DNA from: Maribacter sp.
GTDB lineage: Bacteria > Bacteroidota > Bacteroidia > Flavobacteriales > Flavobacteriaceae
Assembly (NCBI GenBank): GCA_029287355.1
Contig: JARFRH010000258.1
Coordinates: 1 to 54,732 of the forward strand
Direction of reading: 5' to 3'
Length of the DNA: 54,732 nucleotides
Part shown: one piece after another, positions 1 to 54,732 of the stretch
How positions within the stretch are numbered: position 1 is the stretch's first letter
Layout of the letters: each line of letters opens with the position of its first letter
Translations under genes and position numbers: made by a program
Notes under the pieces: generated by a model
Databases searched by the model: none
The model's input: only the letters and a program-made list of their open reading frames with translations
Told to the model about the DNA's origin: nothing

Positions 1-717
1 CAAGGCAACCTCTCCGAAATGGTACAAGACCCGAACGCCATGCTCGGTAAGCACGATGGCCTCATCGTTGACCAGCGGCAGGGGAAATTTCATTTAGAAC
101 CTGCTATACCTTTCATAAAAGCAGGCAGTCCTACCTTTATCGATAAGCCTTTTTGTTATCGTGCAGCCGAAGGAAAAGCATTTTTAGAAGTAGCCCGAAA
201 GCATGGTACTCCGACAACTTCTTTTAGTTCCATCGCGCACAGCTACGAAACTTTCGATATAAAAGAACAATTGCAGAACATCAAAAACATCAATCAAGTA
301 GTACGCTACGGTCCGGTGGATTTGGAATCGCAATACGGTGGTATTTTTTTCTACGGAGCACATTTAGTTCAACCCCTACTTTATTTGTTCGGCGATAATG
401 TTCAAAAAGTACGCGTACATCAAAATGGAAAGAACAGCAGTGCTAGTCTTGTTTTTATGGATGGAATGTTGGCCACCCTAGTTTTTACGACCAAAAAATA
501 TGGGTGGAGTACACATATCGAAACCGAGGAAGGTATTATCCCCCTAACATCAAGAATGGCAGAAAAAAAACCACATAAGAATTATGTCGATATGGTGGAA
601 ATGTTCAAGACGGGCAAAGAACCCCGAAGCCACGAAAGTATCATTCACGGCGTGGCGGTATTGGAAGCCCTTGAAAAATCAGTCGCGAGCGACCAATGGG
701 AAGACGTGCTGCCCTAA
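1..717 (+). CDS. Gfo/Idh/MocA-family oxidoreductase, C-terminal part
   Basis: The reading frame is open from the first base of the window, so the start and most of the NAD(P)-binding Rossmann half lie upstream. The visible part has a DKP triplet at the position of the family EKP motif (in the stretch TFIDKPFC), where the lysine normally serves the active site. The alpha/beta C-terminal domain follows. The family uses NAD(P) to oxidise or reduce sugars and their derivatives. No export signal can be judged because the N-terminus is missing. The gene ends 20 bp before the NagA-like gene and is probably co-transcribed with it. The substrate cannot be told. I am confident of the family and not of the function. 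Confidence 0.8.
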   Translation, partial: QGNLSEMVQDPNAMLGKHDGLIVDQRQGKFHLEPAIPFIKAGSPTFIDKPFCYRAAEGKAFLEVARKHGTPTTSFSSIAHSYETFDIKEQLQNIKNINQVVRYGPVDLESQYGGIFFYGAHLVQPLLYLFGDNVQKVRVHQNGKNSSASLVFMDGMLATLVFTTKKYGWSTHIETEEGIIPLTSRMAEKKPHKNYVDMVEMFKTGKEPRSHESIIHGVAVLEALEKSVASDQWEDVLP

Positions 718-737
718 ACGATAAAAACTACTGTTAA

Positions 738-1949
738 ATGAAAACACTTACTATTATCCTATTGGCTTTGATACTGCTTTCAACGACTTACATCCCTAGC
801 GAAAAAAAGATCATCCAAGGTGTGCTTTACTCCGATGAGGGTTTTGTTACCATCACGATGGAAAATGGAAAGATTTCGGAGCTACTGAGATCGACGGATC
901 CCGAAAATAACCCGGATGTGTATATTGCACCGGGATTAATTGACGTACAGATCAATGGGTACATGGGCGTTGATTTTTCAGGCCCTGACCTGACGGTCGA
1001 AGCGGTACGAAAAGCTACAAAAGCCCTTTGGAAGGCCGGGGTTACTTCCTATTTTCCAACCCTAATTACAAGCGATGTTGACCTGATCAAAAAGAACTTT
1101 GCCATTTTAGCCGAAGCGAGACAAGACCCTGAGATTAGACCTTCCATCCCCGGGTTCCATCTGGAAGGCCCATATATTTCTCCCCTAGCAGGATTTCGTG
1201 GGGCGCACTTGGAAAAGTACATCAAGGCTCCCGATTGGGATGAATTTCAGGAAATACAAAAAGCCGCCAACAACGGAATAATCCTATTGACCATGGCTCC
1301 CGAATTGGAAGGTGCTATTCCCTTCATAAAAAAATGCGTGGCCAGCGGCGTGACGGTTTCCTTAGGGCATCATAACGGATCCGCCACCGAGGTGCAATTA
1401 GCAGTAGATGCTGGAGCAAAAATGGCCACGCATCTAGGCAATGGTTGTGCCAATGAAATAAATCGTCACAACAATCCGCTTTGGCCACAGCTTTCGAACG
1501 ATGCCCTAACAGCGAGCATTATAGCAGATGGTTTTCATTTGACCCGTGAGGAGGTCCGCACCTTCTACAAGGCGAAAGGTGTTGGGAATACGATTTTGGT
1601 ATCAGACGCGCTTGATTTGGCAGGTCTACCTCCTGGGGAATACACCCGCGGAGAACGCACCTTGGTGTTGACCCCTGAAGTGGTCAAACTTCCCAAGGAA
1701 AATGTTCTGGCAGGTGCAGCTTCTCCTATTAGCAAGTGTATAGGCGTCGTCATGGAATATACCGATTGCGGACTTAAAAATGCCATTCAAATGGCGAGTA
1801 CCAACCCGGCGAAACTATTTTCCCTTAACGAACTTGGTGAAATTGAAATTGGCAAACGAGGTGATTTAATTCAATTTACCATAAAAAACAATCGAATGAA
1901 CATTCTGAAGACCTATGTGAACGGGTCATTGGTACATGCACAGGATTAA
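738..1949 (+). CDS. nagA: N-acetylglucosamine-6-phosphate deacetylase-like amidohydrolase with signal peptide
   Basis: This is a 403-residue amidohydrolase of the NagA family, which removes acetate from GlcNAc-6-phosphate. Visible family features are PGLIDVQINGYMGVDF (residues 65-80), HLEGPYISP (141-149) with metal ligand E143, histidines H211 and H232, and the catalytic aspartate D290 in VSDALD. Two things are unusual. Residues 1-20 form a hydrophobic signal-peptide-like leader, whereas classical NagA is cytoplasmic. The normally conserved THLxNAM block reads THLGNGC. The enzyme may therefore act outside the cytoplasm on a non-phosphorylated N-acetyl sugar. It precedes an NRAMP-like transporter and a NagB-like deaminase, which supports an amino-sugar role. 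Family assignment is strong; the exact substrate is open. Confidence 0.85.
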   Translation: MKTLTIILLALILLSTTYIPSEKKIIQGVLYSDEGFVTITMENGKISELLRSTDPENNPDVYIAPGLIDVQINGYMGVDFSGPDLTVEAVRKATKALWKAGVTSYFPTLITSDVDLIKKNFAILAEARQDPEIRPSIPGFHLEGPYISPLAGFRGAHLEKYIKAPDWDEFQEIQKAANNGIILLTMAPELEGAIPFIKKCVASGVTVSLGHHNGSATEVQLAVDAGAKMATHLGNGCANEINRHNNPLWPQLSNDALTASIIADGFHLTREEVRTFYKAKGVGNTILVSDALDLAGLPPGEYTRGERTLVLTPEVVKLPKENVLAGAASPISKCIGVVMEYTDCGLKNAIQMASTNPAKLFSLNELGEIEIGKRGDLIQFTIKNNRMNILKTYVNGSLVHAQD

Positions 1950-1953
1950 AGGA

Positions 1954-3195
1954 ATGAAAAAAATATCCCTTACCAAAAAAATAGGTATCGCCTTAAGTGC
2001 CGTAGGTCCCGGATTATTTCTGATCGGGTACAACATCGGTACCGGGAGCGTCACTACTATGGCCAAAACAGGAGCCGAACATGGTATGGGCCTATTCTGG
2101 GCTTTAGTACTTTCCTGTATTTTTACCTACGTTTTAATGGTCGCCTATGGAAAGGTAACGCTGGTCAGCGGTAAGACCGCCCTGTTCAATTTTAAAACGG
2201 AATTCAAATGGGGATGGGTGCTTTCTTTATACATTATTATTGCCTTGATCATAGGCGAACTGTTGGCCCTTATGGGGGTTATGGGCATTGTTGCCGACCT
2301 CGTTCAAGAAGGCGTCCGTTTGGCATTTAACGGATTGGTCATACAAACATATTGGATCATCCTCTTCTTTAGTATGATCTTGTATGCACTGCTTTGGTTC
2401 GGTCGCTATCAAGTCTTCGAAAAAATACTCACCGTCTTGGTCGTGGTCATGGGATTGTCCTTTTTCGTGGTCTTTTTTATGGTTAAACCTAGTTTCTCAG
2501 CTTTAGCCGAGGGTATTCTTCCTAGTATTCCCGATACTCCTGGGGCATTCGGGCTTATAGCAGCCATTGCTGGAACCACCTGTTCGGCTGCGGTTTTTAT
2601 AATGCGAAGTACGGTAGTTGCTGAAAAGGGTTGGGGGATTAATGACCTTAAAACAGAGAAAAAGGATTCGTTCGTTTCCGCAACGATGATGCTTTTGTTA
2701 AGCGGTGTTATCATGGCGGTCGCTGCTGGGACCCTTCATATATCCGGACTAAAATTAGAAAACACGGTAGAGCTGATTGAACTCTTTGAACCGCTCGGTG
2801 GTAAAGCGGCAGCGTTTATCTTGATTATCGGTATTGCCGGAGCCGGACTCTCGACCATATTCCCTATAGTTTTGATAGCGCCGTGGTTGGTTTCCGACTA
2901 TCGCGGAACACCTCGGAATATTCATTCCACTCAATCGAGATCGTTGATATTCCTTGCCTTATTGTTCGCCTTCGGAACGGTTTTTCTGGAAGAACGCCCG
3001 CCCGCATTGATGATCTTCTCCCAAGCGTTTCAAGCGTGTATTCTTCCCGCTGTGGCCATACCTGTTTTCGTCTTGATTAACAGGAAAAAAATAATGCAGG
3101 AGCATAAAGCAAGTAACCGAATGAACATAGGAATCGCCGCGGTCATCGTATTTTCATTGATTACCAGTTGGTTGGCCATTTCGGAATTTCTGTAA
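1954..3195 (+). CDS. NRAMP-fold transporter lacking canonical metal-binding motifs
   Basis: This integral membrane protein of about 413 residues has roughly eleven hydrophobic segments and belongs to the NRAMP superfamily (GPGLFLIG opening of helix 1). Canonical NRAMP metal transporters carry DPGN in helix 1 and MPHN in helix 6. Here helix 1 reads NIGTGS and helix 6 reads TTCSAAVF, so the Asp, Asn and Met metal ligands are all absent. Transport of Mn2+ or Fe2+ is therefore unlikely. The position between NagA-like and NagB-like genes suggests an amino sugar or related organic solute, which is inference only. I chose the ATG at 1954, just after the upstream stop; an ATG at 1936 would overlap nagA by 14 bp. 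Confidence 0.8.
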   Translation: MKKISLTKKIGIALSAVGPGLFLIGYNIGTGSVTTMAKTGAEHGMGLFWALVLSCIFTYVLMVAYGKVTLVSGKTALFNFKTEFKWGWVLSLYIIIALIIGELLALMGVMGIVADLVQEGVRLAFNGLVIQTYWIILFFSMILYALLWFGRYQVFEKILTVLVVVMGLSFFVVFFMVKPSFSALAEGILPSIPDTPGAFGLIAAIAGTTCSAAVFIMRSTVVAEKGWGINDLKTEKKDSFVSATMMLLLSGVIMAVAAGTLHISGLKLENTVELIELFEPLGGKAAAFILIIGIAGAGLSTIFPIVLIAPWLVSDYRGTPRNIHSTQSRSLIFLALLFAFGTVFLEERPPALMIFSQAFQACILPAVAIPVFVLINRKKIMQEHKASNRMNIGIAAVIVFSLITSWLAISEFL

Positions 3196-3210
3196 TAAAA
3201 ACCCAAATAA

Positions 3211-3975
3211 ATGACTCGAAAACTACACGTTGCTGATTTAAAGATCTCGATTTACCAAGACGCGCAATCCATGGGGAAGGCTGCGGCCGATTTTGTGGCT
3301 AAAAGCCTCAACAAAACAATCGCGGAAAAAGCTAATGCCAATCTCATTTTGGCTACGGGAGCTTCGCAATTTTCATTTTTGGAGGCATTGAAAGAAAGGG
3401 AAATCGACTGGCAAAAAATAACCGTTTTTCATTTGGATGAGTACAAGGGAATTTCAGATCGGCACCCCGCAAGTTTCCGTAAATATTTGAAAGAACGCAT
3501 TCTGGATGAGGTAGCACCAAAAAAAATCCATTTTCTGAATGGGGATGCCGACAATCTAGAAAAAGAAATGAACAACTATGCCGAACAATTGAAAATACAC
3601 CCCATAGATATTGCCTGTATCGGTATCGGTGAAAATGGGCACATTGCTTTCAACGACCCCCCAGTTGCTGACTTTAAGGACCCTAAATGGGTCAAACTGG
3701 TCACTTTAGACGAAGACTGTAGAAACCAACAGCTGGGTGAAGGATGGTTTCCTACTTTTGAAGATGTGCCAAAAGAGGCCTTAACACTAACGATACCGGC
3801 AATTATGCACAGCAAAACCATCAGTTGCGTGGTGCCCGATGCACGCAAGTCAAATGCCATCTATAACACCTTATATGCAGAAATCAGCACGAAATGTCCG
3901 GCCACGATTTTGAGAACACACCCCAATACCAGCTTGTTTTTAGATGATGCCGCTGCTTCCAGAATTGAAAACTAG
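3211..3975 (+). CDS. nagB: Glucosamine-6-phosphate deaminase-like protein
   Basis: This 254-residue protein belongs to the NagB/6-phosphogluconolactonase superfamily. FHLDEY (residues 73-78) carries the catalytic acid region, and GIGENGHIAFNDP (138-150) carries the active-site histidine H144. NagB converts glucosamine-6-phosphate to fructose-6-phosphate and ammonia. It has no signal peptide, so it acts in the cytoplasm. It starts 15 bp after the NRAMP-like gene and closes an apparent operon of Gfo/Idh, NagA-like, transporter and NagB-like genes. Its cytoplasmic location contrasts with the exported-looking NagA-like protein. If both work in one pathway, the transporter between them would bridge the compartments. 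Some Bacteroidota NagB homologues act on related sugar phosphates, so substrate identity is likely but not certain. Confidence 0.87.
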   Translation: MTRKLHVADLKISIYQDAQSMGKAAADFVAKSLNKTIAEKANANLILATGASQFSFLEALKEREIDWQKITVFHLDEYKGISDRHPASFRKYLKERILDEVAPKKIHFLNGDADNLEKEMNNYAEQLKIHPIDIACIGIGENGHIAFNDPPVADFKDPKWVKLVTLDEDCRNQQLGEGWFPTFEDVPKEALTLTIPAIMHSKTISCVVPDARKSNAIYNTLYAEISTKCPATILRTHPNTSLFLDDAAASRIEN

Positions 3976-4013
3976 AACTATAAACGACTGTTTTGAAATA
4001 TGTCGATTATTTT

Positions 4014-4037
4014 CTTCAGTACCCAAAAGAACTGAAG
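4014..4037. terminator. Hairpin between convergent genes, weak terminator candidate
   Basis: CTTCAGT (4014-4020) and ACTGAAG (4031-4037) form a perfect 7-bp stem with a 10-nt loop. The hairpin lies between the stop of nagB (3975) and the stop of the convergent Gfo/Idh gene (4041). There is no long T run on either side; a short T-rich stretch precedes it on the plus strand. It may end transcription from either side, but the evidence is only the fold and the position. Confidence 0.3.
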
Positions 4038-4040
4038 TAC

Positions 4041-5378
4041 CTATACCGTCTCTGGCACCTCAAACCCTTTGCGATAATTGCGTTTGAGCATTTTATCCGC
4101 TTCTGCATCGTTGACAAATTTTTCCGCTTTGGGATCAAAGGTCAGTTGGCGATCCAAACGATACGAAATATTACCCAAATGTGCCAATCCCGAAGAGAGG
4201 TGAGCGGTTTCTACAGGACCATTCAATATCGATTTATCGCGTTGGCGTACGGCATCAATAAAGTTTGCAAAGTGCCCTGTAGTGCCTCCTGCGCCTCGAT
4301 CCATACCTGATGCGGATTTTCCGCCGTCACTTCCCGATTGGCCGGGTGTTCTGTCTTTGCCCAAATAGCTGGTGTATTTATCATACCCATCGACGACCAG
4401 TATCCCCTTATCACCATAAAAAATATTCCCAACGGTAGCGCCAGCTTCTGCATTGGTGCACCAAGGGCGAACTTCAAACTGAATGATTTTCTTTTCATCA
4501 GGATATTTATACACGGAAGTTAATACTTCGGGTACCTCTTTGGCATCGTCCCAAAGAAATTTACCCCCCATAGAGGTGATTTTATTAGGCAGCCCTACAT
4601 CCAATCCCCACATACAGAGATCGGTTTCATGAATACCTTGATTGCCTACATCTCCATTGCCATAATCCCAATGCCAATGCCAATTATAATGCACCAAATT
4701 CTCGGTAAAGGGTCGTTTTTCCGCAGGCCCGGTCCATAAATCATAATCAATTCCTGGGGGTATGGGCGAGGTGCCCTTATCGCCGATACTCGGTCTCCAA
4801 CGAAAGACAAGCCCACGTGCCATATACACTCTTCCAATATAACCATCACGCATCAACTGAATGGCTTCATTAACAGCCGGTGAACTACGCAACTGTACAC
4901 CATGCTGTACGATACGATCATATTTTTCAGCAGCCTCGATCATCTTACGGCCTTCCCAGATATTGTGAGACCCGGGTTTTTCCACATAGACATCCTTACC
5001 TGCCTGACAAGCCCAAATAACCGATAGGGCGTGCCAGTGGTTAGGTGATGCAATACTGACGACATCAATATCCTTGTCATCAAAGACACGGCGAAGATCT
5101 TGCTCTAGCGCTACTTTTTTATCGTAGGTTTCCTTGAACGTTTTTTGACGTGCCTTTAAAAGGTTCATATCGGGGTCACATAAAGTGGTCACCCTTACGT
5201 TCTCCAATTCCATTAGGCTCTGGATATGATTTTTTCCACGTCCATTAACTCCCAGAACAGCCGCATTGATGCGGTCGTTGGCACCAAAAACACTAGCTGA
5301 CACAATGGTAGGTGCCGCAATTACAGCCGAACTCGCAACGGCAGTCTTTTTAATAAAGGATCTTCTACTTGATTCCAT
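4041..5378 (-). CDS. Tat-exported Gfo/Idh/MocA-family oxidoreductase
   Basis: This 445-residue protein begins with a twin-arginine signal (SRRSFIKK, residues 4-11, then an alanine-rich hydrophobic stretch). It would be exported folded with its NAD(P) cofactor. The Rossmann motif is VLGVNGRGKNH (41-51) and the EKP motif is at 133-135. The HWHWD segment is typical of the Tat-bearing Gfo/Idh subgroup of Bacteroidota and Planctomycetota, some members of which act on glycosides by NAD-dependent redox chemistry (compare GH109). The gene stands alone on the minus strand behind a 605-bp non-coding stretch. The substrate is unknown; a 3-keto-sugar or glycoside is a reasonable guess. Family and export signal are clear. 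Confidence 0.88.
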   Translation of the reverse strand: MESSRRSFIKKTAVASSAVIAAPTIVSASVFGANDRINAAVLGVNGRGKNHIQSLMELENVRVTTLCDPDMNLLKARQKTFKETYDKKVALEQDLRRVFDDKDIDVVSIASPNHWHALSVIWACQAGKDVYVEKPGSHNIWEGRKMIEAAEKYDRIVQHGVQLRSSPAVNEAIQLMRDGYIGRVYMARGLVFRWRPSIGDKGTSPIPPGIDYDLWTGPAEKRPFTENLVHYNWHWHWDYGNGDVGNQGIHETDLCMWGLDVGLPNKITSMGGKFLWDDAKEVPEVLTSVYKYPDEKKIIQFEVRPWCTNAEAGATVGNIFYGDKGILVVDGYDKYTSYLGKDRTPGQSGSDGGKSASGMDRGAGGTTGHFANFIDAVRQRDKSILNGPVETAHLSSGLAHLGNISYRLDRQLTFDPKAEKFVNDAEADKMLKRNYRKGFEVPETV

Positions 5379-5515
5379 TTTTTATGCTGTTTAGTTGAAT
5401 TTCAAATTTCTTAACGACGCTATATTCTTGATAGACGCTTTTCGCAGCTCAACGAATTCACATTCACTTAAGTCTTAGTAAGTTAATGAAAATCTGTTTC
5501 CATTATACAGAAAGG

Positions 5516-5538
5516 CGATTGAATTTTCAATTCAATCG
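5516..5538. repeat. Perfect 8-bp inverted repeat, operator or hairpin candidate
   Basis: CGATTGAA (5516-5523) and TTCAATCG (5531-5538) are perfect inverted repeats around a 7-nt centre. The centre adds one more T-A pair. The element lies about 140 bp upstream of the minus-strand Tat-Gfo/Idh gene, and no gene ends nearby on either strand. A regulator-binding site is more likely than a terminator, but no regulator can be named. Confidence 0.4.
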
Positions 5539-5936
5539 TTTTGAAATTTATTGGGAGTGTAGTATAATCCGTGTTTAAAACCCAATACATCTTTTTCAAA
5601 TAACGAACGCTTCTTTTTTAACGCGATTTCTGGTTACTACATTCATAGCGGCCGTTACGTTCCAACTCGGAATACCCCATTTTGGCCAATATTTCGATCT
5701 CGCTATCAACTTTCTATTCCAATAGTTAGTAGAAGGAAAACTAGCCTATCCATATATATTAATCAAGGTTTTTTTTGACAACGTCTTTGCGGTAAGATGT
5801 TCAATACCTAAAAGGTCTAGACAGCGGCAGCACCCAATCGTTTGATAAACTCGTTTTCTCACATGCTATTTATCCTTCCGATTTTAAGTGTGCCCATAAT
5901 TAGAGCATATCAAACGTCTATTATTTTTGAACATCC

Positions 5937-5966
5937 TTTGACTTTTAGGTAATGGTGCTATATTGC
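5937..5966 (+). promoter_or_regulatory. Candidate Bacteroidota promoter for the AraD1-like gene
   Basis: TTTG at 5937-5940 is followed after 18 nt by TATATTGC (5959-5966). This partly matches the Bacteroidota -33 TTTG and -7 TAnnTTTG boxes with near-usual spacing. The ATG of the AraD1/GguC-like gene lies 17 nt further at 5984, giving a short leader. The -7 match is imperfect in its last two bases. Confidence 0.4.
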
Positions 5967-5983
5967 ACCTTTAAATATTTACT

Positions 5984-6967
5984 ATGAGAGTAGTACAATT
6001 CATAACGCTAGAAGGTAAAAATGCCGTCGCTCAGGTATCCGGTGAGATGCTACAATTGATTTCGAATTTTTCCTCTTTCTATGAAATGGCCCAAAGGGCT
6101 ATTTCAGAAGGGATTACTTTAGAAAAACTCATCGAGACCAACTTATCTTCAGAGCAGGTTGACTATGTTGGGGTAATCAAATCAAATCGCTTGCTATCGC
6201 CAATTCACCACCCTGACCCTGCGCACTTCTGGATTACGGGAACAGGACTAACGCATTCCGGTTCAGCCGCAACGAGAGATGCGATGCATAAAGCCTTGGA
6301 AAAGGAAGATCTTTCAGATTCCATGAAAATATTCAAGATGGGCTTAGCCGGAGGTAAACCAAAGGATGGCGAACGGGGGGTTCAGCCCGAGTGGTTCTAC
6401 AAAGGCAATGGAACCATTGTAGTTCCACCAAATGGCGAAATCGACCTCCCAGATTATGCACTCGATGGAGGTGAAGAACCAGAAATTGCCGGGCTCTACC
6501 TTATAGGTGCCGATCGAAATCCATATCGTATCGGCTACGCTTTGGGCAACGAGTACAGCGACCATGTCATGGAACGCATCAATTATCTTTATTTGGCACA
6601 TTCAAAACTACGTCAATGTTCCTTTGGCCCAGAACTTCTTTTGGGGGATTTACCAAAGACCGTGAAAGGAAATGTATCCGTCATTAGAAATCAAGAGACT
6701 ATTTGGAGCAAAGAATTCTTAAGTGGCGAGAATCATATGATCCATAGTTTCGATAATTTGGAATACCATCATTTCAAATACGACCTCTTTCGCTCACCTG
6801 GTGATTTGCACTGCCATTTTTTTGGCACGGCAACATTCAGTTTTTCAGATGGCATTAAAGTTAAAGAGGGTGATGAATTTCAAATCGAATCGAACACCTT
6901 CGGAAAATCCTTGCGCAATACCCTCAAAAAAAGAGAGAACAAATCATTGAAGATTAAAAAACTATAA
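5984..6967 (+). CDS. AraD1/GguC-family protein (FAH-like fold)
   Basis: This 327-residue cytoplasmic protein has the signature TGLTHSGSAATRDAMH of the GguC/AraD1 family. The family belongs to the fumarylacetoacetate-hydrolase-like superfamily. Members act on 2-keto-3-deoxy or related sugar acids as hydrolases or dehydratases, using a divalent metal held by acidic residues; EEPEIAG and the GDE segment near the C-terminus fit this. There is no signal peptide. The next gene, a Rieske lipoprotein, begins 5 bp downstream, so the two are probably co-transcribed. The role fits the rest of the window: it could process keto-deoxy acids brought in by the TRAP transporter. The exact reaction is not predictable. 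Confidence 0.8.
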   Translation: MRVVQFITLEGKNAVAQVSGEMLQLISNFSSFYEMAQRAISEGITLEKLIETNLSSEQVDYVGVIKSNRLLSPIHHPDPAHFWITGTGLTHSGSAATRDAMHKALEKEDLSDSMKIFKMGLAGGKPKDGERGVQPEWFYKGNGTIVVPPNGEIDLPDYALDGGEEPEIAGLYLIGADRNPYRIGYALGNEYSDHVMERINYLYLAHSKLRQCSFGPELLLGDLPKTVKGNVSVIRNQETIWSKEFLSGENHMIHSFDNLEYHHFKYDLFRSPGDLHCHFFGTATFSFSDGIKVKEGDEFQIESNTFGKSLRNTLKKRENKSLKIKKL

Positions 6968-6972
6968 TCATT

Positions 6973-7410
6973 TTGAAGAGAAACGAATTTCTAAAATCCA
7001 TAGGAACAGGAGCAGCTTTTATCCTAACTACTGGCTGTCTAGGGGGTTGTTCCAAGGGTGAAGACATTCCTTTTATTGCTCCAAATGGCAGTAATCTACC
7101 ATCGAATACTGTTCTTTTTACCATCGATCTGAGCTCTGAAGAAGCCGATAATTTGTTGAAAGAAGGAGGTTTTATTATTCAGGATGATATCGTAATCGCC
7201 AAGAGTCTAAGTGGCGCATATGTAGCTGCAACTGTAATTTGCACGCATGAATCGAGAAAAGAAGTTACTTTTCAAAAAAACGAATTTCTTTGCACAGCTC
7301 ATGGTGCCCGTTTTGACCAATCAGGCAATGGTTTGAACGACTTTGGAAAGAAAGGTCTAAAAATCTACCAAACACTTTTGAATGAAAATGTATTAACAAT
7401 TCTCACTTGA
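6973..7410 (+). CDS. Rieske [2Fe-2S] lipoprotein
   Basis: This small protein of 145 residues starts at a TTG 5 bp after the previous stop. Its N-terminus is a signal with a lipobox-like cysteine (C22 or C26, in TTGCLGGCS). The Rieske cluster motif is C88-T-H90 and C105-T-A-H108-G, so both Cys/His pairs are present. It should be an exported, membrane-anchored electron carrier. Its coupling to the AraD1-like gene is odd because that enzyme class needs no electron transfer. It may instead serve periplasmic oxidoreductases such as the Tat-exported Gfo/Idh protein next door. Its 3' end overlaps the convergent esterase gene by 8 bp. Confidence 0.85.
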   Translation: MKRNEFLKSIGTGAAFILTTGCLGGCSKGEDIPFIAPNGSNLPSNTVLFTIDLSSEEADNLLKEGGFIIQDDIVIAKSLSGAYVAATVICTHESRKEVTFQKNEFLCTAHGARFDQSGNGLNDFGKKGLKIYQTLLNENVLTILT

Positions 7411-8227
7411 TTCGTTTTGCCCTATTTTCTACAAAGTTCAATAATAGGGGTATAGCAGGGTACACCATATTATGCCCATACCCATCCAACTCCATTAATT
7501 CCACATCAGGATGTTCTACAACCTTCATCATACGATAGAAATAGGCCACTTCTTCGTAGCGTCCTAAAAGTTCCTTTTCACGATTACCGGTTATCAATAA
7601 CATGGGTGGTGCATCATTGCGTACATGAAATAGCGGTGCATACTTATCAATTATAGGTTGTGTTCCTTTAATTCCTCTTTCTTTTCGAATGGTAAAATGC
7701 GTGATCGTATGACCACTAAAGGGTATCATACCTGCGATGTCATTAGCATCGATTTCATGCTTTTCCAGATAGCCTTTATCCAACCCCACCATATTTGCCA
7801 GATAGCCTCCGGCAGAATGGCCGGTAACGAAAATCTTTTTGGGGTCTCCATTGTATTTCTCAATGTTTTTGAATGTCCATGCCACAGCGGCAGCGGCATC
7901 TTCAATGTAGACTGGATGTTTCACCTTTGGGTGCATGCGATAATTTACAGTCACCACTACCACCCCTTTTTCTAACAAGCCTTCTGGTAGGTGTTTCTCT
8001 CCAAATTCCAATCCTCCGCCGTGAAACCAGACGATTGTCGAAACATTCGTTGTGTCTTTAGGGAAGTACACATCCAATTTGCAACGTTCTGCGATATAAT
8101 CATCTGCATTCTGGTTGTCTATATCGTAATACGGTATATTCTCTTTGAGTTCATAGGAAATTTTTTGGGCCGATATTAAAGCAGTACTCAAAAGAAGAAT
8201 GCAGATAAAAACTTTACTTTTTGTCAT
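7403..8227 (-). CDS. Secreted alpha/beta-hydrolase (esterase/lipase family)
   Basis: This 274-residue protein has a Sec signal peptide ending near SAQ (residue 21). The oxyanion motif HGGG is at 69-72, the nucleophile elbow GHSAGG is at 136-141 (S138), and a C-terminal GYGHNM block contains the likely catalytic H252. This is the BD-FAE/carboxylesterase pattern. It would hydrolyse an ester, for example acetyl groups on sugars, in the periplasm. It is the last gene of the long minus-strand cluster, 10 bp after the DUF1801 gene. A deacetylating esterase fits the theme of that cluster, but no substrate can be read from the sequence. Confidence 0.82.
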   Translation of the reverse strand: MTKSKVFICILLLSTALISAQKISYELKENIPYYDIDNQNADDYIAERCKLDVYFPKDTTNVSTIVWFHGGGLEFGEKHLPEGLLEKGVVVVTVNYRMHPKVKHPVYIEDAAAAVAWTFKNIEKYNGDPKKIFVTGHSAGGYLANMVGLDKGYLEKHEIDANDIAGMIPFSGHTITHFTIRKERGIKGTQPIIDKYAPLFHVRNDAPPMLLITGNREKELLGRYEEVAYFYRMMKVVEHPDVELMELDGYGHNMVYPAIPLLLNFVENRAKRIK

Positions 8228-8237
8228 TTAGCGTTCC

Positions 8238-8600
8238 TTATAATTCAATTATTCCTTTTCTGTATACATCCAAGGCTTGATTCATGATCAAATCAATATC
8301 GCCAATTGGTAAATCTTTGTTCGGGTCAACCCTGAATATTTTCATTCGTGTGCGGCTTCCTGTTTCCAGTTTCGGATGTTTCAAGTACTTTCCCTCCACC
8401 ATCAAAAAATAAGGATCAGCACTTTTCTTGTCCATCCAAAGGTAGCAGAACATCTTCCCTTTAAAGCAAAAACAAGGCATTCCATATTTTGTGGTCTCGG
8501 AGATATGTGAATCATAGCCTAGAACAATAGCTCGCATAGCCATCAAGCAACTCCGCTGCGGCTCTTGTTTGTTGATATAGAAATTATCTTCCGCAACCAT
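8238..8600 (-). CDS. DUF1801-like small protein
   Basis: This 120-residue cytoplasmic protein has no signal or membrane segment. The SETTKYGMPCFCFKGKMFCYL segment and the overall size match the DUF1801/YdhG-like fold. Members are poorly characterised; a Bacillus homologue was linked to iron delivery. It lies 9 bp after DctM and 10 bp before the esterase, so it is probably transcribed with them. It may be a passenger gene, and no function in sugar-acid use can be inferred. Confidence 0.6.
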   Translation of the reverse strand: MVAEDNFYINKQEPQRSCLMAMRAIVLGYDSHISETTKYGMPCFCFKGKMFCYLWMDKKSADPYFLMVEGKYLKHPKLETGSRTRMKIFRVDPNKDLPIGDIDLIMNQALDVYRKGIIEL

Positions 8601-8609
8601 TTTTTGTAG

Positions 8610-9884
8610 CTAATCAGCAAATAAACCAGGAAGCCATAAAGAAATTTCAGGAATTAAGGTCACCAAAATCAGGACAACCAAGCTCACCAGTAAAAATGGA
8701 AAGCCCGCTTTACTGACTTTTCCAATTGAAACCTTCCCGATACTTGATGCTACAAACAAACAAACACCGACTGGAGGGGTCGTCAAACCAATAATCAGAT
8801 TCAATACGGCTATTACAGCAAAATGTATAGGGTCAACATCCACAGCCAATGCCACCTTCAATAAAATAGGAAACAAAATGAGCAATGCGGCGATCGTTTC
8901 CATAAAAGTACCCACAGCAATTAGCAATAGGTTAATTAGCAAAAGCACTACATATTTATTGGAACTAAATCCTAATATTTCACTTGAAATGGTCTGAGGA
9001 ATATGTTCCGTAATTAAAATGTAACCGAATAAGTTCGCGAATCCCACTAAGACCATTAAGGACGCAGAGGTCTTCATTGAATCGAGAATGACGACCTGAA
9101 CATTTTTAAAATTCAGTTTCTTATAAACGAACCGTCCGATAATCAAGGCATACAAAACGGCCACGATCGACGCTTCCGTTGGTGTGAAAATACCACCAAT
9201 AATTCCGAAGAGAATGATAAAGGTCATCAACAAGGACCAAAACGTATCAACAAAACCTCGGGCTACTTGTCCAAAACTACTTTTAGAGTGCTTGGGATAG
9301 TTCTTTTTTCTAGCAATGAGATAGGCTACAACCATCAAACCAACGCCCAATAGAAGTCCGGGAATCGCTCCTGCCAAAAATAATTTTCCAACCGAAAGTC
9401 CGCTCAAGGTTGCCGCTATAATCATGGGCACACTAGGTGGAATGATTGGCCCTACCGTAGAGGAGGCGGCGGTCACGGCACATGAAAAATCAGCATCGTA
9501 TCCTTCCTTTTTCATCGCTGGAATCATCACCGACCCCATACTTGCGGTATCGGAAATTGCGGTACCTGAAATACCGGCAAACAACATTGAGGCCCCAATA
9601 TTTACCAAGGAAAGCCCACCCCTGATATGGCCCATTAAATGATTGCAAAACGAGATAATCTTCTCTGTCAACCCGCCTTGGTTCATTAGATTTCCTGCTA
9701 TGATAAACCCGGGAATACTTAAGAGCACGAAAACATCAATACCCGAATACATTTTCATTGGCATCAGAATCAACGGAATATCAGCTGAAATCAAATAAAC
9801 CAAACAGGCTAGCCCCAAAGCAAAAGCTATGGGGTAGCGAAGCACAAGGGCAACCACGAATACAATAACCAAAATCCAAATCAT
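8610..9884 (-). CDS. TRAP transporter large membrane subunit, DctM type
   Basis: This 424-residue protein is hydrophobic throughout, with about twelve transmembrane segments, and begins MIWILVIVFVVALVLRYP as usual for DctM subunits. Family segments SGTAISDTASMGSVMIPAM and GPIIPPSVPMI are present. With DctQ and DctP it forms a tripartite Na+-driven importer for organic acids. The start overlaps the end of dctQ by 4 bp (ATGA), which indicates translational coupling. In this cluster the load is probably a sugar acid or keto acid made by the exported enzymes encoded upstream. Assignment is firm; the substrate is inferred only. Confidence 0.95.
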   Translation of the reverse strand: MIWILVIVFVVALVLRYPIAFALGLACLVYLISADIPLILMPMKMYSGIDVFVLLSIPGFIIAGNLMNQGGLTEKIISFCNHLMGHIRGGLSLVNIGASMLFAGISGTAISDTASMGSVMIPAMKKEGYDADFSCAVTAASSTVGPIIPPSVPMIIAATLSGLSVGKLFLAGAIPGLLLGVGLMVVAYLIARKKNYPKHSKSSFGQVARGFVDTFWSLLMTFIILFGIIGGIFTPTEASIVAVLYALIIGRFVYKKLNFKNVQVVILDSMKTSASLMVLVGFANLFGYILITEHIPQTISSEILGFSSNKYVVLLLINLLLIAVGTFMETIAALLILFPILLKVALAVDVDPIHFAVIAVLNLIIGLTTPPVGVCLFVASSIGKVSIGKVSKAGFPFLLVSLVVLILVTLIPEISLWLPGLFAD

Positions 9885-10357
9885 GTGCTCTTCCTTTTAA
9901 AAGCTTTTACAATGTTCTGCCAGGAATAATAACAAAGTGTAGCACCAATGATAAACATGCTACAAAATGCCACGCCCATGTTAAAACCCATACTAGGTGA
10001 TTTTTCGATCATGCCCAAGCTTATAAAACGTATCGAATAGAAAGCGAACACAGCGAATAATATGAATATAACTACTGGAATAGACTTATCCAGGAGCATT
10101 TTCAATTTTGGATTGAACATATTGTAGAATGCGTCCAAATGCACGTAATAGTTTGACTTTAAAGCAAGACCCGAGGCAAAGGAAATGGCATAAATAAAGA
10201 GAATACGCGACGCCTCCTCCGTCCATGAAGGGGTGTCGAACCATGAGAAGCGACAGACAATCTGAAGTAATACCATGGCAATCAAGCCCCATGTGCTCAA
10301 TAAGGTTCCGATTTTAAGAATTCTACCTATTCCTTTCCGCATGCGCCTTTTGTTCAT
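9881..10357 (-). CDS. TRAP transporter small membrane subunit, DctQ type
   Basis: This 158-residue protein has four transmembrane segments. The WTEEASRILFIYAISFASGLALK segment is the hallmark of DctQ proteins. It pairs with the DctM subunit and the solute-binding protein of the same operon. From the first ATG it overlaps the end of dctP by 35 bp; a second ATG (10342) would give a 20-bp overlap and is equally plausible. It overlaps dctM by 4 bp. The substrate is not indicated. Confidence 0.92.
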   Translation of the reverse strand: MNKRRMRKGIGRILKIGTLLSTWGLIAMVLLQIVCRFSWFDTPSWTEEASRILFIYAISFASGLALKSNYYVHLDAFYNMFNPKLKMLLDKSIPVVIFILFAVFAFYSIRFISLGMIEKSPSMGFNMGVAFCSMFIIGATLCYYSWQNIVKAFKRKST

Positions 10358-11348
10358 TTTTCAATTCATGATAGATTTTTTGCATTTCTGGAGATAAGCT
10401 ATCATAGATGGCCTTTTCGCATTTCTTAGCGAAGGCAACATTATCAACTTCGATTAATTCCATGCCTTTATCCATCAACTCCTGTTGTACGTGTTTTTCA
10501 TTTTCAAGAAATAAATCATGCTCATACTTCTGCATTTCTTTACCTGCTTTCAACACTAACTCTTGAAGATCTGGGGGCAATTTCTGAAACTGTTTTTCTC
10601 CAATTACTGCATAAACCCAACTAATTACATGACCCGTTAGATTGACGTACTTCTGAACTTCGGCAAAACCTCCATTATTGATCATGGCAAACGGATTTTC
10701 CTGCCCTTGAATAGTGCCTTGCTGTAAGGAGGTGAAAACCTCAGAAAATGCCATAGGAGTGGGTTTTGCACCTAGTGCGCTCCAAGTAGTAACAAAGGAG
10801 GGAACATTGGGTACACGCAGAATCAATCCATTTAAATCATCAGGGTGTCTAATCGGTCTGTTTGAAGTCAAATGTCTAGGCCCACGTTCAAAATGACACA
10901 ATGCGCGCACGCCAGCTTTCTCGATCATCTCAGTTTCCATCAATTTACCAACACGACCATTGATATAGAGATTCATATCGGTAGAGTCCTTCATTAAATA
11001 TGGTAATTCACAAAAAGTGGCCGCTTCGAACCAATTCGTCAGTGTCGACCCAGTTGTAGTAATATCAATGACCTCAGCTTGAATCAATCGAATGGCTTCA
11101 ATTTCTTTTGCCAATTGTTCCGAAGGGTAGAGCTGAACCTCGATACGTCCATTAGACCGTTCTTCCAAAATTTCTTTAAAATAAGCGAAAGCCTTGTACC
11201 ATGTATGGTCTTCTTTGACAATGATTGCGGTACGAAATAGGAACTCTGGTTTGGCTTCTTTGGATTTGCAGTTAAGTATAATTAAAAACACCGAAAGAAG
11301 TAGCAACGATTTTGCGGTATATTTTGCCCATTGCCCCTTCCCATCCAT
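10323..11348 (-). CDS. TRAP solute-binding lipoprotein, DctP type
   Basis: This protein of about 341 residues has a lipoprotein signal ending FLIILNC, so it is probably anchored in the membrane facing the periplasm. The block with LRVPNVPSFVTTW and SLQQGTIQGQENPF is typical of DctP proteins, whose conserved Arg (in LRVP) binds the carboxylate of the ligand. The ATG at 11348 is preferred: it follows the RidA stop by 4 bp and gives a normal signal peptide, while a longer frame would need a TTG inside the upstream gene. Its place directly after exported sugar-acid enzymes suggests it captures their carboxylate product. Confidence 0.93.
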   Translation of the reverse strand: MDGKGQWAKYTAKSLLLLSVFLIILNCKSKEAKPEFLFRTAIIVKEDHTWYKAFAYFKEILEERSNGRIEVQLYPSEQLAKEIEAIRLIQAEVIDITTTGSTLTNWFEAATFCELPYLMKDSTDMNLYINGRVGKLMETEMIEKAGVRALCHFERGPRHLTSNRPIRHPDDLNGLILRVPNVPSFVTTWSALGAKPTPMAFSEVFTSLQQGTIQGQENPFAMINNGGFAEVQKYVNLTGHVISWVYAVIGEKQFQKLPPDLQELVLKAGKEMQKYEHDLFLENEKHVQQELMDKGMELIEVDNVAFAKKCEKAIYDSLSPEMQKIYHELKNEQKAHAERNR

Positions 11349-11352
11349 AGAA

Positions 11353-11928
11353 TTAATCTTGAACTTCAACAATCATTTCAATCTCGACCGCAATGTTGCT
11401 AGGTAAGGAACCCATTCCAACGGCCGCCCGCGCATGTTTCCCTTTATCACCAAAAACGGCGACCATCAAGTCGGAATACCCATTAATGACCTTTGGCTGA
11501 TCTGTAAAATCAGATGCAGCATTGACCATGCCTTTTACCTTTACGATGCGTTTGACTTTGTTCAAATTACCCAACTCTGCCTTCAAAACCGATAATTGGT
11601 TGATTCCGGTAATTCGTGCCGCCTCATAACCTTGTTCAATAGTAAGATCCGTTCCCACTTTACCCGATATATATTCACCGTCAGCCTTTTTAGGACCTTT
11701 GCCGGCTAAAAAAATCAGGTTTCCGGTTCGTACGGCATTCACATAATTGGCAACCGGGGCCGAGGGCGTGTTCAATTCAATACCCAATTCTTTTAATTTG
11801 GCTTCTGGGTTGTAACTTGGGTCAATTGCTTCTTGAACCTCAGTTACCGCTTCCTCTTTTACTTCTTTGACTTCGTTACACGAAAAAGCTAGCAATAGCG
11901 TAAGACAGAGGTAAATTCTTTTCATCAT
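11353..11928 (-). CDS. RidA-family lipoprotein
   Basis: This 191-residue protein has a lipoprotein signal (LAFSC, C17), an acidic linker, and a RidA/YjgF domain (about residues 45-191). The conserved arginine is kept in HARAAVGMGSLPSN, and VEIEMIVEV matches the C-terminal strand. Cytoplasmic RidA hydrolyses reactive enamine/imine intermediates of PLP enzymes to keto acids and ammonia. An exported RidA is unusual. It stands directly after an exported PLP enzyme and two genes after a Tat-exported RidA, so it may clear enamines released in the periplasm. The domain call is firm; the partner is inferred from gene order. Confidence 0.87.
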   Translation of the reverse strand: MMKRIYLCLTLLLAFSCNEVKEVKEEAVTEVQEAIDPSYNPEAKLKELGIELNTPSAPVANYVNAVRTGNLIFLAGKGPKKADGEYISGKVGTDLTIEQGYEAARITGINQLSVLKAELGNLNKVKRIVKVKGMVNAASDFTDQPKVINGYSDLMVAVFGDKGKHARAAVGMGSLPSNIAVEIEMIVEVQD

Positions 11929-11951
11929 AATTGAGTTTGATTATTAACATA

Positions 11952-13166
11952 TTAAACGTTTTCCAGCACTTCCTTCACACGTTGGGCAACAATTCTTTCT
12001 TGGCCAGGTTCCATCATCCAGGTCGTAATACCGACCTGTTCTTTATTTCCAACCGTTTCAATAGACGGATGGCCATCTCGCAATTTTTTTCGCATGGCAT
12101 CCGTGGATATGCCCACTACTTTTTCATCCCATCGAATATACAAACTAGGAACATGGTTCGCATGCTGTGGCACATGAATTTCTGTTTCGACCCCCTTTAC
12201 GGAAAGCGCGCTATCGCTAATTAATTTGATTTGACTTTCCCAAAGTGCCCATTCCTTGTCGTGGTCTCTTGAAAGATAAAGCTCCAAAGCTACCATCATT
12301 CCTAAAACTTCCTCTTTATTTACTTTCATCCCTCGAGCAATCGTCGTTCCTCGCGGTGGCGTATGTAATCTTGCAGCCTCAATATACTTTCTTTTTCCCA
12401 ATAACAACCCAGCACTTTGTGGCCCTCGAATTCCTTTACCCCCCGAAAAACAAACCAAATCGAAACCCAACTTGGTAAATTTAAAAAGGTTTTCAACCGG
12501 AGGCACATCAGCGGCACAGTCGATAAAAGTTGGAACATTGTGTTTTTTGCCCAAGGCAATAAATTCTTCCCATTTGATTTCGCCATTCTCGGTATTGGCA
12601 TTTAAAAACCAGAGCATTGCCGTTTTATCATTTATGGCCTTTTCCAACTCTTTTGCGGTCTCAATCTCCACAATTTTAGCGCCCGTATTGATCAGTGCAT
12701 GGGTATACCCAATGGAATGTCCCTTTTGAACAATGACCTCGTCTTTTAATCCTGTGGTATCAGGAAGTTGAGCTACTTTTTCCTCGTCCATTCCACACAT
12801 AATACCCGCCAGACCTATGGTCATGGCTCCAAAAGCGCCCGAAGTTACCGTGGCATATTCGCATTCCAACAGCTCGGCAATGCGCTCCCCAACTTTGTCA
12901 TGAAGTTCATCTAAATTGACGTACTCGGTTGCACCGTAGCTTATAGCATCGGTCACTTCTTTGTGCATCAGCGACCCCGTCATTGCGGTATAGGTTCCTG
13001 CCGCATTAATAAAAGTACGTAGCCCCAATTCTTTGAAAAAGTCACGTGCCACCGGCTTTAGTACCACTTCTTCCGCAACTTTTGCAGTCAACAAGCTAGG
13101 TCCTAACATTCCACCGACAAGTGGAAGTGTTGATACCATTTTTAATGCTTTTCTTCTAGTGCTCAT
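11952..13166 (-). CDS. Tat-exported SelA/DgaE-like PLP-dependent enzyme
   Basis: This 404-residue protein starts at the ATG at 13166 with a twin-arginine signal (STRRKALKMV). The fold is that of SelA-like class V PLP enzymes. The PLP lysine is K244 in SGGKGIRGPQ, the PLP-binding aspartate D217 is in IDCAAD, and INAAGTYT (53-60) is the family opening block. Relatives include D-glucosaminate-6-phosphate ammonia-lyase (DgaE); true selenocysteine synthase is unlikely because the protein is exported and no selenium genes are nearby. It is flanked by two RidA genes and linked to an amidohydrolase, as in Dga-type loci. I infer a periplasmic ammonia-lyase on an amino-sugar acid or a similar amino acid. 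Confidence 0.85.
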   Translation of the reverse strand: MSTRRKALKMVSTLPLVGGMLGPSLLTAKVAEEVVLKPVARDFFKELGLRTFINAAGTYTAMTGSLMHKEVTDAISYGATEYVNLDELHDKVGERIAELLECEYATVTSGAFGAMTIGLAGIMCGMDEEKVAQLPDTTGLKDEVIVQKGHSIGYTHALINTGAKIVEIETAKELEKAINDKTAMLWFLNANTENGEIKWEEFIALGKKHNVPTFIDCAADVPPVENLFKFTKLGFDLVCFSGGKGIRGPQSAGLLLGKRKYIEAARLHTPPRGTTIARGMKVNKEEVLGMMVALELYLSRDHDKEWALWESQIKLISDSALSVKGVETEIHVPQHANHVPSLYIRWDEKVVGISTDAMRKKLRDGHPSIETVGNKEQVGITTWMMEPGQERIVAQRVKEVLENV

Positions 13167-13235
13167 AATAGTATGTTTTATTGTTATTCCCTTGAATTCC
13201 CACAACTATCGGGAGGGAATCTGTTTACCGCTATT

Positions 13236-13712
13236 TTAATCTACTGCAGCAATACAGTCCATTTCGACCAATGAGTTCCCAGGGACTCCCCCATAGGTGG
13301 CCACTGTAGTTCTTACTGGCGGATTCTTTCCGAAACGCCCGCGAAAGACTTCATTCATTCCCTTGTAATCAGCAAGATCTGCTAGGTAGACATTTACCTT
13401 TAAGACCTGCTCCATTGAAGAACCATTTGCTTCCAAGCCCTTTTGCAATTCTTGCAGTACAATTTCAGTATGGGCCTTGATTTCGTAGGGTTCTACGTGT
13501 GCGCCCTTTCCTGCTATGTAAAGTGTATTTCCATGTTTTACAGCACCCGAAAATAAGGGAATGTCTTGATCCGTTACAATGTCGCCGACTACTTCCTTTT
13601 TAGGATTGAATTCCTTCTTGCCCATTGCATTTGCAGTTCCTATACCAAATAAAGCCGCTAGACCCATTCCTATTTTTTTGAAGGATGCCCTTCTTGTTGT
13701 TTTGCTTTCCAT
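13236..13712 (-). CDS. Tat-exported RidA-family protein
   Basis: This 158-residue protein carries a Tat-like signal (TTRRASFKK, then a hydrophobic stretch ending TANA) and a RidA/YjgF domain. The conserved arginine is in PPVRTTVATYGGVPGN, and the last strand is VEMDCIAAVD. It is clearly different in sequence and signal type from the RidA lipoprotein encoded two genes later. Both flank the exported PLP enzyme, which suggests processing of an enamine product in the periplasm. It lies 20 bp after the RraA-like gene. The family assignment is strong. Confidence 0.87.
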   Translation of the reverse strand: MESKTTRRASFKKIGMGLAALFGIGTANAMGKKEFNPKKEVVGDIVTDQDIPLFSGAVKHGNTLYIAGKGAHVEPYEIKAHTEIVLQELQKGLEANGSSMEQVLKVNVYLADLADYKGMNEVFRGRFGKNPPVRTTVATYGGVPGNSLVEMDCIAAVD

Positions 13713-13732
13713 ATTTCTGTTTTTTTATTATT

Positions 13733-14650
13733 TTACCACATTCGTTTTTTAAGGAGTTCTTGAATTTGCGCTTTCGGAACCGGCAGTTCATCAATATGAT
13801 CATTCAGCCATTTCGAAAAATCTTTTTCGATTTCGTCCGACCATTTAGCATCAATTTGCCCCGGAGTATATTTCCCGTCTTTCAATCGCGTAATACCAAA
13901 TAGGTCTCGCAAGCGAACTACCTCAGAGGTGACTACAACTTTTTCGGCCAAATGCGCGGGAATGAACATCACACCTTCTTTCTTACCCAATATGATATCC
14001 CCGGGAAGCACAGTTGCAGCCCCTATTCGAATGGGCGAATTTATACTCAACAGCATCACTTCGGTCAGGAATGAAGGATGCCATTCCCTAACAAAAGCGT
14101 TAAATCCCGTTATTTTTGACAGACCCTCTTGATCTCTGCTGGAAGCATTAAAAACCACACCCGTTTTTGATTTGGCATAAATGGCATTTCCTAAATTATC
14201 ACCGATCAAGGTACCGTCTACAATTTTTCCAAAGCCATCCGCAACATATACATCCCCAAATTGAAGCATGTCAATGGGCCATGAATTGGTATTTCCGATT
14301 TGACCATCGGCCCTACCTTTCTTTTTGATTTGGTCGGAAACATCGGGTCGGTTTGGCATGTATTGAACCGTTAATGCCCTCCCCACTACAGTAACATCAT
14401 CATGCAATGGTTCCCAACCCCCTTCAAATTGATTGTGATACCCTTCATTGCGCAGCACGCCCCAAGCTTCCTCAATCGCAACATCTTTCATACGCTCCAA
14501 AATAGCATCGGCTACTTTGGGTCTACCATCATCAAAGCGTTCTCCTTCCCATTGTGGGGTCAAGAATATAATTTGTTCTTTGGATGTAGTTTGGGCGCTC
14601 ATAAAATTGCAAACCAACAGCATCAACACTATCCCCTTTATTAATCGCAT
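13733..14650 (-). CDS. Exported RraA-like/HMG-CHA aldolase-family protein
   Basis: This 305-residue protein has a Sec signal peptide ending MSAQ (about residue 20), followed by an RraA-like domain. GDNLGNAIYAKSKTGVVFN and the ASSRDQ block match the GD/GE and (D)xxRD segments that bind metal and substrate in 4-hydroxy-4-methyl-2-oxoglutarate aldolases. These enzymes cleave or decarboxylate keto acids with a divalent metal; RraA itself is a non-enzymatic regulator. Export argues for the enzymatic role. In the cluster it could cleave the keto-deoxy acid formed by the PLP enzyme. A lone RraA-like protein without an aldolase function is the alternative. Confidence 0.8.
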   Translation of the reverse strand: MRLIKGIVLMLLVCNFMSAQTTSKEQIIFLTPQWEGERFDDGRPKVADAILERMKDVAIEEAWGVLRNEGYHNQFEGGWEPLHDDVTVVGRALTVQYMPNRPDVSDQIKKKGRADGQIGNTNSWPIDMLQFGDVYVADGFGKIVDGTLIGDNLGNAIYAKSKTGVVFNASSRDQEGLSKITGFNAFVREWHPSFLTEVMLLSINSPIRIGAATVLPGDIILGKKEGVMFIPAHLAEKVVVTSEVVRLRDLFGITRLKDGKYTPGQIDAKWSDEIEKDFSKWLNDHIDELPVPKAQIQELLKKRMW

Positions 14651-14677
14651 ATGTTCTCCTATTTATATTTTAAAACG

Positions 14678-15928
14678 CTATTTGTCCCAAAGTGGCGCTG
14701 AAAGACCATTTAGATCATACACTACTTTACCATCACGAATGGTGAGTTCGCATTCCAATTTTTTGGTTCCAGTCATCTTTTTGCCCTTGGTATCAATAAA
14801 ACCAAAATTCCCTTCTCTTAGGTTTAAGATGGCAATATCCGCTACTGCACCTACAGATAGTTGTCCCAAGTTTTCCCTTTTGATAACTTTTGCGGAATTC
14901 CAAGTTGTCGCGGCGATTATTTCGGAAATGGGCATATTCAAATTTAAAAATTTAGACATTACATTCACGATGTCTTTCATACCCCCATTCATGCTCCCCG
15001 TATGATAATCCGTACTTATGGTATTGGGTTTGAAGCCTTGTTGCATTGCCGGTACGACTTGTTCGAAAAGAAAGCTGCCACCGCCATGACCTACATCGAA
15101 GATGATTCCCCTTTTCTGGGCGGCCCATGCAAAATCGGCTACCTTTCCCTGTTCATTTACAATTGGTATTCGACCTTTTACATGGGCATAGGCATGTGTG
15201 AAAATATCTCCCGGACGAAGTTTTTCCATGAATAAGGTTTCCAAGGAAAGTTCAGGTTGGCTTCCTCCAAAATCAATCATGATAGGTATGTCAGCCAGTT
15301 TTCCTGCTTCAACAGCTCTTTCGGTCGGGGTCCAATCAAAACCACTATAATGAGCCAATTTGACCCCAACAATGTGCTCCGAATATTGTTTAGCCACCAT
15401 TGCGGTAAGTTTGGGGTTCATATCGTCAATGTTCTGCTCAATAGCACCGCCTTTCATACCAGAGCCTACTATATTCAAAAATGATAACACTCTGGTTTTG
15501 GACCGATCGATCGTTTGTTCCTTAAAAACCCTAAAATTTCTCCAACCAGCCCCTCCAACATCTACAAGAGTGGTCACACCACTCCTGAAAGAAAACCCAT
15601 CAGGGGGCAAGGCCGTAAAACTGTTACTCAAATATGCATCGGGCTCTGTGCCAAAAAAGTTGTGACTATGGATATCTATTAAGCCGGGAGTAACAAACAA
15701 ACCTCTCGCGTCTATCACCGTTTTAGCCCGACTGGCTGAAATAGTATTCTCGACCAGCGCAACTTTTCCTTCATTAACCGCGACATCCATTACTGCATCA
15801 ATCGCATTCTTGGAGTCTATCACATGGCCATTCTTAATAAGGATATCGAACTCTTGCGCGTTCAAAACAATGGAAAAAAGGAATGAAATCAATGCCAAGC
15901 AAACGGTATATCTATATTTACGTTCCAT
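14678..15928 (-). CDS. Exported amidohydrolase/deacetylase-family metallohydrolase
   Basis: This 416-residue protein starts at the ATG at 15928 with a Sec signal ending LNAQ; a longer frame would begin at a TTG. Amidohydrolase features are the opening IKNGHVIDSKN, metal-binding TPGLIDIHSHNF, FTHAYAH and STDYHTG (likely metal aspartate). It resembles the Atu3266/EF0837 group of deacetylases, which occur next to SelA/DgaE-like PLP genes in other bacteria. The likely job is removal of an acyl group from an N- or O-acylated acid before the PLP enzyme acts. Export of this family is uncommon. The family call is firm; the substrate is inferred. Confidence 0.85.
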   Translation of the reverse strand: MERKYRYTVCLALISFLFSIVLNAQEFDILIKNGHVIDSKNAIDAVMDVAVNEGKVALVENTISASRAKTVIDARGLFVTPGLIDIHSHNFFGTEPDAYLSNSFTALPPDGFSFRSGVTTLVDVGGAGWRNFRVFKEQTIDRSKTRVLSFLNIVGSGMKGGAIEQNIDDMNPKLTAMVAKQYSEHIVGVKLAHYSGFDWTPTERAVEAGKLADIPIMIDFGGSQPELSLETLFMEKLRPGDIFTHAYAHVKGRIPIVNEQGKVADFAWAAQKRGIIFDVGHGGGSFLFEQVVPAMQQGFKPNTISTDYHTGSMNGGMKDIVNVMSKFLNLNMPISEIIAATTWNSAKVIKRENLGQLSVGAVADIAILNLREGNFGFIDTKGKKMTGTKKLECELTIRDGKVVYDLNGLSAPLWDK

Positions 15929-15964
15929 ATCTTTATCTTTATATTCTGGGATAGAGTTCAATTA

Positions 15965-17716
15965 TTACTCACTTGTTTTCGGTAATTGAGCATTATGTTG
16001 TTCAAGAATGATTCTTTGATTCGCCACATGATGACTTTCGATTTCATCAGCCTTGTTTCCGAAATTTGAACGTATAAAGGTCAGTACATCGGCGATTTCA
16101 GTATCGCTTAAAAAACTATGTTGGGGCATCACTCCATTATAGGTCTCACCGTTGATCTGCATTTCACCCTCCATACCTTCCAAAATAACTTTGATCAATC
16201 GTGTTTTATCACCACTTACCCAATCAGTACTGGTCAAAGGCGGGAATCTTCCGGTTGCACCTCCCCCATCTTTTTGGTGACAGTTGGCACAGTAGGTATT
16301 GTAAACGACCTCGCCGGGTGAATTAGCGTCCATGGCAAGATTATCCTTGAGTTTATCAGGTGTTCGCACATGTGTGACCGATTTTCTCTTCTCCATTTCC
16401 GCGAGTTGTTCTTGCCCGAAATTCATCCTATCGCCATTGAAGGTGATTTTCCAAATTCTACCTTTAACAGATTCTGATAGATACATGGCCCCATTTTTAT
16501 CAAAGGCAATTCCCATAGGTCTTAAATTTGCATCTTTCACACTTTCAATTGGATCAACACCGGCAAAACCATCTGCAAAAACTTCCCAATCACCACTTGG
16601 GCTTCCATCTTTAAAAGGAACGAAGGCAACAATATAACCCGACTGTGGATATGGAGCACGATTGGTAGAACCATGAAATGCGATAAAGGCACCATGTTTG
16701 TATCGTTCCGGAAATTGATCTCCCTCGTAAAACACCAAGTCATTCGGGGCCCAATGTCCAGGAAAACCAATGAGTGGGTCTTCAAATTCCGCACATCTCC
16801 CAACGATGTCACCATCGCCACCATATTCGGGAGCCAATACTTTTTTGCCTTTGATTTGATCGTAGTAACAATAAGGCCATCCGAAGTCCGACCCTTCGGT
16901 TACGCGAATAAACTCTTCCGAAGGTAAAAGAGCGCTTTCCCAAGGTGTAAATCTATCTGGAAAAAGTCGCAATAAATCATCGCGACCATGCATTGCGATA
17001 TATAAATTTTCATCCACTGGATTCCAATCCATAGCCACAACAGACCGAATACCTGTTGCATACTTATAGCCGTCTTTTTGGGTCTGCCCCAATTTGTTAG
17101 CGTCAAAACGCCAAACACCACCGTGATGTTCTAATTGCGGACAAGGATCCATGCCTGGGGCGCCGGGAGTCCTTTTAGGATCTTGACAAGCATTCGACGG
17201 AGCTCCAAAGGGAACATATAAATTTCCCTTGTTATCAAAAGCTATCGGCTTACCGATATGCTCATGTTTGCCATGCTCATGGTCATCGGTTACGACAATT
17301 TCCATTTCGCCATCCGGTATCATACTTCCTGGCTTTAGCTTATATCGGTAGACAACCAGTTCTGAGCTGAAGTATATGTAACCATTATAAATTCGCATAG
17401 CCGTTGCATAGCTCCATTTTTGTTGTGATCTATAGGCTCCGAATTTTTCTGCAACATCTGCTTTACCATCACCATCAACGTCCTTAAGCGCTATAATTCC
17501 AGCCTTATCATGCGACTCTCTCAACTTCCCGTAAAGAACCCCATCATCGGACACCGCCATGTGGCGCACCCGCTCTTTTACACTATCGATCATGATTACC
17601 GCATTGAAATTATCGGGAAGTAAAAGACCTCCATTCGGAAGTTCATTTGAGCACCCAAAAAGCAGCAGGATAACAAAAAATATCGGTAACCTTCTTAGAT
17701 AGGTTTTGGCCATCAT
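15965..17716 (-). CDS. PQQ-type sugar dehydrogenase lipoprotein fused to cytochrome c
   Basis: This 583-residue protein has a lipoprotein signal (LLLFGC). A six-bladed propeller of the soluble glucose/sorbosone dehydrogenase type follows (about 30-440), with IALKDVDGDGKAD and MDWNPVDENLYIAMHGRDDL. A C-terminal cytochrome c has CANCH and a probable Met ligand in GVMPQHSF. Such proteins oxidise sugars or aldehydes to acids in the periplasm and pass electrons to the fused haem; whether PQQ is truly bound cannot be shown here. It is the first gene of the eleven-gene cluster, with a candidate operator about 155 bp upstream. It could supply the sugar acid used by the following enzymes. An ATG 3 bp later is also possible. 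Confidence 0.88.
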   Translation of the reverse strand: MMAKTYLRRLPIFFVILLLFGCSNELPNGGLLLPDNFNAVIMIDSVKERVRHMAVSDDGVLYGKLRESHDKAGIIALKDVDGDGKADVAEKFGAYRSQQKWSYATAMRIYNGYIYFSSELVVYRYKLKPGSMIPDGEMEIVVTDDHEHGKHEHIGKPIAFDNKGNLYVPFGAPSNACQDPKRTPGAPGMDPCPQLEHHGGVWRFDANKLGQTQKDGYKYATGIRSVVAMDWNPVDENLYIAMHGRDDLLRLFPDRFTPWESALLPSEEFIRVTEGSDFGWPYCYYDQIKGKKVLAPEYGGDGDIVGRCAEFEDPLIGFPGHWAPNDLVFYEGDQFPERYKHGAFIAFHGSTNRAPYPQSGYIVAFVPFKDGSPSGDWEVFADGFAGVDPIESVKDANLRPMGIAFDKNGAMYLSESVKGRIWKITFNGDRMNFGQEQLAEMEKRKSVTHVRTPDKLKDNLAMDANSPGEVVYNTYCANCHQKDGGGATGRFPPLTSTDWVSGDKTRLIKVILEGMEGEMQINGETYNGVMPQHSFLSDTEIADVLTFIRSNFGNKADEIESHHVANQRIILEQHNAQLPKTSE

Positions 17717-17869
17717 ACTATCTTCATATAGCGTTCGTCTTTGTCTTTATTCATCTATGGGCAGGTCGTAGGGACATCACGGCCAATGACCAATATTCGA
17801 GGGCTTTTAGGCGGAAATTCTCAAACCTTAAGGTAAAGTACTTTTGCTAATAAAACAAAATTTAATCTG

Positions 17870-17891
17870 AAAATGTGTACGAACACATTTT
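17870..17891. promoter_or_regulatory. Palindromic operator candidate upstream of the dehydrogenase cluster
   Basis: AAAATGTGT (17870-17878) and ACACATTTT (17883-17891) are perfect 9-bp inverted repeats around ACGA. The core TGTGTACG-A-ACACA matches the palindrome at 37054-37069 except for one central base. It lies between the CBM9-like gene and the start of the dehydrogenase gene. The central CG and symmetric arms resemble LacI- or GntR-type sites; no such regulator is encoded in the window. Confidence 0.6.
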
Positions 17892-17938
17892 TCAAAACCC
17901 CAGACATTCATACGAATGTAGTGCTGTAAACATATTGA

Positions 17939-18667
17939 CTATTCAAAGACAAGGGTACCGAAATATTCAGGACGGTGAAAGTCTGGCTTTTCAGTGCCGA
18001 CTGAATTCCAACTTAAGTAGTGAGGCTCCGAAGTTTTGTCGCCACATTTATAAAAATTGGCTTTGGTTTTTAACCCTTTTAATTGAATTCCCTCATCGGC
18101 GACCAAAATTGAAGCCGGAATTACCAGGGTCATTTCCCAAGAGTGCCCACCCGTTTTTTCGATAAAGGGTTCATGACCCAAAGAAGAGCTTACGGAAATT
18201 TCACTTTTTAGCAGCTCTTCATTTACAAATTCGCGTTTGCCTCTCCCAGGGCCATAAGCCAAATGGGGCATGCCAATACAACTAAACTCAAAATTGTAGT
18301 AGTTGCCATCAGCGCGAGGGTCAAAAAAGAACTCTACACAGCTATCACCGGAAACGCTTCCATTTACCGTATCGACTTGCGCTAGAATATTTTTTTCAAC
18401 CACGTAATACTTTAACCAGATTTGGTTGTTTGCATGTGCTATTCTAAAACTCACTTCAGGCCGATATGAAAAAGCATCCCAATTCATGATATCGATAAAC
18501 TCAAGCTGTGCATGTTCTTCAAGCAATTCAGATACCTCAAGCAGCGAAACGTTTTTTTCCGCGATGATTTCTTTTACCTTCAATTCTTTCGGTGTTTCAT
18601 TTTGGGTAATACAACTTGCAAAAATTGAACAGAGAAAGAATAGTAAAAAACTCTTTTTTTTCAACAT
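17939..18667 (-). CDS. CBM9-like carbohydrate-binding lipoprotein
   Basis: This 242-residue protein has a lipoprotein signal ending IFASC. The middle shows the pattern of carbohydrate-binding family 9-like domains: IWLKYYVVEKN, DSCVEFFFDPRADGNYYNFEFSCIG and a C-terminal SWNSVGTEKPDFHRPEYFG. Proteins of this type occur as lone domains near sugar-degradation genes in Bacteroidota and are thought to bind glycans or act as redox-domain relatives (DOMON-like). It is transcribed in the same direction as the dehydrogenase cluster but separated by 222 bp that contain the operator, so it probably has its own transcript. The ligand is unknown. Confidence 0.8.
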   Translation of the reverse strand: MLKKKSFLLFFLCSIFASCITQNETPKELKVKEIIAEKNVSLLEVSELLEEHAQLEFIDIMNWDAFSYRPEVSFRIAHANNQIWLKYYVVEKNILAQVDTVNGSVSGDSCVEFFFDPRADGNYYNFEFSCIGMPHLAYGPGRGKREFVNEELLKSEISVSSSLGHEPFIEKTGGHSWEMTLVIPASILVADEGIQLKGLKTKANFYKCGDKTSEPHYLSWNSVGTEKPDFHRPEYFGTLVFE

Positions 18668-18797
18668 ATCGGTTCAATTCGTTTAATTCAATCCGAGCAT
18701 CTTGCCTCCCTACTAATTTACATATTCTTTTGTTTGAGTCGGCTCTATTCCATCCAAATTAAATTCGTAAATTAATTCGGACTAAGAAAAAGAACAG

Positions 18798-21332
18798 ATG
18801 GCAGTGAGATTATTTTTTATATTAAGTGCAACCATACTTCTGAGCTGCGGTCCAACTATGCCTGATGAGGTAGAAATTGCCTATGAAAACCTTCCTGAAA
18901 GAATAGACTTTAATTTTCATGTGCGCCCTATTCTTTCTGATCGCTGTTTCGCTTGTCACGGGCCAGATGAAAAGGCCAGAAAAGCAAATCTCCGATTAGA
19001 TATCGAATCAGATGCTTTTTCAAAACTTGAGGGCAAAACACTATTTCCCTTGGTAGCCGGAAAGCCAAATCGCAGTGAGGTCATCAAACGTATTCTTCAC
19101 GAAGACCCTAAAATGGTCATGCCCACTCCGAAATCAAAGATGGGCTTAACGAATTCCGAAAAAGCCATTTTGGTTAAATGGGTGAAGCAGGGCGCGGAAT
19201 GGAAGGATCACTGGGCTTTTGAAACGCCCAAAAAATCGAAACTCCCCAAAACATCAAATATAAAATGGGCAAAAAACGAGATTGACTATTTCGTGATGAA
19301 AAAATTAGATCTTCTGGGGTTAACCCCATCCCCAGAAGCCGCAAAAGAGACTTTAATAAGACGACTGTCTTTTGACCTCACGGGATTACCTCCTACTCCA
19401 GAAGAAGTTGCCGATTTTAAAAATGATCCCTCTGAAAAGGCCTACGAATTCTTGGTAGACCGTTTGCTTGCTTCAAAAAGTTACGGTGAACGATGGACAT
19501 GGGAGTGGCTTGATGTGGCTCGATATTCAGACACTAACGGATTTCAAGGTGATTTTACCCGTGATATGTGGCCTTGGCGCGATTGGGTCATTGAAGCTTT
19601 TAATTCCAATATGCCTTATGACGAATTTAGCATGAAGCAACTTGCTGGCGATTTGCTTCCGGAAGCTACCTCCGAAGATATTCTGGCAACGGCATTCAAC
19701 AGAAATCATACCTATAACACTGAGGGCGGAACCATACCCGAAGAAACCAGAGTGGCCAATGTCTTTGACAGAACCGAAACTACGGGTACAGTTTGGTTAG
19801 GGCTGACCTTGAATTGTGTGCGTTGCCACGATCATAAGTTCGATAATATCTCACAAAAAGAGTATTATCAACTTTTTGATTATTTCAATCAAACTTCAGA
19901 GGAAGGTGGAGGCTGGGGAGGAAAAATAAAACCTTTGCTAACGCTGGCCCCAGAGAAAGAACAAAAAGAAATCGAAAAGCTAGAAACCTATATTTCATCA
20001 TTACAATCCGAGGTAGAACAGCTGGAATTGGAAAAATTTCCGAGGGCAAAGGGATTGCCTCCATCGGAATCGGAAGTGGCGAAAAGCACGAATGGATTAG
20101 ACCCGCGTATACTTCTTAAACCTCCAAAACTAAGGGGGACAGGCGGGTTCAACCAATTGACCAAATACTTCCCGCCTACCGATTCCTATGGAAAAACGAT
20201 TAAGGAGTTACATAGTACTTTGTCCACGTACAATGAGGTCACGTCTAAACACATTCAAGTTCTTGTTATGGATGACTTGGACGAACCCAGGCTTACGTTT
20301 GTATTGGACAGAGGTGGTTATAGCAACCCCATTCTAACGGACACCATTCGACCTGATGTGCCAAAATTACTTCCTCCTATGAGAAAAACTGCGGAGAACA
20401 ATCGCCTTGCACTAGCGAAATGGTTGTTCGACGAAAAACAGCCTTTGACAGCCCGAGTTACCGTAAATCGATACTGGCAGGCTTTCTTTGGAAATGGCAT
20501 CGTAAAAACCACTGAAGATTTCGGGGTGCAGGGGGCACTTCCTACACATCCTGAACTATTGGATTGGCTAGCCACCGATTTTCAAGAAAACGGTTGGAAT
20601 TTAAAACGGTTGTTCAAACAAATCGTCATGAGTGCCACCTACCGACAGACGTCAAAAGTATCTGAAGCGCTTTTAGAAATCGATCCTGAAAATAGCTATC
20701 TGGCCAGAGCCACACGAATGCGTTTGCCCTCATGGATGCTTCGTGATCAAGCACTTTTTGTTAGCCGCATGTTGAAAGATTCGATTGGAGGAGTACCTGT
20801 GAAGCCCTATCAACCTGAAGGCATTTGGGACGAAGCTACCTTTGGCTTTGTGAAGTACAAACAAGATACAGGCGATAAGCTGTATAGGCGAAGCCTATAC
20901 ACTTTTTGGCGCCGCATTGTTGGGCCGACCTCTTTATTCGATAATGCTTCAAGGCAAGTTTGTACTGTTCGTACCCTTAAAACAAATACACCTTTACATG
21001 CCTTGACCACCTTGAACGACATTACGTTCACAGAGGCAAGTCGCGTATTGGCAGAACATATCTTAAATCATTCTATTGATGATAAAAAGCGATTGCAGTT
21101 CGGGTTTGAACTAGTTACTTCCAGAAAGCCTAGGGCTGATGAATTGGATATCCTCCTTAATAGACTTGCATCGCTCAGAAAAACCTACTCAGATGACATC
21201 ACTTCCGCGAAAGATATTACCAGTATTGGGGAATACCGAACCAATCGTGATTTGGATGTAACCGATCATGCTTCCTATGCGGTACTGAGTTCTTTACTTT
21301 TAAATTTGGATGAAACCATAACCCGGCAGTAG
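18798..21332 (+). CDS. Planctomycete-type cytochrome c protein (PSCyt1-PSCyt2-PSD1; DUF1549/DUF1553)
   Basis: This 844-residue lipoprotein (signal ending LLSC) has three parts. An N-terminal PSCyt1 domain has the haem motif CFACHGPDEKARKANLRLDI. A DUF1549 domain begins at about residue 165 with RRLSFDLTGLPPTPEE. A C-terminal DUF1553 domain has RVTVNRYWQAFFGNGIVKT and SATYRQTS. The middle includes a charged, coiled-coil-prone stretch (about 390-415). The protein is encoded with no gap before the DUF1501 gene, the usual pairing. Biochemical function is unknown; a role in periplasmic sugar or sulfated-glycan oxidation is often guessed. The family is best known from Planctomycetota, so ancient transfer is plausible. 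Confidence 0.9.
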   Translation: MAVRLFFILSATILLSCGPTMPDEVEIAYENLPERIDFNFHVRPILSDRCFACHGPDEKARKANLRLDIESDAFSKLEGKTLFPLVAGKPNRSEVIKRILHEDPKMVMPTPKSKMGLTNSEKAILVKWVKQGAEWKDHWAFETPKKSKLPKTSNIKWAKNEIDYFVMKKLDLLGLTPSPEAAKETLIRRLSFDLTGLPPTPEEVADFKNDPSEKAYEFLVDRLLASKSYGERWTWEWLDVARYSDTNGFQGDFTRDMWPWRDWVIEAFNSNMPYDEFSMKQLAGDLLPEATSEDILATAFNRNHTYNTEGGTIPEETRVANVFDRTETTGTVWLGLTLNCVRCHDHKFDNISQKEYYQLFDYFNQTSEEGGGWGGKIKPLLTLAPEKEQKEIEKLETYISSLQSEVEQLELEKFPRAKGLPPSESEVAKSTNGLDPRILLKPPKLRGTGGFNQLTKYFPPTDSYGKTIKELHSTLSTYNEVTSKHIQVLVMDDLDEPRLTFVLDRGGYSNPILTDTIRPDVPKLLPPMRKTAENNRLALAKWLFDEKQPLTARVTVNRYWQAFFGNGIVKTTEDFGVQGALPTHPELLDWLATDFQENGWNLKRLFKQIVMSATYRQTSKVSEALLEIDPENSYLARATRMRLPSWMLRDQALFVSRMLKDSIGGVPVKPYQPEGIWDEATFGFVKYKQDTGDKLYRRSLYTFWRRIVGPTSLFDNASRQVCTVRTLKTNTPLHALTTLNDITFTEASRVLAEHILNHSIDDKKRLQFGFELVTSRKPRADELDILLNRLASLRKTYSDDITSAKDITSIGEYRTNRDLDVTDHASYAVLSSLLLNLDETITRQ

Positions 21333-22817
21333 ATGGACAAGAAAATACTACATCCTTTTGAAGAATACCAAGCAGGCATGACCAGAAGAAGTTTTTTTGG
21401 AAAAACAGCCATGGGAATTGGCGGGGCGGCATTAGGAAATCTATTGAACCCCCTATCGGCATTCGGAATGGATTCAGCTCTAGGAAAAACAATGGGTAAC
21501 GGACTCGGCCTTCCCCATTTCGCGCCTAAAGCAAAGCGGGTCATTTATCTTTTTCAAAATGGCGCTCCTTCTCATGTTGACCTTTTTGATTACAAACCGA
21601 TGTTGCGCAAATGGCATGGCACACAAATCCCCGATTCACTCACTCAAGGAAAACGATTTTCCACGATGACTGGCGAACAAGCCGCTCGGCCTATAATTGG
21701 CGAAATCAGCAACTTTGCCCAGCACGGTCAAAGCGGTGCATGGGTCTCCGATTTTATGCCCGAAACGGCTAAAGTAGTCGATGACCTCTGTTTTATTAAA
21801 TCAATGTACACCGAATCCGTGAATCACGCCCCTGCTATCACTTTTTTCTTGACGGGTTCTGAACAACCCGGAAGACCCAGCATGGGGTCTTGGTTGACCT
21901 ACGGATTAGGATCTACAGCCAAAGACCTTCCTGATTTTGTGGCGATGACCTCAAGGGATAAGGAAGCAAGTTGTGGACAGATATTTTACGATTATTATTG
22001 GGGAAGCGGATTTCTTCCGACAAAATTCCAAGGTGTAAAATTCCGGGGTGGCGGAGACCCCGTTTTGTATTTGAAAAATCCGGAAGGCGTCAGTCGTGAA
22101 ATGCGCCGTAAGCTGTTAGATGATATACAGGCCCTTAACGAAATCAACCATGCGCAATACGGTGATCCTGAAATCAACACCAGAATTGCACAGTACGAAA
22201 TGGCATATAAAATGCAGATGAGCGTGCCTGAACTCACCGACTTTTCGGATGAACCACAGCATATTTTAGACATGTATGGCCCTGACGTTCATCGAAAGGG
22301 AAGTTTTGCCTACAATTGTCTCATGGCGCGCAGATTGGCAGAGCGCGATGTCCGATTCATACAATGTATGCATGCGGGATGGGATCAACATACCAACCTC
22401 AACCATCAATTAAAGATACAGTGCCAAGATACCGATCAGGCAAGTGCGGCACTTGTAAAAGACTTAAAACAAAGAGGGATGTTAGAAGATACCTTGGTCA
22501 TCTGGGGTGGTGAATTTGGACGTACTCCCTTCCTTCAAGGCAATATCAAGGATTTCAAAAATTGGGGACGTGATCATCATCCCTATGTATTTACACTTTG
22601 GATGGCGGGTGCTGGCGTAAAACCAGGGTTTACATATGGAGCATCCGATGAATTCGGATTCAATCCCGTTGAGGGAAATGTTCATGTACACGATTTTCAA
22701 GCCACGATAATGCACCTATTGGGAATCGATCACGAACAATTCATCTTTAAGCATCAAGGAAGACGCTATCGATTAACCGATGTACATGGAAATGTGGTCA
22801 AAGATATTTTGAGCTAA
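21333..22817 (+). CDS. DUF1501 protein, Tat-exported, sulfatase-like fold
   Basis: This 494-residue protein starts directly after the stop of the DUF1553 gene. A Tat signal (MTRRSFFGKTAMGIGGAALG, residues 16-35) shows export in folded form. The body matches DUF1501, a member of the alkaline-phosphatase/sulfatase-like superfamily: FQNGAPSHVDLFDYKP near the N-terminus, a WGGEFGRTPF block, and a C-terminal HVHDFQATIMHLLGIDHEQF. The sulfatase active-site Cys/Ser signature is not evident, so the activity is uncertain. It almost certainly works with the cytochrome encoded upstream in the periplasm. Confidence 0.9.
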   Translation: MDKKILHPFEEYQAGMTRRSFFGKTAMGIGGAALGNLLNPLSAFGMDSALGKTMGNGLGLPHFAPKAKRVIYLFQNGAPSHVDLFDYKPMLRKWHGTQIPDSLTQGKRFSTMTGEQAARPIIGEISNFAQHGQSGAWVSDFMPETAKVVDDLCFIKSMYTESVNHAPAITFFLTGSEQPGRPSMGSWLTYGLGSTAKDLPDFVAMTSRDKEASCGQIFYDYYWGSGFLPTKFQGVKFRGGGDPVLYLKNPEGVSREMRRKLLDDIQALNEINHAQYGDPEINTRIAQYEMAYKMQMSVPELTDFSDEPQHILDMYGPDVHRKGSFAYNCLMARRLAERDVRFIQCMHAGWDQHTNLNHQLKIQCQDTDQASAALVKDLKQRGMLEDTLVIWGGEFGRTPFLQGNIKDFKNWGRDHHPYVFTLWMAGAGVKPGFTYGASDEFGFNPVEGNVHVHDFQATIMHLLGIDHEQFIFKHQGRRYRLTDVHGNVVKDILS

Positions 22818-23086
22818 ATTGGAAATTTAAAACGCAACACCTGCATCGGTAGTGTTTCGGTTTATCAATAAGTCTTATTCATTGTCACAAACTGATGAAA
22901 AGTAGTTGCTAAAATAAAGCGTATTTGATAATAGCACTTAAATGAGGGTTTATTTTGTAGAATAGCAGGAGGATTATTTCAAACCAGATTTAAAAATAGT
23001 GTGCAAAACTCCTCTTATTTTTCATATATTTAAGCAGATAATACAAGCTTCGGGCAAACTGAATTAATTCCGCTAACCAACCAAAT

Positions 23087-24472
23087 ATGGATATAAATCC
23101 TCAGCTCGCACCTGAGCAACTCGCTGACAAAATAGACCACCTTTGGACCTTGTCAGGAGCAAAGCTCAGAAGCATGGCTTCCACTTTAAAAAATTCAGAA
23201 GGTTCACCGGTCGTTACCGTTCAAGGCACCTATTCCCCCAGAAGTTGGACCGATTGGACGCAAGGTTTTCAATACGGTTCCGAATTGTTTCAATACAATG
23301 CTACAGGTGATTCCTATTTTCTTGACTTGGCCATCGACAATATTAAAAACAAAATGACCTCTCATGTGAGCCATTTTGGTGTTCATGATCACGGATTCAA
23401 TAATTTAAGTACCTATGGCAATCTGCTTCGGTTATTGAAGGAGGGCAAAATTCCTCAAGACCCATGGCTAGAAGATTTCTGTGTTTTGGCATTACGGCTT
23501 TCCGCATCCGTACAGGCGCAACGATGGACGACCATCCCTGAAGGTGGATTTATATATTCCTTCAACGGGCCGCATTCTTTGTTTGTAGACACCGTTCGTA
23601 CGATTAGAATTCTGGTGGCCGGCCATATGCTGGGTCATCATTCTTCAGGTGAAAACGATATCAAAATAAATTTGCTGAAGCGCGCCTATCAACATGCCTT
23701 GGCAACAGCAAAATATTCGGTGTACTATGGAGAAGGCCGTGACTCCTATGATAAATGGGGCCGTACGGCCCATGAGGCCATTTTCAATACCAACGATGGA
23801 AACTTCCGCTCCCCTTCCACCCAACAAGGCTACAGCGGATATTCGACTTGGACACGCGGATTGAGTTGGGCCATGCTAGGGTTTGCGGAGCAACTTGAAT
23901 TTTTACAAAGCCAAGACAGTTTGCCCGAGTTCGAAGAACTTGGCGGGAAGGCCTACTTGGAAGATATTTTTCTCAAGGCGGCCAAAGCCAGCTGTGATTT
24001 TTATATCGAACATACCGCACTTGACGGAATTCCCTATTGGGATACTGGCGCTCCCGGTTTGGTGCATTTACCCGATTGGCGATCGGAGAAATCCGACCCG
24101 TTCAACAATTTTGAACCGATAGACAGCTCTGCCGCTGCAATTGGGGCACAGGGCCTATTGCGTTTAGGTAATTATCTCAAAAAGGAAAAGTCGGCTGATG
24201 CCGGCAAATACTGGAACGCCGGGTTGACAGTGGCAAATACGGTATTCGAAGAACCCTATTTATGTTCAAACCCGAATCACCAAGGCTTGATTTTACACAG
24301 TATCTATCATCGACCGAACGGGTGGGACCACATCCCTGAAAATAGTCAAATTCCGAACGGTGAAGCGTGCATGTGGGGGGACTATCACGCGAGGGAACTC
24401 GCTCATTATTTATCTGAAGTTATAAAAGGAGAGTCCTATTATACTTTTTTCAAAGGCATAGTATCTGAATAA
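23087..24472 (+). CDS. GH88-like unsaturated glucuronyl hydrolase, cytoplasmic
   Basis: This 461-residue protein has no signal peptide and an alpha/alpha-barrel pattern of GH88. The likely catalytic aspartates are D101 in VHDHGF and D168 in LFVDTVRT. The segments STWTRGLSWAMLGF and DSSAAAIGAQGLLRL are typical. GH88 enzymes hydrate the double bond of delta-4,5-unsaturated uronosyl residues and so release them from oligosaccharides made by polysaccharide lyases. Cytoplasmic placement implies uptake of an intact unsaturated oligosaccharide. It begins an operon with an Old Yellow Enzyme, an SDR and a symporter and overlaps the next gene by 1 bp (TAATG). No lyase is in the window, so the glycan source is unknown. 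Confidence 0.87.
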   Translation: MDINPQLAPEQLADKIDHLWTLSGAKLRSMASTLKNSEGSPVVTVQGTYSPRSWTDWTQGFQYGSELFQYNATGDSYFLDLAIDNIKNKMTSHVSHFGVHDHGFNNLSTYGNLLRLLKEGKIPQDPWLEDFCVLALRLSASVQAQRWTTIPEGGFIYSFNGPHSLFVDTVRTIRILVAGHMLGHHSSGENDIKINLLKRAYQHALATAKYSVYYGEGRDSYDKWGRTAHEAIFNTNDGNFRSPSTQQGYSGYSTWTRGLSWAMLGFAEQLEFLQSQDSLPEFEELGGKAYLEDIFLKAAKASCDFYIEHTALDGIPYWDTGAPGLVHLPDWRSEKSDPFNNFEPIDSSAAAIGAQGLLRLGNYLKKEKSADAGKYWNAGLTVANTVFEEPYLCSNPNHQGLILHSIYHRPNGWDHIPENSQIPNGEACMWGDYHARELAHYLSEVIKGESYYTFFKGIVSE

Positions 24473-25914
24473 TGGCCAAACAAAAAATCACACGAGTTGC
24501 ACAATTAAAGTCCGCATCGGATTTTATAGATCACCTAGCAGCCATAGAAACAGATATCCCATTCAAAGAACATTTAAGCCCCCCAGGGCAATCTAGTTTA
24601 GGGCGGCCTTTTCAACTAAAATCGGGCCAAACTATAGGCAATCGCTTTTGTATTCTTCCTATGGAGGGCTGGGATGGAACCACAGATGGTCTTCCTACGG
24701 AACATACTAAAAGAAGGTGGCATAATTTTGCCATTAGTGGCGCTAAATTATTATGGGGTTGTGAGGCGGTTGCAGTATGTCCGGAAGGCAGGGCCAATCC
24801 GAATCAACTTATGATAAATGAACAAAATCTCCAGGCTTTTAAGGAGCTGTATGATGATTTGGTTTCCGATCATGGAAAGAAGTTCGGATTGACTTCCGAT
24901 TTATCAATAGGGCTGCAATTGACGCATTCGGGAAGATTCGCAATACCGGATAGTGACCGGGTTCGAAAACCAAAAACCTTATATCGGCACTCCATTCTTG
25001 ACAAAAAATTTAAGCTTCCGGAAGATCATAGGCTGATGACCGATGCTGAAATCGACCAGGTAGTTGATGATTTCGTGAAAGCAGCAAGCCTTGCAAAAGA
25101 AGCAGGGTTCCAGTTCGTAGATATTAAGCATTGCCATGGCTATTTGGGGCACGAATTTCTTAGTGCCAAGGCAAGAGGGGGCAAGTATGGCGGTTCTCTA
25201 AAGAATAGAATGCATTTTCTGACTTCTATTGTTGAAGGTATTCGAGCTACGAGTACTATTCCTGTAGCCGTGCGATTGAGTGCCTTTGATTTCGTTCCCT
25301 ATAAGAAAAATGAATTCAATATAGGAATACCCGAACAAGTAGATCACTCGTATGAAGAAGCTTTTGGGGGAGACACTCAAGGAACGGGAATAGATCTCAC
25401 CGAGGTCTTCGAAATGCTCGGTTATTTTGAGGAATTAGGCATTGAAATGGTCTGTATCACGGCAGGAAGCCCATATTATGTGCCGCATATTCAACGTCCT
25501 GCTATCTTTCCTCCCTCTGACGGATATCTGCCTCCTGAAGACCCCCTTGTCGGTGTTGCCAGACAGATACGAATTACACGTGAAATCAAACAAAAATTTC
25601 CTAACCTGACAATCGTAGGTTCTGCTTATTCGTACCTTCAAGAATGGCTGCCGAATGTGGCTGAAGCCGTCATAGATGAAACTAGGGCCGACTTTATTGG
25701 TTTGGGGCGAATGGTTTTGAGTTACCCCGAAATGCCCGAAGATATTTTAAAAGGGAATACCCTGGTACGCGGAAATATCTGCAGAACATTTTCCGATTGT
25801 ACAAGTGCCCCAAGAATCGGACTGATTTCAGGTTGTTTTCCACTAGACCCCTATTATAAAAAAATGCCGGAGGCTAAAAAGCTGAAGGAATTCAAGAAAA
25901 ATGCCCGCTTATGA
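24472..25914 (+). CDS. NADH:flavin oxidoreductase, Old Yellow Enzyme family
   Basis: This 480-residue TIM-barrel flavoprotein shows the OYE substrate-binding pair H220-C-H222-GY and LTHSGR (150-155). A C-terminal FMN-binding part reads ADFIGLGRMVL. It is longer than classical OYE, and its tail has three cysteines in CRTFSDC...SGC without the four-cysteine iron-sulfur motif. OYE proteins reduce activated double bonds with NAD(P)H. Coupled by a 1-bp overlap to GH88 and by 4 bp to the SDR, it may reduce an enone derived from unsaturated uronate. That link is inference; the family call is strong. Confidence 0.85.
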   Translation: MAKQKITRVAQLKSASDFIDHLAAIETDIPFKEHLSPPGQSSLGRPFQLKSGQTIGNRFCILPMEGWDGTTDGLPTEHTKRRWHNFAISGAKLLWGCEAVAVCPEGRANPNQLMINEQNLQAFKELYDDLVSDHGKKFGLTSDLSIGLQLTHSGRFAIPDSDRVRKPKTLYRHSILDKKFKLPEDHRLMTDAEIDQVVDDFVKAASLAKEAGFQFVDIKHCHGYLGHEFLSAKARGGKYGGSLKNRMHFLTSIVEGIRATSTIPVAVRLSAFDFVPYKKNEFNIGIPEQVDHSYEEAFGGDTQGTGIDLTEVFEMLGYFEELGIEMVCITAGSPYYVPHIQRPAIFPPSDGYLPPEDPLVGVARQIRITREIKQKFPNLTIVGSAYSYLQEWLPNVAEAVIDETRADFIGLGRMVLSYPEMPEDILKGNTLVRGNICRTFSDCTSAPRIGLISGCFPLDPYYKKMPEAKKLKEFKKNARL

Positions 25915-26681
25915 AGAAGATCGTATTGATAACAGGAGGGTCTCGTGGAATAGGTTTCGGTATCGCGAAAGAGCTCGCAAAATCAGGGTGCAATCTGGCC
26001 ATCAACGGCATGCGAAAAGAAGCACAAGTGACGGAAATACTTCATGAACTCAAAAACCTAGGAGCCGAGGTTATCTATTGCCAAGGAGACATCTCTTCAT
26101 CTTCAGATCGTGCTAAAATCATCCGAACTACATTGGACAAATTCAAAAAAATTCACGTACTCATTAATAATGCGGGGGTCGCTCCTGAAAAAAGGAACGA
26201 CCTTTTGGAGGCAACCGAAGAAAGTTTTGACCGAGTGATGAATACAAATCTTAGAGGCCCCTTTTTTCTGACCCAACAAATCGCAAACCACATGGTTGAC
26301 AGCAAACCGACCAATGACCCGATTCAGGCTTGTATCATCAACATATCCTCTGTAAGTGCTACAATGGCGTCTACCAAGAGAGGAGAATATTGTATTTCCA
26401 AATCGGGAATGGGTATGATGACGAAACTATTTGCAGTACGATTGGGGGAATACAATATTCCTGTTTATGAAGTAAGACCAGGCGTTATCGAAACGGACAT
26501 GACATCAGGCGTTCTTGAAAAATATCAAAAGCAGGTCACTGAAGGCCTTACTATCGAACCTCGACTGGGTATGCCCGAAGACGTAGGTAAAGTGGTTGCT
26601 GCTCTTGTCGAAAATCGTATACCCTATGCAACGGGGCAAGTCATAAATGTCGATGGCGGCTTATCCCTTCCTAGGTTTTAA
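25911..26681 (+). CDS. Short-chain dehydrogenase/reductase, FabG-like
   Basis: This 256-residue classical SDR has the cofactor motif GGSRGIG (9-15), NNAG at 86-89, and the catalytic triad S147, Y160 and K164. Annotation tools often call it 3-ketoacyl-ACP reductase, but the operon context (GH88, OYE, symporter) points to a sugar or keto-uronate reductase. It overlaps the OYE gene by 4 bp (ATGA). The substrate is not known. Confidence 0.85.
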   Translation: MKKIVLITGGSRGIGFGIAKELAKSGCNLAINGMRKEAQVTEILHELKNLGAEVIYCQGDISSSSDRAKIIRTTLDKFKKIHVLINNAGVAPEKRNDLLEATEESFDRVMNTNLRGPFFLTQQIANHMVDSKPTNDPIQACIINISSVSATMASTKRGEYCISKSGMGMMTKLFAVRLGEYNIPVYEVRPGVIETDMTSGVLEKYQKQVTEGLTIEPRLGMPEDVGKVVAALVENRIPYATGQVINVDGGLSLPRF

Positions 26682-26691
26682 ATCAAGCATT

Positions 26692-26910
26692 ATGAAAAAA
26701 CGCTCTACTTCCTTACGAATTTTAGATAGCCTTGCGATTCTATTGTGCATCGTCACCTTTAGTCCGCTCGTAATTCCGAAAAGTGAGGCAAGCCCTTATT
26801 TATTTGGCATACCCTACTCGATGTGGATGGGGTTTTTGGTGAGTGTACTTTTCATCGTTTTGGCCTATATGGTCTCCATTATAAATAAAGAAGAAAATCA
26901 TGCTGACTAA
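26692..26910 (+). CDS. DUF3311 small membrane protein
   Basis: This 72-residue protein starts at the ATG at 26692. Two hydrophobic segments surround GIPYSMWMGFLVSVLF, the DUF3311 pattern. Such proteins are often encoded just before an SSS-family symporter and probably serve as a small subunit. The 3' end overlaps the symporter gene by 11 bp, in line with that pairing. Confidence 0.8.
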   Translation: MKKRSTSLRILDSLAILLCIVTFSPLVIPKSEASPYLFGIPYSMWMGFLVSVLFIVLAYMVSIINKEENHAD

Positions 26911-28315
26911 ATTTATCATAGCAGGTGTGGTCTATCTGGCCATTTTGATTTTTTTGGTCCGAAGAACACGTGTCAAAGAAAAGACCACCTCGAATTATTT
27001 GTTGGGGGGAGGAAATATTGGTTTTGTCATTGGGTTGTTCACCACAGCGGCCACTTTATTCAGTGCATTTACCGTGGTAGGAATGCCCGATTTTTTCAGA
27101 ACACACGGAATCGGCGCATGGATTTTTCTAGCGGTTTCGGACGCAATGATGGTCTATGGACTAATTCGGGTTGGGGAAATATTGAGGAGAAAAGCCAGAA
27201 AACTTGATTTCAAGGGAATGTCGGGTTTGATGGCCACTACCTATAATAACAAGCTAGCAGGCTATGTGGCTTTTGGCGGGGCGGTTGTTTTCTTGATTCC
27301 TTATATAGCCGTGCAAATTAGTGGAATTTCAATTTTTTTGAATGCTGCTTTTCCTGATGCCGTTCCCGTTTGGGCATGGAGTACATTAATTGTGGCCATC
27401 ATGATTATTTATAGTGAGACGGGCGGATTACGTGCCATTATGTACAATGACACCCTCCAGGGAATACTTCTTTTTATTACGATATGGATAATCGGCTGGA
27501 ATTGTATCGACCACTTCGGAAGTATCGAATCGATGTTCGAAAAAGTGGCGGTCGCTAAAAATGAATTGTTATCCACCCCGGGACCAAAGGGACTTTTCAC
27601 GCCTCAGTTTTTTATTATTTCTGCCATTGCAATTATTTGTTTGCCCTTTACCCAACCTCAGATATCCACTCGAGTGGTGATTATGAAAAGTAGTTCGGCT
27701 TTGCGAAAAATGGCGATTGGCTTAGGTGTGGTCGCCATTCTGATCATACTTCCTACCATGTTCATGGGGATGTACGGCGCTGTATTATATCCTGAAGCAA
27801 CAACCCAAGAATTCATAGGCCAAGTTCTGCTCTACGACCAAGCTTCCGGTGTAGCCGCTCTCGGTTTGGTAGGTTTGATTGCTGCCGCAATATCGACCTC
27901 TGACTCCCAGATATTTGCCTTGGGCTCGGAGCTTCGTTCCCTGTTGCACATCGCTGATAAAAAGGCCATTTCGATAACCCGAATCTTCATATTGATCTTT
28001 GGGGTACTAGCCCTTGTTTTTTCAATTGTAAGTACGGAACACTTGGTACTATTGGCAAGAACGAGCTTCACTGGAACCGCTATGATGGCTCCAATGATTC
28101 TTGTCGGAATTTTAAGTTCGAGGAAACTTACCCGATTAATGCCTTTATCTACTTTGTTGGCTTTGGTAACTTTTATTTTGGCCAAAATAGGAATCGTCCC
28201 ATCAAAAATAGGAAGTCTCGAAATCGAAATTCTCTTATTCGCGTTTCTCGCACTTTCGGCCTTCGTAGAACTAATCGTATTCGACAAGAAGAATCAAGAT
28301 CAGAGCCGCCCCTAA
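26900..28315 (+). CDS. Sodium:solute symporter (SSS family)
   Basis: This 471-residue integral membrane protein has about thirteen transmembrane segments. SNYLLGGGNIGF and TTAATLFSAFTVVG near the N-terminus, SETGGLRAIMYNDTLQG, and the Na+-site-like SDSQIFALGSEL region identify the solute:sodium symporter family. It uses the Na+ gradient to import organic solutes. With DUF3311 it closes the GH88 operon and is the best candidate importer for the unsaturated saccharide or uronate handled there. Its stop lies 1 bp from the stop of the convergent PVC-type gene, with no room for a separate terminator. Confidence 0.92.
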   Translation: MLTKFIIAGVVYLAILIFLVRRTRVKEKTTSNYLLGGGNIGFVIGLFTTAATLFSAFTVVGMPDFFRTHGIGAWIFLAVSDAMMVYGLIRVGEILRRKARKLDFKGMSGLMATTYNNKLAGYVAFGGAVVFLIPYIAVQISGISIFLNAAFPDAVPVWAWSTLIVAIMIIYSETGGLRAIMYNDTLQGILLFITIWIIGWNCIDHFGSIESMFEKVAVAKNELLSTPGPKGLFTPQFFIISAIAIICLPFTQPQISTRVVIMKSSSALRKMAIGLGVVAILIILPTMFMGMYGAVLYPEATTQEFIGQVLLYDQASGVAALGLVGLIAAAISTSDSQIFALGSELRSLLHIADKKAISITRIFILIFGVLALVFSIVSTEHLVLLARTSFTGTAMMAPMILVGILSSRKLTRLMPLSTLLALVTFILAKIGIVPSKIGSLEIEILLFAFLALSAFVELIVFDKKNQDQSRP

Positions 28316-28316
28316 A

Positions 28317-31300
28317 TTATTTCATGGGGTGCGACTTCAATAATTCCGCAGGCGTATAGAACCCTTCTTTATCTTTTGTTGCCTCCCTTACCTCTTTGAC
28401 CTTATCAGGTGAAATCGGAGGGGCACTATTGCCATGCGCATTTCTCACAAAGGTCAAAACAGCTGCCACTTCCTCATCATTCAACATGCCACCGTAAGGC
28501 GTCATAGGCACTTGACCGGGATAGGTTTTCCCCATCAATTCAAGTGGTCCCATAAGGCCGTGTAAGGTTAATTTTATCAAGCGTTCTTCATTACCTGTTA
28601 CCCAAGGTGATTTGGCCAAAGGCGGAAATTGAGAGGCACTTAACCCTTTGCCATCTGGTTGATGACAGGTTATACAAAAGCCTTCTCGATTGTAAATTTC
28701 CTCACCCATGACAAAGAGTTTTTTTGCGGCCCCTTCCAAATCAGTTTCCGTACCACCTTCGGGATCTTGACCGACATTAACATCTTGAATATGGGCCAAG
28801 GCGGCCTCGAGTGGCTTTTCCATCCATTTGTCCAAGGGCATATCACCAGCTGCTTCCAAGATGGGCAACCCTTTCTCTTTGTCAAACCATGATGCCGCCA
28901 CAAGGGCCTCTAATCGTACTCTAGCATTTTCATCACGCGCAGCGGTCAGTAATAAATCCGCTTGGTTCTCGATTTGATGACCTGAATACCGCAATACTTT
29001 TACCGCAGCGGCACGTGCCCTAAAATCCTTAGCGTTCAATACTTGATTTAACAGATCGGCATCCAGTTTGTTCAATCCCCAGGTTACCCACAGTGCTTCG
29101 AGTACGTAATGTTCGTATTGTGGGTCATTCGTATCAAGATCAGCCACCCAAGGTTTGATTTTTTCCAATACTTCTTTAGCATCCCGTGCCCGCAGTTCCC
29201 TTTTCGTTCGATATCGGGTACGAAATTCAGGAAGTTTCAGGTTGTCCAAAAGTTCGTCTATACTGGCATCGGCTACTTTTGCCGGTATCACTAATGGCCT
29301 TGACGGATAGGTAATGCGATAAATTCTACCGTGAACATGATCACGCAAGGGATCTCGTGCGTTATGCTGCATATGGCCGACCAGTACATTGTGCCAATCG
29401 ACCACATATAAGGAGCCATCGGGTGCAAACTCCATATCCACAGGGCGAAAATTAGTATCGGTGGAAGTAACCAGATCTTGCCGATGCCTGCTCAGATAAC
29501 CAGAACTTTTGGGGTCATCGATTAGGGTATGTTGCTTGGTGCCCAAAAAGCCAATGGTATTATGGATGATCAAATCGCCCTGCACTTCATCTGGAAAATG
29601 CCTACTTGAAATAAACTCCAAACCTGAGGTCGGGCGTACTCTGTGCTCGTCTTGTATCAAATTCTCCGGTAAGGGATTCGCTTGGCCATAGCGCGATTTG
29701 ATTGTGCCCGGCATCATCCAAGTCATATCGGGGCCTGAAGTGTGGGCAAAGAAAGGTTGACCCCAATCGTCAAAAGCGATGCCCCACGGGTTGGGAATGG
29801 GCAGTTGAGCTGTTCGTTCCAAATGATGTCGTTGTGGACTATATCTATAAAACCCGCCATTCGTAGCGCGAACCGGCCCATAAGCCGTTTCAACATTCGT
29901 ATGTAAAAACACGCCTTCACCCATATAAATGGCCCCTGAAGGATCAGCTGCGAAAGCACCGGCGGTATGATGGGTGTCGTGGTCGTCGAAACCACTCAAT
30001 ATGATTTCCTTCTCATCCGCTTTGTCGTCACCATCGGTATCTTTTAATAAAACAAGATTGGTTCCCTGCGACACATATACACCCTCTGGGGCGAATTCAA
30101 AACCGATAGTCAAATTCAAATCATCGACGAAAGTGGTTTGCTTGTCCGCTTTGCCATCGTTATCCGTATCTTCAAGAATAATAAGTTTGTCTTCAGGCTT
30201 TTTATCACCCGGCTTGTAATGTGGGTATGATGGCATGACCCCAACCCAAAGTCTGCCTTTATTGTCAAATGACATTTGTACCGGGTTCGCCAAATCAGGA
30301 AACTCTTTTTCGGAAGCGAATAGGTCAATTTTATAGCCTTTGGCAACGGTAATTTCATCAAGTGCATCTTGACCGTATTTATACCCTTCTTCTACATTAC
30401 CCATTCCTGGGTCATAATTCGATTTTACCGGAGGCAGCGTTCTTGTTTTGGCATCTGCAGCAGCTAAATCAAAAGTTTTACCTCTGGCGGCTTCCCATAT
30501 CGCATTATCACGAATAGCGGTCATTTGATTTATTTTTTCCTTTTCAAACGGATAGTTATCCGGCCCGAAAGGGTCATAGCGGCGCCCCCAGGCATGAACA
30601 CCATTAGGAAGTTTTATTTCGTTGTGCCAAAACCAATTCTTTTCCATGACGGCATCATGAACAAGTTTTCTATTTGCTTCGGTCTTTACATCGACTTGCC
30701 CAAAAACAGCATCTGCCAACAAGGTGCCGAATTTTCGATAGCCCATATCATTGAGTTGAAATCCGTCGGCGGTAAGCTGTTTTTCCTGGGTATCAAACCA
30801 CTGCTTACTCAGTGTAAAGGCATCAACGAAAAGCACACTGTCGCTTACTGCAACTTGACGCATAGCTTCAGTGTACAGTTTTAAGTTCTTGTTTTCTTCT
30901 ACTCCGTTCGGCAGGTCCATTTTGGAAGAAAGGTCTTCGAACGCTATCGGTGAAATCAATGCGAGTTGGGGGGCATTTTTACCATCGTATTTTTGGCTTT
31001 TGGTATGTGCAATAAAAGCATGTAACTCCTCTTTGAAATGCTCCAAGCCTGCTTCGCCTTCAAAAGATTCATTATACCCAAAAAAAGCCAGCACAACATC
31101 AGCTTCCAAGTTGGTCAACCATTCGTCTTCTGTTGGAAAAAAACCAATGCTTCCCGACTTATTCCCCAACTGATTTTGATAAAATTTTTCTGCGCCGGGA
31201 AAAGCCCAAGGTTCCTTTCTAGAAGAGTGGGGTCGAAATCCAGGCGTATTGCCGGGGTCTGCCATATTTCTTATGAACAACATACTATCAGGATAGCGCA

Positions 31301-31490
31301 GGTGCATCTCCGTCTCGAAGTGCCCGAAATTCAACATCCGTGAGGCTAGATTATTTCCTATTAAAACAATATGGGAATTCTTTTGAAAGGATAATCCCTT
31401 AACCCCTTTGTCTCCACAACTTACCAGAAAAAATAATACGCCTATGACGATACTTAACCTAGTGGCATTTATTTTGATTTTGATTCCCAT
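28317..31490 (-). CDS. PVC-type haem-binding beta-propeller lipoprotein with degenerate SGNH domain
   Basis: This 1057-residue lipoprotein (signal ending FLVSC) has four parts. An N-terminal SGNH/GDSL-like domain spans about 35-265. A propeller with repeated ILEDTDNDGKAD and LLKDTDGDDKADE motifs spans about 370-760. HEAT-like helices span about 780-900. A C-terminal cytochrome c has CITCHQ and a Met ligand in VPMTPYG. In the SGNH part the catalytic Ser block reads GNNLA and the DxxH block reads DGFQLN, so both catalytic residues appear lost and this domain is probably binding-only. The last gene of a six-gene minus-strand operon, it may oxidise a sugar and feed electrons to the respiratory chain. 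Confidence 0.85.
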   Translation of the reverse strand: MGIKIKINATRLSIVIGVLFFLVSCGDKGVKGLSFQKNSHIVLIGNNLASRMLNFGHFETEMHLRYPDSMLFIRNMADPGNTPGFRPHSSRKEPWAFPGAEKFYQNQLGNKSGSIGFFPTEDEWLTNLEADVVLAFFGYNESFEGEAGLEHFKEELHAFIAHTKSQKYDGKNAPQLALISPIAFEDLSSKMDLPNGVEENKNLKLYTEAMRQVAVSDSVLFVDAFTLSKQWFDTQEKQLTADGFQLNDMGYRKFGTLLADAVFGQVDVKTEANRKLVHDAVMEKNWFWHNEIKLPNGVHAWGRRYDPFGPDNYPFEKEKINQMTAIRDNAIWEAARGKTFDLAAADAKTRTLPPVKSNYDPGMGNVEEGYKYGQDALDEITVAKGYKIDLFASEKEFPDLANPVQMSFDNKGRLWVGVMPSYPHYKPGDKKPEDKLIILEDTDNDGKADKQTTFVDDLNLTIGFEFAPEGVYVSQGTNLVLLKDTDGDDKADEKEIILSGFDDHDTHHTAGAFAADPSGAIYMGEGVFLHTNVETAYGPVRATNGGFYRYSPQRHHLERTAQLPIPNPWGIAFDDWGQPFFAHTSGPDMTWMMPGTIKSRYGQANPLPENLIQDEHRVRPTSGLEFISSRHFPDEVQGDLIIHNTIGFLGTKQHTLIDDPKSSGYLSRHRQDLVTSTDTNFRPVDMEFAPDGSLYVVDWHNVLVGHMQHNARDPLRDHVHGRIYRITYPSRPLVIPAKVADASIDELLDNLKLPEFRTRYRTKRELRARDAKEVLEKIKPWVADLDTNDPQYEHYVLEALWVTWGLNKLDADLLNQVLNAKDFRARAAAVKVLRYSGHQIENQADLLLTAARDENARVRLEALVAASWFDKEKGLPILEAAGDMPLDKWMEKPLEAALAHIQDVNVGQDPEGGTETDLEGAAKKLFVMGEEIYNREGFCITCHQPDGKGLSASQFPPLAKSPWVTGNEERLIKLTLHGLMGPLELMGKTYPGQVPMTPYGGMLNDEEVAAVLTFVRNAHGNSAPPISPDKVKEVREATKDKEGFYTPAELLKSHPMK

Positions 31491-31510
31491 ATATGCTATA
31501 TTAAAAGAAT

Positions 31511-32485
31511 TTAATTCATCATTTTCACATGCAAACCCTCCCTAACGGACGTTTCGCAGGCTTCGATTACGCGTTGGCAGGTAATCGCGTCTTGTAAACT
31601 TGAGAGGGGCTCTTCACTGTTTCGTACCACGCGATCGATAAAATGTGTTGCCGTATTTTTTATGGATTCAGGATAGTTCTGATAGGTCTGTGAATGCGCT
31701 CCATTTCTATCATTGATGACAAAGTCGCGATAGCTGTATCTAGTGCTTCCCTTGGTTCCGATAATTTTTATAATACAGGTCCACGGGTCACCCGCATGGT
31801 CGTCATTGGCAAAACTAGCACAAAGATGGCTTAAGGTGCCGTTTTGCATTTGAATATTCGCCATAGCAACATTCTCTTGTGGTGCTAGGGTATCATCCAC
31901 GGTATTCATAAAACAGGATACGGTTTTCGGTTCGCCCGCCAAATACAACATAGTATAACTATGATGTGTCAAAATCTGCCGAATCACCCCAGGATATCTC
32001 GCTCTAATCTCATCGGCATGGTGAATATTGTACATCATGTAAAACTGGGTAATGTCTCCCAGTTTGCCAGCTTCGATCATGGCCTTTGCACGTTCGATTC
32101 CTGGTTCATAAATGTAATTGTGTACGGGCATACATTTGATTCCAGCTTTTTGAACAGCGGCCAGCATCTTTTCCAATTCAGCGATACTCGAGGCTGCAGG
32201 TTTTTCAACCAGCACATGTTTGCCAGCTTCAGCGGCCTGAATTGTATATTCGCAATGTGTTTCCATATTCGTCAGCACGAATACGGCATCGATATTAGGG
32301 TCAGCTAATAATGCTTCGACAGTAGCATAGGTTTTACAACCAAACTGTTCGGCCTTTGCTTTTCCTTTTTCGGAGGTTCGATTCCATAGTCCAATTAGGG
32401 CAGCACCTGCCAAATCGTTAATGGCCTCTGCGTGCAGATTGGCGATATCGCCAGCTCCTATAAATCCGATTCCGATGGTGTTCAT
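31511..32485 (-). CDS. Gfo/Idh/MocA-family oxidoreductase
   Basis: This 324-residue cytoplasmic protein has the Rossmann motif GFIGAGDIANLHAEA near the N-terminus and EKP in VLVEKPAAS. A C-terminal alpha/beta domain follows. It uses NAD(P) to interconvert alcohol and keto groups on sugars, inositols or sugar acids. It overlaps the upstream epimerase gene by 4 bp and is followed 20 bp later by the PVC-type gene. It is one of two Gfo/Idh enzymes in this operon, which suggests two successive redox steps on a sugar ring. The substrate is unknown. Confidence 0.88.
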   Translation of the reverse strand: MNTIGIGFIGAGDIANLHAEAINDLAGAALIGLWNRTSEKGKAKAEQFGCKTYATVEALLADPNIDAVFVLTNMETHCEYTIQAAEAGKHVLVEKPAASSIAELEKMLAAVQKAGIKCMPVHNYIYEPGIERAKAMIEAGKLGDITQFYMMYNIHHADEIRARYPGVIRQILTHHSYTMLYLAGEPKTVSCFMNTVDDTLAPQENVAMANIQMQNGTLSHLCASFANDDHAGDPWTCIIKIIGTKGSTRYSYRDFVINDRNGAHSQTYQNYPESIKNTATHFIDRVVRNSEEPLSSLQDAITCQRVIEACETSVREGLHVKMMN

Positions 32486-33501
32486 GATGCCGGTTTTGAG
32501 TATTCAAGTGTTCCTTTCGCTGCCATTTTTTTAAACTCGATCAATGATTTTCGAATTCCTTCGGAAATAGCACTTAAAGGAAGGCTCGAAAAGGTACTTG
32601 CTATTTTTGTATGGTCCAAATCACAGATAAAAAGATTGGGTGGGGCATTATCGACTATGGATAAAGATACGAAATCACCCATACCCAATTCCTTGGCTTC
32701 GTATGCCGCCAGTTCCAAAAATGATTTTATGGGGATGGTCGCTCCTTGAATATTAAATGCGCCGAATCCTTCGAAAGGTTGTAGTGTTACCGCCGCGAAT
32801 TGGGCGCCTACATCCTCGACGAAATGATAATTTTCCCTACCCTGATAGGGCATTTCGAACGGCATTAATTCTCCTTTCACCGACCCCATCGCAATTGCTT
32901 TTAAAGCATTGGTCGGCGCTGAAGTTTTACCTTTGTCACGCCCTTTTCCATAGGTGGTATTTAAACGTAGGCAAACCGTAGGCACCTTGGTATTATCATG
33001 GAAAAAACGTGCCAAATGTTCACCCGCCAGTTTCCATATGCCGTAGTGATTGGGCGGTGCCAACGGAACATCTTCGGGAATGATTCCCTGAGCATACTTG
33101 GACCGCATTCCATAAACCGCAGCAGAGCTGGCAAATACGAAACGCTTTAAATTCTTAAGTTTTTCGGCCGCATCAAAAAGTGCCATCGTACCTCCGGTAT
33201 TGATTTCCATACCCCCAATATGATCGCGAGAACAATCGGGACTTTGGTAGGCACCTAAATGGATGATATGTGTCGGATCTACTTCCAACAGAACGCGATC
33301 AATTTCCGAATAGTTGGACACATCCAAGGTGATGAATTCAAGACGAGGGTCAAGGTCTTCCCCTAGCCATAATTTTAATGGATCGGTAGTATTGGAGCGT
33401 GTCGCAATGACTATTTTGCCAACCTCTTCGGATTGCAATAAGTTATATATAGTAACGGAACCTATACATCCCGTTCCGCCAGTGATAAATATTTTATGCA
33501 T
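32482..33501 (-). CDS. NAD-dependent epimerase/dehydratase (extended SDR)
   Basis: This 339-residue protein has the nucleotide-binding motif GGTGCIG (8-14), the catalytic Y153 and K157 in YGIWK, and a serine at 125-126 in FASSAAVYG. It belongs to the extended SDR group that includes UDP-sugar epimerases and uronate dehydrogenases. No nucleotide-sugar genes are nearby, so a catabolic sugar or uronate dehydrogenase is more likely than cell-wall synthesis. It starts 100 bp after the Zn-dehydrogenase gene and overlaps the next Gfo/Idh gene by 4 bp. Confidence 0.85.
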   Translation of the reverse strand: MHKIFITGGTGCIGSVTIYNLLQSEEVGKIVIATRSNTTDPLKLWLGEDLDPRLEFITLDVSNYSEIDRVLLEVDPTHIIHLGAYQSPDCSRDHIGGMEINTGGTMALFDAAEKLKNLKRFVFASSAAVYGMRSKYAQGIIPEDVPLAPPNHYGIWKLAGEHLARFFHDNTKVPTVCLRLNTTYGKGRDKGKTSAPTNALKAIAMGSVKGELMPFEMPYQGRENYHFVEDVGAQFAAVTLQPFEGFGAFNIQGATIPIKSFLELAAYEAKELGMGDFVSLSIVDNAPPNLFICDLDHTKIASTFSSLPLSAISEGIRKSLIEFKKMAAKGTLEYSKPAS

Positions 33502-33601
33502 TCTTTTATTTAGATTTTTATTTGGGGATATGAGATATGAGACGGTGTGCTATTGACGCAAAATGCATCGCACTCCTCCTATCTAAAATCGCATGTTTAC
33601 T

Positions 33602-34714
33602 TCAATTCATTTTTACCACAGCCTTCATGTTTTGAGCTTTTATCGCGTCTTCAAAGGCTTGGGTAACATCTTCAAAATTGTATACATCAGTGTAATGCTC
33701 AGCAGGAAAGACGCCCGTTACCATCAACTTCATTGCCGACATATAATCATCTCGACAAGAACCCATTGAACCTCTCATGTTTAACGAGGTACGGGTTAAA
33801 TGGGTCGCATTAATAGGAACGTCTTGTCCATAGGTGGCAATTACACAAATATCTCCCTCTGGGCGAACCACATCGATCGCTTCGGTCAATACAGTTGGAA
33901 CTCCCGAACATTCTATAAGCAAATCCACTTTTCCATGCGTACCAAAAGGAACTCCGTTTTCATCTGCAATTCCGTTTTGCAATTGGGAAGTCAAGGTGTT
34001 TTCCGGAGAAACCTCCAAAGTAATAAACCCTCTTTCCTTTGCTTTTTTCAAACGAATATCTCGATCGTGTGCAATACCGGTCACCACAACCCTAGCTCCT
34101 GCAGCTCTAGCTACCTCAGCGGACATCAATCCTATGATGCCACAACCTGTCACGACAACATCTTGCCCTGGTTTGATATCACATTTATGGTAAAGTGCAT
34201 TTGTAATGATCGATAAAGGTTCAACCAAAGCACCCTGGGCGGGGGTCAGCCCTTTCATTAAAGGAACCACACGGTCAGATTCTAAAACCACCCGCTGCCC
34301 AAAACCTCCATTTCTATGAAAACCGATGATTTGTTTTTGTGGACAAAGATTCCATTTTGCCACACTGCAAGCGGGGCATTCCTCATCTTGACAACCCAAC
34401 ATCGCAAGTGGAGTAAAGATATCCCCTACTTTGACATCACCGTGGTCTCCTGGCCCCAATTCCAATACTTCGGCACTGAATTCATGGCCAATGATACGCG
34501 GGCGCTGTACCCAATCGAAATTTGCTTTTCCGATGGATGCACTAGTATCGGAACCGCATATTCCCGTATATAAAGTCTTGGCAAGAATTTCCCCTTCCTT
34601 TAATTCTGGAAGTTCCATATCGACCACAGCGGTATTGCTGGTAACCGACACCCCTGAATTGGGATAGATCTTTTCTTTCCCTTGCAGGCAAAAGCCTTTT
34701 AGTGTTTCACTCAT
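33602..34714 (-). CDS. Zinc-dependent alcohol dehydrogenase (MDR family)
   Basis: The 370-residue form starting at the ATG at 34714 (MSETLKGF) is preferred. A longer frame from 34807 would overlap the upstream Gfo/Idh gene and add an atypical N-terminus. Catalytic zinc ligands are the Cys in GICGSD and the His in IIGHEFSAE. Structural zinc cysteines are in GCQDEECPACSVAKWNLC, and the cofactor motif is GCGIIGLMSAE. The family oxidises secondary alcohols of sugars and polyols. It stands between a Gfo/Idh gene and an epimerase in a sugar-oxidation operon; its substrate is unknown. Confidence 0.88.
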   Translation of the reverse strand: MSETLKGFCLQGKEKIYPNSGVSVTSNTAVVDMELPELKEGEILAKTLYTGICGSDTSASIGKANFDWVQRPRIIGHEFSAEVLELGPGDHGDVKVGDIFTPLAMLGCQDEECPACSVAKWNLCPQKQIIGFHRNGGFGQRVVLESDRVVPLMKGLTPAQGALVEPLSIITNALYHKCDIKPGQDVVVTGCGIIGLMSAEVARAAGARVVVTGIAHDRDIRLKKAKERGFITLEVSPENTLTSQLQNGIADENGVPFGTHGKVDLLIECSGVPTVLTEAIDVVRPEGDICVIATYGQDVPINATHLTRTSLNMRGSMGSCRDDYMSAMKLMVTGVFPAEHYTDVYNFEDVTQAFEDAIKAQNMKAVVKMN

Positions 34715-34790
34715 TTTTTGGTTGTTCGTTGTTCTTTCTCGGTTGATATGTTCAAACTTAGGTGTCAAGCACAAGTTGAAGGAAAACAGT

Positions 34791-35948
34791 TTACTTCCAT
34801 TGAACACCTGTGTCTTTCCAACTTTTTGCTTTAGCGGATTCTAAGACCGCTTCGCAGACTTTTTGGGTTTCTTGTGCTTCCTTAAAAGTCGGCGAGCATG
34901 GTTTGCCTTCCCCTAGGGCCTTCAAGAAATCCGCTACCTGATGCACGAAACTGTGCTCGTATCCAATGGATAAACCCGGCACCCACCATTTATCCATATA
35001 AGGGTGGTCGCCATCGGTCACGTGAATGGATCGCCAACCTCTTTCCATGGATTCATCGCGGTGGTCAAAATATTCCAAACGGCTTAAATCATGTAGGTTC
35101 CATTTGATGGAGGCATGTTCGCCGTTGATTTCAAAAGTGAAGAGGGCCTTATGGCCTCTTGCATAACGCGTCGATTCGAAAAGTCCCAATGAACCATTAT
35201 CAAAATGACAATGAAAGATACAGGCATCATCTATACTCACTTTTTGTTTTTCTCCCGTTTCGTTATGAACTCTTTCTTTAATAAAAGTCTCGGTCATCGC
35301 CGAAACATCTTTGATACCCCCGTTCAACCACATCGCCGTATCGATACAATGTGCCAATAAATCACCCGTTACTCCAGAACCGGCCGCGTCATTGTCTAAA
35401 CGCCAAAGACCTTCCCCGCCTTGGGGGAGTTCGGGACTAATGGTCCAGTCTTGTAAAAAGTTGGAGCGAAAGTGAAAAATCTTGCCCAACTTTCCAGCAT
35501 CAATAAGTTGTTTAGCCAGCGTAACAGCTGGAATGCGCCGGTAATTAAAATAAACCGTATTGGGCACACCCGCTTTCTCAATAGCGTCTACCATGGGTTG
35601 TGCTTCGGCGACGGTACGTGCGAGTGGTTTCTCGCACAGCACCATCTTTCCAGCTTCGGCGGCTGCTATGGCAATCTCGGCATGCATATTATTCGGAGTG
35701 CAAATATCGATGGCATCGATGTCATCACGAGTAATCAATTTCCGCCAATCGGTTTCTATGGATTCATAGCCCCATTGCTCGGCAAAGGCCTTTACGCGCT
35801 CTTCGTTTCTTGCGCAAACCGCTTTTAAAACGGGTTTGTATTTCAACTCAGGGAAAAAATCCCCAACTCTTTTATAGGCATTGGAATGCGTACGGCCCAT
35901 AAAACCATAGCCTACCAAGCCTACTCTCAACTCTTTTTTAGTGCTCAT
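34791..35948 (-). CDS. Gfo/Idh/MocA-family oxidoreductase
   Basis: This 385-residue cytoplasmic protein has the Rossmann motif [17 protein letters not shown] (9-25), EKP in [10 protein letters not shown], and a D-x-x-x-H pair in [13 protein letters not shown] that fits the catalytic dyad. It lies 24 bp after the TIM-barrel gene and is followed by the Zn-dehydrogenase gene. An NAD-dependent sugar or sugar-acid dehydrogenase paired with the TIM-barrel protein is the likely role. The upstream gap contains GTGTACG, half of the nearby palindrome motif, probably by chance. Confidence 0.9.
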
Positions 35949-35972
35949 ATTAGTGTACGATTATTCAAAAAT

Positions 35973-37022
35973 TTATTCTGCTTCATACCATCCGTGCAGT
36001 TCACGGACCTTGACCATGGCGCCCAAAACATCATTCCAGGTCTTGGCTTGCATCATCACATCATTGGGAAACATACAACCATCCCAGCAGATGTGTTTGA
36101 ACTTTTTGGTCAGTATTCCGTTTTCATCACGAAGCCAATGGCCCGCATCTACGGCAATATCCAATTTTCCATTGGGGTCAGTGGCTTGACAATGTCGCCC
36201 GGTCTTGTCGTGTGAACCCGCTCCAAAGACAGTCCCATCATTTTGTGCGACATGAAAATCAATCGTCCAAGGGCGAAGTGCAGCAGTTAAGGTTTTGAGC
36301 CCTTCGGTCAAGGTAGCGCGATCGTTCCAATCAAAATCTTGAGGTAAGATACGTTCATCTTCCTTGTTATAGCCTAAGAGATATAATAAGGTATGTGCCA
36401 TATCCGCTTGAAATCCGATATTGGGTCTATCTACTGCTTCCAAGGTATTCAACATGGTTTTCCAACCATGCATGCCGCCCCAACAGATTTCGCCTTCGGC
36501 CGCTAGCGACTCACCATAGTCGGCAGCAATATCACAGGCTTCGCGAAAGGTCTGGGCAATCAATTTTGTATTTCCGACTTCATCTTTAGCCCAACTTTCA
36601 GGGTCGACCGATGAGTCGATTCTAATCACTCCATTGGGGCGGACGCCCATATCGCGTAATTTCTTTCCTATTTCACATGCCTTCTGAACTTGTGTAACGA
36701 ATTTTTTTCGCTCTTCTGCCGAGCCCATGGCAGATCCACCACCCGTAACACCCCAAACCGGTGCAACGAAACTTCCGATTTCCAAATTGTATGAACGCAC
36801 CTTATCCGCCAACCGATTTAAATCATCATCGGACGAATCAATACTAACATGTGGGTCTGCTAAAAACAAATCGATACCATCGAACTTTTGACCGTTCACA
36901 TCCGCATTGGCAGTTAGTTCCAACATCGTGTCCAAATCAATAGGTGGTTCTGAATCGGGACCCTTTCCGACGACTCCCGGCCAAGAGGCATTGTGTAGTT
37001 TTGGATAATTATTCTTTTGCAT
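35973..37022 (-). CDS. TIM-barrel sugar isomerase/lyase-like protein
   Basis: This 349-residue cytoplasmic protein of the xylose isomerase-like TIM-barrel type has [34 protein letters not shown] and [12 protein letters not shown], which carry likely metal ligands (E, D, H). It is the first gene of a six-gene operon with two Gfo/Idh enzymes, an alcohol dehydrogenase, an epimerase and a cytochrome. Isomerisation of a keto sugar or cleavage of a 3-keto glycoside would fit, which is inference. A palindrome 32-47 bp upstream overlaps the likely -33 box. Confidence 0.85.
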
Positions 37023-37053
37023 TATTCTCGTATTTTATAAATTAGACTCACCA

Positions 37054-37069
37054 TTGTGTACGTACACAA
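37054..37069. promoter_or_regulatory. Perfect 16-bp palindrome, operator candidate
   Basis: TTGTGTACGTACACAA is a perfect palindrome between the divergent TIM-barrel and MFS genes. It shares its core with the site at 17870-17891. On the minus strand it overlaps a TTTG (37067-37070) that is followed after 22 nt by TAATTTAT (37037-37044), a partial -33/-7 promoter, so binding there would block transcription of the TIM-barrel operon. A LacI- or GntR-family repressor is likely, encoded elsewhere. Confidence 0.65.
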
Positions 37070-37266
37070 AGGTTACTAATTTAGCCAAAAATCATTAATT
37101 GAAAGGGATAAAAACTGTTGGTTTTATAAAACAGATGCTTATTTTGTGATAAACCAACAAGACTTGGGCAAATTTATTATGATAATAGCAAAAAAGTAAG
37201 TAAACTTATAGACTCAAATAACACTACAACCAAAAACATATCAATACAAACAAACATTTTTAAATT

Positions 37267-38505
37267 ATGGAAACGAACACTCCTTCGAATGCGAACAGAC
37301 TCTTTTACGGTAGTTGCTTCGCTTTGATTACCACAGCATTTTCATTTGCTATTGCAGCAGGTATTTTAGATCAACTTAAAACAGAATTGGAATTGACCGC
37401 TAGTCAAACTGGTCTTATCACTTCCATGTGGTTTTTAGGCTTTCCGATTTCAATGGTCATAGGTGGCCTAATTTATCATAAAGTAGGTGGTAAAGTCATC
37501 ATGCAATTTGCCTTTTTTGCCCATGCAGTAGGTATTTTAATGCTCATATTTTCAGGTAGTTATATGGGCTTATTAGTAGCCAATCTGCTTATAGGTTTAG
37601 GTAATGGCTGTACAGAAGCGGCCTGTAACCCCATGATTGCCGATGCCTATCAGGGAAATAGGATGAGTAAAATGCTAAATCGCTTTCATATGTGGTTTCC
37701 TGGTGGTATTGCCATAGGTAGTTTACTATCAGGCTTCATGACCGACATCAATATTACGGGGCAAAATCAAGTCTGGTTGTTATTAATCCCGACTTTCATT
37801 TATGCTTATTTGTTTTTTGGGCAAGAATGGCCAAAAGCCAAAGTACAAGAAGCCGCTACGCTTGGCGGAAATTTTAAAGCCATGTTTACCCCATTATTTA
37901 TTTTTATCGGCGCTTGTATGGCTTTAACCGCTATCTCTGAATTTGGACCCAATCAATGGGTCGGGCTTATTCTCGCGAAAAGTGGTGCGCAACCCTACTT
38001 AATTTTAGCATTAACTGCAGGTCTAATGGCCATAGCTAGATATTTTGGTGGTGATATGGTTGCGAAATTTGACCAGACGGGGGTATTGCTAGGTTCAGCA
38101 ATATTAGCCACCATAGGAATATACCTATTCAGTACACAAACAGGGGCCATGGCCTACGTAGCTGCCATTATTTTTGCCTTGGGCATCGCATACTTTTGGC
38201 CGAATATGCTTGGCTTGGTAGCAACCAAAGTTCCGAAAAGTGGAGCTTTGGGCATGTCTGTGATAGGTGCAATCGGTATGTTTTCAACTTCCATATTTCA
38301 GCCAATTATAGGGGGATGGATAGATGCCGACAGGGCGACAGCTTCCGCTCAGGGTTTAACGGGTGATGAATTCGAGTTGGTCTCCGGCCAGGCCACTTTG
38401 GGAACAATGGTTATATTTCCAGGCATTTTGATTATTCTTTTTACAATTCTTTATTTCTGGATGAAGAATCATAAAACGGATGACATTGTTGCAGCAACTG
38501 CATAG
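37267..38505 (+). CDS. MFS sugar permease
   Basis: This 412-residue protein has twelve hydrophobic segments and the layout of the major facilitator superfamily. GLITSMWFLGFPISMVIGGL is an early helix pair, and NLLIGLGNGCTEAACNPMIAD resembles fucose/glucose permease-type MFS proteins. It is divergent from the TIM-barrel operon and shares the intergenic palindrome, so it probably imports the sugar handled there. A strong terminator follows. Confidence 0.9.
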   Translation: METNTPSNANRLFYGSCFALITTAFSFAIAAGILDQLKTELELTASQTGLITSMWFLGFPISMVIGGLIYHKVGGKVIMQFAFFAHAVGILMLIFSGSYMGLLVANLLIGLGNGCTEAACNPMIADAYQGNRMSKMLNRFHMWFPGGIAIGSLLSGFMTDINITGQNQVWLLLIPTFIYAYLFFGQEWPKAKVQEAATLGGNFKAMFTPLFIFIGACMALTAISEFGPNQWVGLILAKSGAQPYLILALTAGLMAIARYFGGDMVAKFDQTGVLLGSAILATIGIYLFSTQTGAMAYVAAIIFALGIAYFWPNMLGLVATKVPKSGALGMSVIGAIGMFSTSIFQPIIGGWIDADRATASAQGLTGDEFELVSGQATLGTMVIFPGILIILFTILYFWMKNHKTDDIVAATA

Positions 38506-38523
38506 TAATATATGGTATTTTAA

Positions 38524-38559
38524 AAACAACCCCCTGCCTGATTCAGGAGGGGGTTGTTT
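38524..38559 (+). terminator. Rho-independent terminator after the MFS gene
   Basis: A 12-bp outer stem (38524-38535 with 38548-38559, rich in C/G) encloses a 4-bp inner stem with a 3-nt loop. It begins 19 bp after the MFS stop and is followed by a T-rich stretch (GGTTTTGATG). Confidence 0.88.
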
Positions 38560-38667
38560 GGTTTTGATGAGGTAGTATTGAAAAATAAGATTGAGGGTTA
38601 ATAGATTCTTGCCGAAGTTTTTGCTGAGCGAAGATGTAGGATAGGAATCACATTAAATATTCTATTC

Positions 38668-39504
38668 ATGAAAATAGGAATGAACATGCTCCTTTGGACG
38701 AATCACGTCACAGAGGAACATTACCACATTGTGGACACTTTGAAAGAATCAGGTTACGACGGCATAGAGTTGTATATGGGCGATGGCGATGTTTCCCATT
38801 ATGCTAAACTTGGGAATCATTTTGCCGATTTAGGTTTGGGAGTTACTACGGTTACGGGCCTTGCGCCTGAAGAGAATATTTCAAGTGAAGACTCCGGTAT
38901 TCGACAAGCAGGTCTTGATCGTTTAAAATGGGCTATTGATAATGCAGAGGCTTTGAGTGCAGACCTCATATGCGGGCCCATTCATTCGAGTTTTGCCTAT
39001 TTTACAAGACAACCGCCGACTCAAGAGGAGCGCATGAGAAGTGCAGAAGTATTGCGCAAGGCTGCAGAATATGCGGCCAACGCAGATATCATCCTTTGCC
39101 CGGAAGCACTCAATCGTTTTGAATGCTATTTGTACAATACTATGGCCGATCTCAAAACCTTGGTGGAAGCGGTCGACCATCCGAACCTTGGTGCCATGTA
39201 CGATACCCATCACAGTAATATTGAAGAAAAAAGTCAGGCGGAAGCTTTGAGAACCATCGCACCTGTTTTAAAACATATTCATATTAGCGAAAATGATCGT
39301 GGCACTCCCGGTAGCGGACAAGTGCAATGGGACGATGTCTTCCCTACTATTAAAGAAATAGGCTATGATGGTTGGTTAACGATTGAGGCCTTTAGTACTA
39401 TCATTCCTGAATTCGCCAATGCGATCAATGTTTGGCGCGACTATTCTCCCTCAAAAGAAATCTATACCAAAGGTCTGGAATTTATAAGGAACGGTATCCA
39501 ATAA
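38668..39504 (+). CDS. Tagatose/psicose 3-epimerase-like TIM-barrel protein
   Basis: This 278-residue protein of the DTE/hydroxypyruvate-isomerase group has all four metal ligands of the family: E146 in CPEALNRFE, D179 in MYDTHHSNIEE, H205 in HIHISENDRGTPG, and E240 in TIEAFS. It would epimerise or isomerise a ketose through a metal-bound enediol in the cytoplasm. It follows the MFS gene after a terminator and lies 38 bp before the ThuA lipoprotein gene. The exact sugar is unknown. Confidence 0.87.
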   Translation: MKIGMNMLLWTNHVTEEHYHIVDTLKESGYDGIELYMGDGDVSHYAKLGNHFADLGLGVTTVTGLAPEENISSEDSGIRQAGLDRLKWAIDNAEALSADLICGPIHSSFAYFTRQPPTQEERMRSAEVLRKAAEYAANADIILCPEALNRFECYLYNTMADLKTLVEAVDHPNLGAMYDTHHSNIEEKSQAEALRTIAPVLKHIHISENDRGTPGSGQVQWDDVFPTIKEIGYDGWLTIEAFSTIIPEFANAINVWRDYSPSKEIYTKGLEFIRNGIQ

Positions 39505-39542
39505 CCTTTTTGACGAAAAATCATATCTCTAAACTTTCGAAA

Positions 39543-40667
39543 ATGAAGAAATTTATTTACTTATTCACTTGTATTGCATTTTTAGCCTGTAAGGAGCAGA
39601 AAAAAGAAGCTGCTGCTGAAGGGTCGGTAGTGGAAACCCCGAAACAATGGCTCGTTTTTGAAGGTAAAGATGCTAAGGCCAAACATATTGTATTGGTTTC
39701 AGGGGATGAAGAATACCGATCCGAAGAAGCACTGCCGCAATTGGCCAAAATCTTGTCGAAACATCATGGTTTCAAATGTACCGTACTTTTTGCCCAAAAC
39801 CCAGATAAGCCTGGAATCGTAGATGCAAATTATGTAAAAAACATTCCAGGACTTCAAGCCTTGGAGGCGGCGGATATGATGGTGCTCTTTACACGTTTTC
39901 GAGCCTTGCCCGATGAACAGATGCAGCATTTTGAAAACTATCTAAAAGCTGGCAAACCCTTAATAGGAATTCGAACCGCGACGCACGCCTTTAATTTTGG
40001 CGAAAAAGATAGTACAGGTTTTAGGCATTATAGTAATGGGTATAAAGGTGCCCATCAAGAATGGGTCGATGGCTTTGGACGTTTGGTGCTCGGAGAAAAA
40101 TGGGATTCGCATCATGGGCATCACAAACATCAAAGCACCCGTGGGGTTATTGCAGAAGCTGCCGCATCACACCCGATATCAAATGGAATCGCCAGTGGTA
40201 GCATCTGGGGACCGACCGATGTCTACGGGGTACGCTTACCCTTGCCCGGAGATAGTCAGCCTATTGTTTTGGGGCAGGTCATCAATAGAAAAGGAGCATT
40301 TGATGAAAATGATTTATTCTTTGGCATGAAACCAACGGACGATGAGCTTGCTACGGAGAATAACACCGGTCTAAAAGTAAATGATGTTCTAATGCCCATT
40401 GCATGGACAAAAAGTTACCAAATTCCTGGAGGTGTAAAAGGAAAGGCCTTTACCTCGACCATTGGCGCAGCTTCGGATATGTTGAATGAAGGTGTACGCC
40501 GACTTTTGGTCAACGGCGTTTTTTGGGCGATGGAATTACCAGTGCCCAAGGAAGCAAACGTAAACTTAATTGGAACGTACAGCCCTTCCGCTTATGGGTT
40601 TAGAGAGGATGCGTACTGGAATGAAAAGCCGCTTAAAATTTCTGATTTGGGAACCATTGAAAACTAA
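39543..40667 (+). CDS. ThuA-like lipoprotein
   Basis: The 374-residue form begins at the ATG at 39543 with a lipoprotein signal ending FLAC. A ThuA-like (class I glutamine amidotransferase-like) domain covers residues 40-310. HIVLVSGDEEYRSEEALPQLAKIL, LFTRFRALPDEQ and IGIRTATHAF are family segments. ThuA proteins are linked to trehalose/sucrose use and 3-keto-sugar formation; the biochemical role of exported ThuA proteins is unclear. The gene converges with the DUF6797 gene. Confidence 0.85.
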   Translation: MKKFIYLFTCIAFLACKEQKKEAAAEGSVVETPKQWLVFEGKDAKAKHIVLVSGDEEYRSEEALPQLAKILSKHHGFKCTVLFAQNPDKPGIVDANYVKNIPGLQALEAADMMVLFTRFRALPDEQMQHFENYLKAGKPLIGIRTATHAFNFGEKDSTGFRHYSNGYKGAHQEWVDGFGRLVLGEKWDSHHGHHKHQSTRGVIAEAAASHPISNGIASGSIWGPTDVYGVRLPLPGDSQPIVLGQVINRKGAFDENDLFFGMKPTDDELATENNTGLKVNDVLMPIAWTKSYQIPGGVKGKAFTSTIGAASDMLNEGVRRLLVNGVFWAMELPVPKEANVNLIGTYSPSAYGFREDAYWNEKPLKISDLGTIEN

Positions 40668-40679
40668 TCCATGATGGGG

Positions 40680-43600
40680 CTAATCAACTCCCAAGTTGTG
40701 AATCGTACTTTGAACCGTTCCTTTGAACGGGATTTGATTTGCATTCGAGATATCATAGGAAATTGTCATGACATCTACCGGTTTAATATCCTTCAAAAAT
40801 AACGTTACGGATCTACCATCTTTTTCTATTTCTACTTGACCGATGGGCAAAATTTGTTCATTGTAGCGATCAGAACCATAGGTGCTACTTCTTTTTAAAT
40901 CCCATGTTTTTATAACATAATTAGTAGGGTCAGTCGCTTTTTGAAGGTCTAATTTAGAATCGAACTGCAAGGTGATACCTGAAGTTGTCGTTTTTAAATC
41001 AACAGGGGTCGTCAATGGTTTTCCTGTATACCGAATGCGATACAGGCCACCTCCTCTGAGCATTTGGTTGGTACCCCAGGCTGACATGCCACAGGCGTAC
41101 AGCTGTCCATCTTCGGGGTTGAATCTACCTCTCATAACGCCTGTCAAGAATTTGATTCGAGGTAAATCGACCACACCACCTTGCATTTGCCCCTTTACCT
41201 TCTCATTCAAGACCAGCTGGATCTTTCCGAAGCCATATGAAAAGCTCAAAAGGCTTCCGTTCAAAGGTCCCCATTGTTCACTATCAACCCATAACAATTC
41301 AGATGGTGAACGATCGAATTCCATATCCACCCAAACCATGGGCTGTTCCATAGCGACTCTAGTACTGTCTTTTGGCGGGTTATAACCCCACATATTTCCA
41401 TAAAACTTGCCTTTACCATCTACCCAGTTGATTCGGTTCATCGGATTCCAATACCCTTGTTGATCGGTAACCAAAAAGCTTCCATCCGGATTGATACACA
41501 CACCGTTAGCGGCCCTGAATCCTGTGGCGATAATATCGGTTTTAGAACCGTCATTGCTCACTTTTAACAAAGTACCGTGTTGAGGCACCAAGGCCTCACG
41601 AGCATGACGGCCACTTTTGGCATAATACAGATTCCCTTCCTTATCGGCCTGAAGGCCCATAGCAAATTCATGAAAATGGTCGGTAACTTGATGGTCGTGG
41701 TTGAAACTCTCGTAAAAATCGGTTTCATTATCCCCATTGTAATCGCGCAACAACACCAATTGATCACGGCAAATGACATAGATTTCATCATTCAATACCT
41801 TAATGCCTAGGGGCTGGAAAAGACCCGAACCGATCCGCTGCCAAGTGAGTTCACCGGTAGTATTCGTGAGTCCTGAAATGAGCCAAATATCGCCATCCGT
41901 AGCACAAGCCACAGCCTTATTCGAATCTTTCATAAAATCGATTCCACTCAACTTCATTCTGCAAGACCATGGGTTCTCAAACGGAGGTGTGAGTAAATCA
42001 ACCGCAAAAGTGCCTTGGTCAGATCCTTTGGTAATGGTGCTTTTTAAAACTTCTGGATAATGGGGCGAACCATTGGCCTTCGTATATTTTTGCAAATCTT
42101 CTGGTATGGCCTTGGCCTTTGTAAGCTTGGCAAAATCTGTTTCGTTTGTTTCGGCAATAAATAATTTGACCTTCACTGCCTTCGACTTTTGCACATTCAA
42201 AAGCACAAAACCATCTGCTTTCGATAAACGAGCACCCTCCCCTATTATGGCTACACCTGTGGTTTCTGGCGCCACTCTCATTTTCAATTCTGCTGTCGAA
42301 GGGGAAATATTCAGTGTTCTTGTGAAAACCGTATCCTGACCATGGATTTCCATACCTAACTTTTCCAAAATGTCTGCACTGCCTACGGAATAGGAAATTA
42401 CAATCTCATCATCTTGATGATACAGCCCTTTATAGTTTGCCCAACGCTTCGGAAGCGGCCCAAAGGCACGTCCGTCTCTGGCTCTAAATCTTGGGTCTTC
42501 AAAAGAGCCCGTCTTGGGGTTGGCCCATCCAGGACCTACAGGAGTTTCAAAATGAAGCTTTCCAATAGTACGCGGATAGGTCTCGTGTTTGTCATTCAAA
42601 AGAATTCCATTCCAATCTATAAAGCCATTGCCTGTCCAACCACCAGCAACACGCATCAAATCATGGTCGAATATCATCCAAGCGTTTCCTTTTGAAATAC
42701 CTCCTTCGCCTTTATCCAAACGAACAGCGATACCTTTATAGGCAAAGTTGTTTTGAAGATAATCTTCATCGGGAAATGGCGAGGGGCCAGGGGAATGAAC
42801 TCTTTCAATACCGGTCTTTTCATCGACCAGTTCATAGGTGTTGATGAAAAAATTACCGTAGTTCATATCGGCCCAGGGCTGGTAGGTTTTGGCTTCAGGC
42901 CCACGGGTAGTTCCCTTCGGCAAGCCAGCAAGATAGCCTGGGGTACTAACGATAAAGTGTTCGTTCTCCTTCTCTTTTATATACTTCTGACGGATATACA
43001 AAATGACGTCATACTTTTCTTGTGGGGTCAAGGTTGGTTGAGGAGGCATTGAACCAAAACCTCGACTTATGGTTTGATACATGGAATAGGCATCACTGCC
43101 CGCCTTCAATTCTTGCTCCCAGAATTTGGTGGAAAGGGGGATGGAGCCTTCAACCTCTTGGTTGCCATGGCAGTTAATACAGTTAGCACTATACAAACGT
43201 TCACCACGTTTGTACCCGTCACGATCGGCATCTGAAATGATTCCGGCATGGTCGATATCGCTCTCGATTTCCGCCAAATCATCTTCTGAAAGTATGTATT
43301 TGATTTGGGAGCGATCAATTGCTACCGTTTCAGTGGATTGTTTTTTTGCCGTGAACGGATACGCTTCATCTTCAAGCTTAAGCTTCCCGGAAAAAGTATC
43401 CTCTTCAAAAGAACCTTGCAAACGCGCTTCATTTCCATAAAAGGTAAAACCACCTGATAGCTTAGCGTCATTCAGCATCACATTTTCCAAGGCAAACGTT
43501 CCTTCATCCAATGATACCAGAGAAAGTGCTGTAGTACCATTGCTATTTTCAATCGTCATGGTTCCTTGGGATCGGTCATCGCCAAAATCAATTTCATAGT

Positions 43601-43694
43601 CCCAAGAACCTTCAGGGGTATTTTGTGTACAACCACATAAAAACAAAACAACTACGAAAAAACAACTCAATACGGGTTTCATGTGGAATTTCAT
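40680..43694 (-). CDS. Cytochrome c/beta-propeller lipoprotein (DUF6797-like)
   Basis: This 1004-residue lipoprotein has a signal ending LFLCGC. An N-terminal beta-rich domain (about 25-125) precedes a cytochrome c with CINCHG and a Met ligand in GSMPPQP (about 165-240). A large DUF6797-like region follows, then a propeller (about 600-900) with LLRDYNGDNETDFYES and NGVCINPDGSFLVTDQQG. The haem domain is near the N-terminus, unlike the other propeller cytochromes here. It has its own promoter-like element (43716-43739), although it follows a Gfo/Idh gene on the same strand. A periplasmic sugar dehydrogenase is possible. Confidence 0.8.
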   Translation of the reverse strand: MKFHMKPVLSCFFVVVLFLCGCTQNTPEGSWDYEIDFGDDRSQGTMTIENSNGTTALSLVSLDEGTFALENVMLNDAKLSGGFTFYGNEARLQGSFEEDTFSGKLKLEDEAYPFTAKKQSTETVAIDRSQIKYILSEDDLAEIESDIDHAGIISDADRDGYKRGERLYSANCINCHGNQEVEGSIPLSTKFWEQELKAGSDAYSMYQTISRGFGSMPPQPTLTPQEKYDVILYIRQKYIKEKENEHFIVSTPGYLAGLPKGTTRGPEAKTYQPWADMNYGNFFINTYELVDEKTGIERVHSPGPSPFPDEDYLQNNFAYKGIAVRLDKGEGGISKGNAWMIFDHDLMRVAGGWTGNGFIDWNGILLNDKHETYPRTIGKLHFETPVGPGWANPKTGSFEDPRFRARDGRAFGPLPKRWANYKGLYHQDDEIVISYSVGSADILEKLGMEIHGQDTVFTRTLNISPSTAELKMRVAPETTGVAIIGEGARLSKADGFVLLNVQKSKAVKVKLFIAETNETDFAKLTKAKAIPEDLQKYTKANGSPHYPEVLKSTITKGSDQGTFAVDLLTPPFENPWSCRMKLSGIDFMKDSNKAVACATDGDIWLISGLTNTTGELTWQRIGSGLFQPLGIKVLNDEIYVICRDQLVLLRDYNGDNETDFYESFNHDHQVTDHFHEFAMGLQADKEGNLYYAKSGRHAREALVPQHGTLLKVSNDGSKTDIIATGFRAANGVCINPDGSFLVTDQQGYWNPMNRINWVDGKGKFYGNMWGYNPPKDSTRVAMEQPMVWVDMEFDRSPSELLWVDSEQWGPLNGSLLSFSYGFGKIQLVLNEKVKGQMQGGVVDLPRIKFLTGVMRGRFNPEDGQLYACGMSAWGTNQMLRGGGLYRIRYTGKPLTTPVDLKTTTSGITLQFDSKLDLQKATDPTNYVIKTWDLKRSSTYGSDRYNEQILPIGQVEIEKDGRSVTLFLKDIKPVDVMTISYDISNANQIPFKGTVQSTIHNLGVD

Positions 43695-43715
43695 AGCGCT
43701 ATATAGGGTTCTTAA

Positions 43716-43739
43716 GAAAGATAAGAACTATTTAGAAAA
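43716..43739 (-). promoter_or_regulatory. Promoter-like 24-bp element shared with 54510-54533
   Basis: The plus-strand text begins gaaagataagaactattt and recurs at 54510-54533 with one mismatch in 24 bases. On the minus strand it ends in TATCTTTC, close to the -7 box TAnnTTTG. It sits 21 bp before the ATG of the DUF6797-like cytochrome gene, the position expected of a promoter. Confidence 0.5.
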
Positions 43740-43790
43740 GAAAAAATCATTCCTACTATTGAATGTCATTGATAAGGAATATTCGCTATT

Positions 43791-43806
43791 AAAGCGCCTT
43801 CGCTTT
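43791..43806 (-). terminator. Short hairpin after the Gfo/Idh gene
   Basis: AAAGCG (43791-43796) and CGCTTT (43801-43806) form a 6-bp stem with a 4-nt loop, 12 bp after the stop of the Gfo/Idh gene at 43819. The T run is poor on the minus strand and better on the plus strand. It may weaken read-through into the cytochrome gene. Confidence 0.3.
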
Positions 43807-43818
43807 TTTATGTATACG

Positions 43819-44952
43819 CTAGTTCTCCTTTAAGGTAAACTCGGGCAATCTGATAATTTCCCCTCCTTTCATGGCCGAATCGTGGGCCAAAATACCGACA
43901 CAGGTAATATTCGCGGCTTGTACCGCATTTGGGTAGGGTTGATCGTTATCTACCAGCGCCATCAAAAATTCATGCACGAGATGAGGGTGCGAACCACCAT
44001 GACCTGCACCTTGTGTAAATGAAAGGTGTGTATTGTCATCCGTATCATAAACCCCATGGGTCGTGAAGGCTTGTATTTCCTCAGGCAACAATTTAGCAAA
44101 ATCAGGACTTTCCATCTCTTCTGGAATTTCCGCTTCGGGTTTTTTGGCGGTATGCACGACTAAAGGTTGCCCTTCTATCAAAGGCCACTCGACCGATTTC
44201 TTGGAGCCGTATACTTCGAAGCTTTCACGGTACTGGCGTGCCACATCAAAAAGCGAACGGTAGACCTGTGCGCTTAAATCGGAATTTCGGAACTTAATAT
44301 GTGCCGTCTCCACCGCGAACGGTGAATCATATTCTTTAATTAATTCTTCCCGAATTCTTCCCGAGCCAAAGCAAGAAACATATTCCGCTTCATCTCTTGT
44401 AAGTGCTAAAATCGGCCCTACACAGTGCGTGGCATAGTGCATAGGCGGAAGTCCGGGCCAATAGTTCGGCCAACCATCCATATCTTGTTGATGGCTTGCT
44501 TTTAGAAATTGAATTTTACCGAGTTCACCATTGTCATACAGCTCTTTCATATATAAAAACTCACGTGCATAGACCACGGTTTCCATCATCATATAGGTCA
44601 AACCCGTTTCCTTTACCAGCGCCACAATTTGGCGACATTCCTCAACCGTCGTTGCCATGGGTACCGTACAGGCCACATGTTTTCCGGCTTTCAATGCAGC
44701 GATGGATTGTTCTGCATGATTCGGAATAGGGGTGTTGATATGAACAGCATCTATTTCCGGATCCTTGAGCAGCTCGTGATAGTCGGTATATCTTTTTTCT
44801 ATTCCAAAGGCATCCCCAATTTCGTCCATTTTAGCTTTGTTCCGCTGACATATGGCATGCATTACGGCATTAGGATGCTTTTGGTATATCGGTATAAACT
44901 CTGCCCCGAATCCTAGGCCCACAATAGCAATATTTACTTTTTTTGCGCTCAT
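43819..44952 (-). CDS. Gfo/Idh/MocA-family protein with altered EKP motif
   Basis: This 377-residue cytoplasmic protein has the Rossmann motif IAIVGLGFGAEF (8-19). The segment that normally reads EKP is TVP (residues 96-98 in KHVACTVPMATTVEEC), so the catalytic lysine is replaced by valine. The rest of the family pattern is intact, including WPGLPPMHYATHCVGPIL with the histidine region. The protein may bind NAD(P) and sugar but use another residue as acid/base, or it may have lost dehydrogenase activity. It lies 9 bp after the TIM-barrel isomerase gene. Confidence 0.85.
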   Translation of the reverse strand: MSAKKVNIAIVGLGFGAEFIPIYQKHPNAVMHAICQRNKAKMDEIGDAFGIEKRYTDYHELLKDPEIDAVHINTPIPNHAEQSIAALKAGKHVACTVPMATTVEECRQIVALVKETGLTYMMMETVVYAREFLYMKELYDNGELGKIQFLKASHQQDMDGWPNYWPGLPPMHYATHCVGPILALTRDEAEYVSCFGSGRIREELIKEYDSPFAVETAHIKFRNSDLSAQVYRSLFDVARQYRESFEVYGSKKSVEWPLIEGQPLVVHTAKKPEAEIPEEMESPDFAKLLPEEIQAFTTHGVYDTDDNTHLSFTQGAGHGGSHPHLVHEFLMALVDNDQPYPNAVQAANITCVGILAHDSAMKGGEIIRLPEFTLKEN

Positions 44953-44961
44953 CTTTTTGTT

Positions 44962-45822
44962 TTATGAATTGAAGGTATTCTTTAAAAATTTTAATCCCTC
45001 CGAAGCGAAATCATCTTGACTATGGGCTAGCTGCTTCCAAATGCAAACAGCACCTGCCAACTCTTTTATTTCCGGGGTAAAACTCTCTATGACCATAGCG
45101 CCCTTATAATCGACATCTTCCAAACCCAATTTAAAATCCTTCCAAGGGGTAAGTCCGGTTCCTGGAATTCCTCTGTGGTTTTCGGATACCTGAACATGAA
45201 TCAACTTATTACCAACGGAATTGATCGCTTCCCTGATATTCTTTTCTTCGATGGTCATGTGGAACCCATCCAATAACACCTTAGCGTTTGCATGATTGAT
45301 ATCGCTTACAAGGCGCATCACATCCTCAGCAGTATTGACCAAATCCGATTCGAAACGATTCAAAGGCTCCAATGCTATGGATTGCCCAAAGCCTTTTCCC
45401 ATTTCACAAACTTTGTAAAGATTGGTAACGGCTAGTTCCCATTCTATTTTTCGTTGTTCTTCTGATACCATTCGCGCTTTGCCTACCGCAGAATACATCG
45501 GACCGGCCAGAAAATCAACTTCTAAATACGACCCTATTTCGAAGCATTTTTCAATGTACTGAAAACAGTTTTTATGTAAGGCAACATCATCGGAAGTAAA
45601 ATCTTTTGTAGGGCCGAAAACACCGCAAACGGTGGGTTCTAATCCATTGTCCTTCAATGCCTGTTTAATCTTTTTTAGATCAATCAATTCAGGGTCTTCC
45701 ACAGGAATCTCTACGACATCAAAACCCATGGACTTAATTTTAGGAAAAAGCGATATAGAATCCGTACTAAAAGGTGATTGCCAAAGCCAAGTGCTTACGC
45801 CGTATGTTATATCTGTTGCCAT
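44962..45822 (-). CDS. DTE-like sugar isomerase/epimerase, TIM barrel
   Basis: This 286-residue protein resembles D-tagatose 3-epimerase. E152 (ALEPLNRFESD), D185 (LLDGFHM) and E246 (VIESF) fit the metal ligands. The fourth ligand, usually the second His of HxH, is Gln at 211 (HVQVSENHRGIPGTG). It lies between the ThuA/propeller/cupredoxin gene (7 bp) and the Gfo/Idh gene (9 bp), a tight operon. It probably isomerises a keto sugar; Gln for His may alter metal use. Confidence 0.85.
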   Translation of the reverse strand: MATDITYGVSTWLWQSPFSTDSISLFPKIKSMGFDVVEIPVEDPELIDLKKIKQALKDNGLEPTVCGVFGPTKDFTSDDVALHKNCFQYIEKCFEIGSYLEVDFLAGPMYSAVGKARMVSEEQRKIEWELAVTNLYKVCEMGKGFGQSIALEPLNRFESDLVNTAEDVMRLVSDINHANAKVLLDGFHMTIEEKNIREAINSVGNKLIHVQVSENHRGIPGTGLTPWKDFKLGLEDVDYKGAMVIESFTPEIKELAGAVCIWKQLAHSQDDFASEGLKFLKNTFNS

Positions 45823-45829
45823 AAATCCC

Positions 45830-48800
45830 TTATTGAACCACTTTCATTATACCTTGCATGATCCGCCAATGCCCTGGAAAAGTACAGACATACGGATATT
45901 CTCCTGGTTTGTCAGGGGCCGTAAATCGCAATACCACTTTTTCATTCGGATTCACCAATGCGGTCGCATGTAAAACTTCCGGCATGCTCGGAATGTAATT
46001 TCTATCCGATGCGCTAGGGTCTTGAGCCAATTTATCCGCTGCTGCTCCAACTTTTTCTATACTTCCTTCCGCTAGGATCAGAAGGTTATGCTGCATGAAA
46101 TCATTGTTTTCAAAAACTAAGGTAACCGTACTACCAGCCTTGACTACGAACTCACTTAGATCATACTTCATTTGATTCTGGATCGTCTTCATGGTAATGA
46201 CCGTGCCTTTTTCAGGGGCACTCATGATCGATTCACTATCCGCTGCTACTTTGTCGTAATTTTTGGCAAAAACCGCAGCAATCGAAGTCCCGCCGAAGGC
46301 ATTATTTGCGCTTTCCGCAAAATCGGTTTCTACTTCATATTTCCAGTCACCGGCCAAAGAAACCGTTGTCTTTCCTGAACGAATATACATTTGGTCGGGT
46401 TCGCCATAAACCCCACCTCCACCACCGGTATCCTCGACCCGTATGGCAATTGTATTTTTTCCTTTGTTCAGCACCCCAACTGGGATATCATAATAACGGT
46501 TTTTGGCATACTCCTTTTCGGTTAGCCCCACTTGTGTACCATTGATGTACACAATATCCGAATCATCTATGGGCCCCAAAGAAACGTATGTTGAAGCGGT
46601 AACGCTAAAATTAAAATCGCGTCGAAACCAAATGACACCATCAATTTGGAGTCCGGCATCTTCGATATATTGCGGTAATGCCATCGTTGTCCAGGCGGTA
46701 TCATCATAAGCTGCCGCTTGTCTTTTTGCCTTAGGTGCGTCATCGAATTTTATATGCGGGTTTTCGGCAATATATTGCTTCATGAAACCGGCACCATGCC
46801 TGCTTGCAACTGCATATAACGCTTTAGAGAGCCAACTATCATCGGTGACCGACTTTTCCTTGCTTAATTCATAAAGCAACTTACCAATTGATTCGGATGC
46901 CGGTCTTTCCGTATAATAAAGTAGGGCAGCCAATCTCACGGATGCATCTGTATCGTACAGCACCTTGGCTTTAACCATATAGTCATCTGTAGTTTTATTT
47001 TTTGGCAATATTTGAATCGCTGCTTTCCTAACGGCAGCCGCAGGATGAAACAAAGCCCCAGTTACCACGTTAATCGCTTCCATATCAACACCCAAAGCAC
47101 CCAGCCCATCAATAATCCACAGGGCATGCAAGGCCGCTACATTCATACCCATTCCATCTACTTTGGAATCGTTCACCAATTTGTAAAGCGACCTTAAAAC
47201 ATCGGTGTTATTGCGCGCTATTAACAATCGCTGTGCTGTCATCCTCCAGAACATATTCTCATGAGACAAAGCACGTACCAATGCCTCGGGCTTTTCTATA
47301 TCCAATACCAAAACATCCTCAACTTCCGATGTTTTCGGTATCACACGCCAAATACGGCCTCTTGACTTATCCCGCAGTGGATTCACATAGGCATTACCTG
47401 GCCCGTTTTCACCTTTAAAACCACCAAAACTCTCGCTCGGGGTAGGATTGTGCTGTACAATAAAGTTATACCAATCGGCCACCCAAACATTTCCATCCGG
47501 CCCAACTTTGGCCTCAACCGGTGATACCCATTCATCTGAACTCGCAAAAAGGTTTCCCCCATCTTTTTCAATATATCCTGCACCGTTCTTTTCAATTTTA
47601 GCAATATGAACCAATCCTCCTGTAGGCTCACATATAAAAGCAACCTTATTCCAATACCAATTCGGGTACTTACGTGCCGTATAAAAATGATGACCGGCCG
47701 CCGCTGTAAATCCTCCAAAAACATCTACCTGTCTGTAATTTTGGGTTATGGGTTGCATGTCGTAATGACCATCTATTTTTAAACTTCCCTGCGCGGGAAT
47801 ACCCTCTAAACCTTCCATCGCAGCATTCGGAATACCTAAAAAGACACTGTGTGTATTATTCGCGGTAGAAGCAAAAAGCGAATTATCTTCGGTAATCCCC
47901 AGACCCCAGGTATTATTACTGGTATTGGTCAAAACCTCAAAATATTTTTTCTTCGGATTGAAGCGGTACATATTCTGATTAAAATCGAATGCTTCCTCAT
48001 AAATGCTTCCCTCAAAACCGGCATAACCGACCACCCCATATATATTATTATCAATACCATTTTGAAGGTTCGAAGGCCCGGCATGGGTATCCGATACACC
48101 CCAGCCATCAATTATTATTTCACGAACATCAGCTTTATCATCACCATCGGTATCTTTCAGAAATAGAAAGTACGGGGCTTGAGAAACCACAATACCTCCA
48201 TCATAAAAGGCAAAGCTAGTAGGAATGTTCAACTGCTCCGCAAACACCGTGACCTTATCCGCTCTTCCATCGCCATCGGTATCTTCTAATATTTTTACAC
48301 TATCATCGCCAATGCCTTGTTCTTCACGAACCGTGTTAGGGTAATCAACGGTTTCAATTACCCACAAGCGACCTTTCTCATCCCAATTCATCGCAATGGG
48401 GTTGATAATATCCGGTTCTGAAGCAAACAACTGTAAATCAAAACCAGCAGGCACTTGAATTAATTTTTCAGATGCTTCAGGAGTAAGAGGCAACTGATAT
48501 TTAGGGGCTGGGTCTCTCTTTTCATAATTCGGAATTCCAGAACGTTCTTCATAGGTTAAAGTTGGAATATCTTTTGAAAACGCTTCCCAATTTTTCTTGA
48601 CATTGGCGTCAACAGCCCATAAAATACCTTGTTTGACTAGTTGCTGAAAACCTGGTAGGTTCCAAGTTCGTTCATCATGGCCATACGCCGTATAAAACAC
48701 TTTTCCCTCACCATGTTCTTTTGCCCAGGTCCATGGTTCGCGATGGTCGCCTTCGACTCTTTCCATTAAGACCGTAATGTCCTCCGCTATTTTATCGTGT

Positions 48801-49324
48801 ACATACGTTTCGTCCCAAGTGGAAAATTCCGCCAGACCTTGCATGGCAGGGTGTTCCTTGTTTACAATCGAGGTGCTGAAAGTACCTGTGCCGTGTTCCA
48901 TAAACTGTGCCCCTACCAAATCGATATACTCTGGCGAATTCTTAAAACAAAAACTAGCGGAATGGATAGGGATAAAGGCATTTCCCTCGGATACAAAATT
49001 CAACAATGCCTTCTCCTGGGTAGGATTGATGCTTTCGTGATTGGCGTATACAATCAGGCCATCGAACAGGCCCAAGTTTTTATCATTTAAATCAGTGACA
49101 TCCTCCGTGTAGGTCATATTGATACCCTCCTTGGTCAAGGCCGAAGCCAAAATAGGGAAATAGGCCCTTGAATTATGGTGCTCTATTTCATGCCCAAGAA
49201 AGAGGAGTTCTATGCGGCGCGGACGGTCGTCAGCAGCAACTTCATTTTTCGCCTTTGAATTACATGCTACCAAAAAAGTAACCAATAGTATACTGCAAAT
49301 AGTGCCCTTCAAATAAAATTTCAT
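45830..49324 (-). CDS. ThuA/PVC-type propeller/HEAT/cupredoxin fusion lipoprotein
   Basis: This 1164-residue lipoprotein (signal ending FLVAC) has five parts. A ThuA-like domain spans about 30-250. A propeller with ILEDTDGDGRADK and FLKDTDGDDKADV spans about 290-680. HEAT-like helices span about 690-880. A galactose-binding-like beta domain (YVSLGPIDDSDIVYINGTQV) spans about 895-1030. The C-terminal blue-copper domain has a His in MQHN and Cys, His and Met ligands in YVCTFPGHW...M. No CxxCH is present anywhere, so the usual cytochrome is replaced by a cupredoxin. It is the first gene of its operon and divergent from AraC. It may oxidise a sugar and pass electrons to copper. Confidence 0.88.
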   Translation of the reverse strand: MKFYLKGTICSILLVTFLVACNSKAKNEVAADDRPRRIELLFLGHEIEHHNSRAYFPILASALTKEGINMTYTEDVTDLNDKNLGLFDGLIVYANHESINPTQEKALLNFVSEGNAFIPIHSASFCFKNSPEYIDLVGAQFMEHGTGTFSTSIVNKEHPAMQGLAEFSTWDETYVHDKIAEDITVLMERVEGDHREPWTWAKEHGEGKVFYTAYGHDERTWNLPGFQQLVKQGILWAVDANVKKNWEAFSKDIPTLTYEERSGIPNYEKRDPAPKYQLPLTPEASEKLIQVPAGFDLQLFASEPDIINPIAMNWDEKGRLWVIETVDYPNTVREEQGIGDDSVKILEDTDGDGRADKVTVFAEQLNIPTSFAFYDGGIVVSQAPYFLFLKDTDGDDKADVREIIIDGWGVSDTHAGPSNLQNGIDNNIYGVVGYAGFEGSIYEEAFDFNQNMYRFNPKKKYFEVLTNTSNNTWGLGITEDNSLFASTANNTHSVFLGIPNAAMEGLEGIPAQGSLKIDGHYDMQPITQNYRQVDVFGGFTAAAGHHFYTARKYPNWYWNKVAFICEPTGGLVHIAKIEKNGAGYIEKDGGNLFASSDEWVSPVEAKVGPDGNVWVADWYNFIVQHNPTPSESFGGFKGENGPGNAYVNPLRDKSRGRIWRVIPKTSEVEDVLVLDIEKPEALVRALSHENMFWRMTAQRLLIARNNTDVLRSLYKLVNDSKVDGMGMNVAALHALWIIDGLGALGVDMEAINVVTGALFHPAAAVRKAAIQILPKNKTTDDYMVKAKVLYDTDASVRLAALLYYTERPASESIGKLLYELSKEKSVTDDSWLSKALYAVASRHGAGFMKQYIAENPHIKFDDAPKAKRQAAAYDDTAWTTMALPQYIEDAGLQIDGVIWFRRDFNFSVTASTYVSLGPIDDSDIVYINGTQVGLTEKEYAKNRYYDIPVGVLNKGKNTIAIRVEDTGGGGGVYGEPDQMYIRSGKTTVSLAGDWKYEVETDFAESANNAFGGTSIAAVFAKNYDKVAADSESIMSAPEKGTVITMKTIQNQMKYDLSEFVVKAGSTVTLVFENNDFMQHNLLILAEGSIEKVGAAADKLAQDPSASDRNYIPSMPEVLHATALVNPNEKVVLRFTAPDKPGEYPYVCTFPGHWRIMQGIMKVVQ

Positions 49325-49347
49325 GGTTTTCTACGCTAAAGATTTAT

Positions 49348-49418
49348 CAAGTTTAAGTAATTATATCATATAAAAAAGACTGTCTTATAGCACATACTGA
49401 CTTTATTATATCATATAA
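49348..49418. promoter_or_regulatory. Repeated palindromic sites and promoter between fusion gene and AraC gene
   Basis: ATTATATCATATAA occurs twice in the same orientation (49360-49373 and 49405-49418), with starts 45 bp apart. Each copy is itself a near-palindrome (TTATAT-C-ATATAA). On the minus strand the first copy lies just upstream of TAAACTTG (49348-49355), a one-mismatch -7 box for the fusion gene. They are good candidates for AraC-regulator sites. Confidence 0.5.
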
Positions 49419-49502
49419 TTGTAAATTACCTATTTTTACGGATAAATTAGTGTTATTTTTTAGAATTAACTTGGTTGTGATTTGGCTTAAAAAACGTGTA
49501 TT

Positions 49503-50372
49503 TTGAAATCCGCTTTACAAAAATCCCCGATTCCCCATACACACGCGTTTGTGGTCCAGTCCTTAAAACAGTCCGTATTTGACCCCAACTGGCATTTTCA
49601 TCCAGAATACCAAATATTCATGGTGTTGAAGGGAAAAGGGACCAGATTCGTGGGAGACCATGTAAAATCTTTTAAAGCAGGGGATATTACTTTTTTAGGC
49701 CCTAATCTCCCACATTTATGGCGCAGTGACCAAGAAGAACTTGTAACTAAAAGGAGCCCTTTGGCTGAAGGTATTGTAGTCTATTTTAATGAAAATTTTA
49801 TTAGTGATACCCTTTTGGATAAGGAGGAAGGTATTTTGTTACGTAAGCTATTTAGAAATAGTTTGCGCGGGATTGATATCAATGGAAAAACTGCAAATAC
49901 CATAGGTCAACTGATTTTGAATTTACCGCTTCAAGAGGATTTCGATGCCGTACTTGGACTATTGCATATTCTGAACCGTCTTTCGCAAACGGATGATATT
50001 GAGCTATTGGCCAGTTCGGGCTATACAAATACACAAAGCGAAGGAGATACGGAACGAATGAATCGGGTATATGCATATGTGATGAAACATTTCAAAAGGA
50101 AAATACCCATTTCCGAACTCGCGTCATTGACCAATATGACACCCACTTCGTTTAGTAGATATTTCAAGACCCATGCCAACAAAACCTTTTCCGAGTTTGT
50201 GAGCGAAATACGCATTGGTCATGCCTGCAAACTACTCATCGACAAAAAGAAGAATGCCTCGCAGGCATGCTATGAAAGTGGGTTTCAAACTTTGTCCAAT
50301 TTCAATAGACAGTTCAAGGTGGCTACCAAACGAACACCATTGGAATTCAAAAAACGTTATGAGATGAAGTGA
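49503..50372 (+). CDS. AraC-family transcriptional regulator
   Basis: This 289-residue protein starts at a TTG (49503); the frame is closed by a TAA 15 bp upstream, and no ATG occurs near the N-terminus. A cupin-like ligand domain occupies residues 20-150 (WHFHPEYQIFMVLKGKGTRF). The C-terminal AraC double helix-turn-helix has ISELASLTNMTPTSFSRYFK and ASQACYESGFQTLSNFNRQFK. It is divergent from the ThuA/cupredoxin fusion operon and probably senses a sugar to activate it. It converges with the DUF6807 gene. Confidence 0.92.
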   Translation: MKSALQKSPIPHTHAFVVQSLKQSVFDPNWHFHPEYQIFMVLKGKGTRFVGDHVKSFKAGDITFLGPNLPHLWRSDQEELVTKRSPLAEGIVVYFNENFISDTLLDKEEGILLRKLFRNSLRGIDINGKTANTIGQLILNLPLQEDFDAVLGLLHILNRLSQTDDIELLASSGYTNTQSEGDTERMNRVYAYVMKHFKRKIPISELASLTNMTPTSFSRYFKTHANKTFSEFVSEIRIGHACKLLIDKKKNASQACYESGFQTLSNFNRQFKVATKRTPLEFKKRYEMK

Positions 50373-50461
50373 TTTTTTGATCCTCGTGCTGCGCTGCTAC
50401 ATCGCGAAATTATTTCTCAAATTTCACTGATGTACAGCTTATCATATTGCCAAAACAAGAC

Positions 50462-53400
50462 CTAGGGTGACACTACCAATTTAGTAGGAGGATTTAGCAC
50501 TTTTAAATACGCCACTAAATTTAATACCTCTACATCCGATAGATTGTTCAAAAGTCCGTCAGGCATCATTGACTTTGTAGTTACTTCTCGATTTTGAATT
50601 TTTGAAGTACTAATGGAAATCGGATCCTGACCAACTACTCTTAGGCTTACATTTCTATCGTTTTCAGCAATAATATTTCCACTATAAGTTCTTCCATCAT
50701 TAGTGGTAATCACAATAGTTTTATAATCATCTTGAATGTCTGCGTTGGGGTCTAAAATATTACTCAAGAGATAAGCGGTATTGGTCCTATTTGAACCGGT
50801 CAAATCTGGTCCGATAACGCCCCCCTTACCATGCATCATATGGCAGGCAAAGCATGTACGCTGATAAACGAGTTCCCCCTGAGAAGGGTCCGCCTCTGAA
50901 ATTGCGGCATCACTCAGTAATCTCTGATATTTACTAAACTGTCCCTGTTTATCACCTGAAATCTCATCTATTGGTCCCCAGATTTCAACAAAACCATTGC
51001 CGACAACTCTTTTTAATTGCAATGCGACATAGGCTGGAATGTCTTTTTTAGGCATGGATCCATCTTTTATGGCAAGAGCCAAAGGCCAACCATATATAGG
51101 TCTTGAAGCCAAGGTTTGAATAACTTCTTGCTTTTCCAAAATTGAATAGTTAGGGTATTCTTTTAAAACGAGTTTACCCAAATCTTCATTGCTATATGCA
51201 GCCACCGCTCGAATTGCAACTAGGCGCAATTTTGGATTTTGAAGCAATTTGGGCAACATAGCTTCCAATTCTTTTCGCTGTTGCACAGCCAAGTTTTTAA
51301 TAGCATTTTGCTGTTGCGGAACTTTCGAGTTTGGGTCATTAATAATGGCCATCATCTTTATGGCCGCGGCAACGCTGCCAAATCGCTGGGCTATTTCATC
51401 AGAAATCGCAACCAAATTTGAGTCCGCTTGCAATTGCTCATACGTCACTGACCAATTCGATGGCTCTTTCAAATCGGCTCTACTCTCCAAGCCTGACAAC
51501 ATACCATTTAAAAGATGAACTTGCGCATCGGACTTTTTTGCTACTCCCGCTACCAGTTGTTCTAATTTATCTCCGTCGATAAGTCTTCGCCCAATTTTTT
51601 CCGTGATAGCCGGAATTTGACTTTGACCCGCTAACTCCAATGCCTTTTTAGGGTCTTTGGCTACCAAAGGTTCAATACCGAACCAAAGCATGAACGGAAT
51701 ATTTGGATCGCTGATGTCTTCTTTGTATTTCACCAAAGAAGCAGCAATAGCCCAGCGATCGTCTTCCCCAATACGTTGTAAGGCTGAGGCCAAGTAGAGT
51801 CGAACGACGGGCGAAGATTCGCTTTTCGCTAAAGTGGTCAAAGCATCCAATCCAATTTTGGAAGGATATGCGTCTTCAACCATGAATTGTATTGCCCAGC
51901 CTCTAATATACTGCTCTTTGTCTTTTGTAAGTTGGATCAGCTCATCCGAAGATAAGTTGTTGGTCACGTGTAGCGTCCACAGCGCGCGCAGTCTAATGTC
52001 CTCGTTCTTATGATTCTTTAACAATGCTCTTGCTTTTGAAACCGCAGCAGCATCCAACTCCCCCTTGTTAGCCCGGTTTTGTAAAATGATTCTCGCTCTT
52101 CGCGCGTGCCAATTACTTTTGCTCAATTGCAAATCAACGAGTTGAGCATCACTTTTTTTGGCTAGGTCAGTATAGCGTCCAGGCCAATTTTCGGCCAAAG
52201 ACTTTTCAGGCATGATCCGGAAAACCCTACCCGTATCTTTATTGACAACCTCATTTCCACAGATATCAGCATCATGCCAATCTAAGACATATAGTCCGCC
52301 TTCAGGACCTACCTCCATGCTAAAGCCAATCCATTGGGCATTATTGGCCAACATGAAGTCTTCTCCATGACTAGCACTAAAACCCGAACCATTCTTATTT
52401 AAAACATCGGAAAGTACCGCGTGCTCGTGAATATTCGCCATGAAAATTTTTCCTTGCTGATCTGCAGGAAAAGCATCTGATTGATAGATTCGTGCACCAC
52501 CATGGGCAGATCGATGCCGATGATCCACAATGGTCTGAATATCTTCATAGATATACGGATTGTAATGTTGACCGCCTTGACGGTGGTAAATACCGCCCGG
52601 AATGATATGGAATAAATGTGGAATCACGCATGCAGATATCAGCATTTGCCCTTTGGCATCATAGTCGATTCCCCAAGGATTGCTAAATCCGTGTGCTACC
52701 ACTTCAAAGCGTTTCTTAATAGGATGATAGCGCCAAACACCTCCATTAATATCGACACCCTCTGCATCTAACAAATCTTCTGGGAAAGCCTCCCCATGTT
52801 TGTATATCTTGCCTTTTCCCTTCGGTTTTCGAATCACGGAAGGGGTCGCAAAACCTTCTAACCCGTATAGCCAGCCATCTGGTCCCCAATGAAAACTATT
52901 GATGGTTTCATGACGATCACGCATTCCCCATCCCGTTAGCAAAACCTCAATAGCTGCCACATCTGCTTTGTCGTCGCCATCTTTATCAGGCACGAAAAGT
53001 AAATTTGGTGGTGCACCAAGGAACAAGCCATCATGACCAACTGCAATTGCGGATGGAAAAGGTATTCCTTCTAAAAATACCTTTCTACTATCTACAACTC
53101 CATCACGATCGGTATCTTCCAAAATCAATATGCGACTGTCACCCGAATTGGAGAAACCGTTTTGACGATTTTCATAATCCCTGTTTTCTGCGATCCACAT
53201 TCTGCCACGATCATCCCAGCAAAAAGCCATAGGTTGTGTAATCATGGGCTCAGAAGCGTATGCATTTACTTTATACCCTTCCTTAATGGTCATCGCATTA
53301 ACGGCCTCTTGCGGATTCAGTAGTTTGGCATCTCTAGCTTCTTGACGTGCAATATTCCAAAGTGAAGCTGTATTGTACATGCCTTTATCCCCAACATAAT

Positions 53401-54373
53401 CGCCCCATAGATCGTTCATCTTGACTGGGTCTAATTTACCGGAATAGGCCACTATTTGGTGTTGAATTGTTTTAATTTCCCCTTTCTTAATATGCCAATC
53501 TCCCATTCTGGCTCCTACCGGGCCAATTCCCAATTGACTATCGACACGCCAAGTTTGTGGAAACTTATCATTATCAGGGTGGTCAAAAATTGCGATATGG
53601 CCCCATTCGTCGAGACCTTCTATTTCCATGCCAGCATCTACCCACATCGCTCTTTTACCTTCGGCTTTTTCATTTCGTTGACGAGCTGCATTCTCGACTT
53701 CCCCTTCAATGCCTTTTTTCCAGGGCATGCGCAGGAATAGACCTCCATAATCAAATTCATTGATCGTGATATCGCTGAGGGCCTCTCCTTGCCATTCTAG
53801 GCTTAAGAGGTGTTTTCCTTCTTTTTCTTTGAAGGTCCAAATCTGTGTTTCTTTTAAAATGGGCTTTTTATTGGCATCTAGCATGTTATAAACGGACTGC
53901 CATTTCACTTCGGCACCTTCAGCGATTAGAATTTGAATTGAAACTCTTTGCCAATGATCCGACCCTGGATTATGAAAAAAATCACGTCCTATTTTCTGCT
54001 GGATATCTTCAGGTTTGTTTTTATCATAAAACCACTTTTTTAGTTCTTCTGGTTCCGCTCCGGTGCCATTTACCCTTGTAAAACCCCAATACAAACCTGT
54101 TTGATGCGGATGATGCCCAGGGCTATATTGTGTCAATTCCACTTCGCTATCAGGGGCCATTATAGGGTGCATAAAAGGACGGAAATCGGACTTTACATTT
54201 TGGGTAACCAAGGCTGATGATTCGTCTTGCCGAAAAACCTTTATGAAATCCTCACCTTTTTCAATCTTGAAATTAGATACTTTCGCTGCGGATGAAGTAC
54301 TGTTTTTTTCTGTTTTGGTTTTACAGGCAAACAGACATGCAATTACGATAATAATTAATCCGATTCTTTTCAT
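50462..54373 (-). CDS. DUF6807/PVC-type propeller/HEAT/cytochrome c lipoprotein
   Basis: This 1303-residue lipoprotein has a signal ending CLFAC. An N-terminal PmoA-like DUF6807 domain (about 30-330) has SPGHHPHQTGLYWGF. A propeller (about 360-740) has LILEDTDRDGVVDS and DGDDKADV. HEAT-like helices span about 760-1130. A C-terminal cytochrome c (about 1160-1290) has CFACHMMHGKGG and a Met ligand in SMMPDGLL. The protein probably binds and oxidises a sugar at the cell surface or in the periplasm. The start overlaps a 40-codon signal-peptide ORF by 4 bp (ATGA). Confidence 0.87.
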   Translation of the reverse strand: MKRIGLIIIVIACLFACKTKTEKNSTSSAAKVSNFKIEKGEDFIKVFRQDESSALVTQNVKSDFRPFMHPIMAPDSEVELTQYSPGHHPHQTGLYWGFTRVNGTGAEPEELKKWFYDKNKPEDIQQKIGRDFFHNPGSDHWQRVSIQILIAEGAEVKWQSVYNMLDANKKPILKETQIWTFKEKEGKHLLSLEWQGEALSDITINEFDYGGLFLRMPWKKGIEGEVENAARQRNEKAEGKRAMWVDAGMEIEGLDEWGHIAIFDHPDNDKFPQTWRVDSQLGIGPVGARMGDWHIKKGEIKTIQHQIVAYSGKLDPVKMNDLWGDYVGDKGMYNTASLWNIARQEARDAKLLNPQEAVNAMTIKEGYKVNAYASEPMITQPMAFCWDDRGRMWIAENRDYENRQNGFSNSGDSRILILEDTDRDGVVDSRKVFLEGIPFPSAIAVGHDGLFLGAPPNLLFVPDKDGDDKADVAAIEVLLTGWGMRDRHETINSFHWGPDGWLYGLEGFATPSVIRKPKGKGKIYKHGEAFPEDLLDAEGVDINGGVWRYHPIKKRFEVVAHGFSNPWGIDYDAKGQMLISACVIPHLFHIIPGGIYHRQGGQHYNPYIYEDIQTIVDHRHRSAHGGARIYQSDAFPADQQGKIFMANIHEHAVLSDVLNKNGSGFSASHGEDFMLANNAQWIGFSMEVGPEGGLYVLDWHDADICGNEVVNKDTGRVFRIMPEKSLAENWPGRYTDLAKKSDAQLVDLQLSKSNWHARRARIILQNRANKGELDAAAVSKARALLKNHKNEDIRLRALWTLHVTNNLSSDELIQLTKDKEQYIRGWAIQFMVEDAYPSKIGLDALTTLAKSESSPVVRLYLASALQRIGEDDRWAIAASLVKYKEDISDPNIPFMLWFGIEPLVAKDPKKALELAGQSQIPAITEKIGRRLIDGDKLEQLVAGVAKKSDAQVHLLNGMLSGLESRADLKEPSNWSVTYEQLQADSNLVAISDEIAQRFGSVAAAIKMMAIINDPNSKVPQQQNAIKNLAVQQRKELEAMLPKLLQNPKLRLVAIRAVAAYSNEDLGKLVLKEYPNYSILEKQEVIQTLASRPIYGWPLALAIKDGSMPKKDIPAYVALQLKRVVGNGFVEIWGPIDEISGDKQGQFSKYQRLLSDAAISEADPSQGELVYQRTCFACHMMHGKGGVIGPDLTGSNRTNTAYLLSNILDPNADIQDDYKTIVITTNDGRTYSGNIIAENDRNVSLRVVGQDPISISTSKIQNREVTTKSMMPDGLLNNLSDVEVLNLVAYLKVLNPPTKLVVSP

Positions 54374-54492
54374 TCCATACTATTCCTAAAAAAATTAAAA
54401 CAAAAAGCCTCAGGAGTATTTTGCGCGAAACCACCTAAAAATATAACAACCAAAGAGAGACTACATAATAAGAATTTCAGACGCATTTTCAT
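54370..54492 (-). CDS. 40-residue signal-peptide ORF before the DUF6807 gene
   Basis: Reading from the ATG at 54492, 40 codons encode a clear signal peptide (hydrophobic core FLLCSLSLVVIFLGGFAQ) and a 16-residue tail, NTPEAFCFNFFRNSME. The TGA overlaps the ATG of the DUF6807 gene by 4 bp, so the two are translationally coupled. It could be a real secreted peptide, a leader controlling translation of the giant gene, or the 5' remnant of a truncated exported protein. No homologue is recognised. Confidence 0.45.
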   Translation of the reverse strand: MKMRLKFLLCSLSLVVIFLGGFAQNTPEAFCFNFFRNSME

Positions 54493-54509
54493 TGAGATTT
54501 GGTTGTTAT

Positions 54510-54533
54510 GAAAGATAAGAACTATTTTGAAAA
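54510..54533 (-). promoter_or_regulatory. Promoter-like 24-bp element shared with 43716-43739
   Basis: This element matches the one before the DUF6797-like gene in 23 of 24 bases. On the minus strand its TATCTTTC end (54510-54517) lies 17 bp before the ATG of the 40-residue ORF. Two cytochrome-protein transcripts thus seem to use the same promoter type. Confidence 0.5.
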
Positions 54534-54537
54534 CGAG

Positions 54538-54564
54538 AAACCCAAGCTGTAAAAGCTTGGGTTT
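54538..54564. terminator. Strong hairpin terminator near the right edge
   Basis: AAACCCAAGCT (54538-54548) and AGCTTGGGTTT (54554-54564) form an 11-bp stem with a 5-nt loop. T residues follow on the plus strand and a T-rich stretch on the minus strand. It probably ends the minus-strand gene whose stop is at 54664-54666 and insulates the DUF6807 unit. Confidence 0.75.
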
Positions 54565-54663
54565 TGCTATTAAGAAAAGGGTTGTAATGGCAGTATCGAA
54601 GGTGGGCAGTCGAATTCAAAAGACGTTCTGCCTAAAATTCATACCTTAAGAATTTACGGATAT

Positions 54664-54732
54664 TTAATGCGTATAAGGTACCGTTCCCGTTTCGTCTACA
54701 GGATAGCCCCATTTTTTGATATAGTCCATCCC
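54664..54732 (-). CDS. C-terminal end of an unidentified gene
   Basis: On the minus strand the frame from the window edge reads GMDYIKKWGYPVDETGTVPYTH and a TAA stop at 54664-54666. Only 22 residues are visible, too few for a family call. The gene lies to the right of the window, and a terminator hairpin follows about 100 bp downstream. Confidence 0.45.
   Translation of the reverse strand, partial: GMDYIKKWGYPVDETGTVPYTH

Follow-up and report, generated by a model that had tools for sequence, protein, structure and literature searches.

The window, a 54,732-nucleotide stretch of Maribacter sp. DNA (contig JARFRH010000258.1), carries on its minus strand six tightly packed enzyme genes that run from 17716 to 11353 and are followed by the genes of a TRAP carrier (Table 1). 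Profile scans with NCBIfam and Pfam assigned them, in this order, to a dehydrogenase/cytochrome c protein, an amidohydrolase, an RraA-like protein, RidA, a DgaE-family (SelA-like) PLP enzyme and a second Rid protein (RidB). With mechanically called starts, the gaps between the six enzyme genes were 3, 27, 20, 30 and 23 bases, and RidB/DctP, DctP/DctQ and DctQ/DctM overlapped by 20, 35 and 4 bases, respectively. A DUF1801 gene and then an alpha/beta hydrolase gene lay downstream of DctM, at spacings of 9 and 10 bases. The called start codons of the PLP enzyme and amidohydrolase genes, both TTG, are probably too early, so that the true gaps upstream of these two genes would be some tens of bases longer; the PLP enzyme probably starts at Met14, as in its relatives. 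An earlier note on this DNA had described six consecutive genes with export signals and a TRAP importer of carboxylates. All were present in the order claimed, on the minus strand, with DctP, DctQ and DctM over their cut-offs, but the range given (7403 to 17716) misses the CBM9_2 gene and extends over the genes for DUF1801 and the hydrolase, which only some relatives have retained.

Table 1. Features at the cassette locus, with profile scores
Feature	Position	Strand	Remarks
CBM9_2 protein	17939..18667	-	PF16011 226 bits; opens the cassette; leader judged by eye as lipoprotein-type
Lipoprotein GSDH-type (quinoprotein-like) propeller + cytochrome c	15965..17716	-	PF07995 42.6 bits, PF00034 39.8
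Exported amidohydrolase/deacetylase, PRK09237/EF_0837 type	14678..15961	-	NF006689 444.2 bits, cut-off 371
Exported RraA-like protein (aldolase/dehydratase family)	13733..14650	-	PF03737 61 bits
RidA, Tat-type leader	13236..13712	-	PF01042 67.4 bits
DgaE/SelA-family PLP enzyme, Tat-type leader	11952..13205	-	TIGR01437 202.8 bits, cut-off 385.3
Second Rid protein (RidB), lipoprotein-type leader	11353..11928	-	PF14588 70.6 bits
TRAP solute-binding protein DctP	10323..11372	-	PF03480 247.5 bits
TRAP DctQ	9881..10357	-	PF04290 69.6 bits
TRAP DctM	8610..9884	-	TIGR00786 421.7 bits, cut-off 268
DUF1801 protein, loosely associated	8238..8600	-	PF08818 36.3 bits; in few of 80 loci
Alpha/beta hydrolase (BD-FAE)	7403..8227	-	PF20434 92.6 bits; adjoins cassette in part of relatives
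GguC/AraD1 family gene	5984..6967	+	NF040903 506 bits, cut-off 340

The check proposed in the earlier note, a search for this export-signalled gene order in other Bacteroidota, gave a positive answer: the order was repeated in many of 80 named loci, which is more than chance would give. All 49 loci with 8 kb of flanking sequence on either side contained a Rid gene and the amidohydrolase; the dehydrogenase was found in 47 of them and the CBM9_2 gene, which belongs to the cassette, in 39. Overall, 78/80 named loci had a Rid gene, none being found in the available stretches of L093 and L094. RraA was absent from 17/49 well-flanked loci and a carrier gene from 14/49, and both are optional parts of the cassette. 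SBF-family carriers occurred in 29/49 of these loci, TRAP in 8/49 and either one in 35/49; the former were PanS-like but below the cut-off of that model (254 of 400 bits), and a PanS-like carrier often takes the place of TRAP in the relatives. Of the genomes sampled, 24 of 299 in the window's family and 8 of 395 in its phylum had the cassette, the window's own genome being counted in both. The Bacteroidota that bear it are mostly marine, judged by name. Among 115 cassette stretches, duplicates included, GguC/AraD1 genes were found in 7, NagA-like genes in 6 and NagB-like genes in 7; GguC/AraD1 is a possible cytoplasmic partner of the cassette. SusD-like or TonB-receptor genes lay near the cassettes of L115, L118, L119 and L122.

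Export was scored with a home-made rule, which accepted a twin arginine plus a hydrophobic stretch, a lipobox, or a hydrophobic stretch if it preceded the domain alignment, over cassette-locus rows, which contain duplicates because some genomes entered twice. By this rule the PLP enzyme was scored as exported in 127/128 rows, with a twin-arginine leader, and so were the amidohydrolase in 117/121 (the other 4 truncated), RraA in 76/80 (3 truncated, 1 with none), RidA in 100/101, RidB in 89/90 and the dehydrogenase-cytochrome in 99/105 (5 truncated, 1 with none). In the comparison set, 2/20 SelA-like, 0/14 amidohydrolase and 0/8 RidB homologues were scored as exported. The leader type differed from gene to gene and each was kept. 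To our knowledge, exported PLP and Rid enzymes are unusual.

The PLP enzyme is by its sequence a clear relative of DgaE without being DgaE proper: it fell below both curated cut-offs (Table 1; 171.5 bits with the second model) and has lost the phosphate-site arginines and the catalytic histidine. Its PLP lysine, Lys257, was invariant in 18 sequences, and the lysine was kept in 111/111 distinct sequences of the exported group. The best matches of the predicted fold were Cap15, DgaE, threonine aldolases, SelA and NifS, which we take to be of fold type I. Cap15 (PDB 8t7j; Z 35.3, 2.5 A over 332 residues), an oxygen- and PLP-dependent enzyme presumably of capuramycin biosynthesis, was in a near tie with DgaE (7lc0; Z 34.0, 2.9 A over 332 residues), but by sequence profile DgaE was nearer (E 2.1e-54 against 3.1e-41). 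In the tree, a branch with an SH-aLRT of 95 separated the 63 sampled exported-group enzymes from cytoplasmic DgaE. DgaE (7lc0, 7lce) shares the fold and family of the cassette enzyme, and in 11/11 over-cut-off DgaE loci a homologous amidohydrolase gene adjoins it, as in the cassette; however, DgaE is cytoplasmic, takes a phosphorylated substrate and has a His162-His163 pair and three phosphate-site arginines, the phosphate site being based on manual docking (PMC9529869). The pair was present in 11/11 over-cut-off DgaE loci and in 0/127 exported-group rows. At the His163 column, 1/111 distinct exported-group sequences had His, in a doubtful alignment, and at Arg301, Arg332 and Arg346 an arginine occurred in 1, 0 and 0 of the 111, against 11/11 in DgaE loci (Lys-217 of the DgaE paper is residue 213 counted in the chain; the His and Arg numbers agree). 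The loss of these arginines fits an unphosphorylated substrate. The description of the enzyme as DgaE-like holds for the fold and the PLP lysine, and is an overstatement if taken strictly.

The GSDH domain of the dehydrogenase was a modest match (Pfam cut-off 25 bits); among 105 orthologues, a heme CxxCH was found in 102, His153 in 95 and Arg224 in 96, and Ser225 stands where sGDH has Asn, positions to which we assign the roles of the sGDH PQQ site, the Asn as a PQQ contact. The gene pqqC was detected in 0/33 cassette genomes and in 8/20 comparison genomes (7 over the cut-off), which implies either scavenged PQQ or a propeller that does not use PQQ. The amidohydrolase kept His98, His100, Lys201, His256, His292 and Asp318, presumably the metal ligands, and D-aminoacylase chains matched it only at residues 35-101 (E 8e-7). 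RidA Arg134 was present in 101/101 and RidB Arg167 in 90/90 orthologue rows. DctP had 4pc9/4pcd as its nearest solved structures (E 1.3e-77), with a ligand that we take to be a sugar acid (D-mannonate/L-galactonate); its own fold model was poor (mean pLDDT 59), and no paper naming 4PC9 was found in the literature searched. Arg172-Asp173 of RraA, kept in 77/80, aligned with Arg123-Asp124 of HMG aldolase, so that the catalytic pair of the RraA-family HMG/CHA aldolase, a keto-acid enzyme with other substrates (PMC5065237), is preserved. FlDet, an RraA-like dehydratase/decarboxylase of Flavobacterium alginate use, likewise belongs to the keto-acid enzymes with other substrates (PMC8563752), and the passages on these two enzymes mention nothing on export.

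On these grounds the cassette may well dismantle an N-acylated 2-amino sugar outside the inner membrane for nutrient uptake, a reading that we prefer to all others and hold with moderate confidence. The lipoprotein dehydrogenase would oxidise the N-acyl amino sugar at C1 to a lactone, passing electrons to its own cytochrome c, and an exported SMP-30-type lactonase, encoded in the cassettes of some relatives and elsewhere in the window's genome, would open it to the N-acyl-aldonate. The latter is in form an N-acyl D-amino acid. The amidohydrolase would then take off the acyl group, the PLP enzyme would eliminate the C3 hydroxyl and release an enamine, and the two Rid proteins would convert the enamine/imine to a 2-keto-3-deoxy acid and ammonia, the product being imported through the TRAP or PanS-like carrier or cleaved first by RraA. 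The export signals, the operon-like block, the DgaE-like fold, the Rid proteins and the importer of the pathway first proposed all held; these signals, linkages, families and catalytic residues are read from the DNA, and we infer the substrate, the order of steps, the enamine release and the use of PQQ.

The earlier note took the Dga pathway as its cytoplasmic precedent, which is correct as to location, but the nearer precedent is the Ong pathway (PMC9537276; PMC12017989), likewise cytoplasmic, by which Pseudoalteromonas and other Gammaproteobacteria use N-acetylglucosaminate (GlcNAc1A). Its trio is described as the deacetylase OngB, the PLP deaminase OngC, which gives KDG, and the Rid protein OngD, essential though its role is stated as unknown (PMC9537276; PMC12017989). 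The trio acts on exactly the intermediate inferred here, which indicates that the proposed chemistry is sound. The Ong pathway and the one proposed here both have an amidohydrolase-superfamily deacetylase, a PLP deaminase, a RidA-family protein and an importer in the inner membrane. The cassette differs in that its enzymes bear export signals and in that it lacks a subtype V deacetylase and a fold type III deaminase: OngB is of the D-aminoacylase type, subtype V (Cys/His/His), and OngC of fold type III, whereas the cassette has a PRK09237-type amidohydrolase and a SelA/DgaE fold. In addition, C1 oxidation is by an LPMO in Ong and a dehydrogenase is found in the cassette, where import would follow deamination. 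No AA10 LPMO was detected in any of 33 cassette genomes, which rules out an enzyme of their own of this type as the source of oxidised sugar. The exported layout would be the new part, the chemistry having been published as cytoplasmic Ong; no published exported version was found in a search largely without subscription literature.

The pathway had also been called apparently complete, which is an overstatement, since the cluster has no lactonase, RraA and TRAP are optional in the relatives and pqqC was not found in the 33 genomes. As to the lactonase in the relatives' cassettes, 3 of 9 scanned sequences were PF08450; an HMM built from those 9 found the gene in 20/80 named loci and in 7/8 class- or phylum-level stretches, 7 of which had supplied the HMM. 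At E <=1e-20, 31/33 cassette genomes had a lactonase match, about 25 of them at E <1e-90, the window's genome included. The SMP-30-type family is a common one. The conserved order and leaders, the Ong chemistry, the lactonase, the carriers, the SusD/TonB and NagA/NagB neighbours, the separate branch of the exported group, the lost arginines and His163 and the KDPG aldolase count for the proposed pathway; the missing pqqC, the Ser for Asn, the optional RraA and carrier, the two loci without Rid, the loose tie between Rid genes and the loss of His163, the docking behind the DgaE phosphate site, the Cap15 fold tie, the lack of AA10 LPMO and the commonness of the lactonase count against it. If it is right, a sizeable set of Bacteroidota would strip acyl groups and nitrogen from amino sugars before uptake, leaving ammonia and acid outside and importing only a keto acid. 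The release of nitrogen from amino-sugar polymers would then be assigned to a different site, and a group of PLP and Rid enzymes that are exported would be to hand; moreover, it would become directly testable why the use of N-acetylglucosaminate depends on a Rid protein (PMC9537276).

Four other readings must be considered. It is rather unlikely that the cassette serves the exported catabolism of N-acyl-D-amino acids, the amidohydrolase deacylating those of the D-serine or D-threonine type, the PLP enzyme dehydrating the D-amino acid to an imported 2-keto acid and the dehydrogenase performing another or a prior step. The deacylase-like family of the amidohydrolase and the dispensable RraA agree with this, as do the D-serine and D-threonine accepted by OngC, which is not homologous to the cassette PLP enzyme (PMC9537276), and the known action of Rid proteins on 2-aminoacrylate (PMC9529869), but it leaves unexplained the constant dehydrogenase-cytochrome, the CBM9 gene, the lactonase in far cassettes and the SusD/TonB neighbours. 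We judge it improbable that the deacylation and deamination run as proposed on amino-sugar acids that other organisms supply in oxidised form, with a dehydrogenase that acts on something else and has no more than the operon in common with them: the missing pqqC and the modest GSDH match would suit it, but the dehydrogenase is nearly as constant as its partners and its gene lies within about 40 bases of that of the amidohydrolase. Slightly less probable still is another substrate, an (R)-2-acyloxy or N-acyl acid on which the amidohydrolase would act as an esterase/deacylase, beside an oxygen-dependent, Cap15-like PLP enzyme; the higher Z of Cap15 with the predicted fold points that way, as does a cog3964 enzyme reportedly active on (R)-mandelate esters (no paper on this activity was found in the literature searched), against which stand the nearer sequence profile of DgaE and the Rid partners, which fit elimination chemistry. 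Finally, misread signals on a cytoplasmic Dga-like pathway are very improbable, for although the leader calls rest on a home-made rule, the leaders are nearly universal in the cassette rows and rare in the comparison homologues, with a distinct type kept for each gene.

Returning to the amino-sugar pathway, it is possible, though doubtful, that the PLP enzyme derives from DgaE, no longer has a proton donor of its own and frees a reactive enamine, so that exported Rid proteins perform a catalytic pathway step outside the cytoplasm. RidA is known for damage control. The loss of His163 fits enamine release, since a DgaE mutant lacking the catalytic His releases free enamine (PMC9529869). If true, this would suggest a role for the essential, unexplained OngD. 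HMMs built on the cassette Rid proteins found no Rid gene in any of the 11 over-cut-off DgaE stretches, each some 16-20 kb long. The loss of His163 as sole reason for the Rid neighbours was rejected as a strict rule: the Rid-less L093 and L094 cassettes argue against it, and so do relatives with both features, nine intermediate cytoplasmic loci having kept His163 in 8/9 and a Rid gene in 8/9. L202, a stretch of 11.9 kb, has Thr at the His163 column and is without a Rid gene. KDPG aldolase, a common enzyme anyway, was present in 33/33 cassette genomes (27 over the cut-off).

The cassette in the window comprised, in block order and by NCBIfam/Pfam families, a GSDH propeller with cytochrome c, an amidohydrolase/deacetylase scoring above its NCBIfam cut-off, an RraA-like protein, RidA (PF01042), a DgaE-family relative, a PF14588 Rid protein (RidB), DctP, DctQ, DctM, DUF1801 and an alpha/beta hydrolase. 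Since the gaps among the six enzyme genes, with mechanically assigned starts, are only 3 to 30 bases, these genes likely form one operon; upstream of them, at a distance of 222 bases, is a CBM9_2 gene.

Features of the window and their coordinates
Feature	Coordinates	Strand	Source
Cassette block of the earlier note	17716 to 7403	-	ORF list
Gene pair adjoining the cassette, presumably DUF1549/DUF1501-like	18798-22817		
NagA-like, Nramp-like and NagB-like genes	738-3975		
Second locus: ThuA, Gfo/Idh/MocA, xylose-isomerase-like TIM barrel, DUF7133 proteins with cytochrome or cupredoxin domains	28317-54373		

With the PLP enzyme as a single-protein query, 11 of 59 genomes gave matches (7 strong); across the phylum an alignment query matched 8 of 395 genomes, and across the family TIGR01437 matched 24 of 299 (E up to 1e-20 for the latter two; own genome counted throughout). 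None of the 299 reached the TIGR01437 cut-off. The named-genome scan used the best 80 of 492 relatives, mostly Flavobacteriaceae by title, the closest being Maribacter algarum (PLP enzyme 93% identical). Gene counts within the stretches examined were taken from the 49 of these 80 loci with at least 8 kb on each side. The amidohydrolase and some Rid gene were present in 49/49 (RidA 37, RidB 46), the dehydrogenase-cytochrome in 47, CBM9 in 39, RraA in 32 and a lactonase in 11; SBF/PanS-like carriers occurred in 29, TRAP in 8 and either one in 35. The gene block is thus real and recurs beyond chance. Across the 80 loci a Rid gene was present in 78; stretches L093 and L094 showed neither Rid nor RraA gene within the sequence examined and carry a variant cassette in which two amidohydrolase genes flank the PLP gene. 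Some loci contain several PLP paralogues (four in L220), and L114, L122 and L220 have multi-PLP clusters with long SelA-like paralogues (about 550-575 aa) beside normal-length copies. The distant set (L114-L120 and L122, L120 being incomplete; eight stretches from six genomes that share the window's class or phylum) contained amidohydrolase, RidA and lactonase in 7/8 each and dehydrogenase in 6/8; L121, grouped with these as a ninth stretch, belongs to the window's own family.

By a home-made rule, with duplicate rows counted, export signals were found in cassette loci for SelA-like proteins (twin-Arg, 127/128), RidA (96/101 twin-Arg, 4/101 Sec-like), RidB (82/90 lipobox, 7/90 Sec-like), amidohydrolase (117/121, the other 4 truncated), RraA (76/80) and dehydrogenase (99/105), against 2/20 SelA-like, 0/14 amidohydrolase and 0/8 RidB homologues of the comparison set. 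This rule supports the export signals described in the earlier note, and gene order and signals recur together in other Bacteroidota, mostly Flavobacteriaceae, among the best 80 of 492 relatives. Residues 1-52 of the PLP-enzyme model (mean pLDDT 76.5) had no confident structure, as would be expected of a leader.

By sequence and predicted fold, the PLP enzyme groups with DgaE and Cap15. In a quick tree of 93 sequences (63 exported-group, 11 over-cut-off DgaE, 9 intermediate and 10 SelA-like; 16 of the best 80 named loci sampled), all 63 exported-group sequences fell on one side of a branch with SH-aLRT 95, separate from the other three groups, although the tree tool flags long branches meeting; 10 of 14 further comparison genomes with weak matches served as outgroup only. 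PMC9529869 describes DgaE His163 as the proton donor to C3, an H163A mutant that is still active and lets the enamine go, and Arg301, Arg332 and Arg346 around a manually docked phosphate. All five residues, the PLP lysine included, are kept at 11/11 DgaE loci (of 13 over-cut-off matches). In contrast, the 111 distinct exported-group sequences all keep the lysine, but have His at the 163 column in one (alignment doubtful there) and Arg at the other columns in one, none and none. The "DgaE" label is therefore too strong for what is a relative of that family. DgaE loci share the amidohydrolase gene with cassettes; HMMs built from cassette Rid proteins found no Rid gene at these 11. Loss of His163 might explain the Rid association; however, of 9 intermediate loci (Arg301 and Arg332 in 9/9, Cys for Arg346), 8 keep His163 and 8 have a Rid gene, the sole Thr163 locus being the one without Rid. 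Because both occur together there, the association is not due to His163 alone.

Amidohydrolase metal ligands His98, His100, Lys201, His256 and Asp318 were each kept in 114-117 of 121 sequences, and His292 in 103 (Tyr in 12). The column that we take to be RidA's functional Arg was Arg in 101/101 RidA and 90/90 RidB. An Arg-Asp pair was present in 77/80 RraA proteins (3 gapped); PMC5065237 reports the corresponding residues as essential in HMG/CHA aldolase, and PMC8563752 has a flavobacterial RraA-like enzyme acting on a keto sugar acid during alginate use. For 14 of the 17/49 well-flanked loci without RraA, 13 genomes were examined: 12 had a full-length RraA-like gene elsewhere and one had two fragments only. 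In the dehydrogenase the heme motif is conserved, as are the positions corresponding to His and Arg of sGDH, but Ser stands where sGDH has Asn; pqqC was found in 0/33 cassette genomes versus 8/20 comparison genomes.

The proposed chain would run from dehydrogenase through lactonase, deacylase, PLP deaminase and Rid to a keto-acid importer, which, from gene content, would suit an N-acyl amino sugar whose C1 is oxidised. In the Ong pathway, as described in PMC9537276, unphosphorylated N-acetylglucosaminate is deacylated and deaminated, and RidA is essential, its role being called unknown by the authors; deacylation, deamination and a Rid protein are common to both. What is new would be an exported version of a known pathway type, built from non-homologous parts. 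The exported oxidation, deacylation, deamination and uptake of the earlier note is the best single reading, with about an even chance of being right, and the sugar is one that we infer; "complete" was too strong, given that this cluster has no lactonase gene, that some relatives lack RraA or a carrier, and that pqqC was found in none of the 33 cassette genomes.

Among solved structures, the one nearest to the TRAP receptor is 4pc9/4pcd (Roseobacter denitrificans), whose ligand we take to be an aldonate. SusD-like genes either adjoin the cassettes of L115, L119 and L122 or are no more than about 2 kb away, a TonB plug protein gene adjoins that of L118, and a SusC/SusD-like pair lies about 5 kb from that of L047. 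In distant stretch L116 a GH32 gene takes the place of such a neighbour, and does not point to amino sugars.

In the window, the NagA-like and NagB-like genes score below curated cut-offs; these and the Nramp-like gene recur next to a cassette in 6, 7 and 5 of 115 stretches, respectively (duplicates included). Homologues of the DUF pair also adjoin the cassette in several relatives. A flavobacterial-type cassette fragment in a MAG titled Gammaproteobacteria (JAURLY010000295.1) is likely binning contamination. The second locus of the window looks like another sugar-oxidation system.
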